Part shown: positions 1 to 64,000 of the stretch, one piece after another | Position numbering within the stretch: position 1 is the first letter of the stretch | How the letters are laid out: each line of letters begins with the position of its first letter | Source of the DNA: Cloeon dipterum | Taxonomy: Eukaryota; Arthropoda; Insecta; Ephemeroptera; Baetidae | Direction: 5' to 3' | Assembly (NCBI RefSeq): GCF_949628265.1 | Contig: NC_088787.1 | Location: forward strand, 8,298,501-8,362,500 | Length of the DNA stretch: 64,000 nucleotides | Made by a program: the position numbers and the translations under genes | Notes under the pieces: model-generated | Seen by the model: the letters and a program-made list of their open reading frames with translations, nothing else | What the model was told of the DNA's origin: nothing | Databases searched by the model: none

Positions 1-696
1 TATGAAGAAATTATGAATGTATGAAAAATTTGATATTTTTCTTAAAATTGAAGCCGTTTTATAGGAGGACCACAGGACTTTCTTTGACTCGCAAACAAAA
101 AGTATTCATTATATTGATCTCTTTACTCCGTTTGAAATTTTGTGTCAAACAGTGAGGGCAAATTATACCTCTTACCGACTCGTAATTAGCACTGCGTGCG
201 GGAAAAAATTTATCCTTCTCTCAATTGAACGAGCAGTAACCTCATTTCTTTATATTCTTATTATTTAGGATTTGGCATATGTAATTAATTTCAAGCCGCC
301 ACTGACGACCCTGGGGCAGGCAATGACCGAGTGCGCAAAGTGGGGACTGCGTCTCGTCACTATTGACACAAAGACAAAACTGGACTGCATGATCAACGCA
401 AGCATTCGTATAGTTTAATCCACTTCCGAGTTAATCTGCTTTTTACCGATCAAAATTTAATAGAGGTTGATCTTGGTCTCTCAACCTACCCGGAAAAGTT
501 CTACGTGATTGCCGCTATCTTGAACAGACCCCTAAAGGCGAAGAACTGCTTTTCTGATGTTCCATTTGGCTTGGACAGCTGGATTGCAAACAACATTTCG
601 ACCGCGACAGGGCCATTTGTCGTTGTCAATTTTTCCAAAAAATTCGCCACTACTGTGGGTGGTTCTTTTAAACATATTATTTGTGAAACGTTTTAA
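1..696 (+). CDS. Copy A: 3' end of a CTLD/odorant-binding mosaic gene (partial, cut by window edge)
   Basis: Only the last exons are in the window. Comparison with copies B-D gives the tail of exon 18 (from base 1 to about 18), then exons 65-101, 153-235, 296-407 and 464-696, all in frame and ending in TAA at 694-696. Together they encode the third C-type-lectin-like domain, with cysteines in the SCGKK, MTECAKWG, LDCM, KNCFSD and IICE contexts. The signal peptide, mucin linker, CTLD1, CTLD2 and the odorant-binding domain would lie to the left of the window. A polyadenylation signal AATAAA is at 740-745. Visible frames are intact. The gene is the first of four head-to-tail + strand copies. Confidence 0.85.
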
Positions 697-1207
697 TGCT
701 TCAGTAAAAATTCCAAAAGAATTTTGATTTCAAAGTTTTAATAAAAAAACTATAACACTCACAAAATCAGCAAAAACTTGGTTTGTTTGCCTGTCAGTTC
801 AAAAGCGGGCTTATGCAAAACACAAATAACGTCTTGGATCAACAAAATTTTAGTCTATATCTAAAATGTAAAACTTGATTTAAAGAATAAAACCTCAATA
901 AATGAAGTGGAAGTGAAAAAAATACAAACCATTTAAAATCGAACGCCTCATATATCACGTCAAAAATCCAAAACCACAAAAAAACACATTCATAAAATTT
1001 CAAGTGGCCCAAAAATTCAAAACCTTTGATTTCGAGCCAAAACATTGTGTCAACATTCGCTTTCCAAAACGTAGATGGTAGTGTCGTTAGTTGAAATGAC
1101 GGAATTTTTGTTTTTCGACATCCGGTTAACATCGTCCACGTTCGCGCAGTTGGAATATAATCCATAGTTTTGTAGTTCGCATATGCAGTTCAATTTTCCA
1201 TGGCAAC
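697..1207. promoter_or_regulatory. A-B spacer with a conserved upstream block
   Basis: No gene is seen here. The first part is the 3' flank of copy A. The stretch from about 960 to 1207 is well conserved upstream of copies C (about 7390-7640) and D (about 13620-13905), including a GCCTTTGATTTCGA-like stretch and the run just before the ATG (ATGCAGNNNACTTTCC, ATGGCAAC). Conservation of noncoding sequence among paralogs suggests a shared promoter or 5'UTR, but recent duplication alone could explain it. Confidence 0.45.
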
Positions 1208-4200
1208 ATGAACGCAAAAATTTTCATTACTCTCCTGGTTGCCTGCTTGATTGTATTTAATTCTGAAACCAGTGTAATTCCAAACTTTAAATTAACACGT
1301 TTCAGCTTCATTTGGGAATTTCAAAACGGCCTTCGAATAATTTGGAGAGGCACAAGAGTATAATATACTATATTTCTAAATTTATTATGATAGAGTAATG
1401 AATATTCTAGAACAAATGCAAAGCAAGAGCAGAAGACAGATAATAATCCAGTGCTGTGGAAAAAACTCGTGCTTGAATCTTTTATCCAAGACGAAGAGCA
1501 GAACAAATTCTACAATTTCATCAATGCGAGAGACCACTACTTACGCTATGACGACAAGGCAAAAACCAACCAGCTTGGAGAAAAGCTCACAATATGAGAG
1601 CACCGACTTTCTCCCAGAAACAGATGCTGTGACTCTGGTTCCTCCAACTGATAATGAGCCAACAACAAATTTAATAGAAACAAATTCTCTTGAAATTGTC
1701 TCAATTGCCTCGACAGCTAGCTCCACTGATTCGTTTGCTCCCTTCAATCAGACTTTTTCTACTCCGACTCCAGAGACTATGAAGGTTCCTCTCTCTTCGA
1801 CAGCATCTATTGCTTCATCAGTTGTGGAGCAGAGCACAACGCAAATCTCGCAAATCTCAGATTCGACAAGTGCCAGCACGCAAAATCAAGAAAACAACAC
1901 GACGATTGAGTTTGTAGTTAAAGCAGACCCACCTGACGTAGCTGTGGTTGATAATATTTCCCCAGTTCCATTGATTGGTCCGGTATTGTTCGATTTTCGA
2001 AAATATAATTTTTTGTTAAGAAAAAATACGTTACAGTTTGCTGCTGCCTATGAACACGATTGCCAGAAAAATGTATGTAATTTAATATTTTTTTAAAAAA
2101 AATCATCAGCCTGTAGTTTTTTATTAGCTTTCACTATTTGGTCCAGACGGGCAATTATTAGGTAACACTTTTAAATTTTAAAAATGAAATTTCAAGACAT
2201 ATAGAAATTAAAATATTTATATTATCAATTTAGAAGCCGAAGATTACGGAGCTTGGGAAACAACTTGCGGGAGCCTCTATCTATTTGGAAGTAAAGTTGT
2301 AAGTGACACGCATTCATTTATTCAAAAATTTATTTATCACTTCAAATATTAAAAGTTGAGCTGGGAAGAAAACTTCAACTTTTGCTGCAGTTTGGGCATG
2401 CTTCCGTTGACGGTGGAAGATGATTTTAAACGTTCCTGTCTGCAAGATTTCATTGGCGGTTCATAATTCAGCCATTTTTATTCATTAGCATTTTACAGTA
2501 TGCGGTTCTAGGTGTGAAATGGCCTCACAGCTCCATGTATTGGAGCACAGGCAAACGTTTGTCCGGAAACATTTTTACGTGGTACGACAAGCGCGTCACT
2601 TTCAACCCAACTCTGTGGAAAGCCAAACAACCTGACAACGTCAATGGAACTGAAAACTGCGTCATGCTGAGCATTTTCAAGTTTGAATTAAATTCCGTGA
2701 AATTAGAAGATATGCACTGCGACAAACTGGCAGTTGCGGCTTGTGTGGTAAGTCTTGACATATCTTGAAGAAGAAAAATGTTTAGAAAATATTTGTAGGG
2801 ACCAACTACGCCGGCACCAAAATGCTCTTTTCCATTGTGTGCAAACAGAGACTGCAAGAAAAATGTAAATAATTAAAATAATTAATGGTTACTAGTATGG
2901 TGTATGGTCATTTAATATTTCATTTAGGAGACTTTTTTCACAAATCTGGTTGAAAATCCCGCTCAATATCTAGCTGGTTTGTAATTTAATCTAATAAATA
3001 TATTATAGAATCGTAAACATCAATTCCAGAGCCAAAAAATCACGGAATTTGGATAGAAGTCAACCATAGGACGTTTATGTTTAGCTTTGAAAGTGACATG
3101 CGGACGGTAAATAACGACAAGCTTTCCTGATCATACAAATAATATACATTTTTTTTATAAAGTTTGAAGAAGCTAATCAGGCTTGTTGTGCAATCGACTT
3201 GAAGCTGCTTAGTCTCCACCAAGGCTACAAATTCAGATTTGTTGCAGCTGCTCTTAAAAGTATATTTTTAATTCTAAAAAGACAAATCAAAAGTTTGTTT
3301 GATTTACTAGATCTCACAATAAAATCTGGCAAATTTTGGACGTCAGGCGGTGATTTTGGTTGCGAAGGCGTTTTTGGATTTTGTTCCACGAACAGGACAT
3401 TGATGATGAATGAGACAATCTGGCTGCCTAACCAACCGGACGACTTGAAGGGAAACGAACACTGCTTAGCAATAAACGCGTTGAGCAATTACGCGGCTGC
3501 TCTGAGCAATGATAACTGTGACCTCAAACTGAGATATATTTGCGAAGTAATTGATATTTGTTTTTAAACAATTAAATACAATTATTTTAAAAGGGAAGGG
3601 CATCAACTCGCGTAAAAGCTCTGGAGCTGGAATGTGCTGCAGCTTCCAATCTCGCCGACGGTACAGAGCTAATTTAAAATTAAAAATTTCTTCTCACTAA
3701 ATCGAGATCAGATGAAATTCTTAAGGCGTTTGCCAGCCCGAATGGAAGCGACAAATTTAGGTGTTTCATGACTTGTTACGGAGAGAATGCAAACCTTGTA
3801 TATATAATTTATTTAATTGCTTTAAATAAATTAGCCAAAAATATTCTAGTACGCGAATGGAAAAATGGTTGACTCCCGAATTTTGCCTTTTGTGCCTTAC
3901 ATTTCGGCTGGAAGTGATTCCTCCATGAAGGAGTACTATGGCACCTTAGACCAATGCAAACAAGACAGTCGTAAATTCATGGCTTAATTATTGATTTTCC
4001 TTAATAAAAACATTTTGTTTCAAGGAAAATTGTACGGCTGCAATCGAGTGCCCAATTTTGTCTCTTGCAGTCAAGAAAAGTCGCCAATCCTCACTGAAAA
4101 GATGATCAATGTAGTAGAAACAACTATTTCAGTATATAGAGCACTGTTTTGTGTTTGAACAAAGTGACATTATTTATTTTTTATTATTATCCTATCAGGA

Positions 4201-4948
4201 AAAAAAGGCATTGCTACCACCCGTTTCAGAGTCACCTTGTCCCAACGCGCATGACAAAATTATGAACGTATAGCAACATTTAATACTTTTCTCCAAACTG
4301 AATTTGTATTTTAGGAGAACTACAGGAATTACTTTGATTTATATACAGAACGTATAAATTGTTTAACTTCTTTATGCGATTAAAATTTATAGAGTTTTGT
4401 TTTAAACAGAGAGGGCATATATTGACCCTCAAAGAATCTTAATCAAAACCTCGTGCGGGAAAAAATTTCTCCTTCTCACAATTATAAATGCAGTAACTAC
4501 ATTTTTTATTTATTGTGTTGGATTTAGCTTAAATAATTTCAAGCCGGCGCTGACGACCCTTGGGCAGGCAATGACCGAGTGTGCGAAGTGGGGACTTCGT
4601 CTCGCCACCATTGACACAAAAACTAAACTTGACTGCATGATCAACGCAAGCATTCGTATAGTTTAATCCACTTCCGAGTTAATCCACCTTTTACCGAACA
4701 AAATTATAATAGAGTTTGATGGTGGAATGCTAGCAACCTACCCGGAAAAGTACTACGCGATTGCCGCCATCTTGAACAGACCCCTAAAGGCGAAGAACTG
4801 CTTTTCTGATGTCCCATTTGGCTTAGCCAGCTGGATCGTAAACAACATTTCAACCGCGACAGGGCCATTTGTCATTGTCAATTTCTCCAAAAAATACGCC
4901 ACCACTGTAGGTGGTTCGTTTAAAGACATTATCTGTGAGACGATTTAA
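1208..4948 (+). CDS. Copy B: secreted mucin-CTLD-CTLD-odorant-binding-CTLD mosaic protein, 868 aa, 22 exons
   Basis: Exons: 1208-1273, 1306-1357, 1411-1982, 2037-2072, 2128-2161, 2234-2298, 2356-2458, 2512-2747, 2799-2864, 2928-2976, 3030-3106, 3163-3259, 3311-3546, 3594-3660, 3712-3797, 3850-3970, 4025-4131, 4199-4267, 4315-4351, 4410-4492, 4544-4655, 4713-4948. They sum to 2607 nt, one open frame, all introns GT-AG. A hydrophobic signal peptide comes first, then a basic stretch with CCGKNSC, then a Ser/Thr-rich linker (exon 3). CTLD1 spans exons 4-8 with a QPDN motif, CTLD2 exons 9-13 with QPDD. Exons 14-17 form a classic odorant-binding domain (C-x25-C-x3-C-x42-C-x9-C-x8-C). CTLD3 spans exons 18-22 and lacks a QPD/EPN motif. 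The linker is about 37 residues shorter than in copy D. AATAAA lies at 4978-4983. Domain family calls rest on motif spacing. The function is unknown; a secreted recognition or binding role is inference. Confidence 0.88.
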
Positions 4949-7642
4949 CGCGAAAGAAGCACTTCGATTTCAATGTTAATAAAAATAACACTCGCACAAT
5001 CAGCTTAACTTAAATTTTTGTTTTTCCATGGAAAACCAGCTAAGTTGAGGCAGAACACGCATTATTATGAAATGTTACCAATATTTTTATTTAATTACAC
5101 CAAGGAAACTATGAAGTTTATAGATACTAGTAAAAAATTATTACCACACTGTAAAATGCTGGGAAAAACACTTAGAGAGAAAATCATTCGCTATTGCTCT
5201 GCTCTATAATTAAAGAAAATTAAAAAATATTAATACTTTTACTTAAAATACCCATCTAAAAATAAGGAAAACTCACCAGCACAAAAGTTCGCATGCTAGT
5301 CAAGCGTCGAACGCTGTCTCTTTATTGTATATCATGATTTATTTCTCCAGAATGGAAATATACCTGATATAAAGTCTTGCATGTTTGATATACAAACAAC
5401 AATAATTGTACGCTGCTCAGCTATGAGGTACGATGTTCTAGTGATTGTAGCACTTACTACAATTACTTTTTAAAACTAAATATAGCGGTACAACAGCGCG
5501 ATGCTGCTTTTTGTTGGGAGCCAACAATTTTTTATTATTGTTTGACGGCATAGAAAGATGTTTTAGATCAAGAATTCAGTTTTCGTCCGTCAGCCACACG
5601 GTGCTGACGTGATTTGTTTAACTGTGCAGAACCCGATTTAAAGGGGTGACTCCAACCGTCAGTTAGCAAAAGAATTTGTAACTTATTATTTTAAAACAAT
5701 TTCAGTTCTGCTATTTGATTAAGTGTCCGATCGAATTTGCAACTGGAAACCAATACATCAGACAAATTCTTCATCTGAATTTCATCGGTCTTCACCATTT
5801 CAACCCTCTTCCAATATTGTTAGTATACATATTATGTAGTAGGACCAAACGCCTTTCACACGAATAGGAAACTGTGCCGCATAGCAGACTTTCAGAGCAG
5901 GTTGCAAACCAACCAGTCATTGTTGACAGTGAAATTACACACTAGTGCAGGGCGAAGGCACAGGGACCTTTGCCTCGTTTAAAATCACCCTTATATTTAT
6001 TTACATGGAAATAATACGCAACAATCCATTTGAAAATATCTTTCAAATCAAACAGATTTATACAAGCAATATTTCTTACGTCAATAAAAGACTTAACGCG
6101 TTCAGTCAAATACGCAATTACGAATATTTGGTCGCTTAAGAAATGTAACATCCATATCTATCTAAGAGCCGCAGCTGAATGGAAAAATCAGGTTTTATAT
6201 AACTTCATAAATTAATAGGAATTGTTTTTTAACCTTACATTTCATTTAGACAGCAAAGACATTCCCTACGTTTGATCATATGATATGTACTTTGAGTTTT
6301 TTACTTGCTATTCACGGAGATTATACTTGAACAGAAGCAGCCAGCAATTGCACTCTACTGTGAAAATTAAAAAAAAAATCATACACGTTAATGCGTACAT
6401 ATTTATTTCGCCCGCCTTTCTCTATTTACTTTTGGTCACCAAATGATCAAGTAGTGTTGCTTTTGAACCACATATTAAATACAGGCTATAATCATATAAT
6501 TCGTCTAAATCTAAATGTAAACCGCAAAAATTAAAAGCACGGAAATTTCGGGAAAAATACACGAGTTGATTTTCATCGTATTTAAATTGTTATTTATTAC
6601 AAATCTTTTTAGCTACTAACCAATATACCCTTTTTAATTCATTTCCATTGAATATACAGTGTGAAGAGCAGACCACCAACTGGCATGCGCTGAAAACACG
6701 TCTTCTTCGCTTGTTTCCGAATCCGAAAATATGTAGACAAATCTCTCGAACCGCTCTCACTGCCGCCCCCAATCGAAACAATGAAATAATATTGTGACCT
6801 CTGCGTTCAAATTCATATTTAGCAAAAACAAAAAAACAAAAAAAAATTTAAGAAGAGAAACTAAATTAATTATAAAAAGTAATGTACAAAATTGTAGTTA
6901 AATTGACATTTTAACTATTCAAAAACTATACATATATAATAAGCATGCATGTGACACTTATAAGACACTATGTGTTTTTCATTTCTTTCTGGCCTTCCAT
7001 TCTTCATGGGGCAATCTAACGGGCAAGAATCGTGAAATTTTAAGCCGTTTAAACCATGTTTACAGTCCATTAAAACTTATATTTTTCAACTTTTATTATT
7101 TTCCAATTAAGAACTTATTCAAAATAAAAAAGTGGCATTCAATTTAAACTTGTAATTTTGTCCTTGAAATTTTTGGATAAAAGAAAAAAATTCGCACCAT
7201 TTTTTAAATTTTAGAATTCTTTCAAAATTAAAAAAAGGCTCTTTTCTATTGTTGAGTTTAAAACACATAAAAATAATAGCATTAATCGCCACTGGAAAAA
7301 TTTAAAGAACATTCCCTCAATAAAACAATAGAGTGAACGCTAAATTTATAAAAATTTAAAAAAAGGACGCTTTAAAGCCTCAACAACGTGAAAAATCCAA
7401 AACCATCGAAAACCATATTTCCACAAAACGCATTCTAATAATAATTAAATACTCACAAGAAATTCAAAATGTTCTCAGCTTTTGATTTCGAAACAAAAGA
7501 TTGTTTCGCAATTGCAGCGAGGTAGGTGAAGTTATTTGAAATGATGAATTTTGTATTTCAACATCCGATTTACAACGTCATCGTTTGCGCAGTTGAAAAA
7601 GTATCCACAGTTCTCATATGCAGACTACTTTCCCATGGCAAC
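4949..7642. other. B-C spacer: 3' flank repeat, spacer unit and upstream block of C
   Basis: No gene is supported. From 5000 to about 5420 is a 3'-flank block repeated after copy C (11500-11900) and, more diverged, after D (17800-18370) and near 24220-24700. It carries the tracts CCAAGGAAACTATGAAG and ATCATGATTTATTT. About 5840-6600 is the spacer unit listed separately. About 6780-7380 is AT-rich and featureless. From 7390 starts the conserved upstream block of copy C. Confidence 0.5.
5840..6600 (+). repeat. Spacer repeat unit, copy 1
   Basis: Begins near ACGCCTTTCACACGAATAGG and includes AGCAGACTTTCAGAGCAGG, TTTGCCTCGTTTAAAATC, a TTTGGTCGC tract and TTTTGGTCACCAAATGATCA, a 10-bp palindromic core. 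The same order of blocks occurs at about 11950-12700 and 30570-31860, with a shorter part at 33840-34040. Short open frames inside (for example 5945-6139) are not conserved between copies, so I regard it as noncoding repeat rather than a gene. Confidence 0.6.
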
Positions 7643-10600
7643 ATGAACGCACAATTTTTCATTCCTTGCCTGGTCACCTGCTTGATTGTATTTTTTTTGG
7701 AAACCAGTGTGAATCCAAACTTTAATTTAACACATTTCAGCTTCATTTGGGAATTTCAAAACGACCATCGAATAATTTGGAGAGACACAAGAGTAATCCG
7801 ATAATTTATTTTTATACTGCTTGTCATGACAGAGTAACTTAATTTCTAGAACGAGTGCAAAGCAAGAGCAGCAGACAGTTAATAATCAAGTGCTGTGGAA
7901 AAAACTCGTGCTTGAATCTATTGTCCAAGACGAAGAGCAGAACAAATTCAACAATTTCATCCATGCGAGAGACGCCTCACGCTCAGACGGAAATTTCATC
8001 CCTTAGGAAAAAACCAACCAGCTTGAAGAAAAGCTCACAATATGAGAGCACCGACATTTTCTCAGAAACAGATTCCTTGACTTAGGTTCCTTCAACTGAA
8101 AATGAGCCAACATTAAATTTAAAAGGAATTGTCTCAACGACCAGCTCCACTGATACTTTTGTTCCCCTCACTCAGACTTTTTCTACTCCGACTCCAGAGA
8201 CTGTGACGGTCCCTCTTTCCACGACATCCTCCGTCGCATCTTCTGTTGTGGAGCAGACCACAATAAAAATCCCACAAATCTCAGATTCGTCAAGCGCCAG
8301 CTCGCAAAATCAAACCATTCCAACAAAAAGTACTGAAATCTTAATTGAGCAGGGCAGCTCCAACACATCAACGATGAACACCCCTCCAATCGAAGTTTCT
8401 GACAAGATGCAAAACAACACCACGGTTCAGTCTGTAGACGCTGTTGTTCAAACTGACGCAGTGTTGGTTTCAAATGCTGCCCCAGTGACGTTAATTAGTC
8501 CGGTATTGTTAAAGTTACAAAATATTATTATTTGTTCAAAAATTACGTAGCAGTTTGCTCCTGCCTATGAACACGTGTGCGAGAAAAATGTATGTTTTTA
8601 ATATTTTTATAAAATATTCATCCTGAAGTTTTTATTAGCATTCTCTTTTCGATCCAGACGGGCAATTGTTAGGTAAAATAATAATTTTTAAAAATTAAAA
8701 GGTCTTCAGGAAATGAATTACATGACATCTCCTTATAAATTTAGATGCCGAAGATTACGGAGCTTGGGAAGTAACTTGTGGGAGCCTCTATCTATTTGGA
8801 AGCCAAGTTGTAAGCGCAAAACATTCATCTATTCAAATTTTAAATTAATACTTCATGAATTAAAAGTTAAGCTGGGAAGAAAACTTCAACTTTTGCTGCA
8901 GTTTGGGCATGCTTCCGTTGACGGTGGAAGATGACTGGAAACGTTCTTGTCTGCAAGATTTCATTGGCGGTTCATACCTCAGCCATTTTTATTACTTAGC
9001 ATTTTAAAGTATGTGGTTCTAGGTGTGAAATGGCCTCACAGCTCCATGTATTGGAGCACAGGCAAACGGCTGTCCGGAAACACTTTTACGTGGTACGACA
9101 AGCGCGTCACTTTCAGCCCGACTCTGTGGGAAGCCAACCAACCAGACAATGTCAATGGAACTGAAAACTGTGTCATGCTGAGGATTTTCAAGTTTGAATT
9201 AAATTCCGTGAAATTAGAAGATACGCACTGCGACAAACTGGCAGTTTCGGCTTGTGTGGTAATGCTTGAAATGTCTTAGAAGAAGGAGAAAATGTTTAGA
9301 AAATATTTGTAGGGACCAACTACGCCGGCACCAAAATGCTCTTTTCCATTGTGTGCAAACATTGACTGCAAGAAAAATGTAAATTCAAATAATTGATGGA
9401 TATAGCATGGCCATATAATTTTTCAATTTTAGGAGACTTTTTTCACAAATCTGGTTGAAAATCCAGCTTATTATCTGACTGGTTTGCAATTGACTTGATA
9501 TAATTATTTTATTAAAAAATCGTCAAAATAAATTTCAGAGCCTAAAAATCACGGAATATGGATAGAGGTCAACTATAGAACGTTTATGTTTAGCTTTGAA
9601 AGTGACTTGCGGACGGTAAATACCACCAAGTTAGCCAGATCATAAAAATAATGTACAATTTTCTTTAAAAAGTTTGAAGAAGCTAATCAGGCCTGTTGTG
9701 CACTCGACTTCAAGCTGCTTAGTCTCCACCAAGGATACAAATTCAGATTTCTTTCGGCTGCTTTTAAAAGTGTTTTCTATTAATTGTAAAATAATGAATC
9801 AAATGGTCGATTTACTAGATCTTACAATAAAATCTGGCAAATTTTGGACGTCAGGCAGTGATTTTGGATGCGAAGGAGTTTTTGGATTTTGTTCCACGAA
9901 CAGGACATTGGTGACGAATGAGACAATCTGGCTGCCTAACCAACCGGACAACTTGAAGGGAAACGAACACTGCTTAGCAATAAACGCGTTGAGCAATTAC
10001 GCGGCTGCTCTGAGTAATGACAACTGTGACCTCAAACTGAGATATATTTGCGAAGTAATTGATTTTTGTTTTTAAACAATTAAATACAATTATTTTAAAA
10101 GGGAAGGGCATCAACTCAGGCAAAAGCTCTGGAGCTGGAATGCGCTGCAGCTTCCAATCTCACAGATGGTACAGAGCTAATTAAAAATTAAAAATTTGTT
10201 TCACAAAACCAATATTAGATGAAATTCCTATGGCGTTTGCCAGCCCGAATGGTAGCGACAGATTTAAATGTTTCATCACTTGTTACGGAGAGAATGCAAA
10301 CCTTGTATATTACATTTGTTTTATTGTTTTGAAGAAAAGTTTAATAACAAAATATCTTAGTACGGCAATGGAAAAATGGTTGACTCCCGGATTTTGCCTT
10401 TTGTGCCATACATTTCTGAAGGAAATGATTCCTCCATGAAGGAGTACTATAGCACCATGGACCAATGCAAACAAGACAGTCGTAAGTTCACATGGCTTAA
10501 TTATCAAGTTTCCTAATAAAAAGGTTTTTTTAAGGAAAATTTAAGGGCTGCCTTCGAGTTGCCAATTTTGTCTCTTGCAGTCAGGCAAAGTCACCAACCC

Positions 10601-11449
10601 TCACTGAAAAGATGATCAACGTAGTAGAAACAACAATTTCGGTATATAGCTCATTTTGTTTAAACGATTGACATTTATTTTTATTATTCTCTCAGGAAAA
10701 AAAGGCATGGCTACCACCTGTTTCAGAGTCACTTTGCCCCAACGCTTATGATAAAATTATGAATGTATGAAAAATAGTTGAATTACATTTTCTTTCAACT
10801 GAAGCCGTATTATAGGAGGACTACAGGGCTTTCTTTGATTTATATTCAGCAGGTATTCACTTTTGATATTTATATTGCGATTAAAGAACAAGAGTTTTGT
10901 TTCAAACAGAGAGGGCAAATTTGTTCTCTTACAGACTCGTAATCTGCACTTCATGCGGGAAAAAATTTCTCCTTCTCTCAATAGAAAAAGCAGTAACTAT
11001 GTACATTTCATACTTAATGGTTTGAATTTAGCTTAATTAATTTCAAGCCGCCACTGACGACCCTGCGGCAGGCAATGACCGAGTGTGCAAAGTGGGGACT
11101 GCGTCTCGTCACTATTGACACACAAACAAAACTCGACTGCATGATCAACACAAACATTCGTAAAGTTTAATCCACTTCTGAGTTTATCCGCATTTTACCA
11201 ATCAAGAATATGATAGAGGTCGATCTCAGTCTTCCAACCTATCCGGAAAAGTTCTACGCGATTGCCGCCATCTTGAACAGACCCCTAAAGGCGAAGAACT
11301 GCTTTTCTGATGTCCCATTTGGCTTGGACAGCTGGATTGCAAATAACATTTCGACCGCCACAGGACCATTTGTCGTTGTAAATTTTTCCAAAAAATACGC
11401 CACCACTGTAGGTGGTTCGTTTAAACATATCATTTGTGAAACGTTTTAA
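7643..11449 (+). pseudogene. Copy C: CTLD/odorant-binding mosaic gene with one premature stop in the linker exon
   Basis: All 22 exons align with copies B and D and keep phase. Module spans are N-terminal exons 7643-8502, CTLD1 8554-9258, CTLD2 9313-10054, odorant-binding 10102-10641 and CTLD3 10696-11449. Exon 3 (7850-8502) holds one in-frame TAG at 8083-8085 where D has CTG. A deletion of part of the mucin linker follows, but the frame continues and everything downstream is open and keeps its cysteines and splice sites. If translated normally the product would stop after 117 residues, in the mucin linker before any lectin domain. The lesion looks very recent: it could be a null allele, a sequencing error, or be avoided by RNA processing. 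AATAAA lies at 11490-11495. Confidence 0.75.
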
Positions 11450-11949
11450 CGCTAGACAATAGCTGCAAAAGCACTTTGATTTTAAATTTAATAAAAATAA
11501 CACTCACACAATCTGCTAAACTTAAATATTTGCTTTTCCATGTAAAACCAGCTAAGTTGAGGCAGAACACACATTATTATAAAATGCGACCAATATTTGT
11601 ATTTAATTACACCAAGGAAACTATGAAGTTTATAGATACAAGTAAAAAATTATTACCACACCGTAAAATGCTTGAGAGAAAATTATTCGTTGTTGCACTG
11701 CTTTATAATTAAAGAAAAGCTTAACAGAAAACTAAAAAATATTATTACTTTTACTTAAAATACCCATCTAAAAATAAGGAAAACTCATCAGCACAAAAGT
11801 TTGCATGCTAATCAAGCGGCGAACACTAACTCCTTATTGGATATCATGATTTATTTTTCCAGAGTGGAAATACACCTGCTATAAAGTCTTGTATGTTTGA
11901 TATGCATAACTGTACGCTGCTTAAAAAAATTTCTTTTAAAAGCTATAAT

Positions 11950-12700
11950 TAAAAATAACGACCAGACGCCAGTCACACAAATAGGAAACTGTACCGTAGA
12001 GCAGACTATCAGAGCAGGTTGCAAACCTACCAGTCATTATCCACTTTTGCTATTGGCAATGCACATGCAGGGCGGAGGACTAATAGGGACTTTTGCCTCG
12101 TTTAAAATCTCACTTAAATCGATTTACATGGAAATAATACGCAACAATCCATTTGAAAATATCTTTCAAATCAAACAGATTTAAAAGCGTCTTTGCCATC
12201 AAATGACTTTGCGTCCAGTCAAATATTCAATTACGAAGATTTGGTCGAGTAAGAATGTAAGATCTATCAAAGAACCGTAGCTGATTGGTAAAAACAGGTT
12301 TTATAAAACTTCATAAATTAGGAATTGTAATTTAACCTTACATTTCATTTAGACAGCAAAGAATTTTCCTCCGTTTAGTCATATATGTATTAATTAATTT
12401 TTTACTTGATATTCGCGGAGATTATACTTGAACAGATGCAGCCAACTTTTCACTCTACTGCGAAATCAACACGAAAGAATCCTTAACATTATGCAAATAT
12501 TTATTTGGATCGACTTTTCTCTGATATACTTTTGGTCACCAAATGATCAAGTGCTACTGTTGAACCACCAAGACTATTTTAAGTTAATAATTCGTCTAAA
12601 CGTGGAAACCGTAAAAATGAAAAGTAATAAAGTTTTGGTAAGAAATTAGACGAGATGACTTTCATAAAATTAAAAACATTTTTTATTACACTTATTATTT
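11950..12700 (+). repeat. Spacer repeat unit, copy 2
   Basis: Same block order as 5840-6600: GCCAGTCACACAAATAGG, AGCAGACTATCAGAGCAGG, TTTGCCTCGTTTAAAATC, then TTTTGGTCACCAAATGATCA near 12530-12550. It keeps + orientation relative to the window, like the other copies. Confidence 0.6.
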
Positions 12701-12718
12701 ATTTATCTAAATGAACCT

Positions 12719-12955
12719 GGTTTGCACCTTTCCAGCATGCGTGATTTGGCCTCGCGGGACGAATGTCTAGCGTTTCAATGCAGTCCTCGGTGCGGAGGCA
12801 AAAGGTCCTTCAGAGGGTTGGGTCCCTGTGCGGCCTGGTGCACCCATGTTATCCGTTCGCGGTGTTATTGGCATGTTTCAGCATTCGTGCTAGTGCAGTG
12901 CGCGCCTTCCCGGTCCTCCGGTCCTCGGACAGGGATAAAATGAGCAAAAAAATAT
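12719..12955 (+). mobile_element. LINE-like 3' fragment with A-rich tail, copy 1 (5' truncated)
   Basis: Much more GC-rich than its surroundings. About 90% identical by eye to 31330-31570, from the tract CACCTTTCCAGCATGCGTGA to CAGGGATAAAA, followed by GAGCAAAAAAATA. An abrupt left end, a shared right end and an A-rich tail fit a 5'-truncated non-LTR retrotransposon or other retroposon. No reverse transcriptase is present, so the family cannot be named. Confidence 0.55.
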
Positions 12956-13906
12956 AAATACATTTTTGCATTCATTTCCATTGAAAAACACAAATATGCA
13001 GTATTTTGAAACCAAAATACAAATAAGTTTTTAATTTGGTGGTGAAAAATGGAAATTGGGGTATGTGAAAAATAAACCTCAAGCAATAAAAATGTAATTT
13101 TACTCATCGTTTTGATGGTCGTATTCGCCTATATATCGTTTGGTCAAAAAGCGAACCGTCATCGCTGCAAAGAGAAAACACACGAAACAATTCAGCACTG
13201 CGCGTGACAGATGACAAAGCGTGGGAAACTGACCGGTTTTTCCGACGCCGGAGGCTCCGATGGCCGCGACTTTCACTTCAGTCAGGCTGGATTTTTACCT
13301 GCGAATCCGTCGAATCAGATTGTCTTCTTGTCAATTTTTTAGTTCTAAAACGCATATATATATATATTTAAAAAACCAAATGTAAGTAACAAAATAAAAT
13401 TTAAGAAATAAATTAAATATATAATATGTTTTACGTATTGATGAGATTGTACTCCATTAGAGAGTTTGTGGCGTTCCTTTTAGTAATGAATTGGTTAAAT
13501 GAGGATCTATTAAATTTTGAGATCAAATATACGTCCCGGATATAAAACATTATTTTTTCTACAACCTAAATAAAAGAAAGGCGAGTGAAAAAAATTATTT
13601 ACATTTTTAAAACAGGCAATCACGTGAAAAATCCGACACCTTTGAACCCCGTTTTTTTACTTTTTACCAAAATAATTCTAATATTAATCAAGTGCAACAT
13701 GAAAATAAAAAAATTCACAGCCTTTGATTTCGAAACAAAGTGTTGTGTCAACACTCGCTTTCCCAAAACGTAGATGGTGATGTTTGTTCAAATGATAATG
13801 GAATACGTTGTTTTCCAACATCCGATTGACACCGTCATCGGTTACGTAGGTGGAAAAAGTCCACCATTGGAGCTCTCATATATGCAGACTACTTTCCCAC
13901 GGCAAC

Positions 13907-16900
13907 ATGAACGCAAAATTTTTCATTCCTTGCCTGGTCACCTGCTTGATCGTATTTTTTTGGAAACCAGTGTAATTCCAAACTTTAATTTAACACATTT
14001 CAGCTTCATTTGGGAATTTCAAAACGGCCTTCGAATAATTTGGAAAGGCACAAGAGTAATCCGATAATTTATTTTTATACTGCTTGTCATGACAGAGTAA
14101 CTTAATTTCTAGAACGAGTGCAAAGCAAGAGCAGCAGACAGTTAATAATCAAATGCTGTGGAAAAAACTCGTGCTTGAATCTATTGTCCAAGACGAGGAA
14201 CAGAAAAAATTCTACAATTTCTTCGATGCGCAAGACGCCTCACGCTCAGACGGAAATTTCATCCCTTAGGAAAAAAACAACCAGCTTGGAGAAAAGCTCA
14301 CAATATGAGAGCACCGACTTTCACCCAGAAACAGATACAGTGACTCTGGTTCCTTCAACTGACAATGAGCCAACAACAAATTTAATAGAAACAAATTCTC
14401 TTGAAATTGTCTCAATTGCCTCGACGGCGAGCTCCACTGATTCATTTGCTACCTTCAATCAGACTTTTTCTACTCCAATTCCAGAGACTAGGACGGTTCC
14501 TCTCTCCACAACAGCCTCCGTTGCATCTTCTGTTGTGGAGCAGAGTACAACAAAAATCTCACATATCTCAGATTCGACCAGTGCAAGCACGCAAAATCAA
14601 GAAATTCCTTCGACAAGTACGCCAATCTTAACTGAGCAGGGCAGCTCCATTACGTCAACGATGAGCACCCCTCAAACCGAAGTTTCTGACGCGATGGAAA
14701 ACAGCACAACGGTTGAGTCTGTAGAAGCTGTTGTTCAAACAGACCCGCCTGACGTAGTATTGGTGGATAATGCTTCTCCAGTTCCTTTGATTGGTCCGGT
14801 ATTGTTAGATTTTCGAAAATATAATTTTTTGTTAAGAAAAAATACGTAACAGTTTGCTGCTGCCTATGAACACGAGTGCCAGAAAAATGTATGGATTGAT
14901 TATTTTTCTTAAATTGTCATCTTGAAATTTATGATATAGGTTTCCCTTTTTGATCCAGATGGCAATTTGATAGGTACACATTACTAATAATTAAAATTGA
15001 ATATTTTAGTAACTAAATTTAATAACATATATATCTCCATATCAATTTATTAGAAGCCGAAGATTACGGAGCTTGGGAAACAACTTGTGGGAGCCTCTAT
15101 CTATTTGGAAGCCAAGTTGTAAGTGACGCGCATTCCTTAATTCAAAATTTAATTTAACACTTTTGAAATTAAAAGTTAAGCTGGGAAGAAAACTTCAACT
15201 TTTGCTGCAGTTTGGGCATGCTTCCGTTGACGGTGGAAGATGATTTTAAACGTTCCTGTCTGCAAGATTTCATTGGCGGTTCAAAATTCAGCCATTTTTA
15301 TTCATTAGCATTTTACAGTATGCGGTTCTAGGTGTGAAATGGCCTCACAGCTCCATGTATTGGAGCACAGGCAAACGTTTGACCGGAAAAACTTTTACGT
15401 GGTACGACAAACGCGTCACATTCAGCCCAACTCTGTGGAAAGCCAAACAACCTGACAACGTCAATGGAACTGAAAACTGCGTCATGCTGAGGATTTTCAA
15501 GTTTGATTTAAACTCAATAAAATTGGAAGATAGGCACTGCGACAAACTGGCAGTTTCGGCTTGTGTGGTAAGTCTTGACATATCTTGAAGAAGAAAAATG
15601 TTTAGAAAATATTTGTAGGGACCAACTACGCCGGCACCAAAATGCTCTTTTCCATTGTGTGCAAACAAAGATTGGAAGATAAATGTGAATTCAAATATTG
15701 AAATAGATTAGCTCATAATATTTTATGGTTTTTAGGAGACTTTTTTCACAAATCTGGTTGAAAATCCAGCTCAATATCTAGCTGGTTTGTAATTTAATCT
15801 AATAAATATATTATAGAATCGTAAACATCAATTCCAGAGCCAAAAAATCACGGAATTTGGATAGAAGTCAACCATAGGACGTTTATGTTTAGCTTTGAAA
15901 GTGACGTGCGGACGGTAAATACCACCAATTTAGCCAGATCATAAAAATAATGTACAATTTTCTTTAAAAAGTTTGAAGAAGCTAATCAGGCCTGTTGTGC
16001 ACTCGACTTCAAGCTGCTTAGTCTCCACCAAGGATACAAATTCAGATTTCTTTCTGCTGCTTTTAAAAGTGTTTTCTTTTTATTGTAAAAGATTGAATCA
16101 AATGGTCAATTTACTAGATCTTACAATAAAATCTGGCAAATTTTGGACGTCAGGCAGTGATGTTGGTTGCGAAGGCGTTTTTGGCTTTTGTTCCACGAAC
16201 AGGACATTGATGATGAATGAGACAATCTGGCTGCCTAATCAACCGGACAACTTGAAGGGAAACGAACACTGCTTAGCAATAAACGCGTTGAGCAATTACG
16301 CGGCGGCTCTGAGCAATGACAACTGTGACCTCAAACTGAGATATATTTGCGAAGTAATTGATTTTTGTTTTTAAACAATTAAATACAATTATTTTAAAGG
16401 GCAGGGCATCAACTCGCGTGAAAGCTCTGGAGCTGGAATGTGCTGCAGCTTCCAATCTTACCGATGGTACAGAGCTGATTTAAAATTCAAAATTACTTCT
16501 AACAAAGCAGAGAACAGCTGAAATTGCGATGGCTTTTGCCAGCCCGAATGGTAGCGAAAAATTCAAGTGTTTCATGACTTGTTACGGAGAGAATGCAAAC
16601 CTTGTATATTATTTGTTTAATTTTTTTGAACAAGTTTAATAGTTATATCTTAGTACGCCAATGGCAAAATGGTTGACTCCCGGATTTTGCCATTTGTGCC
16701 TTACATTTCGGCTGGAAGTGATTCCTCGATGAAGGAGTACTATGGCACCATGGGCCAATGCAAACAAGACAGTCGTAATTTCACATGGCTTAATTATCGA
16801 GTTTCCTAAATCGAAAATTTTATTTTAAGGAAAATTGTACGGCTGCAATCGAGTGTCCAATTTTGTCTCTTGCAGTCAGACAAAGTCGCCAACCCTCACT

Positions 16901-17732
16901 GTAAAGATGATCAACGTAGTAGAAACAACTATTTCAGTATAAAGCTCTATTTTGTTTAACCAATTGATTTTCAATATTCTCTCAGGATAAAAGGTCATGG
17001 CTACCACCAGTTTCAGAGTCACTTTGTCCCAACGTGCATGATAAAATTATGAATGTATAAAAAATAGTAAAATTATTATCTCCAAACTGAAGCCGTATTT
17101 TAGGAAGACTACAGAACTTTCTTTGACTTATATTCAGCAAGTATTCACTATTAATATTTGCATTCCGTTTAAAATTCAAGAGTTTTGTATCAAACAGCAA
17201 GGGCAACTATTCGCCCTTACAGATTCGTAGTTAGTACTTCGTGCGGGAAAAAGTTTCTCCTTCTCTCAATTGAAACAGCAGTAACTGCATTTCTTTCTTT
17301 TATTGTTTTTGATATGGCTTATTAATTTCAAGCCTCCGCTGACGACCCTGGGGCAGGCAATGACCGAGTGTGCAAAGTGGGGACTGCGTCTCGCCACCAT
17401 TGACACAAAGACAAAACTGAACTGCATGATCACCGCGAAAATTCGTAGTTCACTCCACTTCTAAATTATACCGGTTTTTACCGATCAAAAAATAAATAGA
17501 GGTCGACCTCGGTCTCTCAACCTACCCGGAAAAGTTCTACGTGATTGCCGCCATCTTGAACAGACCCCTAAAGGCGAAGAACTGCTTCTCTGATGTCCCA
17601 TTTGGCTTGGACAGCTGGATTACAAACAACATTTCGACCGCGACAGGACCATTTGTCATTGTCAATTTTTCCAAAAAATACGCCACCACTGTAGGTGGTT
17701 CGTTTAAACATATTATTTGTGAAACGTTTTAA
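13907..17732 (+). CDS. Copy D: secreted mucin-CTLD-CTLD-odorant-binding-CTLD mosaic protein, about 904 aa, 22 exons
   Basis: Same architecture as copy B. Module spans are N-terminal exons 13907-14798, CTLD1 14853-15567, CTLD2 15619-16353, odorant-binding 16400-16936 and CTLD3 16986-17732; the last exon is 17500-17732. Every frame is open. The linker exon (14113-14798) encodes 228 codons and is the longest of the + strand copies. The signal-peptide exon has one T fewer than copy C in a T-run. Frame is kept only if the donor two bases upstream (CCA|GTGTAA) is used instead of AGT|GTAATT. In the CTLD2 leader, the Cys of DCKKN in B is Trp (DWKIN). Odorant-binding cysteine spacing is unchanged. No good AATAAA was seen just after the stop. 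Confidence 0.84.
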
Positions 17733-18433
17733 CGCTAAACAATAATTGCAAAAGCATTTTGATTTCAAAGTTTTTATAAAGCTAATACTCGCACAATCAG
17801 CTTTAAATGGTTTCATTTCCATAGAAGCGGGCTTAATAAACACACACATATAAATTACGACCAATTTTTTTTATTTGCACCAAAACACCAAGGAAACTAA
17901 AAAATTTACAGATACAAGCCAAAATTATAGTAGCACACACAGTAAAATGATCGGAAAATCATGTTGAGAGAAATTGGTTGGTTGTTGCACTGCTCTAATT
18001 TAAGTAAAGCGTAACATAAATTTTTAAAATATTGTTTTGATCTTAATTAAAAAATCCCAATTAAATTTAATCAGTAACGCTTAAAATTTTCCAGTTTTCC
18101 GTTTATATTTTAAAGAAAATCAGCTCAAAGGTCACGTACTAATCAAGCGGTGAACACCGTCTCCTTATTGGAAATCATGATACATTTTCCCAGAAGGGAA
18201 TTTCACCTTAATATTCTCACACCCCATTGTATAGATCACGAATCAAGCAAACAAAAGTGTTAAATTTCTTGAATTTTCCGGCAAATTTTTAATTTTAACC
18301 GTTTCTTGACCCTGATTACCCATCGTAGTTATTAAATTTCACACAATAAATATGTTCTCAATGAATAATTTATAGTCGACAATGCAAAATGCCTTAATCG
18401 TCTGCTTGGAAAGATCTCCTTTGATTATAGAAA
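17733..18433. other. Convergent spacer between copies D and F, with dispersed repeat
   Basis: The tail-to-tail junction of the two gene groups. 17800-18010 is a diverged form of the 3'-flank repeat seen after B and C. About 18130-18370 is a repeat also present at about 24460-24700 and, more weakly, 52090-52320 (tracts AAATCATGAT, ATAGATC, TTTCTTGA.CCTGAT, AAATTTCACA). No open frame of interest. Confidence 0.5.
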
Positions 18434-21400
18434 TCAAATTGATTCACATGCTAATAGTTTTCTGGCGTTCGTCGCATACTTGCCAAGTTTAGATGCAAAA
18501 TTCACTACTGCACATGACTGGCTGGTGGTAGCGAGTGAAGCGTCAAAAGTCATCCAACTTGCGTAACCGAATGGAACGTCAGAGAAGCAGTTTTTGGTGG
18601 AAAGTCCTGGCAGCCTAACAGCCGCCGTAGAGTAATAATAGCTTGGTAAAGCAGTTCCCTCTGCGTTAAAAATATTAACTCATTATAAAATAAATCTGTC
18701 ATTTACTTTCTAAAACTTTTTTCAGAGCCAAAACTGATGTTACTTAAAACTTTCATAATTGTAGATATTTAAAGAAACAAAGGTTAATTTTCCTCCTTTA
18801 AAAATTGAATTGTACAGCATGGAAAAACATTAGCTGTTTTTAGATCAATAATGATTGTGACTCACGTAATTTGCTTTTAAACATGCAGTCAACTTTGGCT
18901 TTTGAGTCAATTGTCAGCAAACGCATGCCAAGCGCGCAACATGCAGACATCAGCTCCGAGACAGATCCCTTTATTAACGGAATTAAATGAAATAATTTCC
19001 TTTTTAAAGTGAATCGTACCGGCACGAACCAGAGTCCAGTGAAAAATCTTTTTCCGCATGCAACCGTAACTGTTCCAGTGATTCCGTCCATCGTAATCGT
19101 GGAACCTGTTGGTGATTTTACCAAAATAAAAAAGTTACAAAACATAAAATTCAGTTTCCAACCACTAGCAGCAGCAAAAATAGCATTTTGCCAATCAGGC
19201 TGAAATTTTTTTAGATAGGACTGAGTAATGAGATTTATTTTTTAGCAATTTACATTTATGACACATCGGTGTTTGTTTGGACAGAGTGAAGTGGTTGTTG
19301 GTGGCAGCCACGATTTCTTCTCCTAAAAAAAGTTTTTTACCCAAAATTTTAATTCATAACATAAATCAAACAGTGATGGTTGGTTCGATTGCAGCCACAA
19401 GTTTCATAGTTGCAGTCGGCGCCTTTACCAATCCGCATCCAAGCAGTCCTGATGCTCTTTCACACATGTCTCTCACGGCTAATTAATTTAAATTATAGTC
19501 GTTATTATACTTTGAAATAAATTGAGTTTACTTCTGCTTTGCGCTTTGCAAACACTTGCTGTTCCGTAATTTTGCGTCAAAGTCGCCTCGCTATCTTGAG
19601 AAGTTGCCCAAATGTTGGAATAAATTCTTGGCTCATTCATCCTGCCATTAGCAAACTAAAACGTTTTCTAATTAAGTTAATTAAAATGATCTATTTTCGT
19701 TACTACCAAGTTGGTATTTTCACTGTAGCATTTCATGAAGCACTTCATTCGGGGGCTGGGATTGGTGCTTGTCCAAACCGTAGCCAGTTCAGCTTAAAGG
19801 CAAAAGATATTTTAAATATTTTCATATAACACCAGTGAAAATATGGGCTACCATTCAATAATATTTAAAATACAAAGACATTGGTTTTACACCTAAAGGT
19901 ATAATATTTATATGTAAGAATAACTGAATGGCTCTATACTTTGTATGAAAAGTTAATTCTTAAAAGTTAGCTAATTTTCAACACAGGGTTCAGAGTTTCT
20001 TCAAAAATATTAAGAAGTGCCAAAACTTGCGCTAAAAATTCCAACACGCCTCATTGGATTTTAATTTTTTTACTTTTAACAAGATAAAAATCTAAGTTAA
20101 CAGATAAAAAAGCATACTTGGTGTAATATTATAAGCAGCAACGCATTCTAACTCGTGAGCCTTCACCTTGTTTGAAGTTCTGCCCTGCAATGTCAAATTA
20201 TTTACTTACCATCTAACAGACTAGCAAATCATAAAGAAATCGCACCTCGCAAATGTATCTGAGCTTTGTAGTGCAAGGTTCGTCACTGAGCAGAGCTTGT
20301 TTGTTGAAAGCATTGACCGCTAGGCAGTCTTGGTTGCTCGGACCAGTATCGTCAGGCTGATTTGGCATCCAAAAACTTTCGTTCCAGTTGATGGTTCGGT
20401 TCGTCGAGCAGAAGCCGTAGGTGCCTTCACAGCCGGCGTCCGAACCGGCCGTCCAAAATTTCCCAGTTGCAACAGAAAGGTCTGAAAATATATTTTTTAA
20501 TGCAGAAATGGTCTCTTCATTTGACAGAATTTGATACTTTTGAAAGCCCTGGCGAGAAAGTTGAATTTGTAGCCTTGGTGCAGACTCAGCAGTGTCAAAT
20601 CCAGCGCACAGCATGCGGCCAGTGCTTCGTCAAACTAAAATTACTCAACCAAAAGATAATCTCATTAGATTGTTTGGTGTGAAATTGTAATGATAATAGA
20701 ATTAAATGTTGATTTAATAGTGGCAATTAACGATCTTACAGATATTGAGTGTTAAAAAATCGAACCGTTCTAATGTCCGTGTCTTTGCTTAGCATGAAAG
20801 TCCGGTAATCAATATCCACCCACACTCCATGATCATTTGGTGCTGTTTTTTATATTTTATTAGATTTTTACATTTTATTAATTCATACTAGTCAGGTAAG
20901 AAGTTCCTCTATCGGGTAGAATAGTGTGGAAAGGAGGCTTTCAAATTAAAAGCAGTTAGTATTGAATATAAAAATGAAATATCATCTAGAGTTACATGGA
21001 TTGTGCAATTCATGAAAGGACATTCTGGAAAGCTACACTTTGGCTTTGGCGTTGTTGGGCCCTTTCGAAATATATTTCATTTCTCTTGTCATGAAAATCA
21101 GCAATGCGTCATACAACACACGAGTTGGGCGTCAAGCGCTCGCAATTCCGATCGTCTAGTTGCACAATTGTTTTGTTAAACATCAGAATGTTGATCATGA
21201 CGCAGTCCTCTGTCCCGTTTGTGTTGCTTGGTTGCGCGTACCGCCAGTAGTTAGTTTTGAACGTGGCTCGCTTGTCGTACCACGCGAATGTGGTTGGGTC
21301 CATTCGTTTTCCAGTCGACCAGAAGCGAACGTTGTACTTCCAATTCGGGCCTATACTAGAAATTAAAATAAAATAATCAAAATAAGTTTAGCTATACCGT

Positions 21401-23167
21401 CAATAAATTTGCTGAGACAAGAACGCTTCCAGTTGTTTTCTACCATCAAAGGCAACATGCCAATGCTGCAGCAAAAGTCGAAATTTTGTTTGAAGTTCAC
21501 CTAGAAATATCGAGATGCTAAAATATACAGCAGGATTTGAATAAGATTTTCATACTAATTCATTTCCGAAGAAGTATAGTGATCCGCATGCCTCTTCCCA
21601 TCCACCGTACTCTTCATAATCTTAAAATTTTCCATAGCTTGTTTATTTCAAGCAAATTTTCAGTTTGCGTACCGATAAGACTTCCGTCAACACCAAATAA
21701 TGATTGCTAAAGTATCAGAAATTAGAAAATCAGTCAACTAGAATGTTTAATTAATATTTGCATTCTTGACGCAGTTCCACGGATACGCCTCTCCAAACTT
21801 CATAAAGTGTGAAAATATTTAAATGAACAAAAAGTATTTTTTAAGAATACTTACTTCTCCCTGTAGTAGTTCCATTGGTGGCTCCGTGGTGGGAGCTTCT
21901 GTCGTTTCTGGAGTTGTTACTTCTGTCGGCTCATCAGGGAAAGTGGCCATATCACTGACGGATTCATTTGAAATTGCAGAATTATCCAAACTGTCTTGCG
22001 CGTCCGTTGTTGAGTCAATTTGTGCGATTGTACTCGAATTCTTTCTTGATGTTGTGGAACTAGTGACATTTTTCCAACCTGTAGATAGCTCTGTTTGAGT
22101 CGGCCCTGTGGTGGTGGTTTGTGCAATTGAAGGAGTTGCTTGCGTAAAATTGGATGGCTCATTAGCAAATTTTGTGGTAGCTGAAATTTTTTAAAAATAT
22201 TTAGTTTTGTTAGATGGTGATGAGTTGATGGTTTTAACAAAACGTAGCAGTTTCTTACTAAAGCAATTTTAAACTTTACCCAAAATAAATAAAAGATTTT
22301 TCAAGTGTGTAGCATTTTTTTTTAAACTGTGCAAAAAATCTTCAGAATTGGCTCCAAAACCATTTGAAAATTTGTTTGCATCCTTCTTAAATCCCCAACC
22401 CTATATTACAATTCAATTATTCATTTTTATTTTACTTTTTAATTCTGTTGAAGTATTTGGTACAGAATTGAAGGACTGTGTTGAGAGATCAGCCGATGTC
22501 TCAGGATATTTACTCAGTAGCCGAGTAGAAAAATCAGCTCTGCTGGATATCTGGCTTGACGAATCTGGATCACTCGTTATCTGGCCAGAGGATCCGAAAC
22601 CATCATTTGACAACGCGTCAGGGCCATGCATTTCCGATCCTCCTGGTTCGATTTGTGTCAAACCCTTTATTTCTGGAGTGGTGATTTCTTCCGAGGGATA
22701 AGAATTTTTAGATCGATCTCTGTTCTCATCAATCAGACCGTGTTTGTCGCTGTTTGTAGTTGAGAGTAAATTTGATGTTGGACTAAGTGTTATGTTAAAT
22801 TTTGTAGACTTTTTCTTGGACACTTGGTTTATGCAGGAATTTTTGCCACAGCATTTAATTATGTATCGCCGGGACATTTTATCTGAAAAATATATTTAGC
22901 ATTTCAATATATTTATAAAATTGTTCTTCACTAATGGAAGCAGACATTGCAATTAAACAAAATTATTTTAAAAAATCACAATACATATATTAACATTTAA
23001 CACCCACTGGATGAACTTTTCCTCGTATCTTTCTTGCCTTTTCCGTCGATGTAAATCATTAGCTGATAGAAATTAAAATGTAATACCATTTTGAAATTTT
23101 GATCGATTCGTACCGAAAGAAGCACCAAAACGAGAATAGTAATGTTTTTTGAAAAAAGGGCAGACAT
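18434..23167 (-). CDS. Copy F: secreted mucin-CTLD-CTLD-odorant-binding-CTLD mosaic protein, 928 aa, 23 exons
   Basis: Read on the - strand: exon 1 23167-23114 (signal peptide rich in Leu/Val), exon 2 23062-23008, linker exons 22882-22436 and 22180-21855, CTLD1 module 21797-21115, CTLD2 module 21061-20246, odorant-binding module 20184-19372, CTLD3 module 19322-18434. The spliced length is 2787 nt in one open frame. An extra intron splits the mucin linker compared with the + strand copies. CTLD1 carries QPSN instead of QPDN; CTLD2 keeps QPDD. The odorant-binding domain has C-x25-C-x3-C-x42-C-x10-C-x8-C. The first CTLD1-module exon (21797-21762) ends at AAT|GCAAAT, so it needs a GC donor. About 90% or more identical by eye to copy G, much less to the + strand group. 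Confidence 0.87.
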
Positions 23168-23420
23168 TTTGGTCCGACACGCTGTGAATTTGTCAATTGG
23201 ATATTTTAATCACTTAAATATTTTTAATTCACAACGATGGGTTTAGGTTTAACTGGTAAAATTTCTAACAAGTTTCCAAAAAAACCTAAATACTCACCTT
23301 CTCCTATTGAGTAGATCAGCAAGTCAAACGTTGCAGTCACATCATCGCATATGATTTATCTGCTAGGTTTAGTGTGGCGCAGAAAAATCTAGTACTGTCG
23401 GATCGTCTTCCTGTTTCAGT
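23168..23420 (-). promoter_or_regulatory. Likely 5'UTR exon and spliced leader intron of copy F
   Basis: A block at 23298-23418 is conserved with 29666-29781 upstream of copy G. On the - strand it ends in GAAG|GTGAGT (exon end 23298), and an acceptor TTCACAG|CGTGTCGG opens at 23181, 14 bases before the ATG. This suggests a noncoding first exon and an intron of about 115 bp (23297-23182). Copy G has the same acceptor and a GTAGGA donor. The transcription start was not located. Confidence 0.5.
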
Positions 23421-24758
23421 TACTATGGTGTCTGCTGGTATTTCCGGCCAGCGCTAGTATCCGACCACAAAGAGCACTGCGCCCCCTAGAGCCAATTGAA
23501 AAACGAAAAAATGTCGCACATACACAGTGCTACCTTCTTATTTTAGATCGATATACTACATACTACATAATATATCCCAATTTTGTCGTGAAGTAGAAAC
23601 CCGTGGCAAATAAAGTTGAGACATATGATGTAAAAGCTTTCCAGTGCGTCATCTTGAATTAGGAGCTGTCGTCAAGAATTATGGACAGGAAGAATGGTTC
23701 ATGAGTAGACATCTGAGCCAGCCGCGCCGAGCCAGTGGACTCACTCAGCCGATCCTTTTCTCGAGCCGCCGACCTTTTTTATCGGCTCAGCCGCGCCAGC
23801 CAGCCACCCATACACAATTTTAATCTTTATCATTTTTTCATTTCACGTGCCCTAGAGTTAAAAAATTTCGCGTCGTTCTCTATTTCACGGAAATTTTTTC
23901 TCAAGTATAGTTCATACACCGTTCATACTCAATAAGTCGACTGTCCTAAAAAACGATGTTTTTCGTGTTACTTGCAACCTTATGTAACTCGCAACCATCA
24001 GAGATTGCAAAACCGCATTTTTTCGGAAAAACCCCTACGCAGTGCAAAAAACTATTTTGAGCGTTTTTTCCAAACAAATGCATTTTTATGGAAGATAAAA
24101 AATTCTCATGATGGATAACAAAAAATAGGAATTTTTACAAAATCAGTAAAAGAGCCACTAATTGTTTCACTAAGAGACCGAACATTTTAACTGTTTAATT
24201 TTTATTTTATCACATCAAATCACCAAGGAAACAAAAACATTTACAGATACACAAGCCAAAATTATTAAATCACACTGTAATATGCTTGGGTAAAAATGTT
24301 GAGAGAAAATAAAGTAAAGCTTTACAGAAATTTTTAAAAAATTGTTCTGAATTTTACCTAAAATTCAAATTTAAATATAAAAAACCTTTTAAATTTTCCA
24401 GCTAGCCGTTTATATTTTAAATAAACTCAGCTCAAAAGTTGCATGCTAACCAAGCGGCGAACGCTGTCTCTTTGACAATCGTGTTTTATTTCGAAAGAAG
24501 ACTAATTTACCTCGTAATTCTCACACCATTGTAATAGATCGCAAATGAAGCGAAACAAAATCACATAAAAAACATTTAAATTCTCGAGTTTTCCGGCATA
24601 TTCTTAAATTGAACCGTTTCTCGATCCTGATTTCATTATGTATTGCACATCGTAGAGATAATCTACTGCTAAATTTCACAAACAATATCTTCAATGAATT
24701 AATTTATATTCAAGAATTCAAAATTTTGTCTTAATTGTTGGCTCCTCTTTAACTAAAA
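23421..24758. other. F-G spacer
   Basis: No gene is supported. 23430-23560 is GC-richer and includes GCGCCCCCTAGAGCC. 23710-23810 has repeated GAGCC/GCCGCGCC words. 23940-24190 contains a block with a relative near 59280-59340. 24200-24320 resembles the + strand 3' flanks (CCAAGGAAAC, TTTACAGATAC). 24460-24700 is the dispersed repeat also at 18130-18370 and 52090-52320. Confidence 0.45.
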
Positions 24759-27700
24759 TCAAATTGATTCACATGCGAATATTTTTCTTGCACCCGTCAT
24801 GTACCTGCCCAGTTTATATGCAAAATTCACTGTTGCACATGACTGGCTGGTGGTAACGAGTGAAGCGTCAAAAGTCATCCAACTTGCATAGCCGAATGGG
24901 AGGTCAGAGAAGCAGTTTTTGGTGGAAAGGCCTGGTAGCCTAACAGCCGCCGTGGAGTAATAAAAGTTTGGTGAAGCAGTTCCCTCTGAGTTACAAAATT
25001 AAAATTCATTATAGAATAAATCTTTTTTTTTCAGAACCAAGACTGATGTTACTTTAAACTTTCATAATTGTAGGTATTTAAAGAAACAAAGGTTAATTTT
25101 CCTCATTTAAAAATTGAATTGTACAGTATGGAACACAACATTAGGAGTTGTCATCTAATAAATAATGATTGAGACTCACGTAATTTGTTACTAAACAAGC
25201 AGTCAGCTTTGGCTTTTGTGTCAATTGTCAGCAAGCGCATGCCAAGCGCGCAACATGCAGACATCAGCTCCGAGACAGATCCCTTTATTAACGGAATTAA
25301 ATGAAATAATTTCCTTTTCAGTGAGTCCTACCGGCACGGGCCAGAGTCCAGTGAAAAATCTTTTTCCGCATGCAACCGTAACTGTTCCAATGATTCCGTC
25401 CACCGTAACCGTGGAACCTGTTGGTGATTTTACCAAAATGAAAAAATTGAAATAACTTAAATTCAGTTTCCAACCACTAGCAGCAGCAAAAATAGCATTT
25501 TGCCAATCAGGCTGAAATTTTTTTGGATAAGACTGAGTAATGAGATTTATTTTTTAGCAATTTACATTTATGACACATCGGTGTTTGTTAGGACAGAGTG
25601 AAGTGATTGTTGGCGGCAGCCATGATTTTTTCTCCTAAAAAACGTTTTATAACCAAAATTTTAGTTCATAAAATAAATCACACAGTGATGGTTGGTTCGA
25701 TTGCAGCCACAAGTTTCATAGTTGCAGTCGGCGCCTTTACCAATCCGCATCCAAGCAGTCCTGATGCTCTTTCACACATGTCTCTCACGGCTAATTAATT
25801 TATATTATAGTCGTTATAATTTAAAATACTTTGATATAAATTGAGTTTACTTCTGCTTTGCGCTTTGCAAGCACTTGCTGTTCCGTAATTTTGCGTCAAA
25901 GTCGCCTCGCTATCTTGAGAAGTTGCCCAAATGTTGGAATAAATTCTTGGTTCATTCATCTTGCCATTAGCAAACTAAAAGAAAATGCAAAAAATTTTAA
26001 GTAAGTTAATTAAAATAATTTATTTTCGTTGCTACCAAGTTGGTATTTTCACTATAGCATTTCATGAAGCACTTCATTCGGGGACTGGGATTGATGCTTG
26101 TCCAAACCGTCGCAAGTTCAGCTTAAATCATAGGTTATTAATTTATGTATGCGTATTTTCATATTATACCAGGGAAAATATTAGGCTCGCAATCAATAAT
26201 ATTAAAACTATAATAAAAAACATATACACACTCTTTACAATTACGAAAAAAATTAATGGCACTACCCTGTGTGAAAAGTTGATTCAAGACAGTTAGCTAA
26301 TTTTCCACACAGGGTAGAGTTTTTCTTAATTAAAAAAGGGCCCGCGCTAAAAATGTTCCCAAGCTACAATGGATTTTTTAACTATACTTTTAAGAATAAG
26401 TTTAAAGATAAAAAACCATACTTGGTGTTATATTATAAGCCGCAATACACTCCAACTCGTGAGCCTTCACCTTGTTTGAAGTTCTACCCTGCAATGCCAA
26501 ATTATTTACTTACCATCTAACTGACTAGCAAATCCTAAAGAAATCACACCTCACAAATGTATCTGAGCTTTGCAGTGCAAGGTTCGTCGCTGAGCAGAGC
26601 TTGTTTGTTGAAAGCATTGACCGCTAGGCAGTCTTGGTTACTCGGACCGGTATCGTCAGGCTGATTTTGCATCCAAAAACTTTCGTTCCAGTTGATGGTT
26701 CGGTTCGTCGAGCAGAAGCCGTAGGTGCCTTCACAGCCGGCGTCCGAACCGGCCGTCCAAAATTTCCCAGTTGCAATAGAAAGGTCTAAAAATATAATGT
26801 TTCAATGCAGAGGTGTTCTCTTCATTTGACAGAGTTTGATACTTTTGAAAGCCCTAGCGAGAAAGTTGAATTTGTAGCCTTGGTGCAGACTCAGCAGCGT
26901 CAAATCCAGCGCACAGCATGCGGCCAGTGCTTCGTCAAACTGAATTTAATCATTTCAAACGAAAAATTGTAATTTTATAAGTTAAAATATAATAAATATA
27001 ATCTAATGAGATTGTATTGTGTGAAATTATAAAGTTAACAAAATTCAATGTAGATTGATATTAAAGATATTGAGTGTGAAAAACCGAACCGTTCTGATAT
27101 CGGAGTCTTTGCTTAGCATGAAAGTCCGGTAATCAATGTCCACCCACACTCCGTGATCATTTGGAGCTGTTTTTTTTTACATTTTATTAGATTTTTACAT
27201 TTTAAAAATCCCTATGATCATTCATACTCGTCAGGTAAGAAGTGGCTCCATCAGGTAGAATAGTGTGGAAAGAAGGCTTTAAAATTAAAAGCAGTTAACA
27301 GTATGATTTTTATATAAAGAATTCTCCGAGTTACGTGAATTGTGCAATTCATGTAGGGACATTCTGGAAAGCTACACTTTGGTTTCGGCGTTGTTGGGCC
27401 CTTTGGAAATAAATTTCATTTCTCTCGCCATCAAAATCAGCAATGCGTCATACAACACACGAGTTGGGCGTCACGCGCTCGCAATTCCGATCGTCTAGTT
27501 GCACAACTGTTTCGTTAAACATCAGAATATTGATCATGACGCAGTCCTCAGTTCCGTTTGTGTTGCTTGGTTGTGCGTAACGCCAGTAGTTAGTTTTGAA
27601 CGTGGTTCGCTTGTCGTACCACACGAATGTGGTTGGGTCCATTCGTTTTCCAGTCGACCAGAAGCGAACGTTGTACTTCCAATTCGGGCCTATACTAGAA

Positions 27701-29507
27701 ATTAAAATAAAAAGAATCAAAATAAGTTTATTTATACCGTCAATAAATTTGCTGAGACAAGAACGCTTCCAATCGTTTTCTACCATCAAAGGCAACATGC
27801 CAATGCTGCAGCAAAAGTCGAAATTTTGTTTGAAGTTCATCTAGAAATATCGAGATGCTAAAATATACAGAACGATTTAAATAAGATTTTCATACTAATT
27901 CATTTCCGAAGAAGTATAGTGATCCGCATGCCTCTTCCCATCCACCGTACTCTTCATAATCTAAAATTTTCCCTTGCTTATTTATTTTAAGTATATATAA
28001 ATTTAGTAATAATACCGATAAGACTTCCGTCAGCACCAAATAACGATTGCTAAAGTATCAAAAATTAGTAAAAAACAGTTGACTAGATTGTTTAATTCAT
28101 ATTTGCATTCTTGACGCAGTTCCACGGATACGCTTCTCCAAACTTCATAAAATATGTTAATATTTAAAGGCACAAAGAGTATTTCTTAAGGCTACTTACT
28201 TCTCCCTGTAGTAGTTCCATTGGTGGCTCCGTGATGGGAGCTTCTGTCTTTTTTGGAGTTGTTTCTTCCGTCGGCTCATCAGGGAAAGTGGCAATATCAC
28301 TCACGGATTCATTTGAAATTGTAGAATTATCCAAATTGTCTTGCACGTCCGTTGTTGACTCAATTGGTGCGATTGTACTCGAATTCTCGCTTGAAGTTGT
28401 CGAATTAGAGCCATTTTTCCAACCGGTTGTTAGCTCTGTTTGAGTCGGCCCTGTGGTGGTGGTTTGTGCAATTGAAGGAGTTGCTTGCGTAGAAATGGAT
28501 GACTCATTATCAAATTTTGTAGTTGCTGAAATTTTTCAAGTATTTAGTTTTGTTAGATGATGATGAGTTGATGGTTTAAATCTAAATCGGCGCATCTTAA
28601 TAACTTACCTTCACACCGAGATAATTAAAAAGAAGATTTTTCGGAGAGCAATTTTTGAAGTTGTGCAAAAAATAGTAAAAATTGGCTCCTAAACCATTTG
28701 AAATTTTTTTTTCATCCTTCTTAAATCCCCAACCCTATATTACAATTCAATTATTTATTTTTATTTTACCTTTTAATACGGTTGAGGAATTTGATAATGA
28801 ATTGAACGACTTAGTTGAGAGATCAGCTGATGTCTCAGCAGATTCAATAAATAGCCGAGTAGAAAAATCAGCTGTATTGGAAATCTGGCTTGAAGAATCT
28901 GGATCACTCGTTATCTGGCCAGAGGAATCGAAACCATCATTTGTCAATGGTTCAGGGCCATGCAATTTCGACCCTCCTGTTTCGATTTGTGTCAAACCCG
29001 GTATTTCAGGAGTGGTGATTTCTTCCGAGGGAAAAGAATTTTTAGATCGATCTCTGTTCTCATCAATCAGACCGTGTTTGTCGCTGTTTGTAGTTGAGAG
29101 TAAATTTGATGTTGGACTAAGTGTTATGTTAAATTTTGTAGACTTTTTCTTGGACACTTGGTTTATGCAGGAATTTTTGCCACAGCATTTGATTATGTAT
29201 TGCCGAGATATTTTTTCTGAAAAAAAAATATATATTTAGCATTTCAATATATTTATAAAATTTTTCTTCACTAATGGAAGCAGACATTACAATTAAACAA
29301 AATTATTTTATAAAATCACAATACATATTTTAACATTTTACACTCACTGGATGAACCTTTCCTCGTATTTTTCCTGCCTTTTCCATCGATGTAAATCATA
29401 AGCTGACAGAATTAAAAGGGTAATTCCATTTTGAAATTTTGATTGATTCGTACCGAAAAGAGCACCAAAACGAGAAGAGTAACGTTTTTTGAAAAAAGGG
29501 CAGCCAT
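24759..29507 (-). CDS. Copy G: secreted mucin-CTLD-CTLD-odorant-binding-CTLD mosaic protein, 928 aa, 23 exons
   Basis: Same exon plan as F: N-terminal exons 29507-28200 (linker exons 29216-28770 and 28525-28200), CTLD1 module 28142-27454, CTLD2 module 27400-26550, odorant-binding module 26488-25684, CTLD3 module 25634-24759. All spliced frames are open. CTLD1 has QPSN and CTLD2 has QPDD. The six odorant-binding cysteines are present with C5-x8-C6. The exon 28142-28107 again ends in AAT|GCAAAT, a GC donor shared with F. The signal peptide begins MAALFSK. Near-identity to F in introns as well as exons indicates a recent tandem duplication on the - strand. Confidence 0.87.
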
Positions 29508-29790
29508 TTTTGTCCGACACGCTGTGAATTTTTCATTTGAATATTTTTAACACTTTAACATTATTTAATTGACAACGATGGGTTCAGGTTGATATTGACA
29601 TGATTTGTAAATATTTTTCATCAGGTGTAAATTTTGTAACAAGTTTTGAAAAGCAAACTTCCTACCTTCCCTTTTTGAGTAGATCAGCAAGTCGAATGTT
29701 GCAGTCAAGGCATCACATATTATTCATCTGCTAGGTTTCGTGTAGCGCAGAAAAATCTAGCACCATCGTCTTCCTGTTTCACTCACCGAC
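29508..29790 (-). promoter_or_regulatory. Likely 5'UTR exon and leader intron of copy G
   Basis: Counterpart of the block upstream of F. The likely noncoding exon ends at 29666 (GGAAG|GTAGGA) and rejoins at 29521 (CACAG|CGTGTCGG), 14 bases before the ATG at 29507. The region 29676-29781 is strongly conserved with 23307-23418. Confidence 0.45.
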
Positions 29791-30569
29791 GTCAATGTAG
29801 TTCAACCATTTTGTTTTGTATTATTTACAAACTGTACGTAGTAACAGGAAATGTTTGGATTTTGCACATACCGTGGGAAGCATTTGTTGTTGAAAAGCGA
29901 CCCATATGCTGCTTGATAAAGTTCTTGGAACCATGTTTTTAAAATCTCCTAATTTTTTTTTTCAATCAGATTTGGTCGAGTTTCCACACAGACTATTGGT
30001 TTTTGGAAGGATAACAAATTGTAAAGATTCTCTAGAAATGAATTTAAATTAAAGGAGTAATCGGTTTTAGCAAAAATATTCATGCAACGAAAGTGCTAAA
30101 TTTTAAATGCTACAAAAAGTATCACCATAATGGTTTTTCTTCTCATGAGTGGTCCCAATTACGTAAAACGAAAATAGGTACACTTAAATTTCTCCGCTCG
30201 AAACCGGGCTGCAGAGCCTTTTGTTAGTTTTGTTTTCACTGACAACTTCCTATCAACTCATCAATTCTGACGCCAAACTACGGTCCTTCGTTGTTTTGGC
30301 CCTCTCCTAAATATCGTGGGGATTTTATTTTATACAAACATTTTGTCATTTTATCGCAAAAAAATAAACCACATTAAAATTGCTTGAATAGAGTAAAATC
30401 CTTTTCGCAGTTGTGTTCTTGACTGATTAAGGTTGATATTCTGTAATATCCTCTTGCTATAAAATCTATTTTTTTATGTGCATCATGATTGAACGCTGTT
30501 GTATTGATTTTATCCCTTAGCACAACAAGTACTTTTTAAAACTAAAATTTAAAAACAATATTATCACTC

Positions 30570-31860
30570 TGCGAACAAACGCCTTTCACGTGAATAGGAA
30601 ACTGTGCCGCAGAGCAGACTTTCAGAGCAGGTTGCAAACCTACCAGTCAATATTCACTTTCGCTGTTGGCAATGCATGGCGGAGGCCCAGGGTCTTTTGC
30701 CTCGTTTAAAATCTCCTTTTTGTTAATTTATGCGGAAACAATAATCCACAATCCAGTTGAAAAGATCGTTCAAATACAACAGATTTACAAGAAATATATT
30801 TCTTACAGTAAGTCCTTGCCAATAGTTGCATTTGCGTTAATCAGTCAAATATACAGTCACGAAGATTTGGTCGCTTAAAAGTGTAACATCCATATCTATC
30901 CAAGAACCGTGACTAAATGGAAAGTAAAGAAAAACAGTTTTTAGTTTATAAAGAATCAAGTTAGACAGTAGCAGTCACGTAAACCGTATTCAAAAGTACT
31001 TCTAGCTCATACACAAATGAAATGTGGAATTATAATTTAACCTCACAACTTATCAGCAAATTTCTGCCCAAAAACGTTATGTGGTTTTATTTCCAATTAT
31101 TGTATGTATCTATGAAAAGGCAGAATAAACAAGGACAATAAACAAGGACCAGCCCGTTGGCTCGCATTGTTAAGGCATTCTCAGGGGTGTCAAAGCAATG
31201 AGAGGTATTTGAGCAGTTCGGAGATCTAATACTGGCTACCCAATGTCGAACATGGCAAAAAGTGGTTAGTTTAGTGACTCGAAATGCTCAAATTGCTCAA
31301 CGGGCTGGGAGGCGACTCGCTACTTGCTGCTTTGCACCTTTCCAGCATGCGTGATTTGGCTTCACGGGACGAATGTCTAGCGTTTCAATGCAGTCCTCGG
31401 TGCGGAGGCAAGTGGCTCTTGAGTGGGCTGGGTCCCTGTGCGGCCCGGTGCGCCCATGTTATCCGTTCGCGGTGTTATTGGGACCCGGGTTTCAGCATTC
31501 GTGCTAGTGCAGTGCGCGCCCTTCCCGGTCCTCCGGTCCTCGGGCAGGGATAAAAAGAGCAAAAAAAAAAGAATTTCCTCCGTTTAATCGTACGTATTAT
31601 GAATTTTCTTCACTTGATATTCACGAAGATTATACTTGAAATGAGCTTTCACCTTACTGCAAAATCCACAAAAGAATCACGTAAATGACGATCGACTTGT
31701 GTTGATTTTGAGCCAGACTTTAAATCCTATTTTAAGGTTCAAACCATCTTATTTGTTTAAACTTAAAAATTATAGTGCTAAAATTTCCAAAAATAATTAC
31801 ACGAGGTGATTTTCATTGAATTTAAAAGCATCTGCTTGTAAATTCTATTTATTGATTAAT
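30570..31860 (+). repeat. Spacer repeat unit, copy 3, interrupted by an insertion
   Basis: Left half 30570-31060 matches 11950-12360 (ACGCCTTTCACGTGAATAGG, CAGAGCAGACTTTCAGAGC, TTTGCCTCGTTTAAAATC). The match resumes at 31571 with GAATTTCCTCCGTTTA, equivalent to 12362 on. The unit keeps + orientation although the neighbouring genes are on the - strand. Confidence 0.6.
31070..31570 (+). mobile_element. LINE-like retroposon fragment with poly(A) tail, copy 2
   Basis: GC-rich 500-bp insertion inside the spacer unit, ending in GGGATAAAAAGAGC followed by ten A residues. Its last 240 bp match 12719-12955 closely; the longer left part here suggests the other copy is more 5'-truncated. Target duplications were not obvious. 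No protein domain is recognisable, so a SINE or processed sequence remains possible. Confidence 0.55.
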
Positions 31861-31969
31861 CTAGATGCATTTTTTGCATTCATTTTTCATTTAATCAAAC
31901 AAACATTGCAACCACAACAATAATACAGGAACAAACTAATACATAATATGCCACGATTAAAAAGTTTTG

Positions 31970-32330
31970 AACCAAATCCTACTTTGTATCTTCTATATAA
32001 CGTAACCAAGCCCACTGACTCGCAATGTTTGAGCGTGTGCACTTGCAATGTGAAAAATCCGAGCGATGTTTGGGGGTTAAGTGCGGGACTCCCTTTGCAT
32101 TGCGAATGATGAGTCCAATTTGATTTAGGAGCATTGCGAAAGCTTCCCGACTCACTGCTAGCTGGTTTTTACCTTTTTCCAGCATGCGTGAATTAATTTC
32201 ACGGGTCAAATTCAAGTGTTTCAATAAAGTACCTCGGAACGGAGGCAGCAAAACAAGAAGGTCCTTTTCTTGACTGTTCTTCCTCCAGGCGCTTATTATC
32301 ATGTTTGAAATTTTATTTGAATTCAAAGTA
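31970..32330 (+). mobile_element. Diverged older relative of the LINE-like fragment
   Basis: Contains TTTTTCCAGCATGCGTGAATT, TTTCACGGGTCAAAT, TTTCAATAAAGTACCTCGG and CGGAGGCAGCAAAAC in the same order as 31330-31420. The left part resembles 31140-31260 (CCCACTGACTCGCAATG against CCGTTGGCTCGCATTG). It is AT-drifted, so probably an older insertion of the same family. Confidence 0.45.
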
Positions 32331-32897
32331 GTATACATACAAGTTGCTAGCCAATCTTGAAAGAGATAAACTGATCAAGAAAAGTGAAATAAAACATTTC
32401 CTAAGCATTTTGTCTTGTTTTCTTTATCAGAAGGATATGATAGTTGATTTTTTTTCAAACTACATTATGGCTAAAACCTGCGAGTGTCATGTGGGAATCC
32501 CAGTCACAGTTTGCGCGACCATTTTTCAAACCAATCTGTCAGAAGAGAAAATGGGACAAACGCTTCGTATTCAAAATAATAAACCATTCTTACTCTAACT
32601 GAAAACTGGAGCATCGACCTAGTTAGGTTTTTCACGTTTGGTAATATGATTTTGTGTTTATTTTTTTCATTGGCACATCAATTTCTGACGGTTTTGAGCT
32701 CAATAATATGTTCTCCTTTGCCAAATAGGGTCCCCATTTTATAAACGTTTTGTTTCTATGTTTCAAAGATTCTCTCAGCATACCATAAATTTTTAGAAAC
32801 GATTCCGCTGTTGGCTCAGTTTTAAAATGGATGGAAATGAAAACACAAACATTGAATAATCAAAATTATCAATAACTTTATTTAATATAAAATTGAA

Positions 32898-33703
32898 TCA
32901 AAGAGATTCGTACGCAAGATTTTGTTATTGAGGGGCTGCTAACAATAAGGTCGTTTCCTGAAAGGTTGCTAAGGTCGTGTCCTGAAGGGTTGCTCAGGCT
33001 GAGGGGCTCCCGCTAGAGGTTTCAGAGTTTTTTCCACTTTTTTATAAAAATATTAATCTTTGAAATTATAAAGTTAAACAAAAATTATAAATACTTTTGA
33101 TGGTTGCTGAATCAGGTTCAGGATTGTCGGACTTAATTAGTCCAAGTAAGGATGATTAATTAATTTTATTTGTGCATATTTTGTTAAACCACTTACACTT
33201 TCGGTGAATGATGCACTTGGTTCGTCATTTTGATTTAAATCAGGTGATTCTGTACCAATTTCCTGCCCTGGTGGATCTGTGCCCTCCTGCTGATTTTCAG
33301 TTCCACCCTCATTAGCTCCAGGTCCGTCTGCTGAGCCGTTTGATGAGATTGCGTGAAGATTTTGCCCCGTCGGCTGCACATTTATTGGCTTTAAATTCGT
33401 AATTGATGTTCCTTGGCCTGAGCAGGTGTCATTGCCGCAGCAGTTGTAGATGTAGGATCGCCTTGTCTCCCTTGCTGTCGGCTTGTCTGAATCAATTTTT
33501 TGTTTGTGTATATTTTAAATTTATTTAAATAAGAAACTCACATAGCCCTGTTTTCCCAGCATATCTGTCTGGCTTTCCTGAGACACTCGTCACTGCAATC
33601 TGATTAGAATTGTTTTTTTTTAAAATTAAAATACTGTGATATATATTTTAATTCGCACCATTATCAGAATGCAAATGGTGATTGGATAAACCTTTGTAAT
33701 CAT
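32898..33703 (-). pseudogene. Copy I: internally deleted paralog of copy H (signal peptide and linker joined to the last few codons)
   Basis: On the - strand the ATG is at 33703 with a signal-peptide exon like H, then exon 2 (ATTGCAGTG...), the CCGNDTC linker exon encoding the same GPGANEGGTENQQ-type linker as H, and a short exon after TTAATTAAG. A few degenerate copies of the 24-bp linker repeat follow. Sequence then jumps to the final codons and 3' flank of the H gene, ending TGA at 32898. All CTLD and odorant-binding exons are missing. The join at 32918-32922 lies in GATTT, present at both parental sites in H. The third linker exon opens with a stop in the expected phase. It might still make a short secreted mucin-like peptide; most likely a dead fragment. 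Confidence 0.75.
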
Positions 33704-34590
33704 TGTCTAGACTGAATTGTGGTTCGGTTATGACTAAGCAGTGAGTTTTTCGTCCGCTTTTCAGACTGAAATTCGCAATAAGTGGGGGAATAACACGCTA
33801 CTGACCCACATACATGATGAGAGAGAATGGAAATTTCGCAATTGTACTAGTTCCAATTTCCATATCTATTTAACAACCGTTGCTGAATTGAAATTAAAAA
33901 AAAAATTAGTTATAAAGAATTAATCTAGTCAGACAATAGCTGTCACGTAAAACGTATTTAAAAGCGTTTCTAGCTCATTATAAATCGAGAAATTATAATT
34001 TAGCCTCATATTTAATTTAGACAGCGAAGTAATCTGTTTTATTTATCAGGAAGCATTGGTGCAATGATATCTGATTTTTTTTTCAATTTAAACATCATCG
34101 TTAAAATCTGCGAGTGTCATGTGGGAATCCCATTCGCAATTTGCGCTGCCATTTTTCAAACAAATCTGTCAGAAGAGAAAATGCGACAGACACAGGATTT
34201 CAAAACAATAAACCCATTCATTATAACTCACTCTAACTGTCACGGGAATATCAACTAGTTAGGTTTTCCCGTTTGGCAAAATAATTGTTTAAACTTTCAT
34301 TATAAATTAATTCTTTCTTTAATTCTTTATTCTTATTTAATTGTAAATCCGATTCAAAATCATGCATCAATTTCTGACGCTATTTGATACCAAATAACGT
34401 CCCCATTTGATGAATGTTTTTGTTCCCATATTTTATATTTATGGTTACAGTCTCTCACGTTTATACCAAAGCTTTTTTAACAAAGGTTAAACCATTGCTG
34501 TTTCAGTTTTAAAAAGGATATGGGAAGGAAAATACAAAAATTGATTGAATAAGCCAATTTACCAATAGCTTTATTTCAGATCAAATTGAA
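33704..34590. other. H-I spacer: partial spacer unit and 3' flank of H
   Basis: 33840-34040 resembles part of the spacer unit (CCATATCTATTTAACAACCG, AGACAATAGCTGTCACGTAAA). 34040-34520 matches 32390-32830, including GAGTGTCATGTGGGAATCCCA. TTTATT at 34570-34575 is a polyadenylation signal (AATAAA on the - strand) 16 bases beyond the stop of copy H. Confidence 0.5.
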
Positions 34591-37500
34591 TCAAAGAGAT
34601 TCGCATGCAAGATTTCTCGCATCCCCTTTGTAGTAGTAACCCATGCGGTTTGCAAAATTGACCAAAGCAAAAGAGGGAACGGTGTTGATCAGAGTAGCGT
34701 CGAAATCCATCCAGCTGCGATAACTAAACGGTTGATCGGAAAAGCAATTTTTGGTGGCGAAAGATGGTTGTCTGACAGCTGCTGTAGTGAAGCCCCTGTT
34801 GTTAGCCAACCCCTTTTCTTCAGGTTATTTATTATTTTAATTTGGCAAAGGATGCAAGACAAGTGGTATAAATCTTACGCAGATTATTTGTAAACACGCA
34901 GTTAGCTTTCCATTGTGAGTCAATTGTTAGTAGGCGCATTCCCAGCGAGCAACAAGCAGACATAAGTTCGTGAATCGGAACCTTGTCATCAATTATGATA
35001 ATTAGATGTGTGATAATAAATAATTTTCAATACCCAATCAAACCAATTTCCGACGAAAAATCTCTTCCCGCAAGCCACGGTGACAGTTCCCGTTATTCCG
35101 TTGGATGAAAATGTAGAGCCTTAATTTAATTAGTTAGACAAATTTGCTCCACATTTTCCCTCCTTGTGTACCACTTGCGGCAGCATAGATGTCATCTCTC
35201 CAATCGGGCTGAAATTTCAAATTCAAACTAAATTCCACAAGCGCAAGTCAAGTTAGTAATTCACATTAATGACGCATCGGAAAGTGTTTGGACAGAGAGA
35301 AGTGGTTGTTGGCACGAGCCAAGATTTACGCTCCTGAAAGAAAATTATTTTAAAATTTTGATGAATATGTAGACGTAATACTATAATCGTTGGCTCCATC
35401 ATATCCACCAGCTTCATAGTTTCCGTCGGTGATTTCTGCAGTCCACAATCGAGCATTCCGGAAGCCCTGCTGCACAATTCAGGGAGGGCTTGAAACAGAT
35501 TTTCCAATCAGATTTAATAAAAGGAAAACTGATCGAAATTCACGTTTGCTCTGCTTCGTGCACGTGTCCATTGTGGCGTAGTTTTGCTCCAATGTCGTCG
35601 CGCTCTTCCGAGAAATGGCCCAAACATGGGAGTACACTCGAGGCTCATTGATCCAACCATCAATAAACTGATTAAGTGTTGCGCTAATTTGAAACATATA
35701 TTTTTATTAATCAATTTCCCAACCAAATCTGTGTGTTCGCCGTAGCATTTCATAAAGCACTGTAGACGGGGACTGGGATTGGTGTTCGTCCACAGCGTTG
35801 CAAGCTCAGCTGGATAATTTTAATAAATATCAAACATTTGTTACAAATTTGCACCAACAAAATCGTACCAGCTGTAACCCCATAAGCCGCCATACATTCC
35901 AGCTCGTGTGCTTTCTGCTTATCGGTGCTTCTTCCCTAATTTTGTTTACAATATATTTTTATTTTACCTCATATTCTCATAAAAATTGACCTCGCAAATG
36001 TATCTAAGCTTTGCGCTGCAGGGTTCGTCGCTAAGCAGAGCTTGGTTATTGACGGCATTGACCGCCAGACAGTTTTGGTTGCCGGAACCTGCATCATCAG
36101 GTTCATTTTTCATCCAAAAAGTCTCATTCGAATTGGCAAATCTCCTGGTCGAGCAAAACCCGTATTTTCCCTCGCAACCACCATCCGATCCCGACGTCCA
36201 AAATTTTCCAGATGTGATGGATAGGTCTAAATAATTTAAAAACTATAGCTGCTTGGAATTTAATTTGAGTGAAAAAGGATACTTTTGAAAGCCCTAGCTA
36301 GAAAACTGTATTTGTAGCCCTGCTCCAAGCTGAGTAGCTTGAAATCCAACGCGCAACACGCAGCGAATGCTTCTTCTAACTATTTTTTTTCAATTAAATG
36401 ATGAGATATTTTTATTAAAAGTTCAAACCGTTTTCGTGTCGCTTGGCTTGCTAATCATAAACGTCCGATAATCAATTATCGTCCAGGAACCATGATTATT
36501 TGGAGCTGATAATGGATGTAAAGAAGTAAAACCTTTATTTAAATTCCTTCAAAATACCAGTCAAATAAGACGTCACACCGTCTGAAAGAACAGTGTGGAA
36601 AGCAGGCTAAAAACGGAAATCAATATTTAAATAAGGAATAAATTAATGAAAAGTAATATCACATTTAGAGTGCAATTTGATGTTGGGCACTGCGGGAAAG
36701 CGCACTTGGGTTTCGGCGTGGTTGGACCCTGATTTTAACTTTTAATTTCGTCTTCCATTTTTTTTTAAATCGATATTAATTGTTCTTACAACACATGAAA
36801 ACGGTGTTAAAGAATCACATGCCCGATCATTGAGTTGCAAAGTCATCTCGTTGAACGGGAATATAGTGATCATGACGCAGTTTTCGTTTCCGTTGGTGTT
36901 GCTTGGCTGTCCTGTCTGCCAGTAATTACTGCTGAACGTGGCTCGCTTGTCGTACCACACGAAACTGGTTGGGCTTGCCCTTTTTCCTGTCGACCAGTAC
37001 ACCACATTGTACTTCCAGTTGGGACCTTATTTTGCAAATAATTGAGTTCGTGCATAGTGTTTGAATTTTGCGAAATACCGTCTATGAAATCCATGAGGCA
37101 GCTGTGTTTCCAAGCATTATCTATCATTATAGGCAGCATTCCGATGCTGCAGCAGAGGTCGAAATTTTCCTTAAAGTTTGCCTGGTTAAAAGAATAAATA
37201 AATTTGTGGATTTATGGAATTAAAACGAAATTTATACAAGTTGGTTTCCAAAGATATATTGTTCCCCGCAGGCAACTTCCCACGATCCATACTCCCTGGA
37301 ATCTTGGGTTTGAAAAGATAAATTATTTATTAGGTTTGATAATTAGATTTTCTACTTTTGAGGCTTCCATCAGCATCAAATAGTGATTGCTAAAACGAAA
37401 GAATTTTTTACATTAATTTTCTTAAAATATTTACTAACATTTTTGACGCAGGTAAATGAATAGGATGCCTCGAACTGAAATAATTAGATTTACTATCTGA

Positions 37501-38638
37501 TTTTAAATTAAATTAATAGTTTTCCATACTGCTCCTTTTAATTGCTCTACTGGCGGCTTCGTGGTAGACGGTTTTATTGTAGTTGGTCCTTGCGTTTCCA
37601 CTTCATTAATCGATCCAGTATAGGATGCATTTGGTACATAATCTTGGCTGTCCACATTCAACTGATTTGAGGTCGTGGAATAAACTAAATTTGCTCCTCC
37701 ATCCGTTGTTGATGAGGGGTTGCTTGGATTTGTTGTTGAGGGGCTGCTAAGGTCGTTTCCTGAAGGATTGCTTAGGTTGTTTCCTGAAGGGTTGCTTAGG
37801 TTGTTTCCTGAAGGGTTGCTAAGGTTGTTTCCTGAAGGGTTGCTAAGGTCGTTTCCTGAAGGATTGCTAGGGTCATTTCCTGAAGGGTTGTTTAGGCCAG
37901 TGTCTGATGGGCTCCCGCTAGAGGTTACAGATGCGATTGAGGAGGCGTCAGTTCCTTCCACTTTTTTATAAAAATAATCTTTGAAATTCTAAAATTATAT
38001 AAAATAATTAACCAATATTGTTGGTTGATGAATCAGGTTCAGGGTTGTTGGACTTAATTAGTCCAAGTAAGGATGATTAATTAATTTTCTTTCTACATAT
38101 TTTGTTAAAACACTTACAATTTCGGAGACTGACGCACTTGGTTCGTCCTTTTGATTTAAATTCGGTGATTCTGTAGCAATTTCCTGCCCTGATGGATCTG
38201 TGCCCTCCTGCTGATTTTCAGTTCCACCCTCATTAGCTCCAGGTCCGTCCGCTGAGCCGTCTGACGTGATTGCGTCAAGTTTTTGCTTCGTCGTCGGCTG
38301 CACATTTGTAGGTTTTAAATTTGTGATTTTTGATCCTGACCCTGTAGTCCTTCGGCCCGAGCAGGTGTAATTGCCGCAGCACTTGATGATGTAGAATCGC
38401 CTTGTTGCCTTTCTTGCCGGCTTGACTGAATCAATTTTTAATTAATATTTAAAATTTTAATTTAATTAAATAAGAAACTCACTAAGCACAATTCTCCTAG
38501 CATTTCTGTCTTGCTTTCCTAAGACACTCACTGCAACCTGATTAGATAAATTTGTGTAAATTAAAATAATATATGAAAATTTTGAATTCGCACCAATATC
38601 AGAATGAAAATGGCAATTGGAAACACCTTTCCAACCAT
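34591..38638 (-). CDS. Copy H: secreted mucin-CTLD-CTLD-odorant-binding-CTLD mosaic protein with repeat-bearing linker, 933 aa, 24 exons
   Basis: The most diverged full copy. - strand: signal exon from 38638 (MVGKVFPIAIFILIL), linker exons 38425-38118, 38052-38013 and 37978-37530, CTLD1 module 37474-36790, CTLD2 module 36728-35991, odorant-binding module 35935-35382, CTLD3 module 35333-34591. Spliced length is 2802 nt, open throughout. The linker has CCGNYTC, a Gly/Glu/Asn-rich segment and an NLSNPSGN repeat. CTLD1 has QPSN and CTLD2 has EPDD. Odorant-binding spacing is C-x25-C-x3-C-x42-C-x10-C-x8-C. Unlike F and G, the first CTLD1-module exon ends at a normal GT donor (AAT|GTTAGT). The 19 exons after the linker have the same lengths as in F, despite many substitutions, which argues for selection on the protein. 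Confidence 0.87.
37746..37913 (-). repeat. 24-bp coding minisatellite (NLSNPSGN repeat) in the linker of copy H
   Basis: Six units of a 24-bp sequence (GCTAAGGTCGTTTCCTGAAG + GATT on the + strand) from 37746 to 37889, then one degenerate unit. Read on the - strand each gives an 8-residue (N/D)LSNPSGN unit. N-L-S is a possible N-glycosylation sequon; N-P-S is not. Unit number probably varies between alleles. Copy I keeps about two units at 32930-33010. Confidence 0.85.
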
Positions 38639-39492
38639 TGTCTAGACTGAATTGTGGTTCGGCTCTGACAGAGAGTAGTGAGTTTTGCTGCATTTCAGAC
38701 TGCAACTCGGAATAAGTGGGGGAATGAAAAATTAATTTCCTCTTAAATTTACCGCAGTAATAATATTTTCCGGTTCCAATTTAAATGCTTCCACTATACA
38801 CATTTTTTTGGATTAAATGCTGAATAAAATATTTAGCTGACAGCTGAAATATGTTTATGTTACGTAACTTATGTTTCATTAAAAATGCGTGACCAATATC
38901 CTGTTTCGAGCCAGCATCGGCCATTACTGAATCACGTGACGCACCCAACATACAGGATGAGAGAATGGAAAAATTTTGCAATTAAAGTTCCACAGTCCGC
39001 CTACACGTTGAAATTCATATTCCATCTCATTTCTTTGAATTAAATATTTTCGTAGCAAAATGGAATCCATAACTGATCGTTTGGTGGATCACACAAATCG
39101 AGTATTATGAAATAAAAGGCAGTGTTTTTGCTGTTGATGCTTTGAGTTTATTCCACTTGAGGAGGCTACTCGCTAATTCGGACAGTTTCTACACAGTGGT
39201 CATTTGAGGTTCACGTGAGAACATCGATAAAATAATATTTCACTTAAAAAGGACCAAGAGAGACTGAGCTGGAGAAGCAGCCTCAATCGAGCAGAGAGTA
39301 ACACAGCAAAAAAATTGTCAAAATCACACTTAGGCCTACAAAAATAATACACATTCATATATAATATATTATTATAAAATAACAAGGAGGACGACGCGAC
39401 GAGTGAGATATTAAATAAAATTAAGAGTGACGCGGGGGTGGTGGTGGTGGAGATGCATGGTTGCAGATGGTGCGAGGTGAGGGGCGATTTGG
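38639..39492. other. Intergenic region between H and TH, including the TH 3'UTR
   Basis: 38640-39140 has no recognised feature apart from AT-rich promoter-side sequence of copy H. From 39492 down to about 39147 is the presumed 3'UTR of the tyrosine hydroxylase gene. Confidence 0.5.
39147..39152 (-). terminator. Candidate polyadenylation signal of TH
   Basis: TTTATT on the + strand reads AATAAA on the - strand, about 340 bases past the TH stop codon at 39493. It is the first clear canonical hexamer seen downstream. Confidence 0.45.
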
Positions 39493-42400
39493 TTAGCGGG
39501 CCTTCAGTTTCTTGATGGCGTTGGTCAGGTGCAGCATTTCCAGGTTCATCTGGGACACGAGCGCGTCGAGTCTGTCAACCGAGTCGAGCACCTCGACGCG
39601 TTCGGTGTGGGGGTTGAACCTGACCTCGAAGGGCCGCGACATGTCACTCACCCAGCGCCTAAAACGAGAGATTAAATTATGATTTTAAAATTTAAATCGT
39701 TATTTGATTATTAAATAAAAATTAACTAGAATTTATTTTTACCTGAACTTCTCCTTAGCGTCCTCGAAGCTCTCAGCAACGTAGTAGATGGGTTGGTACT
39801 CCTGATCTTGGTAGGGCTGGATGGCGGTGAGCTGGGGCTCGAAGGGCCTGTGCTCCGGCTTGTCGCTGATGGCGTGCAACAGCTCTCCGTAGGCTGAGAG
39901 CAGGCCGGCGCCGTACGCCTTCACCTGGCTGTTCTCCTTGCACAGACCGAACTCGACGGTGAACCAGTAAACCTGCCGAGCAGAAAAACCAACCTCGGGT
40001 CAGATATATATGCAACCGGGCAAGCAGGTGAGCGTGCCGGGAGAGCAGAGCCGCGGTCGGCCGCGTCACGAGAGAGCAGTTATTGTTGCAGTCAATGCCT
40101 TGCTTGTTGGAGGTAAATACAACAGGCTGCTCGCAATGCACTTTTACTATCTAACCTTGATTGATCCGTCAAGCGAGACTCGCACCTTGACCTGCTATTA
40201 ATCTCGACGAGTGTGCAATGGAGGGAGAACTACTGATTTAATGAAGCTAAAATTGCAAAACGGAGAATTTTCAAAACAACAAATTCAAAAGGTGCTCTGA
40301 TTAATGCCTTGCTTTTTTAAATTAAAATGAAACTCACCGTCGAAAGCTTCTCAATTTCGCTATCGGAGGCGCCGAGCGAGGCGAGTCCGATCTCCTGGCT
40401 GAACTGGGCGAAGCTGGCGTCGGCGAGCAGGGGCATGTGTCCCAGAAGCTCGTGGATGCAGTCGCTGCAAATTGCGCAATTTAACGACAAAGGCTCGCGA
40501 CAATCGAGTTACGCCGTCGTTAATTGGCCGGAGTGCTTTTCGCCGGGCGCAATTAACTTTCAGCGCGCGAAATTGGTATACTCACGGCTCGGGGGTGTGA
40601 TAGGGCGAGGTGCGGTGGCGCACGTACTGGGTGCTCTGGAACACCCTGAAGGCCAGCGAGGCGAGGAAATCGCGAGAGGTCAGCAGGCCGGCGGCGGGAC
40701 GCAGGGTGAAGCCGGTGTGTCCTGAAAGCAGTGCGTCAGGAAACCCCCGAAAATTTAAAAAATCCAACTCAAACTCACTCCTCAGGAAGTCGTTCATCTC
40801 CTGCAGCTGAGGCACGGCGCCAACGCGGAAGATTCCTTCCTTCTTCAGGTTCTCGAAGATGATATTGTACTCTTTGCAAGCATGCTTGGGCGCCAGGTCG
40901 CACACCTGTCCGAACACGGCGTTCCAGGTGTCGATCTCAGTCTGCACGTACTCAATGTGGGGGATGGGTTGGCCGCTAGGGTTATTGTTTTTAAATTAAT
41001 AAATGAATTTATTTATTTTTGTCTGAGAGGTATTACTATTTGTAGGCGAAAGCGATTTCGGCAATCATCTTGCGGCGAGCGCGGTACTCCTTATCAGAAA
41101 ATCCGGGGTGGTTCATGTCAAGTTCAGGCTCATATTTCGTCATCAGGTGGTTGCAGTTGTCCAGGTCACTGGCATGGCGGGGGAACCAGGGGTCTGAAGA
41201 CAGAAAATTCATTAGGAACAATCCTTCCAATTGGTTCCTATAGCATTTTCGTTTAAATATTTAATTTAAATGTGGAGGAAAATTCTGAAATGACTTTAAA
41301 CACCAAAAACTATAAAACCAGGGCTCACCTTTGACGCTGACGGAGTTGGTCTCCTCCTGGAGCAGAGTGACGCCGGCGAGGCTGGCACTCTGGCGCAGCG
41401 AGCGGAGCAGCAGCAGCAGATTCTGGCGGGTCATCTCGACGCGGATGAGCACGTCGAATTGGACGCCGTTGTCCTTGGAAGGACGCGACTCGACGTGGTT
41501 GATGACGCCGCTGTAGTTCTCGACGGTCTTGAGAACGCGGGCCAGTCCGCCGATGCCGTCGCGGAAGCACGCCAGCAAGGACGCGTTCTGCAGCTCATTG
41601 CCGCGCTGCTCGATGTCCTGGCCCAGGAGGGCTTCCTCTTCAGTCAGGAACTGGTCTGGATTTCCGAAAAGGTTGAAGTTAATAAACAATTTTTTTAGAT
41701 TGTGACGGCCAAATATTATTTACTTATTTTATGTACGATTAAATAGCGCGTCAATTAATATCCTTTTCTCTCTGTTCTGGTTTTACGTTCTTTTGACGTT
41801 CCTTTTTTTACAAGAATAAAAAAGCGGCCGAGGTGGATTGGCTCCGCTTTCGCAGAAAGTGCAGAAGTGTAACAATTGGCAAAGTGCATCGCAATGAAAA
41901 AGACTTTTGTCTCTTTCTCCGCCCCGGCTGGTCTGGTGGCGGAGAGTAAAAGGGCTCGTTGAGACGTGCAGCGGAAGAAGTATGAGCGAGGGCGCGCAGA
42001 GGAAATCGACGACTTACAGTCAAAAGTGCGGAAAAATGTTCTCGGACGTGAGGGGCGCTTAAAACGCGCGCGTTTGATAAAGTGCCATTTTCCTCTGAGC
42101 GGCCATAAACCGTGCCTTTTACGGGCTTGAATGTAGTGCTCGCGCGCGATTGAGAGAGAAAAAGAAAAGAAAAAATCGTGAACGTCGGGAATAATTGGGT
42201 GTCGGCCGGCGATTCTAATTTCCTCACCTTTATCCTCCTCGTTATTTTCAGCAGCGCGAGGCTTATGCTCCAAGTCTAGAACGAAACAATCGTGCAAAAT
42301 GAGGAGAACGCCACAGGAAATAAATAAAAACGAATCACTCACTGGACTCATCAGCCTCGTGCTCGCTGTCCGTGTATGGTTCCTCCAGGTACGGGGAACT

Positions 42401-44758
42401 GTCTGCTCGGACACAAATAAAACAAAAGTAAATAACACGAACGTGCAACAACACTGAACGGCGTACTCACCATCTTGATGGAAATCCAGAATGTCGGGGT
42501 TGCATTCACTATCTGCACAGTTAACAACGAAAATAAAGTAACAACCGTGCAAAACAATAAAAATCAAATGTTTAACAAACCGTTTGAACGCTGGCGGGCT
42601 TCTTCCAGAACGGATTGCTTGGTCTGCTTGACGACCAAAGTTTCGAATCGGGCGTCGTCAACAAGCGACCGCCTCCGGGCTGGGTAGCCATTCTGAAAAA
42701 GAGCGAAATAGCGAAAATTGTAGAAAAATCGAGAGACAGGTGCGAGAGTGCAGCGGATCGGAATCCAATTACTCCTCGTGCCAGTGTCCCCCGAGAGAGC
42801 TGGTAGGTAAGAGCTTTTCCTTCTCATTTGATTTTGAGCCGATCGGGTCGGGCAAATCTCTTTCTTTCCTTTATCAGAGCAACAGGTCGCGCACGCGAGC
42901 GGCCTACGTGACTATTCATTTTTCTCGGAGAGAGAAGAGAAGAGAGGCATAGTGAAATTCTCGCGTCTGCCCAAATATTTGCACTAGACGCGACTTTGTG
43001 GGTTAAGAGAAAATTCCGGTAGCACAGTTTCCTGGTGTTGCATCGAGTTTTTAATCAATAATATGATTTTACGTTTGTTTATTGTTTCCTAGAGCGCCGC
43101 CGTCCGTTCGCTTTCACTCGCGTCGAGTTAAATTTAATTACAATAAATGTGCAGTGCGTGCACGTTTTGTTTGTTGTTGTCCTCGGTTGCGCGCGCGGCG
43201 ACGGCGGCAACGGTTATGCAACCGAAAAGACGATTGACTGAACGGCCGCGGGAATTATCTCGTGTTTTTATTAGAATACTTGTCCTCCTATATGTGCACG
43301 AGTCGGCGTGGCTTACGTGACGCGAAATTAGTTCAAAGGATTTAATTCGAGAAGGCTCAGCCGCATCTGGCGGAAGGTGCACGGCAAAGGCTCAATTTCC
43401 GAGCTGCGGGCGCGGAAATGACGGGTGAATTTTCTCGGGGGTGCAGACCCGGCGGGTAATGAGGCGTCGACAGGCAGTCAAAACAAAATTAAGTGCGAAA
43501 ATGTGTCGCGGATCGATTTGCATCGGGATAAGCCTCTTGGTCACTGGAGCAGAGTGGCCCGCGGCTGATGAAAGGGAACGACCTTGAGCGCCGCTTTTTG
43601 CGCCAATAAAAGTGATAATGGAATAATTTTCGTTGTGCGCGAGAATTCCGCCGAAGGTTAGAGAGGGAGGGAGAGAGAGAGAAGCAAAAGGGGCAAAAAA
43701 CGGATCACCTTGAAACCCGGCGCCGGGATCCCGTTTCGAAAATCCACGTACATGCTAATTTAGAAGACAATTCCGAATCGGCCTTGGATCTGTCGTTTGC
43801 TTCCTAAACGCCTCCTTTCTCGACGATTATTTTCGGCCGTGGATGCTTATAGTATTCTCGGGATCGGTAAATTAGCGGAATGCTTTTCACACTTAACAGC
43901 CTTTCGCGACGCCTTGTTTATTTACTGTGTGCTTGCAAGTTCAACGGCCAATTACCGAGTAAATGCACGGCCTTTGTCAGCGTGCGAAACCGTTCAAATT
44001 AGAATTAGCCTCACACAGAGAAAGGAGATTTTTGACACGAATAAAAATAAAGCGCATTCATCGAGAATGAGTCAAGTGCGGCCCGCGGCGAGAGAGCTTC
44101 ACGTAATCCACATTTTCGGACGGCATCACCTTGGAAGAAGTGTCGAAATTGGCGGTAATTGAAAGCAATTGCTCCGGGCGAGTAATTATTCTAATTACGC
44201 TTGAGAAACAATTTAATGCAGCCCATTACGTAAAACTATCGGATTTTATGGGCCAAAAACTTTAAAAAAGACATAAAATCGCACCAATCTGCTCTAGAAG
44301 AAACCATTAACTGATTTATTTTTAAATTTGTCATCATCTAAAAATGTTCGCCGATAAAATTTGTAATTTTAATTTAAATTAATTACTATATATGACGTCG
44401 TAATAGCGGTAAAATTGCGCATCGCTCAACAAATTGTTGAATTGATAAATGCACATTTCTTGCAAAAAGGAAATTCGCGTTTGGTTGATGAGCTATGCGC
44501 AATTTTTCAGCTACCACGACGAATAAAATAAATTTAATTTGCTTCCAAAGGTTCACAAACTAATTTAGCACACTCTAAAATCTGGAAAGCCCTCAAATTT
44601 CAGGGTTTTTTTAGATTTCACAATTTCTTTCCGTCTCGAAATTGACTTTGAAAAATTTCCCAAGTGAAAAAAGTGGAAATGTTAAAAAATCCTACCTCGA
44701 TGCTGTAAGACTTCTTGATGGCGAACATCTCACGGTTCTTCTGGGCAGCGAGAGCCAT
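39493..44758 (-). CDS. ple: Tyrosine 3-monooxygenase (tyrosine hydroxylase), 554 aa, 12 coding exons
   Basis: Converts L-tyrosine to L-DOPA using tetrahydrobiopterin, O2 and non-haem iron: the rate-limiting step for dopamine and for cuticle tanning catechols. - strand exons: 44758-44696, 42692-42581, 42512-42471, 42402-42343, 42275-42228, 41655-41329, 41193-41037, 40975-40779, 40721-40586, 40464-40338, 39972-39743, 39658-39493 (1665 nt, open). The N-terminus [20 protein letters not shown] matches arthropod TH. RRRS places a likely PKA site at Ser30. Exons 3-5 (residues 59-108) are acidic and absent from CNS-type isoforms in Drosophila. Exon 6 holds the ACT-like regulatory segment. Catalytic iron ligands are His385 and His390 (HELLGH) and Glu430 (WFTVEFG), with the same 5 and 40 residue spacing as mammalian TH. 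Intron 1 is 2 kb and may carry enhancers. Confidence 0.97.
42228..42512 (-). other. ple: Three frame-neutral mini-exons of TH encoding the acidic segment
   Basis: Exons 42512-42471 (42 nt), 42402-42343 (60 nt) and 42275-42228 (48 nt) each start and end in phase 1 and each is a multiple of three. Residues are rich in Asp/Glu ([31 protein letters not shown]). Any one, two or all three can be skipped without frameshift, and exon 2 joins exon 6 cleanly (G|AC, Asp). In Drosophila the acidic segment is alternatively included in the hypodermal isoform; alternative use here is inferred. Confidence 0.75.
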
Positions 44759-44931
44759 TGTTGTGTGAAGTTGAGGGTGTTGTCTTTGTTGTTACAAACG
44801 AGATGAAATGCAGACTTTGGGGTATCCTAAGCAAACCGCGAGGGGGTCTCTCTTAGGTCTATCCAAGTCGCCCCCGACTGACTGAATGTGTGACACACGG
44901 AGAGTCTAGGCCGAGCACCGGCCGCCCCGCG

Positions 44932-44937
44932 CTTATA
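44932..44937 (-). promoter_or_regulatory. Candidate TATA box of the TH promoter
   Basis: On the - strand AGATATAAGCGC lies about 175 bases upstream of the TH ATG, in a GC-rich stretch. An arthropod initiator-like TTCAGTC lies about 50 bases downstream near 44880-44886. The spacing is a little long, so the exact start site is uncertain. Confidence 0.45.
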
Positions 44938-44939
44938 TC

Positions 44940-47900
44940 TGAGTGCCGCCCCGCCACCTGCGCGCCCCTCCCTGCCGAGAGCGGCCGCCTCCACCACCGC
45001 GGCGGCCGGCCCGACCTATGGACCGGCCCGAGCGCCGAGGAAATCCCCCTGCAGCCCCCGGCCGGTTTTCCTGCTCTTTCTGCTGTATGCGTCGTCGTCG
45101 TCGTCGTCGTCTCCGTTTCTTTTCGCTCACCTCCTGCCAGACGCACGCTCTCTTTCTAGTCTGTCCCTGCAATTTGCACCTGCCGCAATTCACTCTCTTG
45201 CTCGTGTTCAATTACTCTTTAAGTGTCCTTTTGAGCAAAAGTTTCCTTGTTTTTAATTCTTCTAACTTGTGATTTGGAATCTTAATGAACGTGAATAATT
45301 GAATTATTTCTGTAACCATTTTAGGTCTAGTAATAAATTAAAGAAACATTCATCTTTTTGAATTTAAAATTAAAAGATTTTTTTTATAATTAATCGGGTA
45401 AAAAATTTTAATTGGTGAAGGAGCCCAAAACCAATATTGATATTATATTCAATTTGATAAAGGTAAATAACTTTTATTTTTTTTTAATTAGAAAAATACC
45501 TATTTGACAGCGAGTTGTGTTTGTCATTTTTTGAATCTGCAACAAATCGTTACATTTTAGCAGTTTTTACATAAATTTTATTTGTCAGTTTTATTGCAAT
45601 TACCTCCCCCCAACCCCAATGTCAATTTTTATACTTTGCAATTATGTGTTAATAAAAAAAGTCACAATTACTGCTCTGCTTGATAATCGAAAGGAATTTT
45701 CCGATATTGAATTGTGTATATGACGATTGCTAATTTATTCAAAAAAGTTAAAAGGTGTTATTCATTTTTCTGAAAAAGCAAATTAATTTTTGTTTGAAAA
45801 CTTATTAAAATTAAAATACCTAATTATTCAAAAACAATTTATTTTTCTTAATAATTCCATAAATAATTTATAAGCTTAAATTATTTCTCATATAATTATG
45901 CTTCCAAGTCTCAACAATTTGTTTAATAAGTAGAAACATTTACTTGTTTCTTTACAAACCTTCTGTATTTGTAGCTTTTCACCAAACTAATATATTATGG
46001 AGCTGCAATTGAAATTCTGATAATTTAATTTAAAATATCAGATCGAAATTAATTGTCCCAGCTGCATGTATTTTCGTCTGTTTATCGTATTTTATAAAGA
46101 ATTCAAGCCTTTTTTTGTTTTCTTCCCTCTTTATGAGTTAAAATATTTGAATATTTGAACATTTTAAATATGAACAAAAGTTATATAATAGACAAAATGA
46201 TTTTGCAATTTATTTCCTCTTATTTAAAACTCATATATATTATTTATTTTATGAAGAAGAAACATATGAATTATTGGAATTTTTAATGATCAGTAATTTT
46301 TCGGGGATACCATGAATTATTATTATTTTATTTCGTCAAAAGTCTGTGTGCACCCATTTGTTAATAAAAATCAGGAGACTAAGGTTTCCTACATCGATGA
46401 GTTGATAAATAAAATACCACTTAAGTGTGTCAAATTATCTTGATTAATTTTGTTTCAAAAATTGCTTTAGCTCTGAAAATTCAAAATGATTGAAAACCTG
46501 TACGTTGAAAAATCGAGAATTGAAAAAACAATAAGGAAAATCATTATTTAAAAAAAATGAAAATTTTGCTACGTGTTTCATTAGGAAATATTGGTTTTTT
46601 GTAAATTTTAACTATTTAAGCCCGCTTCTGGGTGAATTAAGTCAATTTAATTGAACTCTTATCAATAATATAGAGACCTGCAACCCGTTTTATTTGTTTT
46701 TAATTGTATTTCTTAAATAAAACACTTTGTGTGCTTCTGTAGCAAAATAACTTTTATTTGATAAATTCGCGTAAATTCCAATAAGAAGATTGTGTTTCTC
46801 GGGTTGTTAGAAATATAATAAAAAAATGCTTAAATTTACAACAATCACTGTCCCATTTTCCTAATTAATTCAAATATGTATTAAAATTAATTATATTATT
46901 ACGTAATCAGCAAGCATTACATAACACATGCCCTAAAGAAAAAGCACGCCACTTAAAAGTGCTCGGCTGACTGAATTAAACAGGATTCTCCCTTAACCAC
47001 ATACACACAAGCTTTTTTTTGCGACCGACGGCAGTCTGAGTGAGATCGTGGTGAAGTCTGAGAAGAAGAAGAGCAGGTCGGTCTTCGCTTTCGCCGCCGG
47101 CCTTTCGTTTAATCAGGGGATTCCCTCAGATGCGGTGTCGCTCTCGTCGCAAGAACGTGTATTAAATCAGTGCATAATCGGCGCGTAACGCGTGGACGAT
47201 GAGTCAGGCGCTGAGATAAAAAGCCGCCAGAGCCGGAGAGCGAGCGAGCAGACGATCCGTGGAAACGGAGCCGCTCATCCGCAAACAAATCAACAAACGC
47301 GGCGCGCTAAACAAGCAAGGCTGCACCGCTCTCGCAGCTTTTGATCAGCTTGATTGTATAATATCTGTTCGCCAAAGAAAGGAAAAGCGGCGTGACCCTC
47401 GAGGAAAGAGATCCGAAAAATCGATTGTTTATTTAGTTAATTTCGCTGTACTTATTTAGAATCGATGGAATAAAACGCAATCACGTTTGATTGATTAATG
47501 GAGGAAAATTCTAAAGAGGAATGGAAAATATTTTTCTCTTAATACTAAGAAACTTGAAGACATAAAATGGAAAATCCTGCATATAATAAATTTGTCACCA
47601 CGATTCTTCAATTTATATGGATGAAATCCACAATTTGTCATGCTTCGCTAGTTTAGAATATTCAAATGGACAAAATGATTTGTTGTGATTGCTTCAAGCC
47701 AGTTTTTTATGGTAGTTAAAACGTTTCCTTGCTCAATAATTGTCATTTAGGTTAAATGTAAAAATAAAAAACGAGATTTTAATTTATGTAGCTGTGAGTT
47801 TTATACGATCGGCTATTTTTTCGGTGCTTAAAGCTCAGTGGGAACATAAAATGCAATTATTAAACCAATTTAAACCGTCTAAAATCGCAATAAATGCCTA

Positions 47901-50464
47901 AAATTTACTGAAATTTTGTTTAAAATGCGGTTATTTTGTTTAAAGAGAGTTGTGTCGAGTCCAATTTTTCCAAAAGATGATTTTTAGAATTTGATCGCTT
48001 TAGCAAAAAGACCAAATTTGACAAAATTAAGTTGTAACTATTTGTAATCAACTTCGATCCTATAATTAAAAATGGTAATAATAGCCGAATCTTCGTATTC
48101 GCTTGTACAAAAATGATAAAATAAGCACTTAAATTTAAACATTGTCAAAATTATAAAAATCGTGGTATACTTGTTGCTCCTTGTATAATTTTTAATATTT
48201 ATAAAAATGCGAATTTTAAGTTTTTTTTTTTATTTTTTTATTAATTTAAAAGTGCTAAGAAAAAACGAGATCATTTCCCTTTTTTCATATCAATTTGTCG
48301 TTAGTAATTCCCATAAACATTAGGTTTTTTTCCATTGTGCGTTTTAAAAAAAATATACTACTATTGGGTTTTTAAATCAATTTATTTCATTTCCTCATCA
48401 AACAAAGGAAAATAAACGTGTGAGTTTGCCGTTGCTCACGTGACGCTAAAAGCTGCCATGACGAATATCATATTTTTCATATCAATCAAAGGAGCGGATG
48501 AGGAAAACCAGGAGTTTATTTCCTCGGAAGGGAATTTCAAATTTTCCACTCGTCAAAAACATACGGGCATGGCCCTCATTCTGGATCGAGGCAGTTTTAT
48601 TTTTATCCAGCGGATCGTGACACGTTGTTGGTTAGGTGCGCTACAATACGAAAATAAACACCCGGTCAAGGATAAAGCGCACATATTCCGGTCAATTTTG
48701 TAAAAAAGCAGACAATTTTAGATCGGCGCTGCTTCCCTTTCACCCCGGCTTGTCATTGATCTGCAGTTCTCGCGTATATTTATATTACTGGCAAAAATAA
48801 ATTCGGCGGCCTCTGAGTGCGGCAAGCAGAATCAGCAAAAATATTGAAGGCTGTTAACATTTATTTGCGGCGCAAGTGAAGTAAATTTAATATCGCTGCC
48901 ACGAAAATTATGAACCGATTTGAATTGTCTTGAGCAACACCTTCGTGAAAAGGGAAAAAACAAAGTTGATATTAGTTAACAACAGTCACGCTCGGCCATT
49001 TACGACTGCTTCTATTAATCGCGGTGCATGAATAGGGTATTACTCATGATACAAATCACCCAGACCCCGATTGTAATTGCCATCATTCTTCATCTCCTGT
49101 CTCTCAAGGAGCGTTTTACGGCCGATTTGCCATTTCTATCCATAAAAGTTTATGTTCTCTCGCTGCCATAATTGCCAATAATTGCAATCTATTTAATTTC
49201 CAGATCGATATCGATCCGTTTTATTCATGCAGAGGAAATTTTCAAAAGAGTTAAAAATGAAAACGGAGCTGGCAAGTTGACAGCAATATTTCTGATTAAG
49301 TATGACACTTCAAATGGGCTGTAAAGGGGCATTTTTTTTTCGTGAGAGTGTTACTCGTACACTTTTACTTTCATTGACGCGGAGGCCAAACCAGTGAATG
49401 AATTCTTTTCAGCATGAAAATTCTTGTAGAAACACGACATTTCCTTTGCACGCCTATGTGTGTTCTAATGCAGTGAGCAGTGTAAAACATTTAAATTTTC
49501 GCTAGGCCAAGGTTTTGACTGCTCAACGGTGAAATTGTTGTCAGTAATTCGAATAATTTCATCGGGATCTGCGAAAGATACTGTAAGTGAAAAATCATGG
49601 TTTTCTTTACAAAATAAGATATTAAAAAATATTCCTTCCCCGCGTCAATTACATAAAACTTTATTTACAATTAAAAGAAGGCATTGTCCAGCAACACAAA
49701 TAAAAATGAGAAATTAAATAATATAACAATTCACTCAGTTAATTTCTGAGCTTTTGCAATTATAGCGTTTTTCTTTTTGAAATGTATTGCTTTAGAATAT
49801 CTTCCCCGAAATGTGTGAGTCTCAGATTTATGTCTTTTCAAATTTTTTTGCAGCTTGCGATTACGTTGAATTCTATTTGGTTTTTTAACCTACTTAAATT
49901 GATTTTTCAGAAGTCAAGAAAAATGACCAAAGCCTCTAATTATTGGCTTAGATATTGAAACAAGATTTTAAGCTATTTCAATCTTCTAATATTAGTATGG
50001 CCAGAAACATCATTTTTTAAAAAAAAAATACTTTATTTGATCGTTTTGATAATTGTACTAATAAAAGATATGAAAAATACAATGACCAAAGTGGTTATTA
50101 TTTAGCTATTACGCATTACTATATTGTATTGTAATCTCTCCGCGGAAGTATTTGAATTAATTTTTGAAGCCTTTGAATTTCTGGCGTATTAAATTTAACA
50201 TCAACCTTAAACAATATTTAAAATAATAATTGGTATTAATTTAGTTAATTTAAAAATAGGAAACTGCCTTTTAATAAATAATGATAATAATGTTGAAGTA
50301 CTTTTCATTTAAATTTATATACTTCAAATAAAAATTAAAAGATTTATTTGGCTTCTTAGTGTAATAAATTAGAGTGTTTGAAGAACATTGCTGCGTAACC
50401 GGCCATTGCACGTAAGTGCCAATTAAGAAATACAAATTATTTGAGTGTGCAAAAATCGCTCAAC
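44940..50464. other. TH upstream region, no gene supported
   Basis: 44940-45180 is GC-rich with a (GTC)7 run at 45090-45111. 45290-46960 is AT-rich and featureless. 46975-47300 is a GC-rich island (own entry). 47460-50450 is AT-rich with short frames that show no codon signature, domain or splice pattern. Likely TH regulatory DNA or an intron of a gene outside the window. Confidence 0.4.
46975..47300. promoter_or_regulatory. GC-rich island, candidate promoter or enhancer
   Basis: Sharp rise in GC in an AT-rich setting, about 2.2 kb upstream of the TH ATG. On the + strand GAGATAAAAAGCCGCC near 47211-47226 is TATA-like, followed about 28 bases later by GAGCGAGCAGACG. A + strand transcription start or a TH enhancer are both possible; no coding sequence downstream was recognised. 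Confidence 0.3.
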
Positions 50465-50730
50465 CAGCGGGGACCAGAAGTGCGATAAAATTGGTTCCCG
50501 CTGCGCAGATCCAAGATGGCGGAAACAAAAGCTCTCTTTGGATTGCCGTACGAGTGTCAAGAGTTTGTTTTTACAATCAAAAAGACACAATTAGTTTAGA
50601 GTAATGCAAATTATACGTCACAATATTGACGAAAACTTGGTTCTTTTTGCGCATTTTCACGTGACCGTTTTTTCGCGCCATTCTCCAACGGACGCCATAT
50701 CTGCGCGTCGCACAAATCTGGCCCCCGCTG
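50465..50730. mobile_element. hAT-type MITE, copy 1, with intact 8-bp target site duplication
   Basis: Element of 266 bp beginning CAGCGGGGACCAGAAGTGCG and ending CGCACAAATCTGGCCCCCGCTG. Ends are imperfect inverted repeats of about 20 bp starting CAGCG, which fits the hAT end consensus YARNG. It is flanked by perfect 8-bp direct repeats CGCTCAAC (50457-50464 and 50731-50738), the hAT target duplication length. No transposase. The body contains CACGTGACCGTTTTTTCGCG and AAAGCTCTCTTTGGATTGC, shared with copy 2. Confidence 0.88.
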
Positions 50731-50738
50731 CGCTCAAC

Positions 50739-51598
50739 AAATTAAAGAAAAGATTAGAAGGCAACCCTTTGCGGGAGGGTGATGTGATAATTTTTTATAG
50801 GAATTTGAATCAAAAGCTAAATTTTTGCTGAGCTGATACGTTGCATATTTTTTGTTATATAAATTAGGTTAAATATCTTATTTTTTATTTCCAGTGCGTC
50901 GCAATATACCTGAAACAATTTTATTGTAATTAACATAAAACATTTTATTTTTATTTTCTGCATAACAAAACCTTCCCACTTTTATAGCACACATTTTCTC
51001 TTTGCTTTGGAGAACTTTGACCGTAGCACGTGTTCAAACGCGGCATAAATTGTTCGAGAATATAATTAGAAGTTGAATATGCACGTAAGTGGCGGGCGGC
51101 GGAGGCAAGCGCCGAGCCGCCCGTCGGGTGAATGGGCGCACGTGACGCCGCGATTCGCTGCATTCACCAAGGTCATGGTTGAGACTGTCTCATTAGCAGT
51201 GGCAACCGCAAATTCGGCGATTTCATCGATCACTCCACCTTGGCACGCATGATAATGAAAATTCACACAAGAGAAACAAAAAAAAAATGGAAATTGAATA
51301 CACCTCTTGCTACCGGTCGGATATTTTTTTTTTTATTTCACAGCTTGGAAATACCAGACCGCAACAGCGGCGCCGATCGAATTTCATTTTATTTAAAGGA
51401 ATTTTCCAGCGTCCAGCACATTCCACTCCTATGTAAACCCTTTATTCGCGGAACGGTGAAACGCACAGGTGATAGCTAGTTGGGGATTTTAGTGCTGTGG
51501 TTTTACCGCTGGAATAAATATGCGTGTGCAGAGCAAAACAAGGAAAGAAACTGCAGTCGATTAGATGGGAAGAGCAACAGCCAAGATCACGGTCATCG

Positions 51599-51647
<49 letters not shown>

Positions 51648-52089
51648 ACTGCAGACTCCCAGGAAATTTAATCTCGTTTGCGTCACTGTCAGCGTTGTTG
51701 TAGGCCATTTCTGCACACACGCGTGAGATCATTATTTTCTGATACATATATCCTGTCCAGTGGAATAGTTTTACCCACGTGTCTCGCACACGGAGATCCG
51801 CTTTTTAAGGTCTCATGAATAAAGGTACTGATGATAATGAATTATTTTATGTACCCTGTAATTTTGATTTATTTGGTCTCTCTTGCTGTCTGCTTTGAAG
51901 CTGATGGAGAAGATTTATGTAATAATTGTTGGTTATTTTTTTATATGATAAAATATATAGGAAATAAATTGTTATAATCTCCCCTTTTCTTAAAGTGCAT
52001 AGAAAAATGGTCAAAATAATTTCACCCTTACATGAAATACCCTCTACAAATTGAGGAGGAGCTAAATTTTTTCCCGATTGCCGTTTTAA
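50739..52089. other. Noncoding interval with a GC-rich island and a CTG tract
   Basis: 51060-51250 is GC-rich (GGCGGGCGGCGGAGG, GCGCACGTGACGCCG) and may be regulatory. The CTG tract is listed separately. The rest shows nothing recognised. Confidence 0.35.
51601..51651 (+). repeat. CTG microsatellite
   Basis: Fifteen uninterrupted CTG units (51601-51645), then CTA and CTG. It creates an apparent poly-Ala frame on the + strand, but no surrounding coding signal exists. Confidence 0.95.
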
Positions 52090-52320
52090 ATTACCGTGAG
52101 CATTGTCTCCTCTTTGCAAATCATGATTTATTCTACAGAAAAGGAAAATCATCATTTGCACTCCGTTATAGATAGACAATGAAACAAATCAATGATAAAC
52201 GAATTGATTATTCGAGAAATTACTCGGTCTGCCATTCTTAGTCCTGATATAATTCTTTAACATCATAGAGATGAATTAATTGTTGCTGAATTTCGCAAAC
52301 AAAAGACTCAATATGCCACT
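52090..52320 (+). repeat. Diverged dispersed repeat related to 18130-18370 and 24460-24700
   Basis: Shares, in order, GTCTCCTCTTTGCAAATCATGATTTATT, ATAGATAGACAATGAAACAAA-like, GGTC.GCCATTCTTAGTCCTGAT, CATCATAGAGAT and TGCTGAATTTCGCAAACAA with the two lectin-cluster copies. Identity is modest by eye. It is outside the cluster, so this is a dispersed element rather than part of the gene duplication unit. Confidence 0.4.
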
Positions 52321-55300
52321 TCCTGTCTCAGCCAACAATGCAAAATGTTAATTGTGGTGCGTTTTTTCTATATAGGAGAGAATAGACACAATCCTTTACA
52401 GAGTTTTTTTTTTTTGGTAAGCATATTGAATTATCGTAAAATAATTGTTTACGTTTAAAACCAAAGATTATAAAATAAAACTGGGAAGTTTGACTTTTAT
52501 TACAAAAAGCAACAAAATTATTGAAGACGACTTCCGGTAATTTACAAATTACTAAAGCTGTATTTTTTATTGATTGAATGTATTCCTTTTAGGAAGTGAT
52601 ATTTAATAAGTGTAAACGCCTACTGACAGTGAGGAAAGAGACTGCGAAAAGCATGCAGGAAGTTCCTTGTTTTTATTGAGTAAAATAAATTGTCCTTGAG
52701 GACTGACAATGAGTACAAGCCCAATTTTCCCCATTTTAAAAGTTGATGCTAAATTTGTGTGCCGTCACCCTCCTGAGAATCTTGTTTAATTTCATAACAA
52801 GAAGTTCCCAGCGTCGTGAGTCAAATATTGCTTCGTGGATTTCGTCACAAGAAGAATTAATTAATCAAATCTGCCATAAAGAATTCCAGATATTTACAAA
52901 AAGTAAATGTAACAACGAAACCCTTTTTTATTCTTTCCATGCAACAATCCACTTTGATTGTTCCGTTGTTAAAAAATACCTTCTCCCGATATTATAGTGC
53001 ACCAAAAGAGGAATATTGCTGAAAAACCTGGAAAATGCTTGTTGCAAATGCATAAACTCTTCCCTTAGGATTCATTTGAAGCCTAAATTGACCAAAGAAG
53101 CACTGTAATTTTTCGAGAAAATTGGCTGGAAAGTGAGCGTGCTTTTCAAATGGTAATGGCTGTCTCCTTACTTGAAATCCGATTTTATTTCAAAACCAAG
53201 AGTTCCCCCAATAAGTGGCATACACCGTTGGACAGATCTCGACGAGAGGAATCGGAATATGCCAAGAAAATATGTTCAAGCACTGTAAATTTTGGAGAAA
53301 ATTGGAACAATTTTGAATTTTTACTCTAGGAAGGCCCTTTTTTATCATTGCAAATTGTTGAATAAATTGTTTATCGATCAATTGTTCAGGGCATCCAACA
53401 ATTGAAATAATTTTCAATTGTTGCCCATAGTATTATTCCACTTTAAAAGGGCCTTTTTACGAATATTTTTAAAAAAGGTTCAATTTCTCATCTTTTTTTT
53501 AATTTTGTAATGTTCCTGAAAAATAGTTTCAAAATTTTCATTTTAATCAAGCATTGGCCCCATATTGATAAAAATTATTTATTTCTCAATTAGAGAAATT
53601 CACCTCACTATTTGTACAACGTTGGAAAGATTGCAACGAGAGAAATCGAATTCAAACAAAAACATAAGCAGGAAAAGCCGCTTTATTTTTTAAGATTTTA
53701 GTCAACATTTGAAATTGAATCGGTTATTGGTCCTGAAATGTTAGGTGTAAATTTTTGCTACATTCCTCAAACCTTTTAAAATTGAAACGTAATTTTTATT
53801 TTATATTTTTATCCGGCTTATTGTTGAAAATGCTTGCCAAACTCGTGACTTCTCGCACAGCCAATTTCAACTACTTCTTGATTGCACACGCCAACTCGGA
53901 TTTTGCCGTTCAAAACAAGTTTCCCGTACAGATTAAGATCTTCAGCAATAAAAAATGTATTTTCAGCTTTTGAAGCAGTGGTCTTGGGTCTTGTCCTCTA
54001 GGCGGCATACGTGTGGCCTTCAATGCATTTTTTGTTTCCTCTTAAAAACGATAAAATCATAGTGTACATAAACATTCCCCTTTTAATAAGAGATTTATTT
54101 AAAAACTTAAAAATTTTGCAACTGCACGTCGACGACCCCGCTATGTCAACAAGCAGCCGCGGCAGCGTGAGTTGGTCAAATCAGTCTCACTCCGTCAGAT
54201 CAAACAGATGCGACGAAGACGAGCTGCGGCGAGTACGCGACTTTTCTCAGCCAGCCAGCCACATTAATACTTTCAATTCATCGAACGATGAGCGCGACTC
54301 TCCTGTCGCTTGTTTGTGTAACGGATGCCGCGCGCGCTGCTGCCGATGATAAACAGCGGCTAATTGTGATCGACGCGCAGCGCGGCTGACATACTATCAC
54401 ATGCACGCGTGATTGCGATCCGATGAAGCCACCAGCATGAGCAGCAGGGACAAGACCGAGATGAGGTGTTAATCAACTTCTATAGGCTCAAGCAACGTCA
54501 ACAAACACAGCACGGTGTAATAACACCGGGGAAAGGGTTAATTGGCTATCTGCGCAGAAACTAAAATTAAAATTTTATGAAAAAGTGCTCCAATGTCTAT
54601 TTTGTATGATTGAATTATTTTAAATCCAGAGTCAATCAATGGGTGTGAAAATTAAATAAATAAGAAACCCAGCTAATTTCTCGGATTGGAGAGCAGCGTC
54701 ACTATTAGTTCTTTGCCAGCAAAAATTTTATGAAATCGCCACAGCAGCAACCTTCAGAGGGGGTGTTGCTTCACCGGCCGTGGAATACGATTGACTGCAC
54801 TGCATTCTATAAAATGCGTCCAATAAAGAGAGCAAATTCCGATAATTTCTCCATTATCCAGTTAAAAAAATCTTTTCTCAGGGGTAGAAGAACAAAATTT
54901 GCAAAAATATCTGGTTAGTACAAATTTATGTAGAGATGTCTATTACTTTCTACAAGACGAAAAAATGAACATGTCATATTTAATTTGAAAGTCACCCAAT
55001 CAAATGGGATTTCTGTGGCACTGTGCCATGAATAATTTCTTCGTTAAGAGAGAGGAGGCTCTAATTTATAGGTGTTTGCTTTTTAGAACAATGGGATAGG
55101 CTGCTTTTTCAGTGCGTTTAGTTTTCATAGGCACTAAATCAACACCACACTTGCATTTTTCTTAACTTAAAACCACAGAAATCCGTCACATTCTCTTATG
55201 GTGCGGAACTTTAAAGGCCAAAAATTACGTAAATTTCGCATTGCTGGCAATTGCAAGGTTAGTGACGGTTATTTTTTTTAAACAATTTATCGAAAAGAAT

Positions 55301-58300
55301 GTATCCGGTTTGCAAGACTGGGCATGGGTTTTTTGCAGCTAGTTTCTCCCGCATTTTTGGTGCTCATTACATTTAAAATGTTTAAAAACCTACCCACGTC
55401 CCACGAGTCAACACAAATAAAAAAACCATTCCCTCTCCAAATAGAGACATTAGTTTATTGTTATCAACATGAGGCGCAAAACCCCCCTAAAAACGCACAA
55501 AACTGGTAAATACCGCAAAAAACACCGCACTGCAAGTTTGGGAATCTCCCCGGTTTGTCATGGTTGCGTAATTATATTTTTTGAAATTTTCATGTTTATT
55601 TTAGCTTTGGTGTGCGGTGCGTTTTAAATGATCTCTTCGAATTTAGCAATTAGCAGAAATTCAAATCTAACTCCAGGTTTTTCTCTCTTATTTTTGCAAT
55701 TGAATTTTTCCCAAGATAAAGTTAATCTCAAAGCCGTAGAGAACATTATATATATTTATGATTTATGGGTTGTTTAAATAATTGATCTTTAGGACCAAAA
55801 TTTTGCACACTTATATTTTTATGACGGAGGTCTCAGCTAGCCACCGCAAATTTGACCAGCCTATAAAAAAATTCTAAAAAAATCACAGGGTGCAAGAGAA
55901 AAACCTGTTTTCCAGCCTTTGGGCTATCAAACTTCACTTTTGAATATTTTCATCCATGCCAACCGTCAGTAAAAATGCTTAGCCACCGCCAAGCTCGAAT
56001 TCGGCCAGCCGCCACTTAAAATTACGCGGCTGAACCTTCATTTATATGTTAAGCCTCACAAAAAAGGTTTTCTGAGTTTATTGAACCCTACAGAGTCATA
56101 TATTAAATGGAAGGTCACATACACTTTGATTTTAAAAACAAAAATTGACGGTTTTGAACAAAAATCAAGATGATTTTTATAATTTTCATCCAATTTTCTG
56201 TTATTTCTTTGATGTTAGTGCAAATTGATAATTTTAAGATTAGCGGTAACATCGTCCTTGCCGCTTAAAAGCTAAACAAATATTATTTATTTATAATGGT
56301 TCTATCCTCTTTGCTTCTGGATTCGACACTCAAAGAACTGGCTAAAGAAAATAAATATTTTCCTTTTTACAAAATGAGCAATATCTGCTTTGAACCAGAA
56401 TAACGATCATTTAATGTTCAAATATTTACTCAAATTTGTAATATTTACAACAAGAATGTTCGAGGAGTAGAATTTCAAGGCCAACATTGCAAATTCCACT
56501 CTGAACGTACCTTTTCTACCAATAATAATTCCATTTCCAACAAACAAACATTGTAAATTCGACAAATTTATGCGTGAAAGTGCGAAAAGTTGGCGCAAAG
56601 CAATGTTTGCCCAGTAGATTTCCGCACGTAGGCGGAAAATCAGAGCCGATTTCGCGTTAGCTATAGCTCGACCTTAATTAGCTGAAAAGCGAAGGCTCCG
56701 CGGCAAATATGAAGCGCGTATTAGATAGTTAAACGCGCAGACGAAGCAGCACACACCGAGCGCACGCGGGACGCAAATGAAGGGCGATCGTAAATTGAAA
56801 TTAGTCGGGCAATCGACAATCTCCATGCTGCTGCTGCCGCTATGACGGCTCTCATTGTGTGAATATCGAGTGGCGGCGAGCGGCCGCCGGCCACTGCGAT
56901 GAATGGAAAGGCCAAGGCTTTTAAATGCCGCTGACGACTAATCGACTCTCGTGAGTGAGTCTCGTGTGTCACTCACCGCGCGCGCACGCTATAGCCTCCC
57001 GAAACGCGAATGATTTGATTGATTGTCTGCTGCGTGGCTAAAGAGCTTGTGTTTGGGACGCGCCTGACACGATATGTCTGTCTGTGTTGTTGTTTTTTTT
57101 TTTTTGGAACGAGAAACTTCGACGACGCTCGACGTTGACAGTCTATTTTGCGTCTTATTTGTTGTTCAGCTGCACGCAAACGCTAATAATGGAAAAGTTG
57201 GAAGCAAATTAGAGTCAGACAAAATTTAATCAAAAAATAAATGCAATGCTGATGAAATATTTGTCTTGCATATATAGAGATTTTAATTAGAAAAAAAGGT
57301 GTTACATTTGTAAAGAAGCAAATTTTAGAGTGGAGGTAAATCTATAAGATTATTTTTTGGATGAATCTGTAAACCTGAAATTATTTCTTTATTAGGAATA
57401 ATTTTCTTGCACTGTCTGATTACAAGGTGATTTTAACGATCTTGGTTATTTATGACGACGGTTTGAATAGCTTATAATTTTATTGAATAATTCCTGCTTA
57501 ACAGTTTGTCTCATGACGATTGCTAGCTCCAGAGAAATGTCTAGTTAATAATCTACATTTCCTAACAAAAAATGTATATATAATCTTTAGCAGAGTGGGG
57601 ATTTTCAATTTTGAACACAAAAACTTCAAATGTGTGATATTTTATATAATTTTTAACAAAAATTGACACTGATGAGAGCATTTTAGGAAGAAAAATAGTT
57701 ACACTAAGCAACACAAAATCTTTAAAAATTAAAATTACATTAAACCTGTGTAAAAGATTGATAAATCTCTAAACCTGATAACCCGTCTTTAAACCCATAA
57801 ATAATTTGTTAAAGATTATCACTGTTGGTGCTAAGTTTGTTATTGTTTAATAAATAAATTAAATTTTAATGCAAAATATTTATTAGTTTGAAATTTCAAA
57901 ATTTCTTTTTAATTTATCGTTCTCAAGTGATTCACAATTAGATTGGAAACTGGTAAATCCTCAATTTCAAACTGCGATTAAGATACTACAATGGGTAAAA
58001 CTGCCTTCAGATCAAACATTTTTATTTTTTTATTATTTGTTTATTCCTACTGTCATAGTTACAAAATTTAAATACATAAAATTAAGACATGGTAAGAATG
58101 GGCAAACAAATGCTAGCAGAAAACTGCAAAAACGCTTGAAAACAAAAGTTATCTCACGCCGCACTGAGCCGCAAAAAATTTGTATTCAAAACAATAATAC
58201 AAAAAATTATACAAGAGCAATGAAGACAAATCCTGCAATCTGTTTTCTTAACAAATAATTAGCGAATATAATACAGTTGAAATTATTTTAATAGAGAAAA

Positions 58301-61300
58301 ATCAAATTTATCTACAAAACTATTTAATTTTATCTAGATTTATGTCAATTATTGTTAATCCTTATTTATGTTAGATCTTATCATCCTCATCGTATTCTTT
58401 GGAATTCAAAAGAATAAGGGGGACGATCACGCCTTGCATTATTTAAATTTAAACCAAATTATTCATATTAAAAATTGCATTAACACTTAATGTAGAGTAA
58501 TGAATTCTGCAAGTTTTGCAGCATTTTAGTTCTCTATAAATAAAGAGCAACACTCTCATATTTGCAGTAAACAATTTTTTGCATCAATGTTAAAGATACA
58601 ACTCTTGCTTCACTGATCAGAACATGTAATTGAAATAATTGAGGCAATTGTGGAAACCTCCCAAAACTGTGTATTTAAAGCGAGTGGAAAAAAGATGCAA
58701 GGATTTCCCGAGCGGCATTTTAATAAAAGGCGTGAGACGCCGGCGAACTGCTGCGAAGAGAGCTGGGAAGCCCGTGTCGCCGGTGCCGCGACCCGCAGGT
58801 ATTTTAAAGCAGGCGAATCGTGCTCCTTCTTCAAGCAAGATCCATTACTTTTGTTAGTCGTCGTCGGGAGGAAAAAGCAGCATGGTATTCCAGGCAGGAG
58901 TAGTCCGGTTTGAACAGGCGGTCACTGGCTCTCTCGCTCCGCAGCTGCTTTGCTGGAAACACTTTTTCTTCGATTCAATTACATAAACAATTCATAAATA
59001 TAAATCAATAAGCATCTTGGCATTCGAAATTCTGGTAAGCGGACACTGTATTTCGATTCATTCAATGACGTCATTATAAATTCTTGATGCATTGTGTGTA
59101 CTGACGTAATGCGATAAGCCCGCGTCTGTTCGATTTTGACCCATTTTCCTGATTGTGAGGTGAGACTGGTTTAGTACCCTTTTAACAGAACCCTGGGTAT
59201 TTTTTTTTTTTATTGTTCCACCCGGTCTCACCTTAATAGTGGACTATTTGTCTTCAGGGTTCTTCATGACGGATGATCAAAAATAGGGATTTTTACAAAT
59301 CAGTAAAAATGCCGCTGGTTTCACTAAAAGATCGAAAATTTTAAGAATATATCGTAATTTTCCAAAATTTCTGACTTTTTGTGCGACCTTTTCGGGGTTA
59401 AATTCGTAAGAAATGCGGAAAACCACAAAACTGGTGTTTTTCCAGCTGTTTTTTTGTAGCAAAACAAAGTGCATTTTTGCGCATTGCAAAATTGACGAAC
59501 CATGCTAGTCTTGGTGGGATGGGGAAATCTAGAGAATTTCTCGATCTTGCCCTTATAAATTTAAGGTCGCTAGATATCCACAGATATTTTTTTAAGATGA
59601 CTGGAAGTCTTTAATTTTCAAACGAATAAGGAAATCGCGAAAAGAAAAACTACTTGTATTTCTAAGAACCGAATAAATGGCCCTCATCCGAAGAAGCCCA
59701 GTCTAGAAAAGTACCAGCTCGAATTTCCGGCCCTCCGCAATGGATCTTTCATTAAAACGCTACACAATCGTCCCGTTAAATTATTTCACGCATGCTGGTA
59801 AGGGGACAACCAACAAGTAGCTGATCGGAAAGCTTTGGCAACCCTCCCAAATATGAAAGCACTCAGCATTGCAATGCAAGAATCAATTTTTGGCGCAAAT
59901 TAGCCCGCACTTCTTAAATTTTGCTTTTATAAAAAATCAATTTGTTCAATATTGCTTTTGTTAACTACCTATTATAATAAAAATAAAATAATACATTAGT
60001 TGCAATTTATTATATTTCAATAATTTATTTTAGTTATATAATTTTAGTAAAACAAATATATATATTCAAGGAAATAAGTATTTTTTAATAAAATACTTAT
60101 TTTTTATGTTTTTTAATAAAATACTTACTATTATTATTTGCTATCTAAATAATTTTCTATGTGAAAGACATTCTCTTAAAATCGTTGATTAAATGAATGT
60201 GTCTAACTGACTGTGATATTTTTAGTGTAATCCAATAAAATTTTATCTGTCAAACCCTATAATATTTGTGCACAATTAAGCATGAAGACATCAGTGCTCT
60301 ATAAAAACGTATAAATAGCCTACTTCGTTTCATAAATCATATTACAAGCTAAAATACTGCACTCATGAGCATGTCCCACCTGTCATTATGGTTTGACACG
60401 TTCGTTCGTCAGGGCGCAGTGGCGCGTCCAAGTGGAAATGCCACCGGAAAGAACAGACATTGTCCCACTTTTTTCGCTGTCGCCGCCACTGCCAAATAAT
60501 GTTTTCTAGGGAAACGATAGCGTTAATTTGCTGAAAACGATGGTGTGTCGAAACAATTGGCGAATTAGAAGGTTTTGAACTCGCTGAGGTCAGACGAGAC
60601 GGCTGCTTTTTCATCCGCTGCACTCGAATGCCGTCACGTAGAGCGCAGACACAGCCGTTTTTGCCCGGATATTTTCATTCCAGTTCGGAAATGATTGCTC
60701 AAAGCACAAGTTTTCACGGGTTGATGACTCGAGGTCTAAGAAAGACGTCTGCATTATTTTTTGATTCCAGATTTATTTACTTATTTTTGTGCTCATTGTT
60801 CTGGTGAGTTCAACGGCCGATCTTGTATAATCACGCAGCGTGTGTGCGTATGCCACACATGCGCTTTAGTTTTCCTCCTTTCCATCGTTGCAATGCAATA
60901 GCGACGTCATGAAGTGTGTTTTATTATTTAATGTGACGATTCGGTTGTGACTTGTGACGTCCCACTTTCCCTCTAGCAACACGGTAAATCCCAATTGTAT
61001 GTTATCTCCTTTCTCCGTGGTACCATCATCGGTTAATTAATATTAAACTCTTGTAACATTCACGTTTTGACAAAAAAGGCGGATAATTCCCAATGGAGAT
61101 TGTCCACTAATTTTTCCTGGAATTTAAACGTACTTTCTATAAGCTAATTTAATTTGGAATCTCAATAATCACACGTTCACACGATTGATCAACCTGGAAA
61201 TCCTTATTATTATTTTGCAAAATTTTTAATTTGGATTTATTTGCACACAACTAACATGCTTAAAACTCTACTTAAAAAATGGTAAAATTAATTTAATATA

Positions 61301-61687
61301 ATGTTATATGGTCACAACAACTACTGGTGTTTAGTCCCTTTTTGGACTAGTTTACAAGGATGAACGAAACACAATTTTAAAATAAAATTTAGCGTCAGGA
61401 ACATTATTTGATTTAATCTATTTTTTTCAGAACATCGGCCGTGCGAATTAAGGGACAGACAAGACTGCAAACTCAGTTTGTATCTAACTGGAAATAAAAT
61501 CAATTTTCCCAATTTTCTATGTGCTTATTTTGTATTTTTAAACATATTTTAATCGATATATTTCTGCGGTATAATAAGAGTTTTAAATAAGTCCACGTTT
61601 TCCTATTTTAAGATATCAAATTAAACAGTTGTTAACAGTATTTTCAAGTGTCTAATGTCTATATATATGGTTCTAAATAGTTATTCC
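52321..61687. other. Long noncoding interval
   Basis: No gene is supported. GC-rich islands at about 54120-54440, 56620-57180 and 60360-60700 stand out from AT-rich DNA and could be enhancers or promoters. 59158-59233 is a small inverted repeat. 59280-59340 resembles 24120-24190. 55600-56250 has scattered AGCCACCGC words. The remainder is AT-rich with no recognised feature. Confidence 0.4.
59158..59233. repeat. Short inverted repeat (hairpin)
   Basis: AGGTGAGACTGG at 59158-59169 pairs with CCGGTCTCACCT at 59222-59233 (11 of 12). A second nested-outside pair is CAGAACCCTG near 59186 and CAGGGTTCTT near 59256. Could be a remnant foldback element; no target duplication seen. Confidence 0.5.
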
Positions 61688-61954
61688 CAGCGGGGGCCAA
61701 GATGTGCGATAAAATTGGTTCCCTTTGCGCAGATCCAAGGTGGCGTCTGAATGTGGGAAGCGCAAAGCTCTCTTTGGATTGCAGTACGAGTGTCAAGAGG
61801 TTGTTTTTACGATCCAAAAGACACAATTAGTACAAGTGATGCAAATTATGTCACAATATTGACCAAAACTTGGTTCTTTTTCACGTGACCGTTTTTTCGC
61901 GCCATATTCCACCGGACGCCATACCTACGCGTCGCACGAATCTGGCCCCCGCTG
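61688..61954. mobile_element. hAT-type MITE, copy 2
   Basis: 267 bp, same orientation as copy 1. Begins CAGCGGGGGCCAAGATGTGC and ends CGCACGAATCTGGCCCCCGCTG. Terminal repeats are better matched than in copy 1. Flanks GTTATTCC and GTTTTTAC agree at 6 of 8 positions, fitting a decayed 8-bp target duplication and an older insertion. Confidence 0.85.
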
Positions 61955-64000
61955 GTTTTTACTTCAAATTCAAAAGAAATCCTGACTGAATTTTTAAATT
62001 TAATATACAATTTGTCTTAAAATGATACACGTTGAAAAATTAAATTGATTTTATAATGGAAGCACCCAAATTCTAAATTTAGTCTTACTTCCGAGGTCTT
62101 TGTAACTTAATTTAGCAAACAATTCCAAAGCTGAAAACAAAAATGCAAAACATGTCTCTATAAAAGAGGTATTTCTCTAGGAATTTAATTCCTTGCTTAT
62201 TAAAAATAAAATTTAATAGAAAAAAGTTATTGTTTTTGCAATAAAATTCAAGCAGCCTTATTCTAAATCTATAACTGAAGCAGCATTCTAGCTGTAAAAA
62301 CGTTTGATTATACAGGTGTTAAAACAAATGCGAGCAATTTCAATAAAAAACTGGAAAATTTCTTAACTCTATTATTGTGGAACCTATCAGAGATCTATAT
62401 CAATAGTTTTTTTTATTATCATTATTCTTGCAGTCGATAATTATGGTGGCACATAAGTGCTGACTGATTGTGAGACTTTCATTTCAATCGAGATTAGAGC
62501 GGCTGGACGCGGTGCAAGAAGTTAGTAAGTGCAGAATGGAAACGAGGCGAAAGAGACGCAGCGGAGCAAAAAGTGCATTTCGCTGCGCGCGCGCGCGCTC
62601 GAGAGAGTGTGAGTCACCGCGCGCGCGGCGTGATTAGGGCAGCCTTAACCTAGAGACAGTTGGCCATAAGTGCAGTGCAACCAACCAAATAGGCGCGTCC
62701 TCGCGAACGCAAATAATCGCAATTCGCAACTTGCAGTGGTGCGGAATTCGCTCTCGCCGCCGCATTTTTTTTCCTTCTTTCCGATTATATTGCCTCAAGG
62801 CGCGCCGGCCGCGTCGCCAAGGATGCAAAATACGTTCGTTAAGAGGTCAAGTGCGCGCTGTGTGTTGCGATTTCAATTATTTTTAGCTCGAGAGCGGATG
62901 AAGGGAGCACAGCGACACGCATTAGTGACAAATCCCTTTGACGCGCCAGAGTACGTGTTTTTGCGCATTTTTTCCTGCAATTTGAATCTCACAGTCAGTG
63001 GATTTAAGGCCACGCTTATTTTGCAACAATTGCCGGTCACTCGCTCGCCTTGTTGCGTCTCTTTACCTGCGCCTCTAAAACTCATAATTGACATCTTTGT
63101 ATATGGAGCAATAAAAATGTGTCTAATTTTATTTTAAATGTTTAGTTAAAGGAATTTATGCAAATTAGCATAAAAAAGTTATTTCTAGCTTTATCAATAG
63201 AGCGTGATCGAAAATGGTTTTTCTGATCCTGTCCTGTCCCGTCAGCTAAGTTTCTTTATTTTTTCCTGATTTATTATATTTTTATTTTTTAATTAAATTC
63301 CATATTACAAAATAATGGTCTTATAGCAATTTATAAAAAGAGCTATGATTTAAAAATACGTTTTTTAGGAAATTTTTGGACGTGGACACTTTTTAGGCTA
63401 AACATTTAGGCGCATTAATGAAAATATCGTCGTAAAATACAGTATTAAAATGCAATTTTAAAATGTCTTCAAATCCGCTCTACTTAATAAGCAAGCAAAA
63501 ATTTAATTTGAAAATTATTATAATTATTATTAATAGCTTCTCATGCGTGCAGAAAATCAAATGAATTGGTTGCCAATAGCGAGTGATTGCAGTGAAAATT
63601 CCATCACAATCAGTTCACTCGCTCAGCCATAACCTTTCCATTTCATTTGTATCAGTATTTATTTGTTGGATAGTTGCCAATTAAAACGTATTCAATTAAT
63701 TCACTCCCCCATGCGGATTTGACGTAATTTCCTTTAATAGTATGAAAAATTGATTTAGATTACTTGAAGATGTGGAACTAAGAAGCTATTTATTTGTGGT
63801 GGAAAATAATTAGTAAATATCCGAGCCTAAAAAAATCAAGACAGCTGCATAATCGAGAAATTTTGTTGCTCGTCGACTGTCTTTTTCCTAATTTTTGTAG
63901 ACGGCAAGTTTCAACATACACATATATGCAGATGGTGGAGTATATTAGTTAAAAAAAAAACTTTTTATCAGAAACTAAATTGCAAAATTTTGGTAGGCAA
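61955..64000. other. Noncoding right end with a GC-rich island
   Basis: 62480-62960 is GC-rich with a (GC)7 run near 62583-62598 flanked by GAGAGAG and TGTGAGTCACCGCGCGCGCG, a candidate promoter or enhancer. A 155-codon frame at 62670-63137 shows no domain or splice logic and is not called. The rest is AT-rich with nothing recognised. Confidence 0.4.

Follow-up and report, generated by a model that had tools for sequence, protein, structure and literature searches.

Tandem genes of Cloeon dipterum with a predicted odorant-binding domain set between lectin-type modules

Introduction

Insect odorant-binding proteins (OBPs) are commonly viewed as small, free carriers. The closest described systems in which an OBP shares a gene with a further domain are double-domain (dimer) OBPs and atypical OBPs of mosquitoes; their partner is a second OBP domain (PMC3428353, in excerpt). 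On the lectin side, the insect CTL-X class combines a CRD with other motifs, and no OBP is seen among these partners in the excerpts of PMC8235521. Links of OBPs to immune responses have been reported (PMC12495806, in excerpt), and 191 OBP genes were counted in Cloeon dipterum by BLAST and profile searches (PMC7250882, in excerpt).

The available main text of this Cloeon dipterum paper (PMC7250882) contains no word beginning with "lectin". The same holds for the available main text of PMC12495806, whose account of OBPs includes none fused to another fold. Among the titles and abstract openings of the matches listed from the open-licence literature, no fusion of an OBP with a C-type lectin is described; the one paper among them that names both families gives them, in excerpt, separate rows of a table. 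No description of the OBP-lectin combination was found in the open-access literature searched, a scope that leaves priority unsettled.

The window analyzed here is a stretch of 64,000 nucleotides of Cloeon dipterum (assembly GCF_949628265.1, contig NC_088787.1, positions 8,298,501 to 8,362,500), and all coordinates below are those of the window. It carries a tandem gene family whose product is probably an OBP-lectin chimera, as judged from its predicted domains. An earlier note on this DNA, made from the letters alone, had placed an OBP domain between C-type lectin domains in one secreted protein.

Organization of the Locus

The family is arranged in two tandem groups of three copies each, in opposite orientation: copies B, C and D at 1208-17732 (+) and copies F, G and H at 18434-38640 (-). 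The core exons of C (8554-11449) and D (14853-17732), each with a stop codon, lie on the plus strand, and those of F (21797-18434), G (28142-24759) and H (37474-34591) on the minus strand. A partial copy, A, occupies positions 1-700 and consists of just the end of a CTLD3-like module. OBP identity is 85-97% within the recent trio B-C-D and the recent pair F-G; the older H shares 59-60% with F and G. Three long introns are present in F (131, 325 and 205 nt) and three in G (150, 300 and 194 nt), the other 102 introns measuring 46-80 nt.

Apart from this family, the window contains a gene for a biopterin-dependent aromatic amino acid hydroxylase at 39739-41719 (-), with Biopterin_H matches in two ORFs (E 9.9e-36 and 3.4e-44); a third ORF of the same locus reaches 16.5 bits against TH_ACT, below the cut-off of 27. 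A tRNA scan and a search with Rfam at gathering thresholds found nothing in the whole window.

The Odorant-Binding Domain

The four OBP exons that the earlier note had proposed in copy B, at 3594-4131, are confirmed, with GT-AG boundaries. In the splice model, all on the plus strand, they span 3594-3660 (holding C1), 3712-3797 (C2 and C3), 3850-3970 (C4) and 4025-4131 (C5 and C6), and are numbered 13-16 of 21 here, equivalent to exons 14-17 of that note. Spliced together, they encode a segment of 127 amino acids with a cysteine spacing of 25-3-42-9-8. The corresponding modules lie at 10102-10641 (C, +), 16400-16936 (D, +), 19372-20184 (F, -), 25684-26488 (G, -) and 35382-35935 (H, -). The six cysteines and conserved spacings described previously are found in all six copies: 25-3-42-9-8 in B, C and D, and 25-3-42-10-8 in F, G and H. 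Copy C, missing from the earlier list, has an intact OBP part. The C4-C5 spacing of 10 in F and G follows from a start of the last OBP exon that agrees with the 107-nt exon of copy H. Classic OBPs are characterized by general family ranges for these spacings; the six copies all fall within them and all have C2-x3-C3 and C5-x8-C6.

Comparison with the Pfam profile PBP_GOBP bears out the family assignment, as the region scores 31.4-35.3 bits in each of the six copies carrying it, at a cut-off of 22. For the segment of copy B (32.9 bits, E 7.3e-8), this is the sole family at E<=1. The segments of C, D and H reach 35.3, 34.3 and 32.4 bits; those of F (31.4) and G (34.3) were scored with the last exon begun 9 nt downstream of its final start. 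G was scanned again with the final exon start inside its core protein, and the score of F refers to the earlier start only. In the longer models the match is retained in all three scanned (full-length B, 28.3 bits; G core, 33.1; H core, 29.1); C, D and F were scanned as OBP segment only. A single PBP_GOBP stretch is present in each of B, G and H, and not the two OBP domains of a double-domain OBP. Other Pfam families at E<=1 all stay under their own cut-offs, namely PANTS-like (0.043, in C), I-EGF_1 (0.17, in H) and GPR15L (0.29, in full-length B), and an NCBIfam scan of the copy B segment gave no match.

A profile built from the six OBP copies retrieved 15 PDB sequences at E<=1, the best at 6.3e-5. 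Twelve of these are named odorant-binding proteins, including LUSH, and the other three, which carry Anopheles gene numbers only, are presumably OBPs as well. A PDB search from the single copy B is weak: five matches up to E 10, with an OBP best at 0.028 and four unrelated proteins. A chance cysteine pattern is ruled out by the PBP_GOBP profile together with the PDB matches. At the level of sequence and family membership, these comparisons support the presence of an OBP-family domain.

Relatives of the OBP profile were also sought in collections of viral sequences and genome contigs, where 152 and 112 pattern matches, respectively, left none confirmed, and a distant DNA search of 2928-4351 against a plasmid collection found none. 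Since these three collections are non-animal by description, absence there says little.

Lectin Modules

In copy B, the OBP module is preceded by two modules of five exons each on the plus strand, CTLD1 (2037-2747) and CTLD2 (2799-3546), and followed by a third, CTLD3-like module, also of five exons (4199-4948, +), which contains the stop codon. Full-length B scores 36.3 bits against Lectin_C as a whole protein, and within B, G and H the highest-scoring stretch is module 2. The CTLD2 of copy C reaches 32.4 bits on its own (cut-off 22.6), and the best PDB match of the six-copy CTLD2 profile is the C-type lectin mosGCTL-1 (PDB 9t9z; E 1.6e-7). These profile matches clearly identify CTLD2 as a C-type lectin domain. 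CTLD1 stays below the same cut-off of 22.6: the module of B by itself reaches 18.4 bits and, in G, the final exon of module 1 reaches 18.6. CTLD1 is related to CTLD2 by hhalign (9.1e-8).

The third module gave no Pfam match alone in the two copies scanned (B and F). Its six-copy profile aligns with CTLD1 at 1.5e-5 (probability 79%) and with CTLD2 at 2.4e-5 (76%) in hhalign. As controls, the OBP profile aligned with CTLD3 gives 0.94 and with CTLD2 0.58. In the PDB, the six-copy profile of module 3 has one match, named mosGCTL-6, at E 0.21. The order given in the earlier note, with the OBP between CTLD2 and CTLD3, stands; its description of CTLD3 as a C-type lectin domain is too strong, as the module lacks a Pfam match and is lectin-like by profile comparison and exon structure only. 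A count of three proven C-type lectin domains is ruled out in the same way.

In C-type lectins, calcium and sugar are bound through EPN/QPD, E and WND residues. Inspected by eye, the CTLD2 of copy B keeps QPD and E, with an altered WND-type motif; F, G and H differ. The sugar-site residues are only partly kept, so that CTLD2 may bind sugar. A short cysteine-containing linker, PKC(S/A)FPxC, lies ahead of CTLD2 in all six copies (2799-2864 in B, and the matching exons).

The N-Terminal Region

Exon 1 of copy B (1208-1271, +) provides the start codon and a predicted signal peptide: the highest 19-residue hydropathy window covers residues 1-19, and past the signal peptide no such window exceeds 1.42. 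Exon 2 (1411-1982, +) encodes a Ser/Thr-rich, mucin-like segment (16% Ser and 15% Thr over the 192 residues taken). At the sequence level, the domain order is complete in copy B: signal peptide, Ser/Thr-rich stretch, first lectin module, second lectin module, OBP and third lectin-like module, in a protein of 850 amino acids.

Upstream of the cores of F, G and H, ATG-led hydrophobic stretches are candidate signal peptides. On the plus strand, the N-terminal model of B breaks down in the two other copies: an in-frame TAG is present in the Ser/Thr exon of copy C, and exon 1 of copy D is one base shorter than in B (7850-8502 for the C and 13907-13985 for the D difference). C and D may make an incomplete protein or be in decay, or their N-terminus may come from other exons. 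A motif IIxCCGKNSC near the N-terminus is common to all three plus-strand copies and to F and G, and H has a variant of it.

Proposed Function and Selection

On balance, the predicted domains favor the reading that the tandem family encodes a secreted OBP-lectin protein with the OBP as a cassette, in which the lectin modules and the mucin-like stretch hold glycans and the OBP carries a small hydrophobic ligand. After secretion, the mucin stretch and lectin modules would hold the protein on the glycans of mucus, matrix or a microbial surface, and the OBP pocket would capture or deliver its ligand at that surface. Such a protein would be a tethered form of a carrier that normally diffuses freely, or a sensor, acting in defence or surface chemistry and not necessarily in smell. 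That ligand binding is coupled to recognition of sugars, as the earlier note suggested, is an inference; the calcium-site residues of CTLD2 are incomplete.

The main rival keeps the OBP in the same protein as nothing but a disulphide-stabilized spacer or a protein-contact module without a small ligand. It is judged unlikely, although it draws some support from the identities between the strand groups, which are lower for the OBP (35-45%) than for CTLD1 (49-52%) and CTLD2 (58-61%), if still above those for CTLD3 (26-36%). Against a mere spacer, the six cysteines and their spacings are kept in every copy, apart from a C4-C5 distance of 9 or 10, and dN/dS of the OBP within the groups ranges from 0.09 to 0.34. 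In the plus group the values are 0.34 (B-C), 0.24 (B-D) and 0.27 (C-D); in the minus group they are 0.09 (F-G), 0.12 (F-H) and 0.13 (G-H), the last two resting on a dS above 2. These are the six within-group pairs; the other 9 of the 15 pairs, all cross-group, have a saturated dS and give no value. The OBP module is under purifying selection. Constraint is similar in CTLD1 and CTLD2 (0.08-0.29 within groups, where defined), and dN/dS of CTLD3 extends from 0.08 to 0.53, with F-G highest.

Modular Design and Origin of the Cassette

The core of the gene consists of four modules, of which CTLD1, CTLD2 and the CTLD3-like one have five exons each and the OBP has four. Each module has a length that is a multiple of 3 nt and phase 0 at both ends, with a phase pattern of 0,1,0,1,0 in the lectin modules and 1,0,1,0 in the OBP. 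The OBP module, 381 or 384 nt long, sits between phase-0 introns exactly on the border of the lectin modules. A frame-neutral cassette at a module border generally fits exon shuffling. This phase 0-0 cassette, placed exactly on such a border, suggests exon shuffling; before the copies diverged, the OBP exons very probably entered at the junction of two lectin modules. Pairwise identities group the copies alike in all four modules (B, C and D vs. F and G, then H), so the fusion most simply predates the split of the strand groups.

The same geometry would allow an alternative cassette, with some transcripts joining CTLD2 directly to CTLD3: skipping of 381 or 384 nt between phase-0 introns preserves the frame. 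Such skipping is considered rather improbable; it is also compatible with the secreted OBP-lectin protein favored here.

A broader proposal, put forward tentatively and with slightly less than even confidence, is that the exon-shuffled OBP may have given rise to a new arthropod protein class. Its members would be glycan-tethered carriers of small molecules, whose lectin modules position a pocket of the odorant type on mucus, matrix or microbial surfaces, and selection would have maintained them through an old tandem duplication.

One Protein or a Separate Gene

For the copies other than B, the B protein was fitted by a spliced aligner that imposes GT-AG boundaries and frame. All six copies fit 19 core exons in an identical phase chain; exon lengths are nearly equal, and no stop codon interrupts the frame. 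This agreement is not imposed by the aligner and holds at an OBP identity between the strand groups as low as 35%, which supports one protein. The introns are GT-AG in 110 of 110 cases, which is partly imposed by the models. Short introns give the window the look of animal DNA, with 102 out of 108 in the core models of the six copies measuring 46-80 nt, and the OBP family points to an insect.

No in-frame ATG occurs upstream of the OBP exons, back to the last in-frame stop, in any of the six copies, and the first OBP exon holds no methionine before C1. Past the last OBP exon there is no conserved stop: stop positions vary, and in copy H the frame stays open up to the next exon. The introns flanking the module are only 46-67 nt long in all six copies; in the intron after the OBP exons, a polyA-like signal was found in copy F and in none of the other five. 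Even without splicing, tblastn recovers the OBP exons in their proper order from the plus-strand and the minus-strand group, although it did not report the first OBP exon of H. A small stand-alone protein with its own signal peptide, as encoded by a classic OBP gene, is not what these exons would give, as an upstream in-frame start is lacking in 6/6 copies and the exon chain runs on to both sides.

That the OBP exons form a separate nested or neighboring gene, or reflect an artefact of the assembly or the gene models, is hardly credible, even if the models of the other copies were fitted to B with GT-AG and frame imposed: the missing start, the missing conserved stop and the short flanking introns rule out a separate gene, the tblastn order was obtained without splicing and an artefact would not recur across six diverged copies. 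The earlier note had named transcripts of a separate OBP gene, with its own start and stop, as evidence against its reading; as far as DNA can tell, such a gene has neither an in-frame start nor a conserved stop. The central claim of that note, a predicted secreted protein in which lectin-type modules enclose an OBP domain, is upheld by the profiles, the PDB sequence matches and the exon phases in six copies. It also agrees with the purifying selection and with the missing in-frame start and conserved stop on either side of the OBP exons.

Comparison with Known Systems

If the OBP is kept as an exon cassette in a lectin, OBP pockets would serve as parts of larger recognition proteins. Such a chimera would allow a direct test of OBP action in immunity or surface chemistry, and profile-based counts of OBP genes may include chimeras of this kind.

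The module resembles the classic insect OBPs (PF01395, PBP_GOBP) in its six-cysteine pattern, in the Pfam match of all six copies and in the PDB matches of its profile. Among its introns only phases 0 and 1 occur, which are the two splice-site kinds given for Nasonia OBPs in a figure legend of PMC3428353 (in excerpt). Unlike a classic OBP, it has no signal peptide of its own and is not a small stand-alone protein, but lies inside a protein of 850 amino acids, between lectin-type modules. For CTLD2, the nearest known structure is mosGCTL-1 (PDB 9t9z; matched chain of 151 residues), although the WND-type calcium-site residues differ.

With the double-domain and mosquito atypical OBPs, as excerpts of PMC3428353 present them, the locus shares the joining of an OBP to another domain in one gene and the arrangement in a tandem cluster; it departs from them in having lectin-type modules as partners. 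With the CTL-X class (PMC8235521, in excerpt), it has in common a multi-domain protein with lectin modules, but its OBP is enclosed by three lectin-type modules that resemble one another in exon design.
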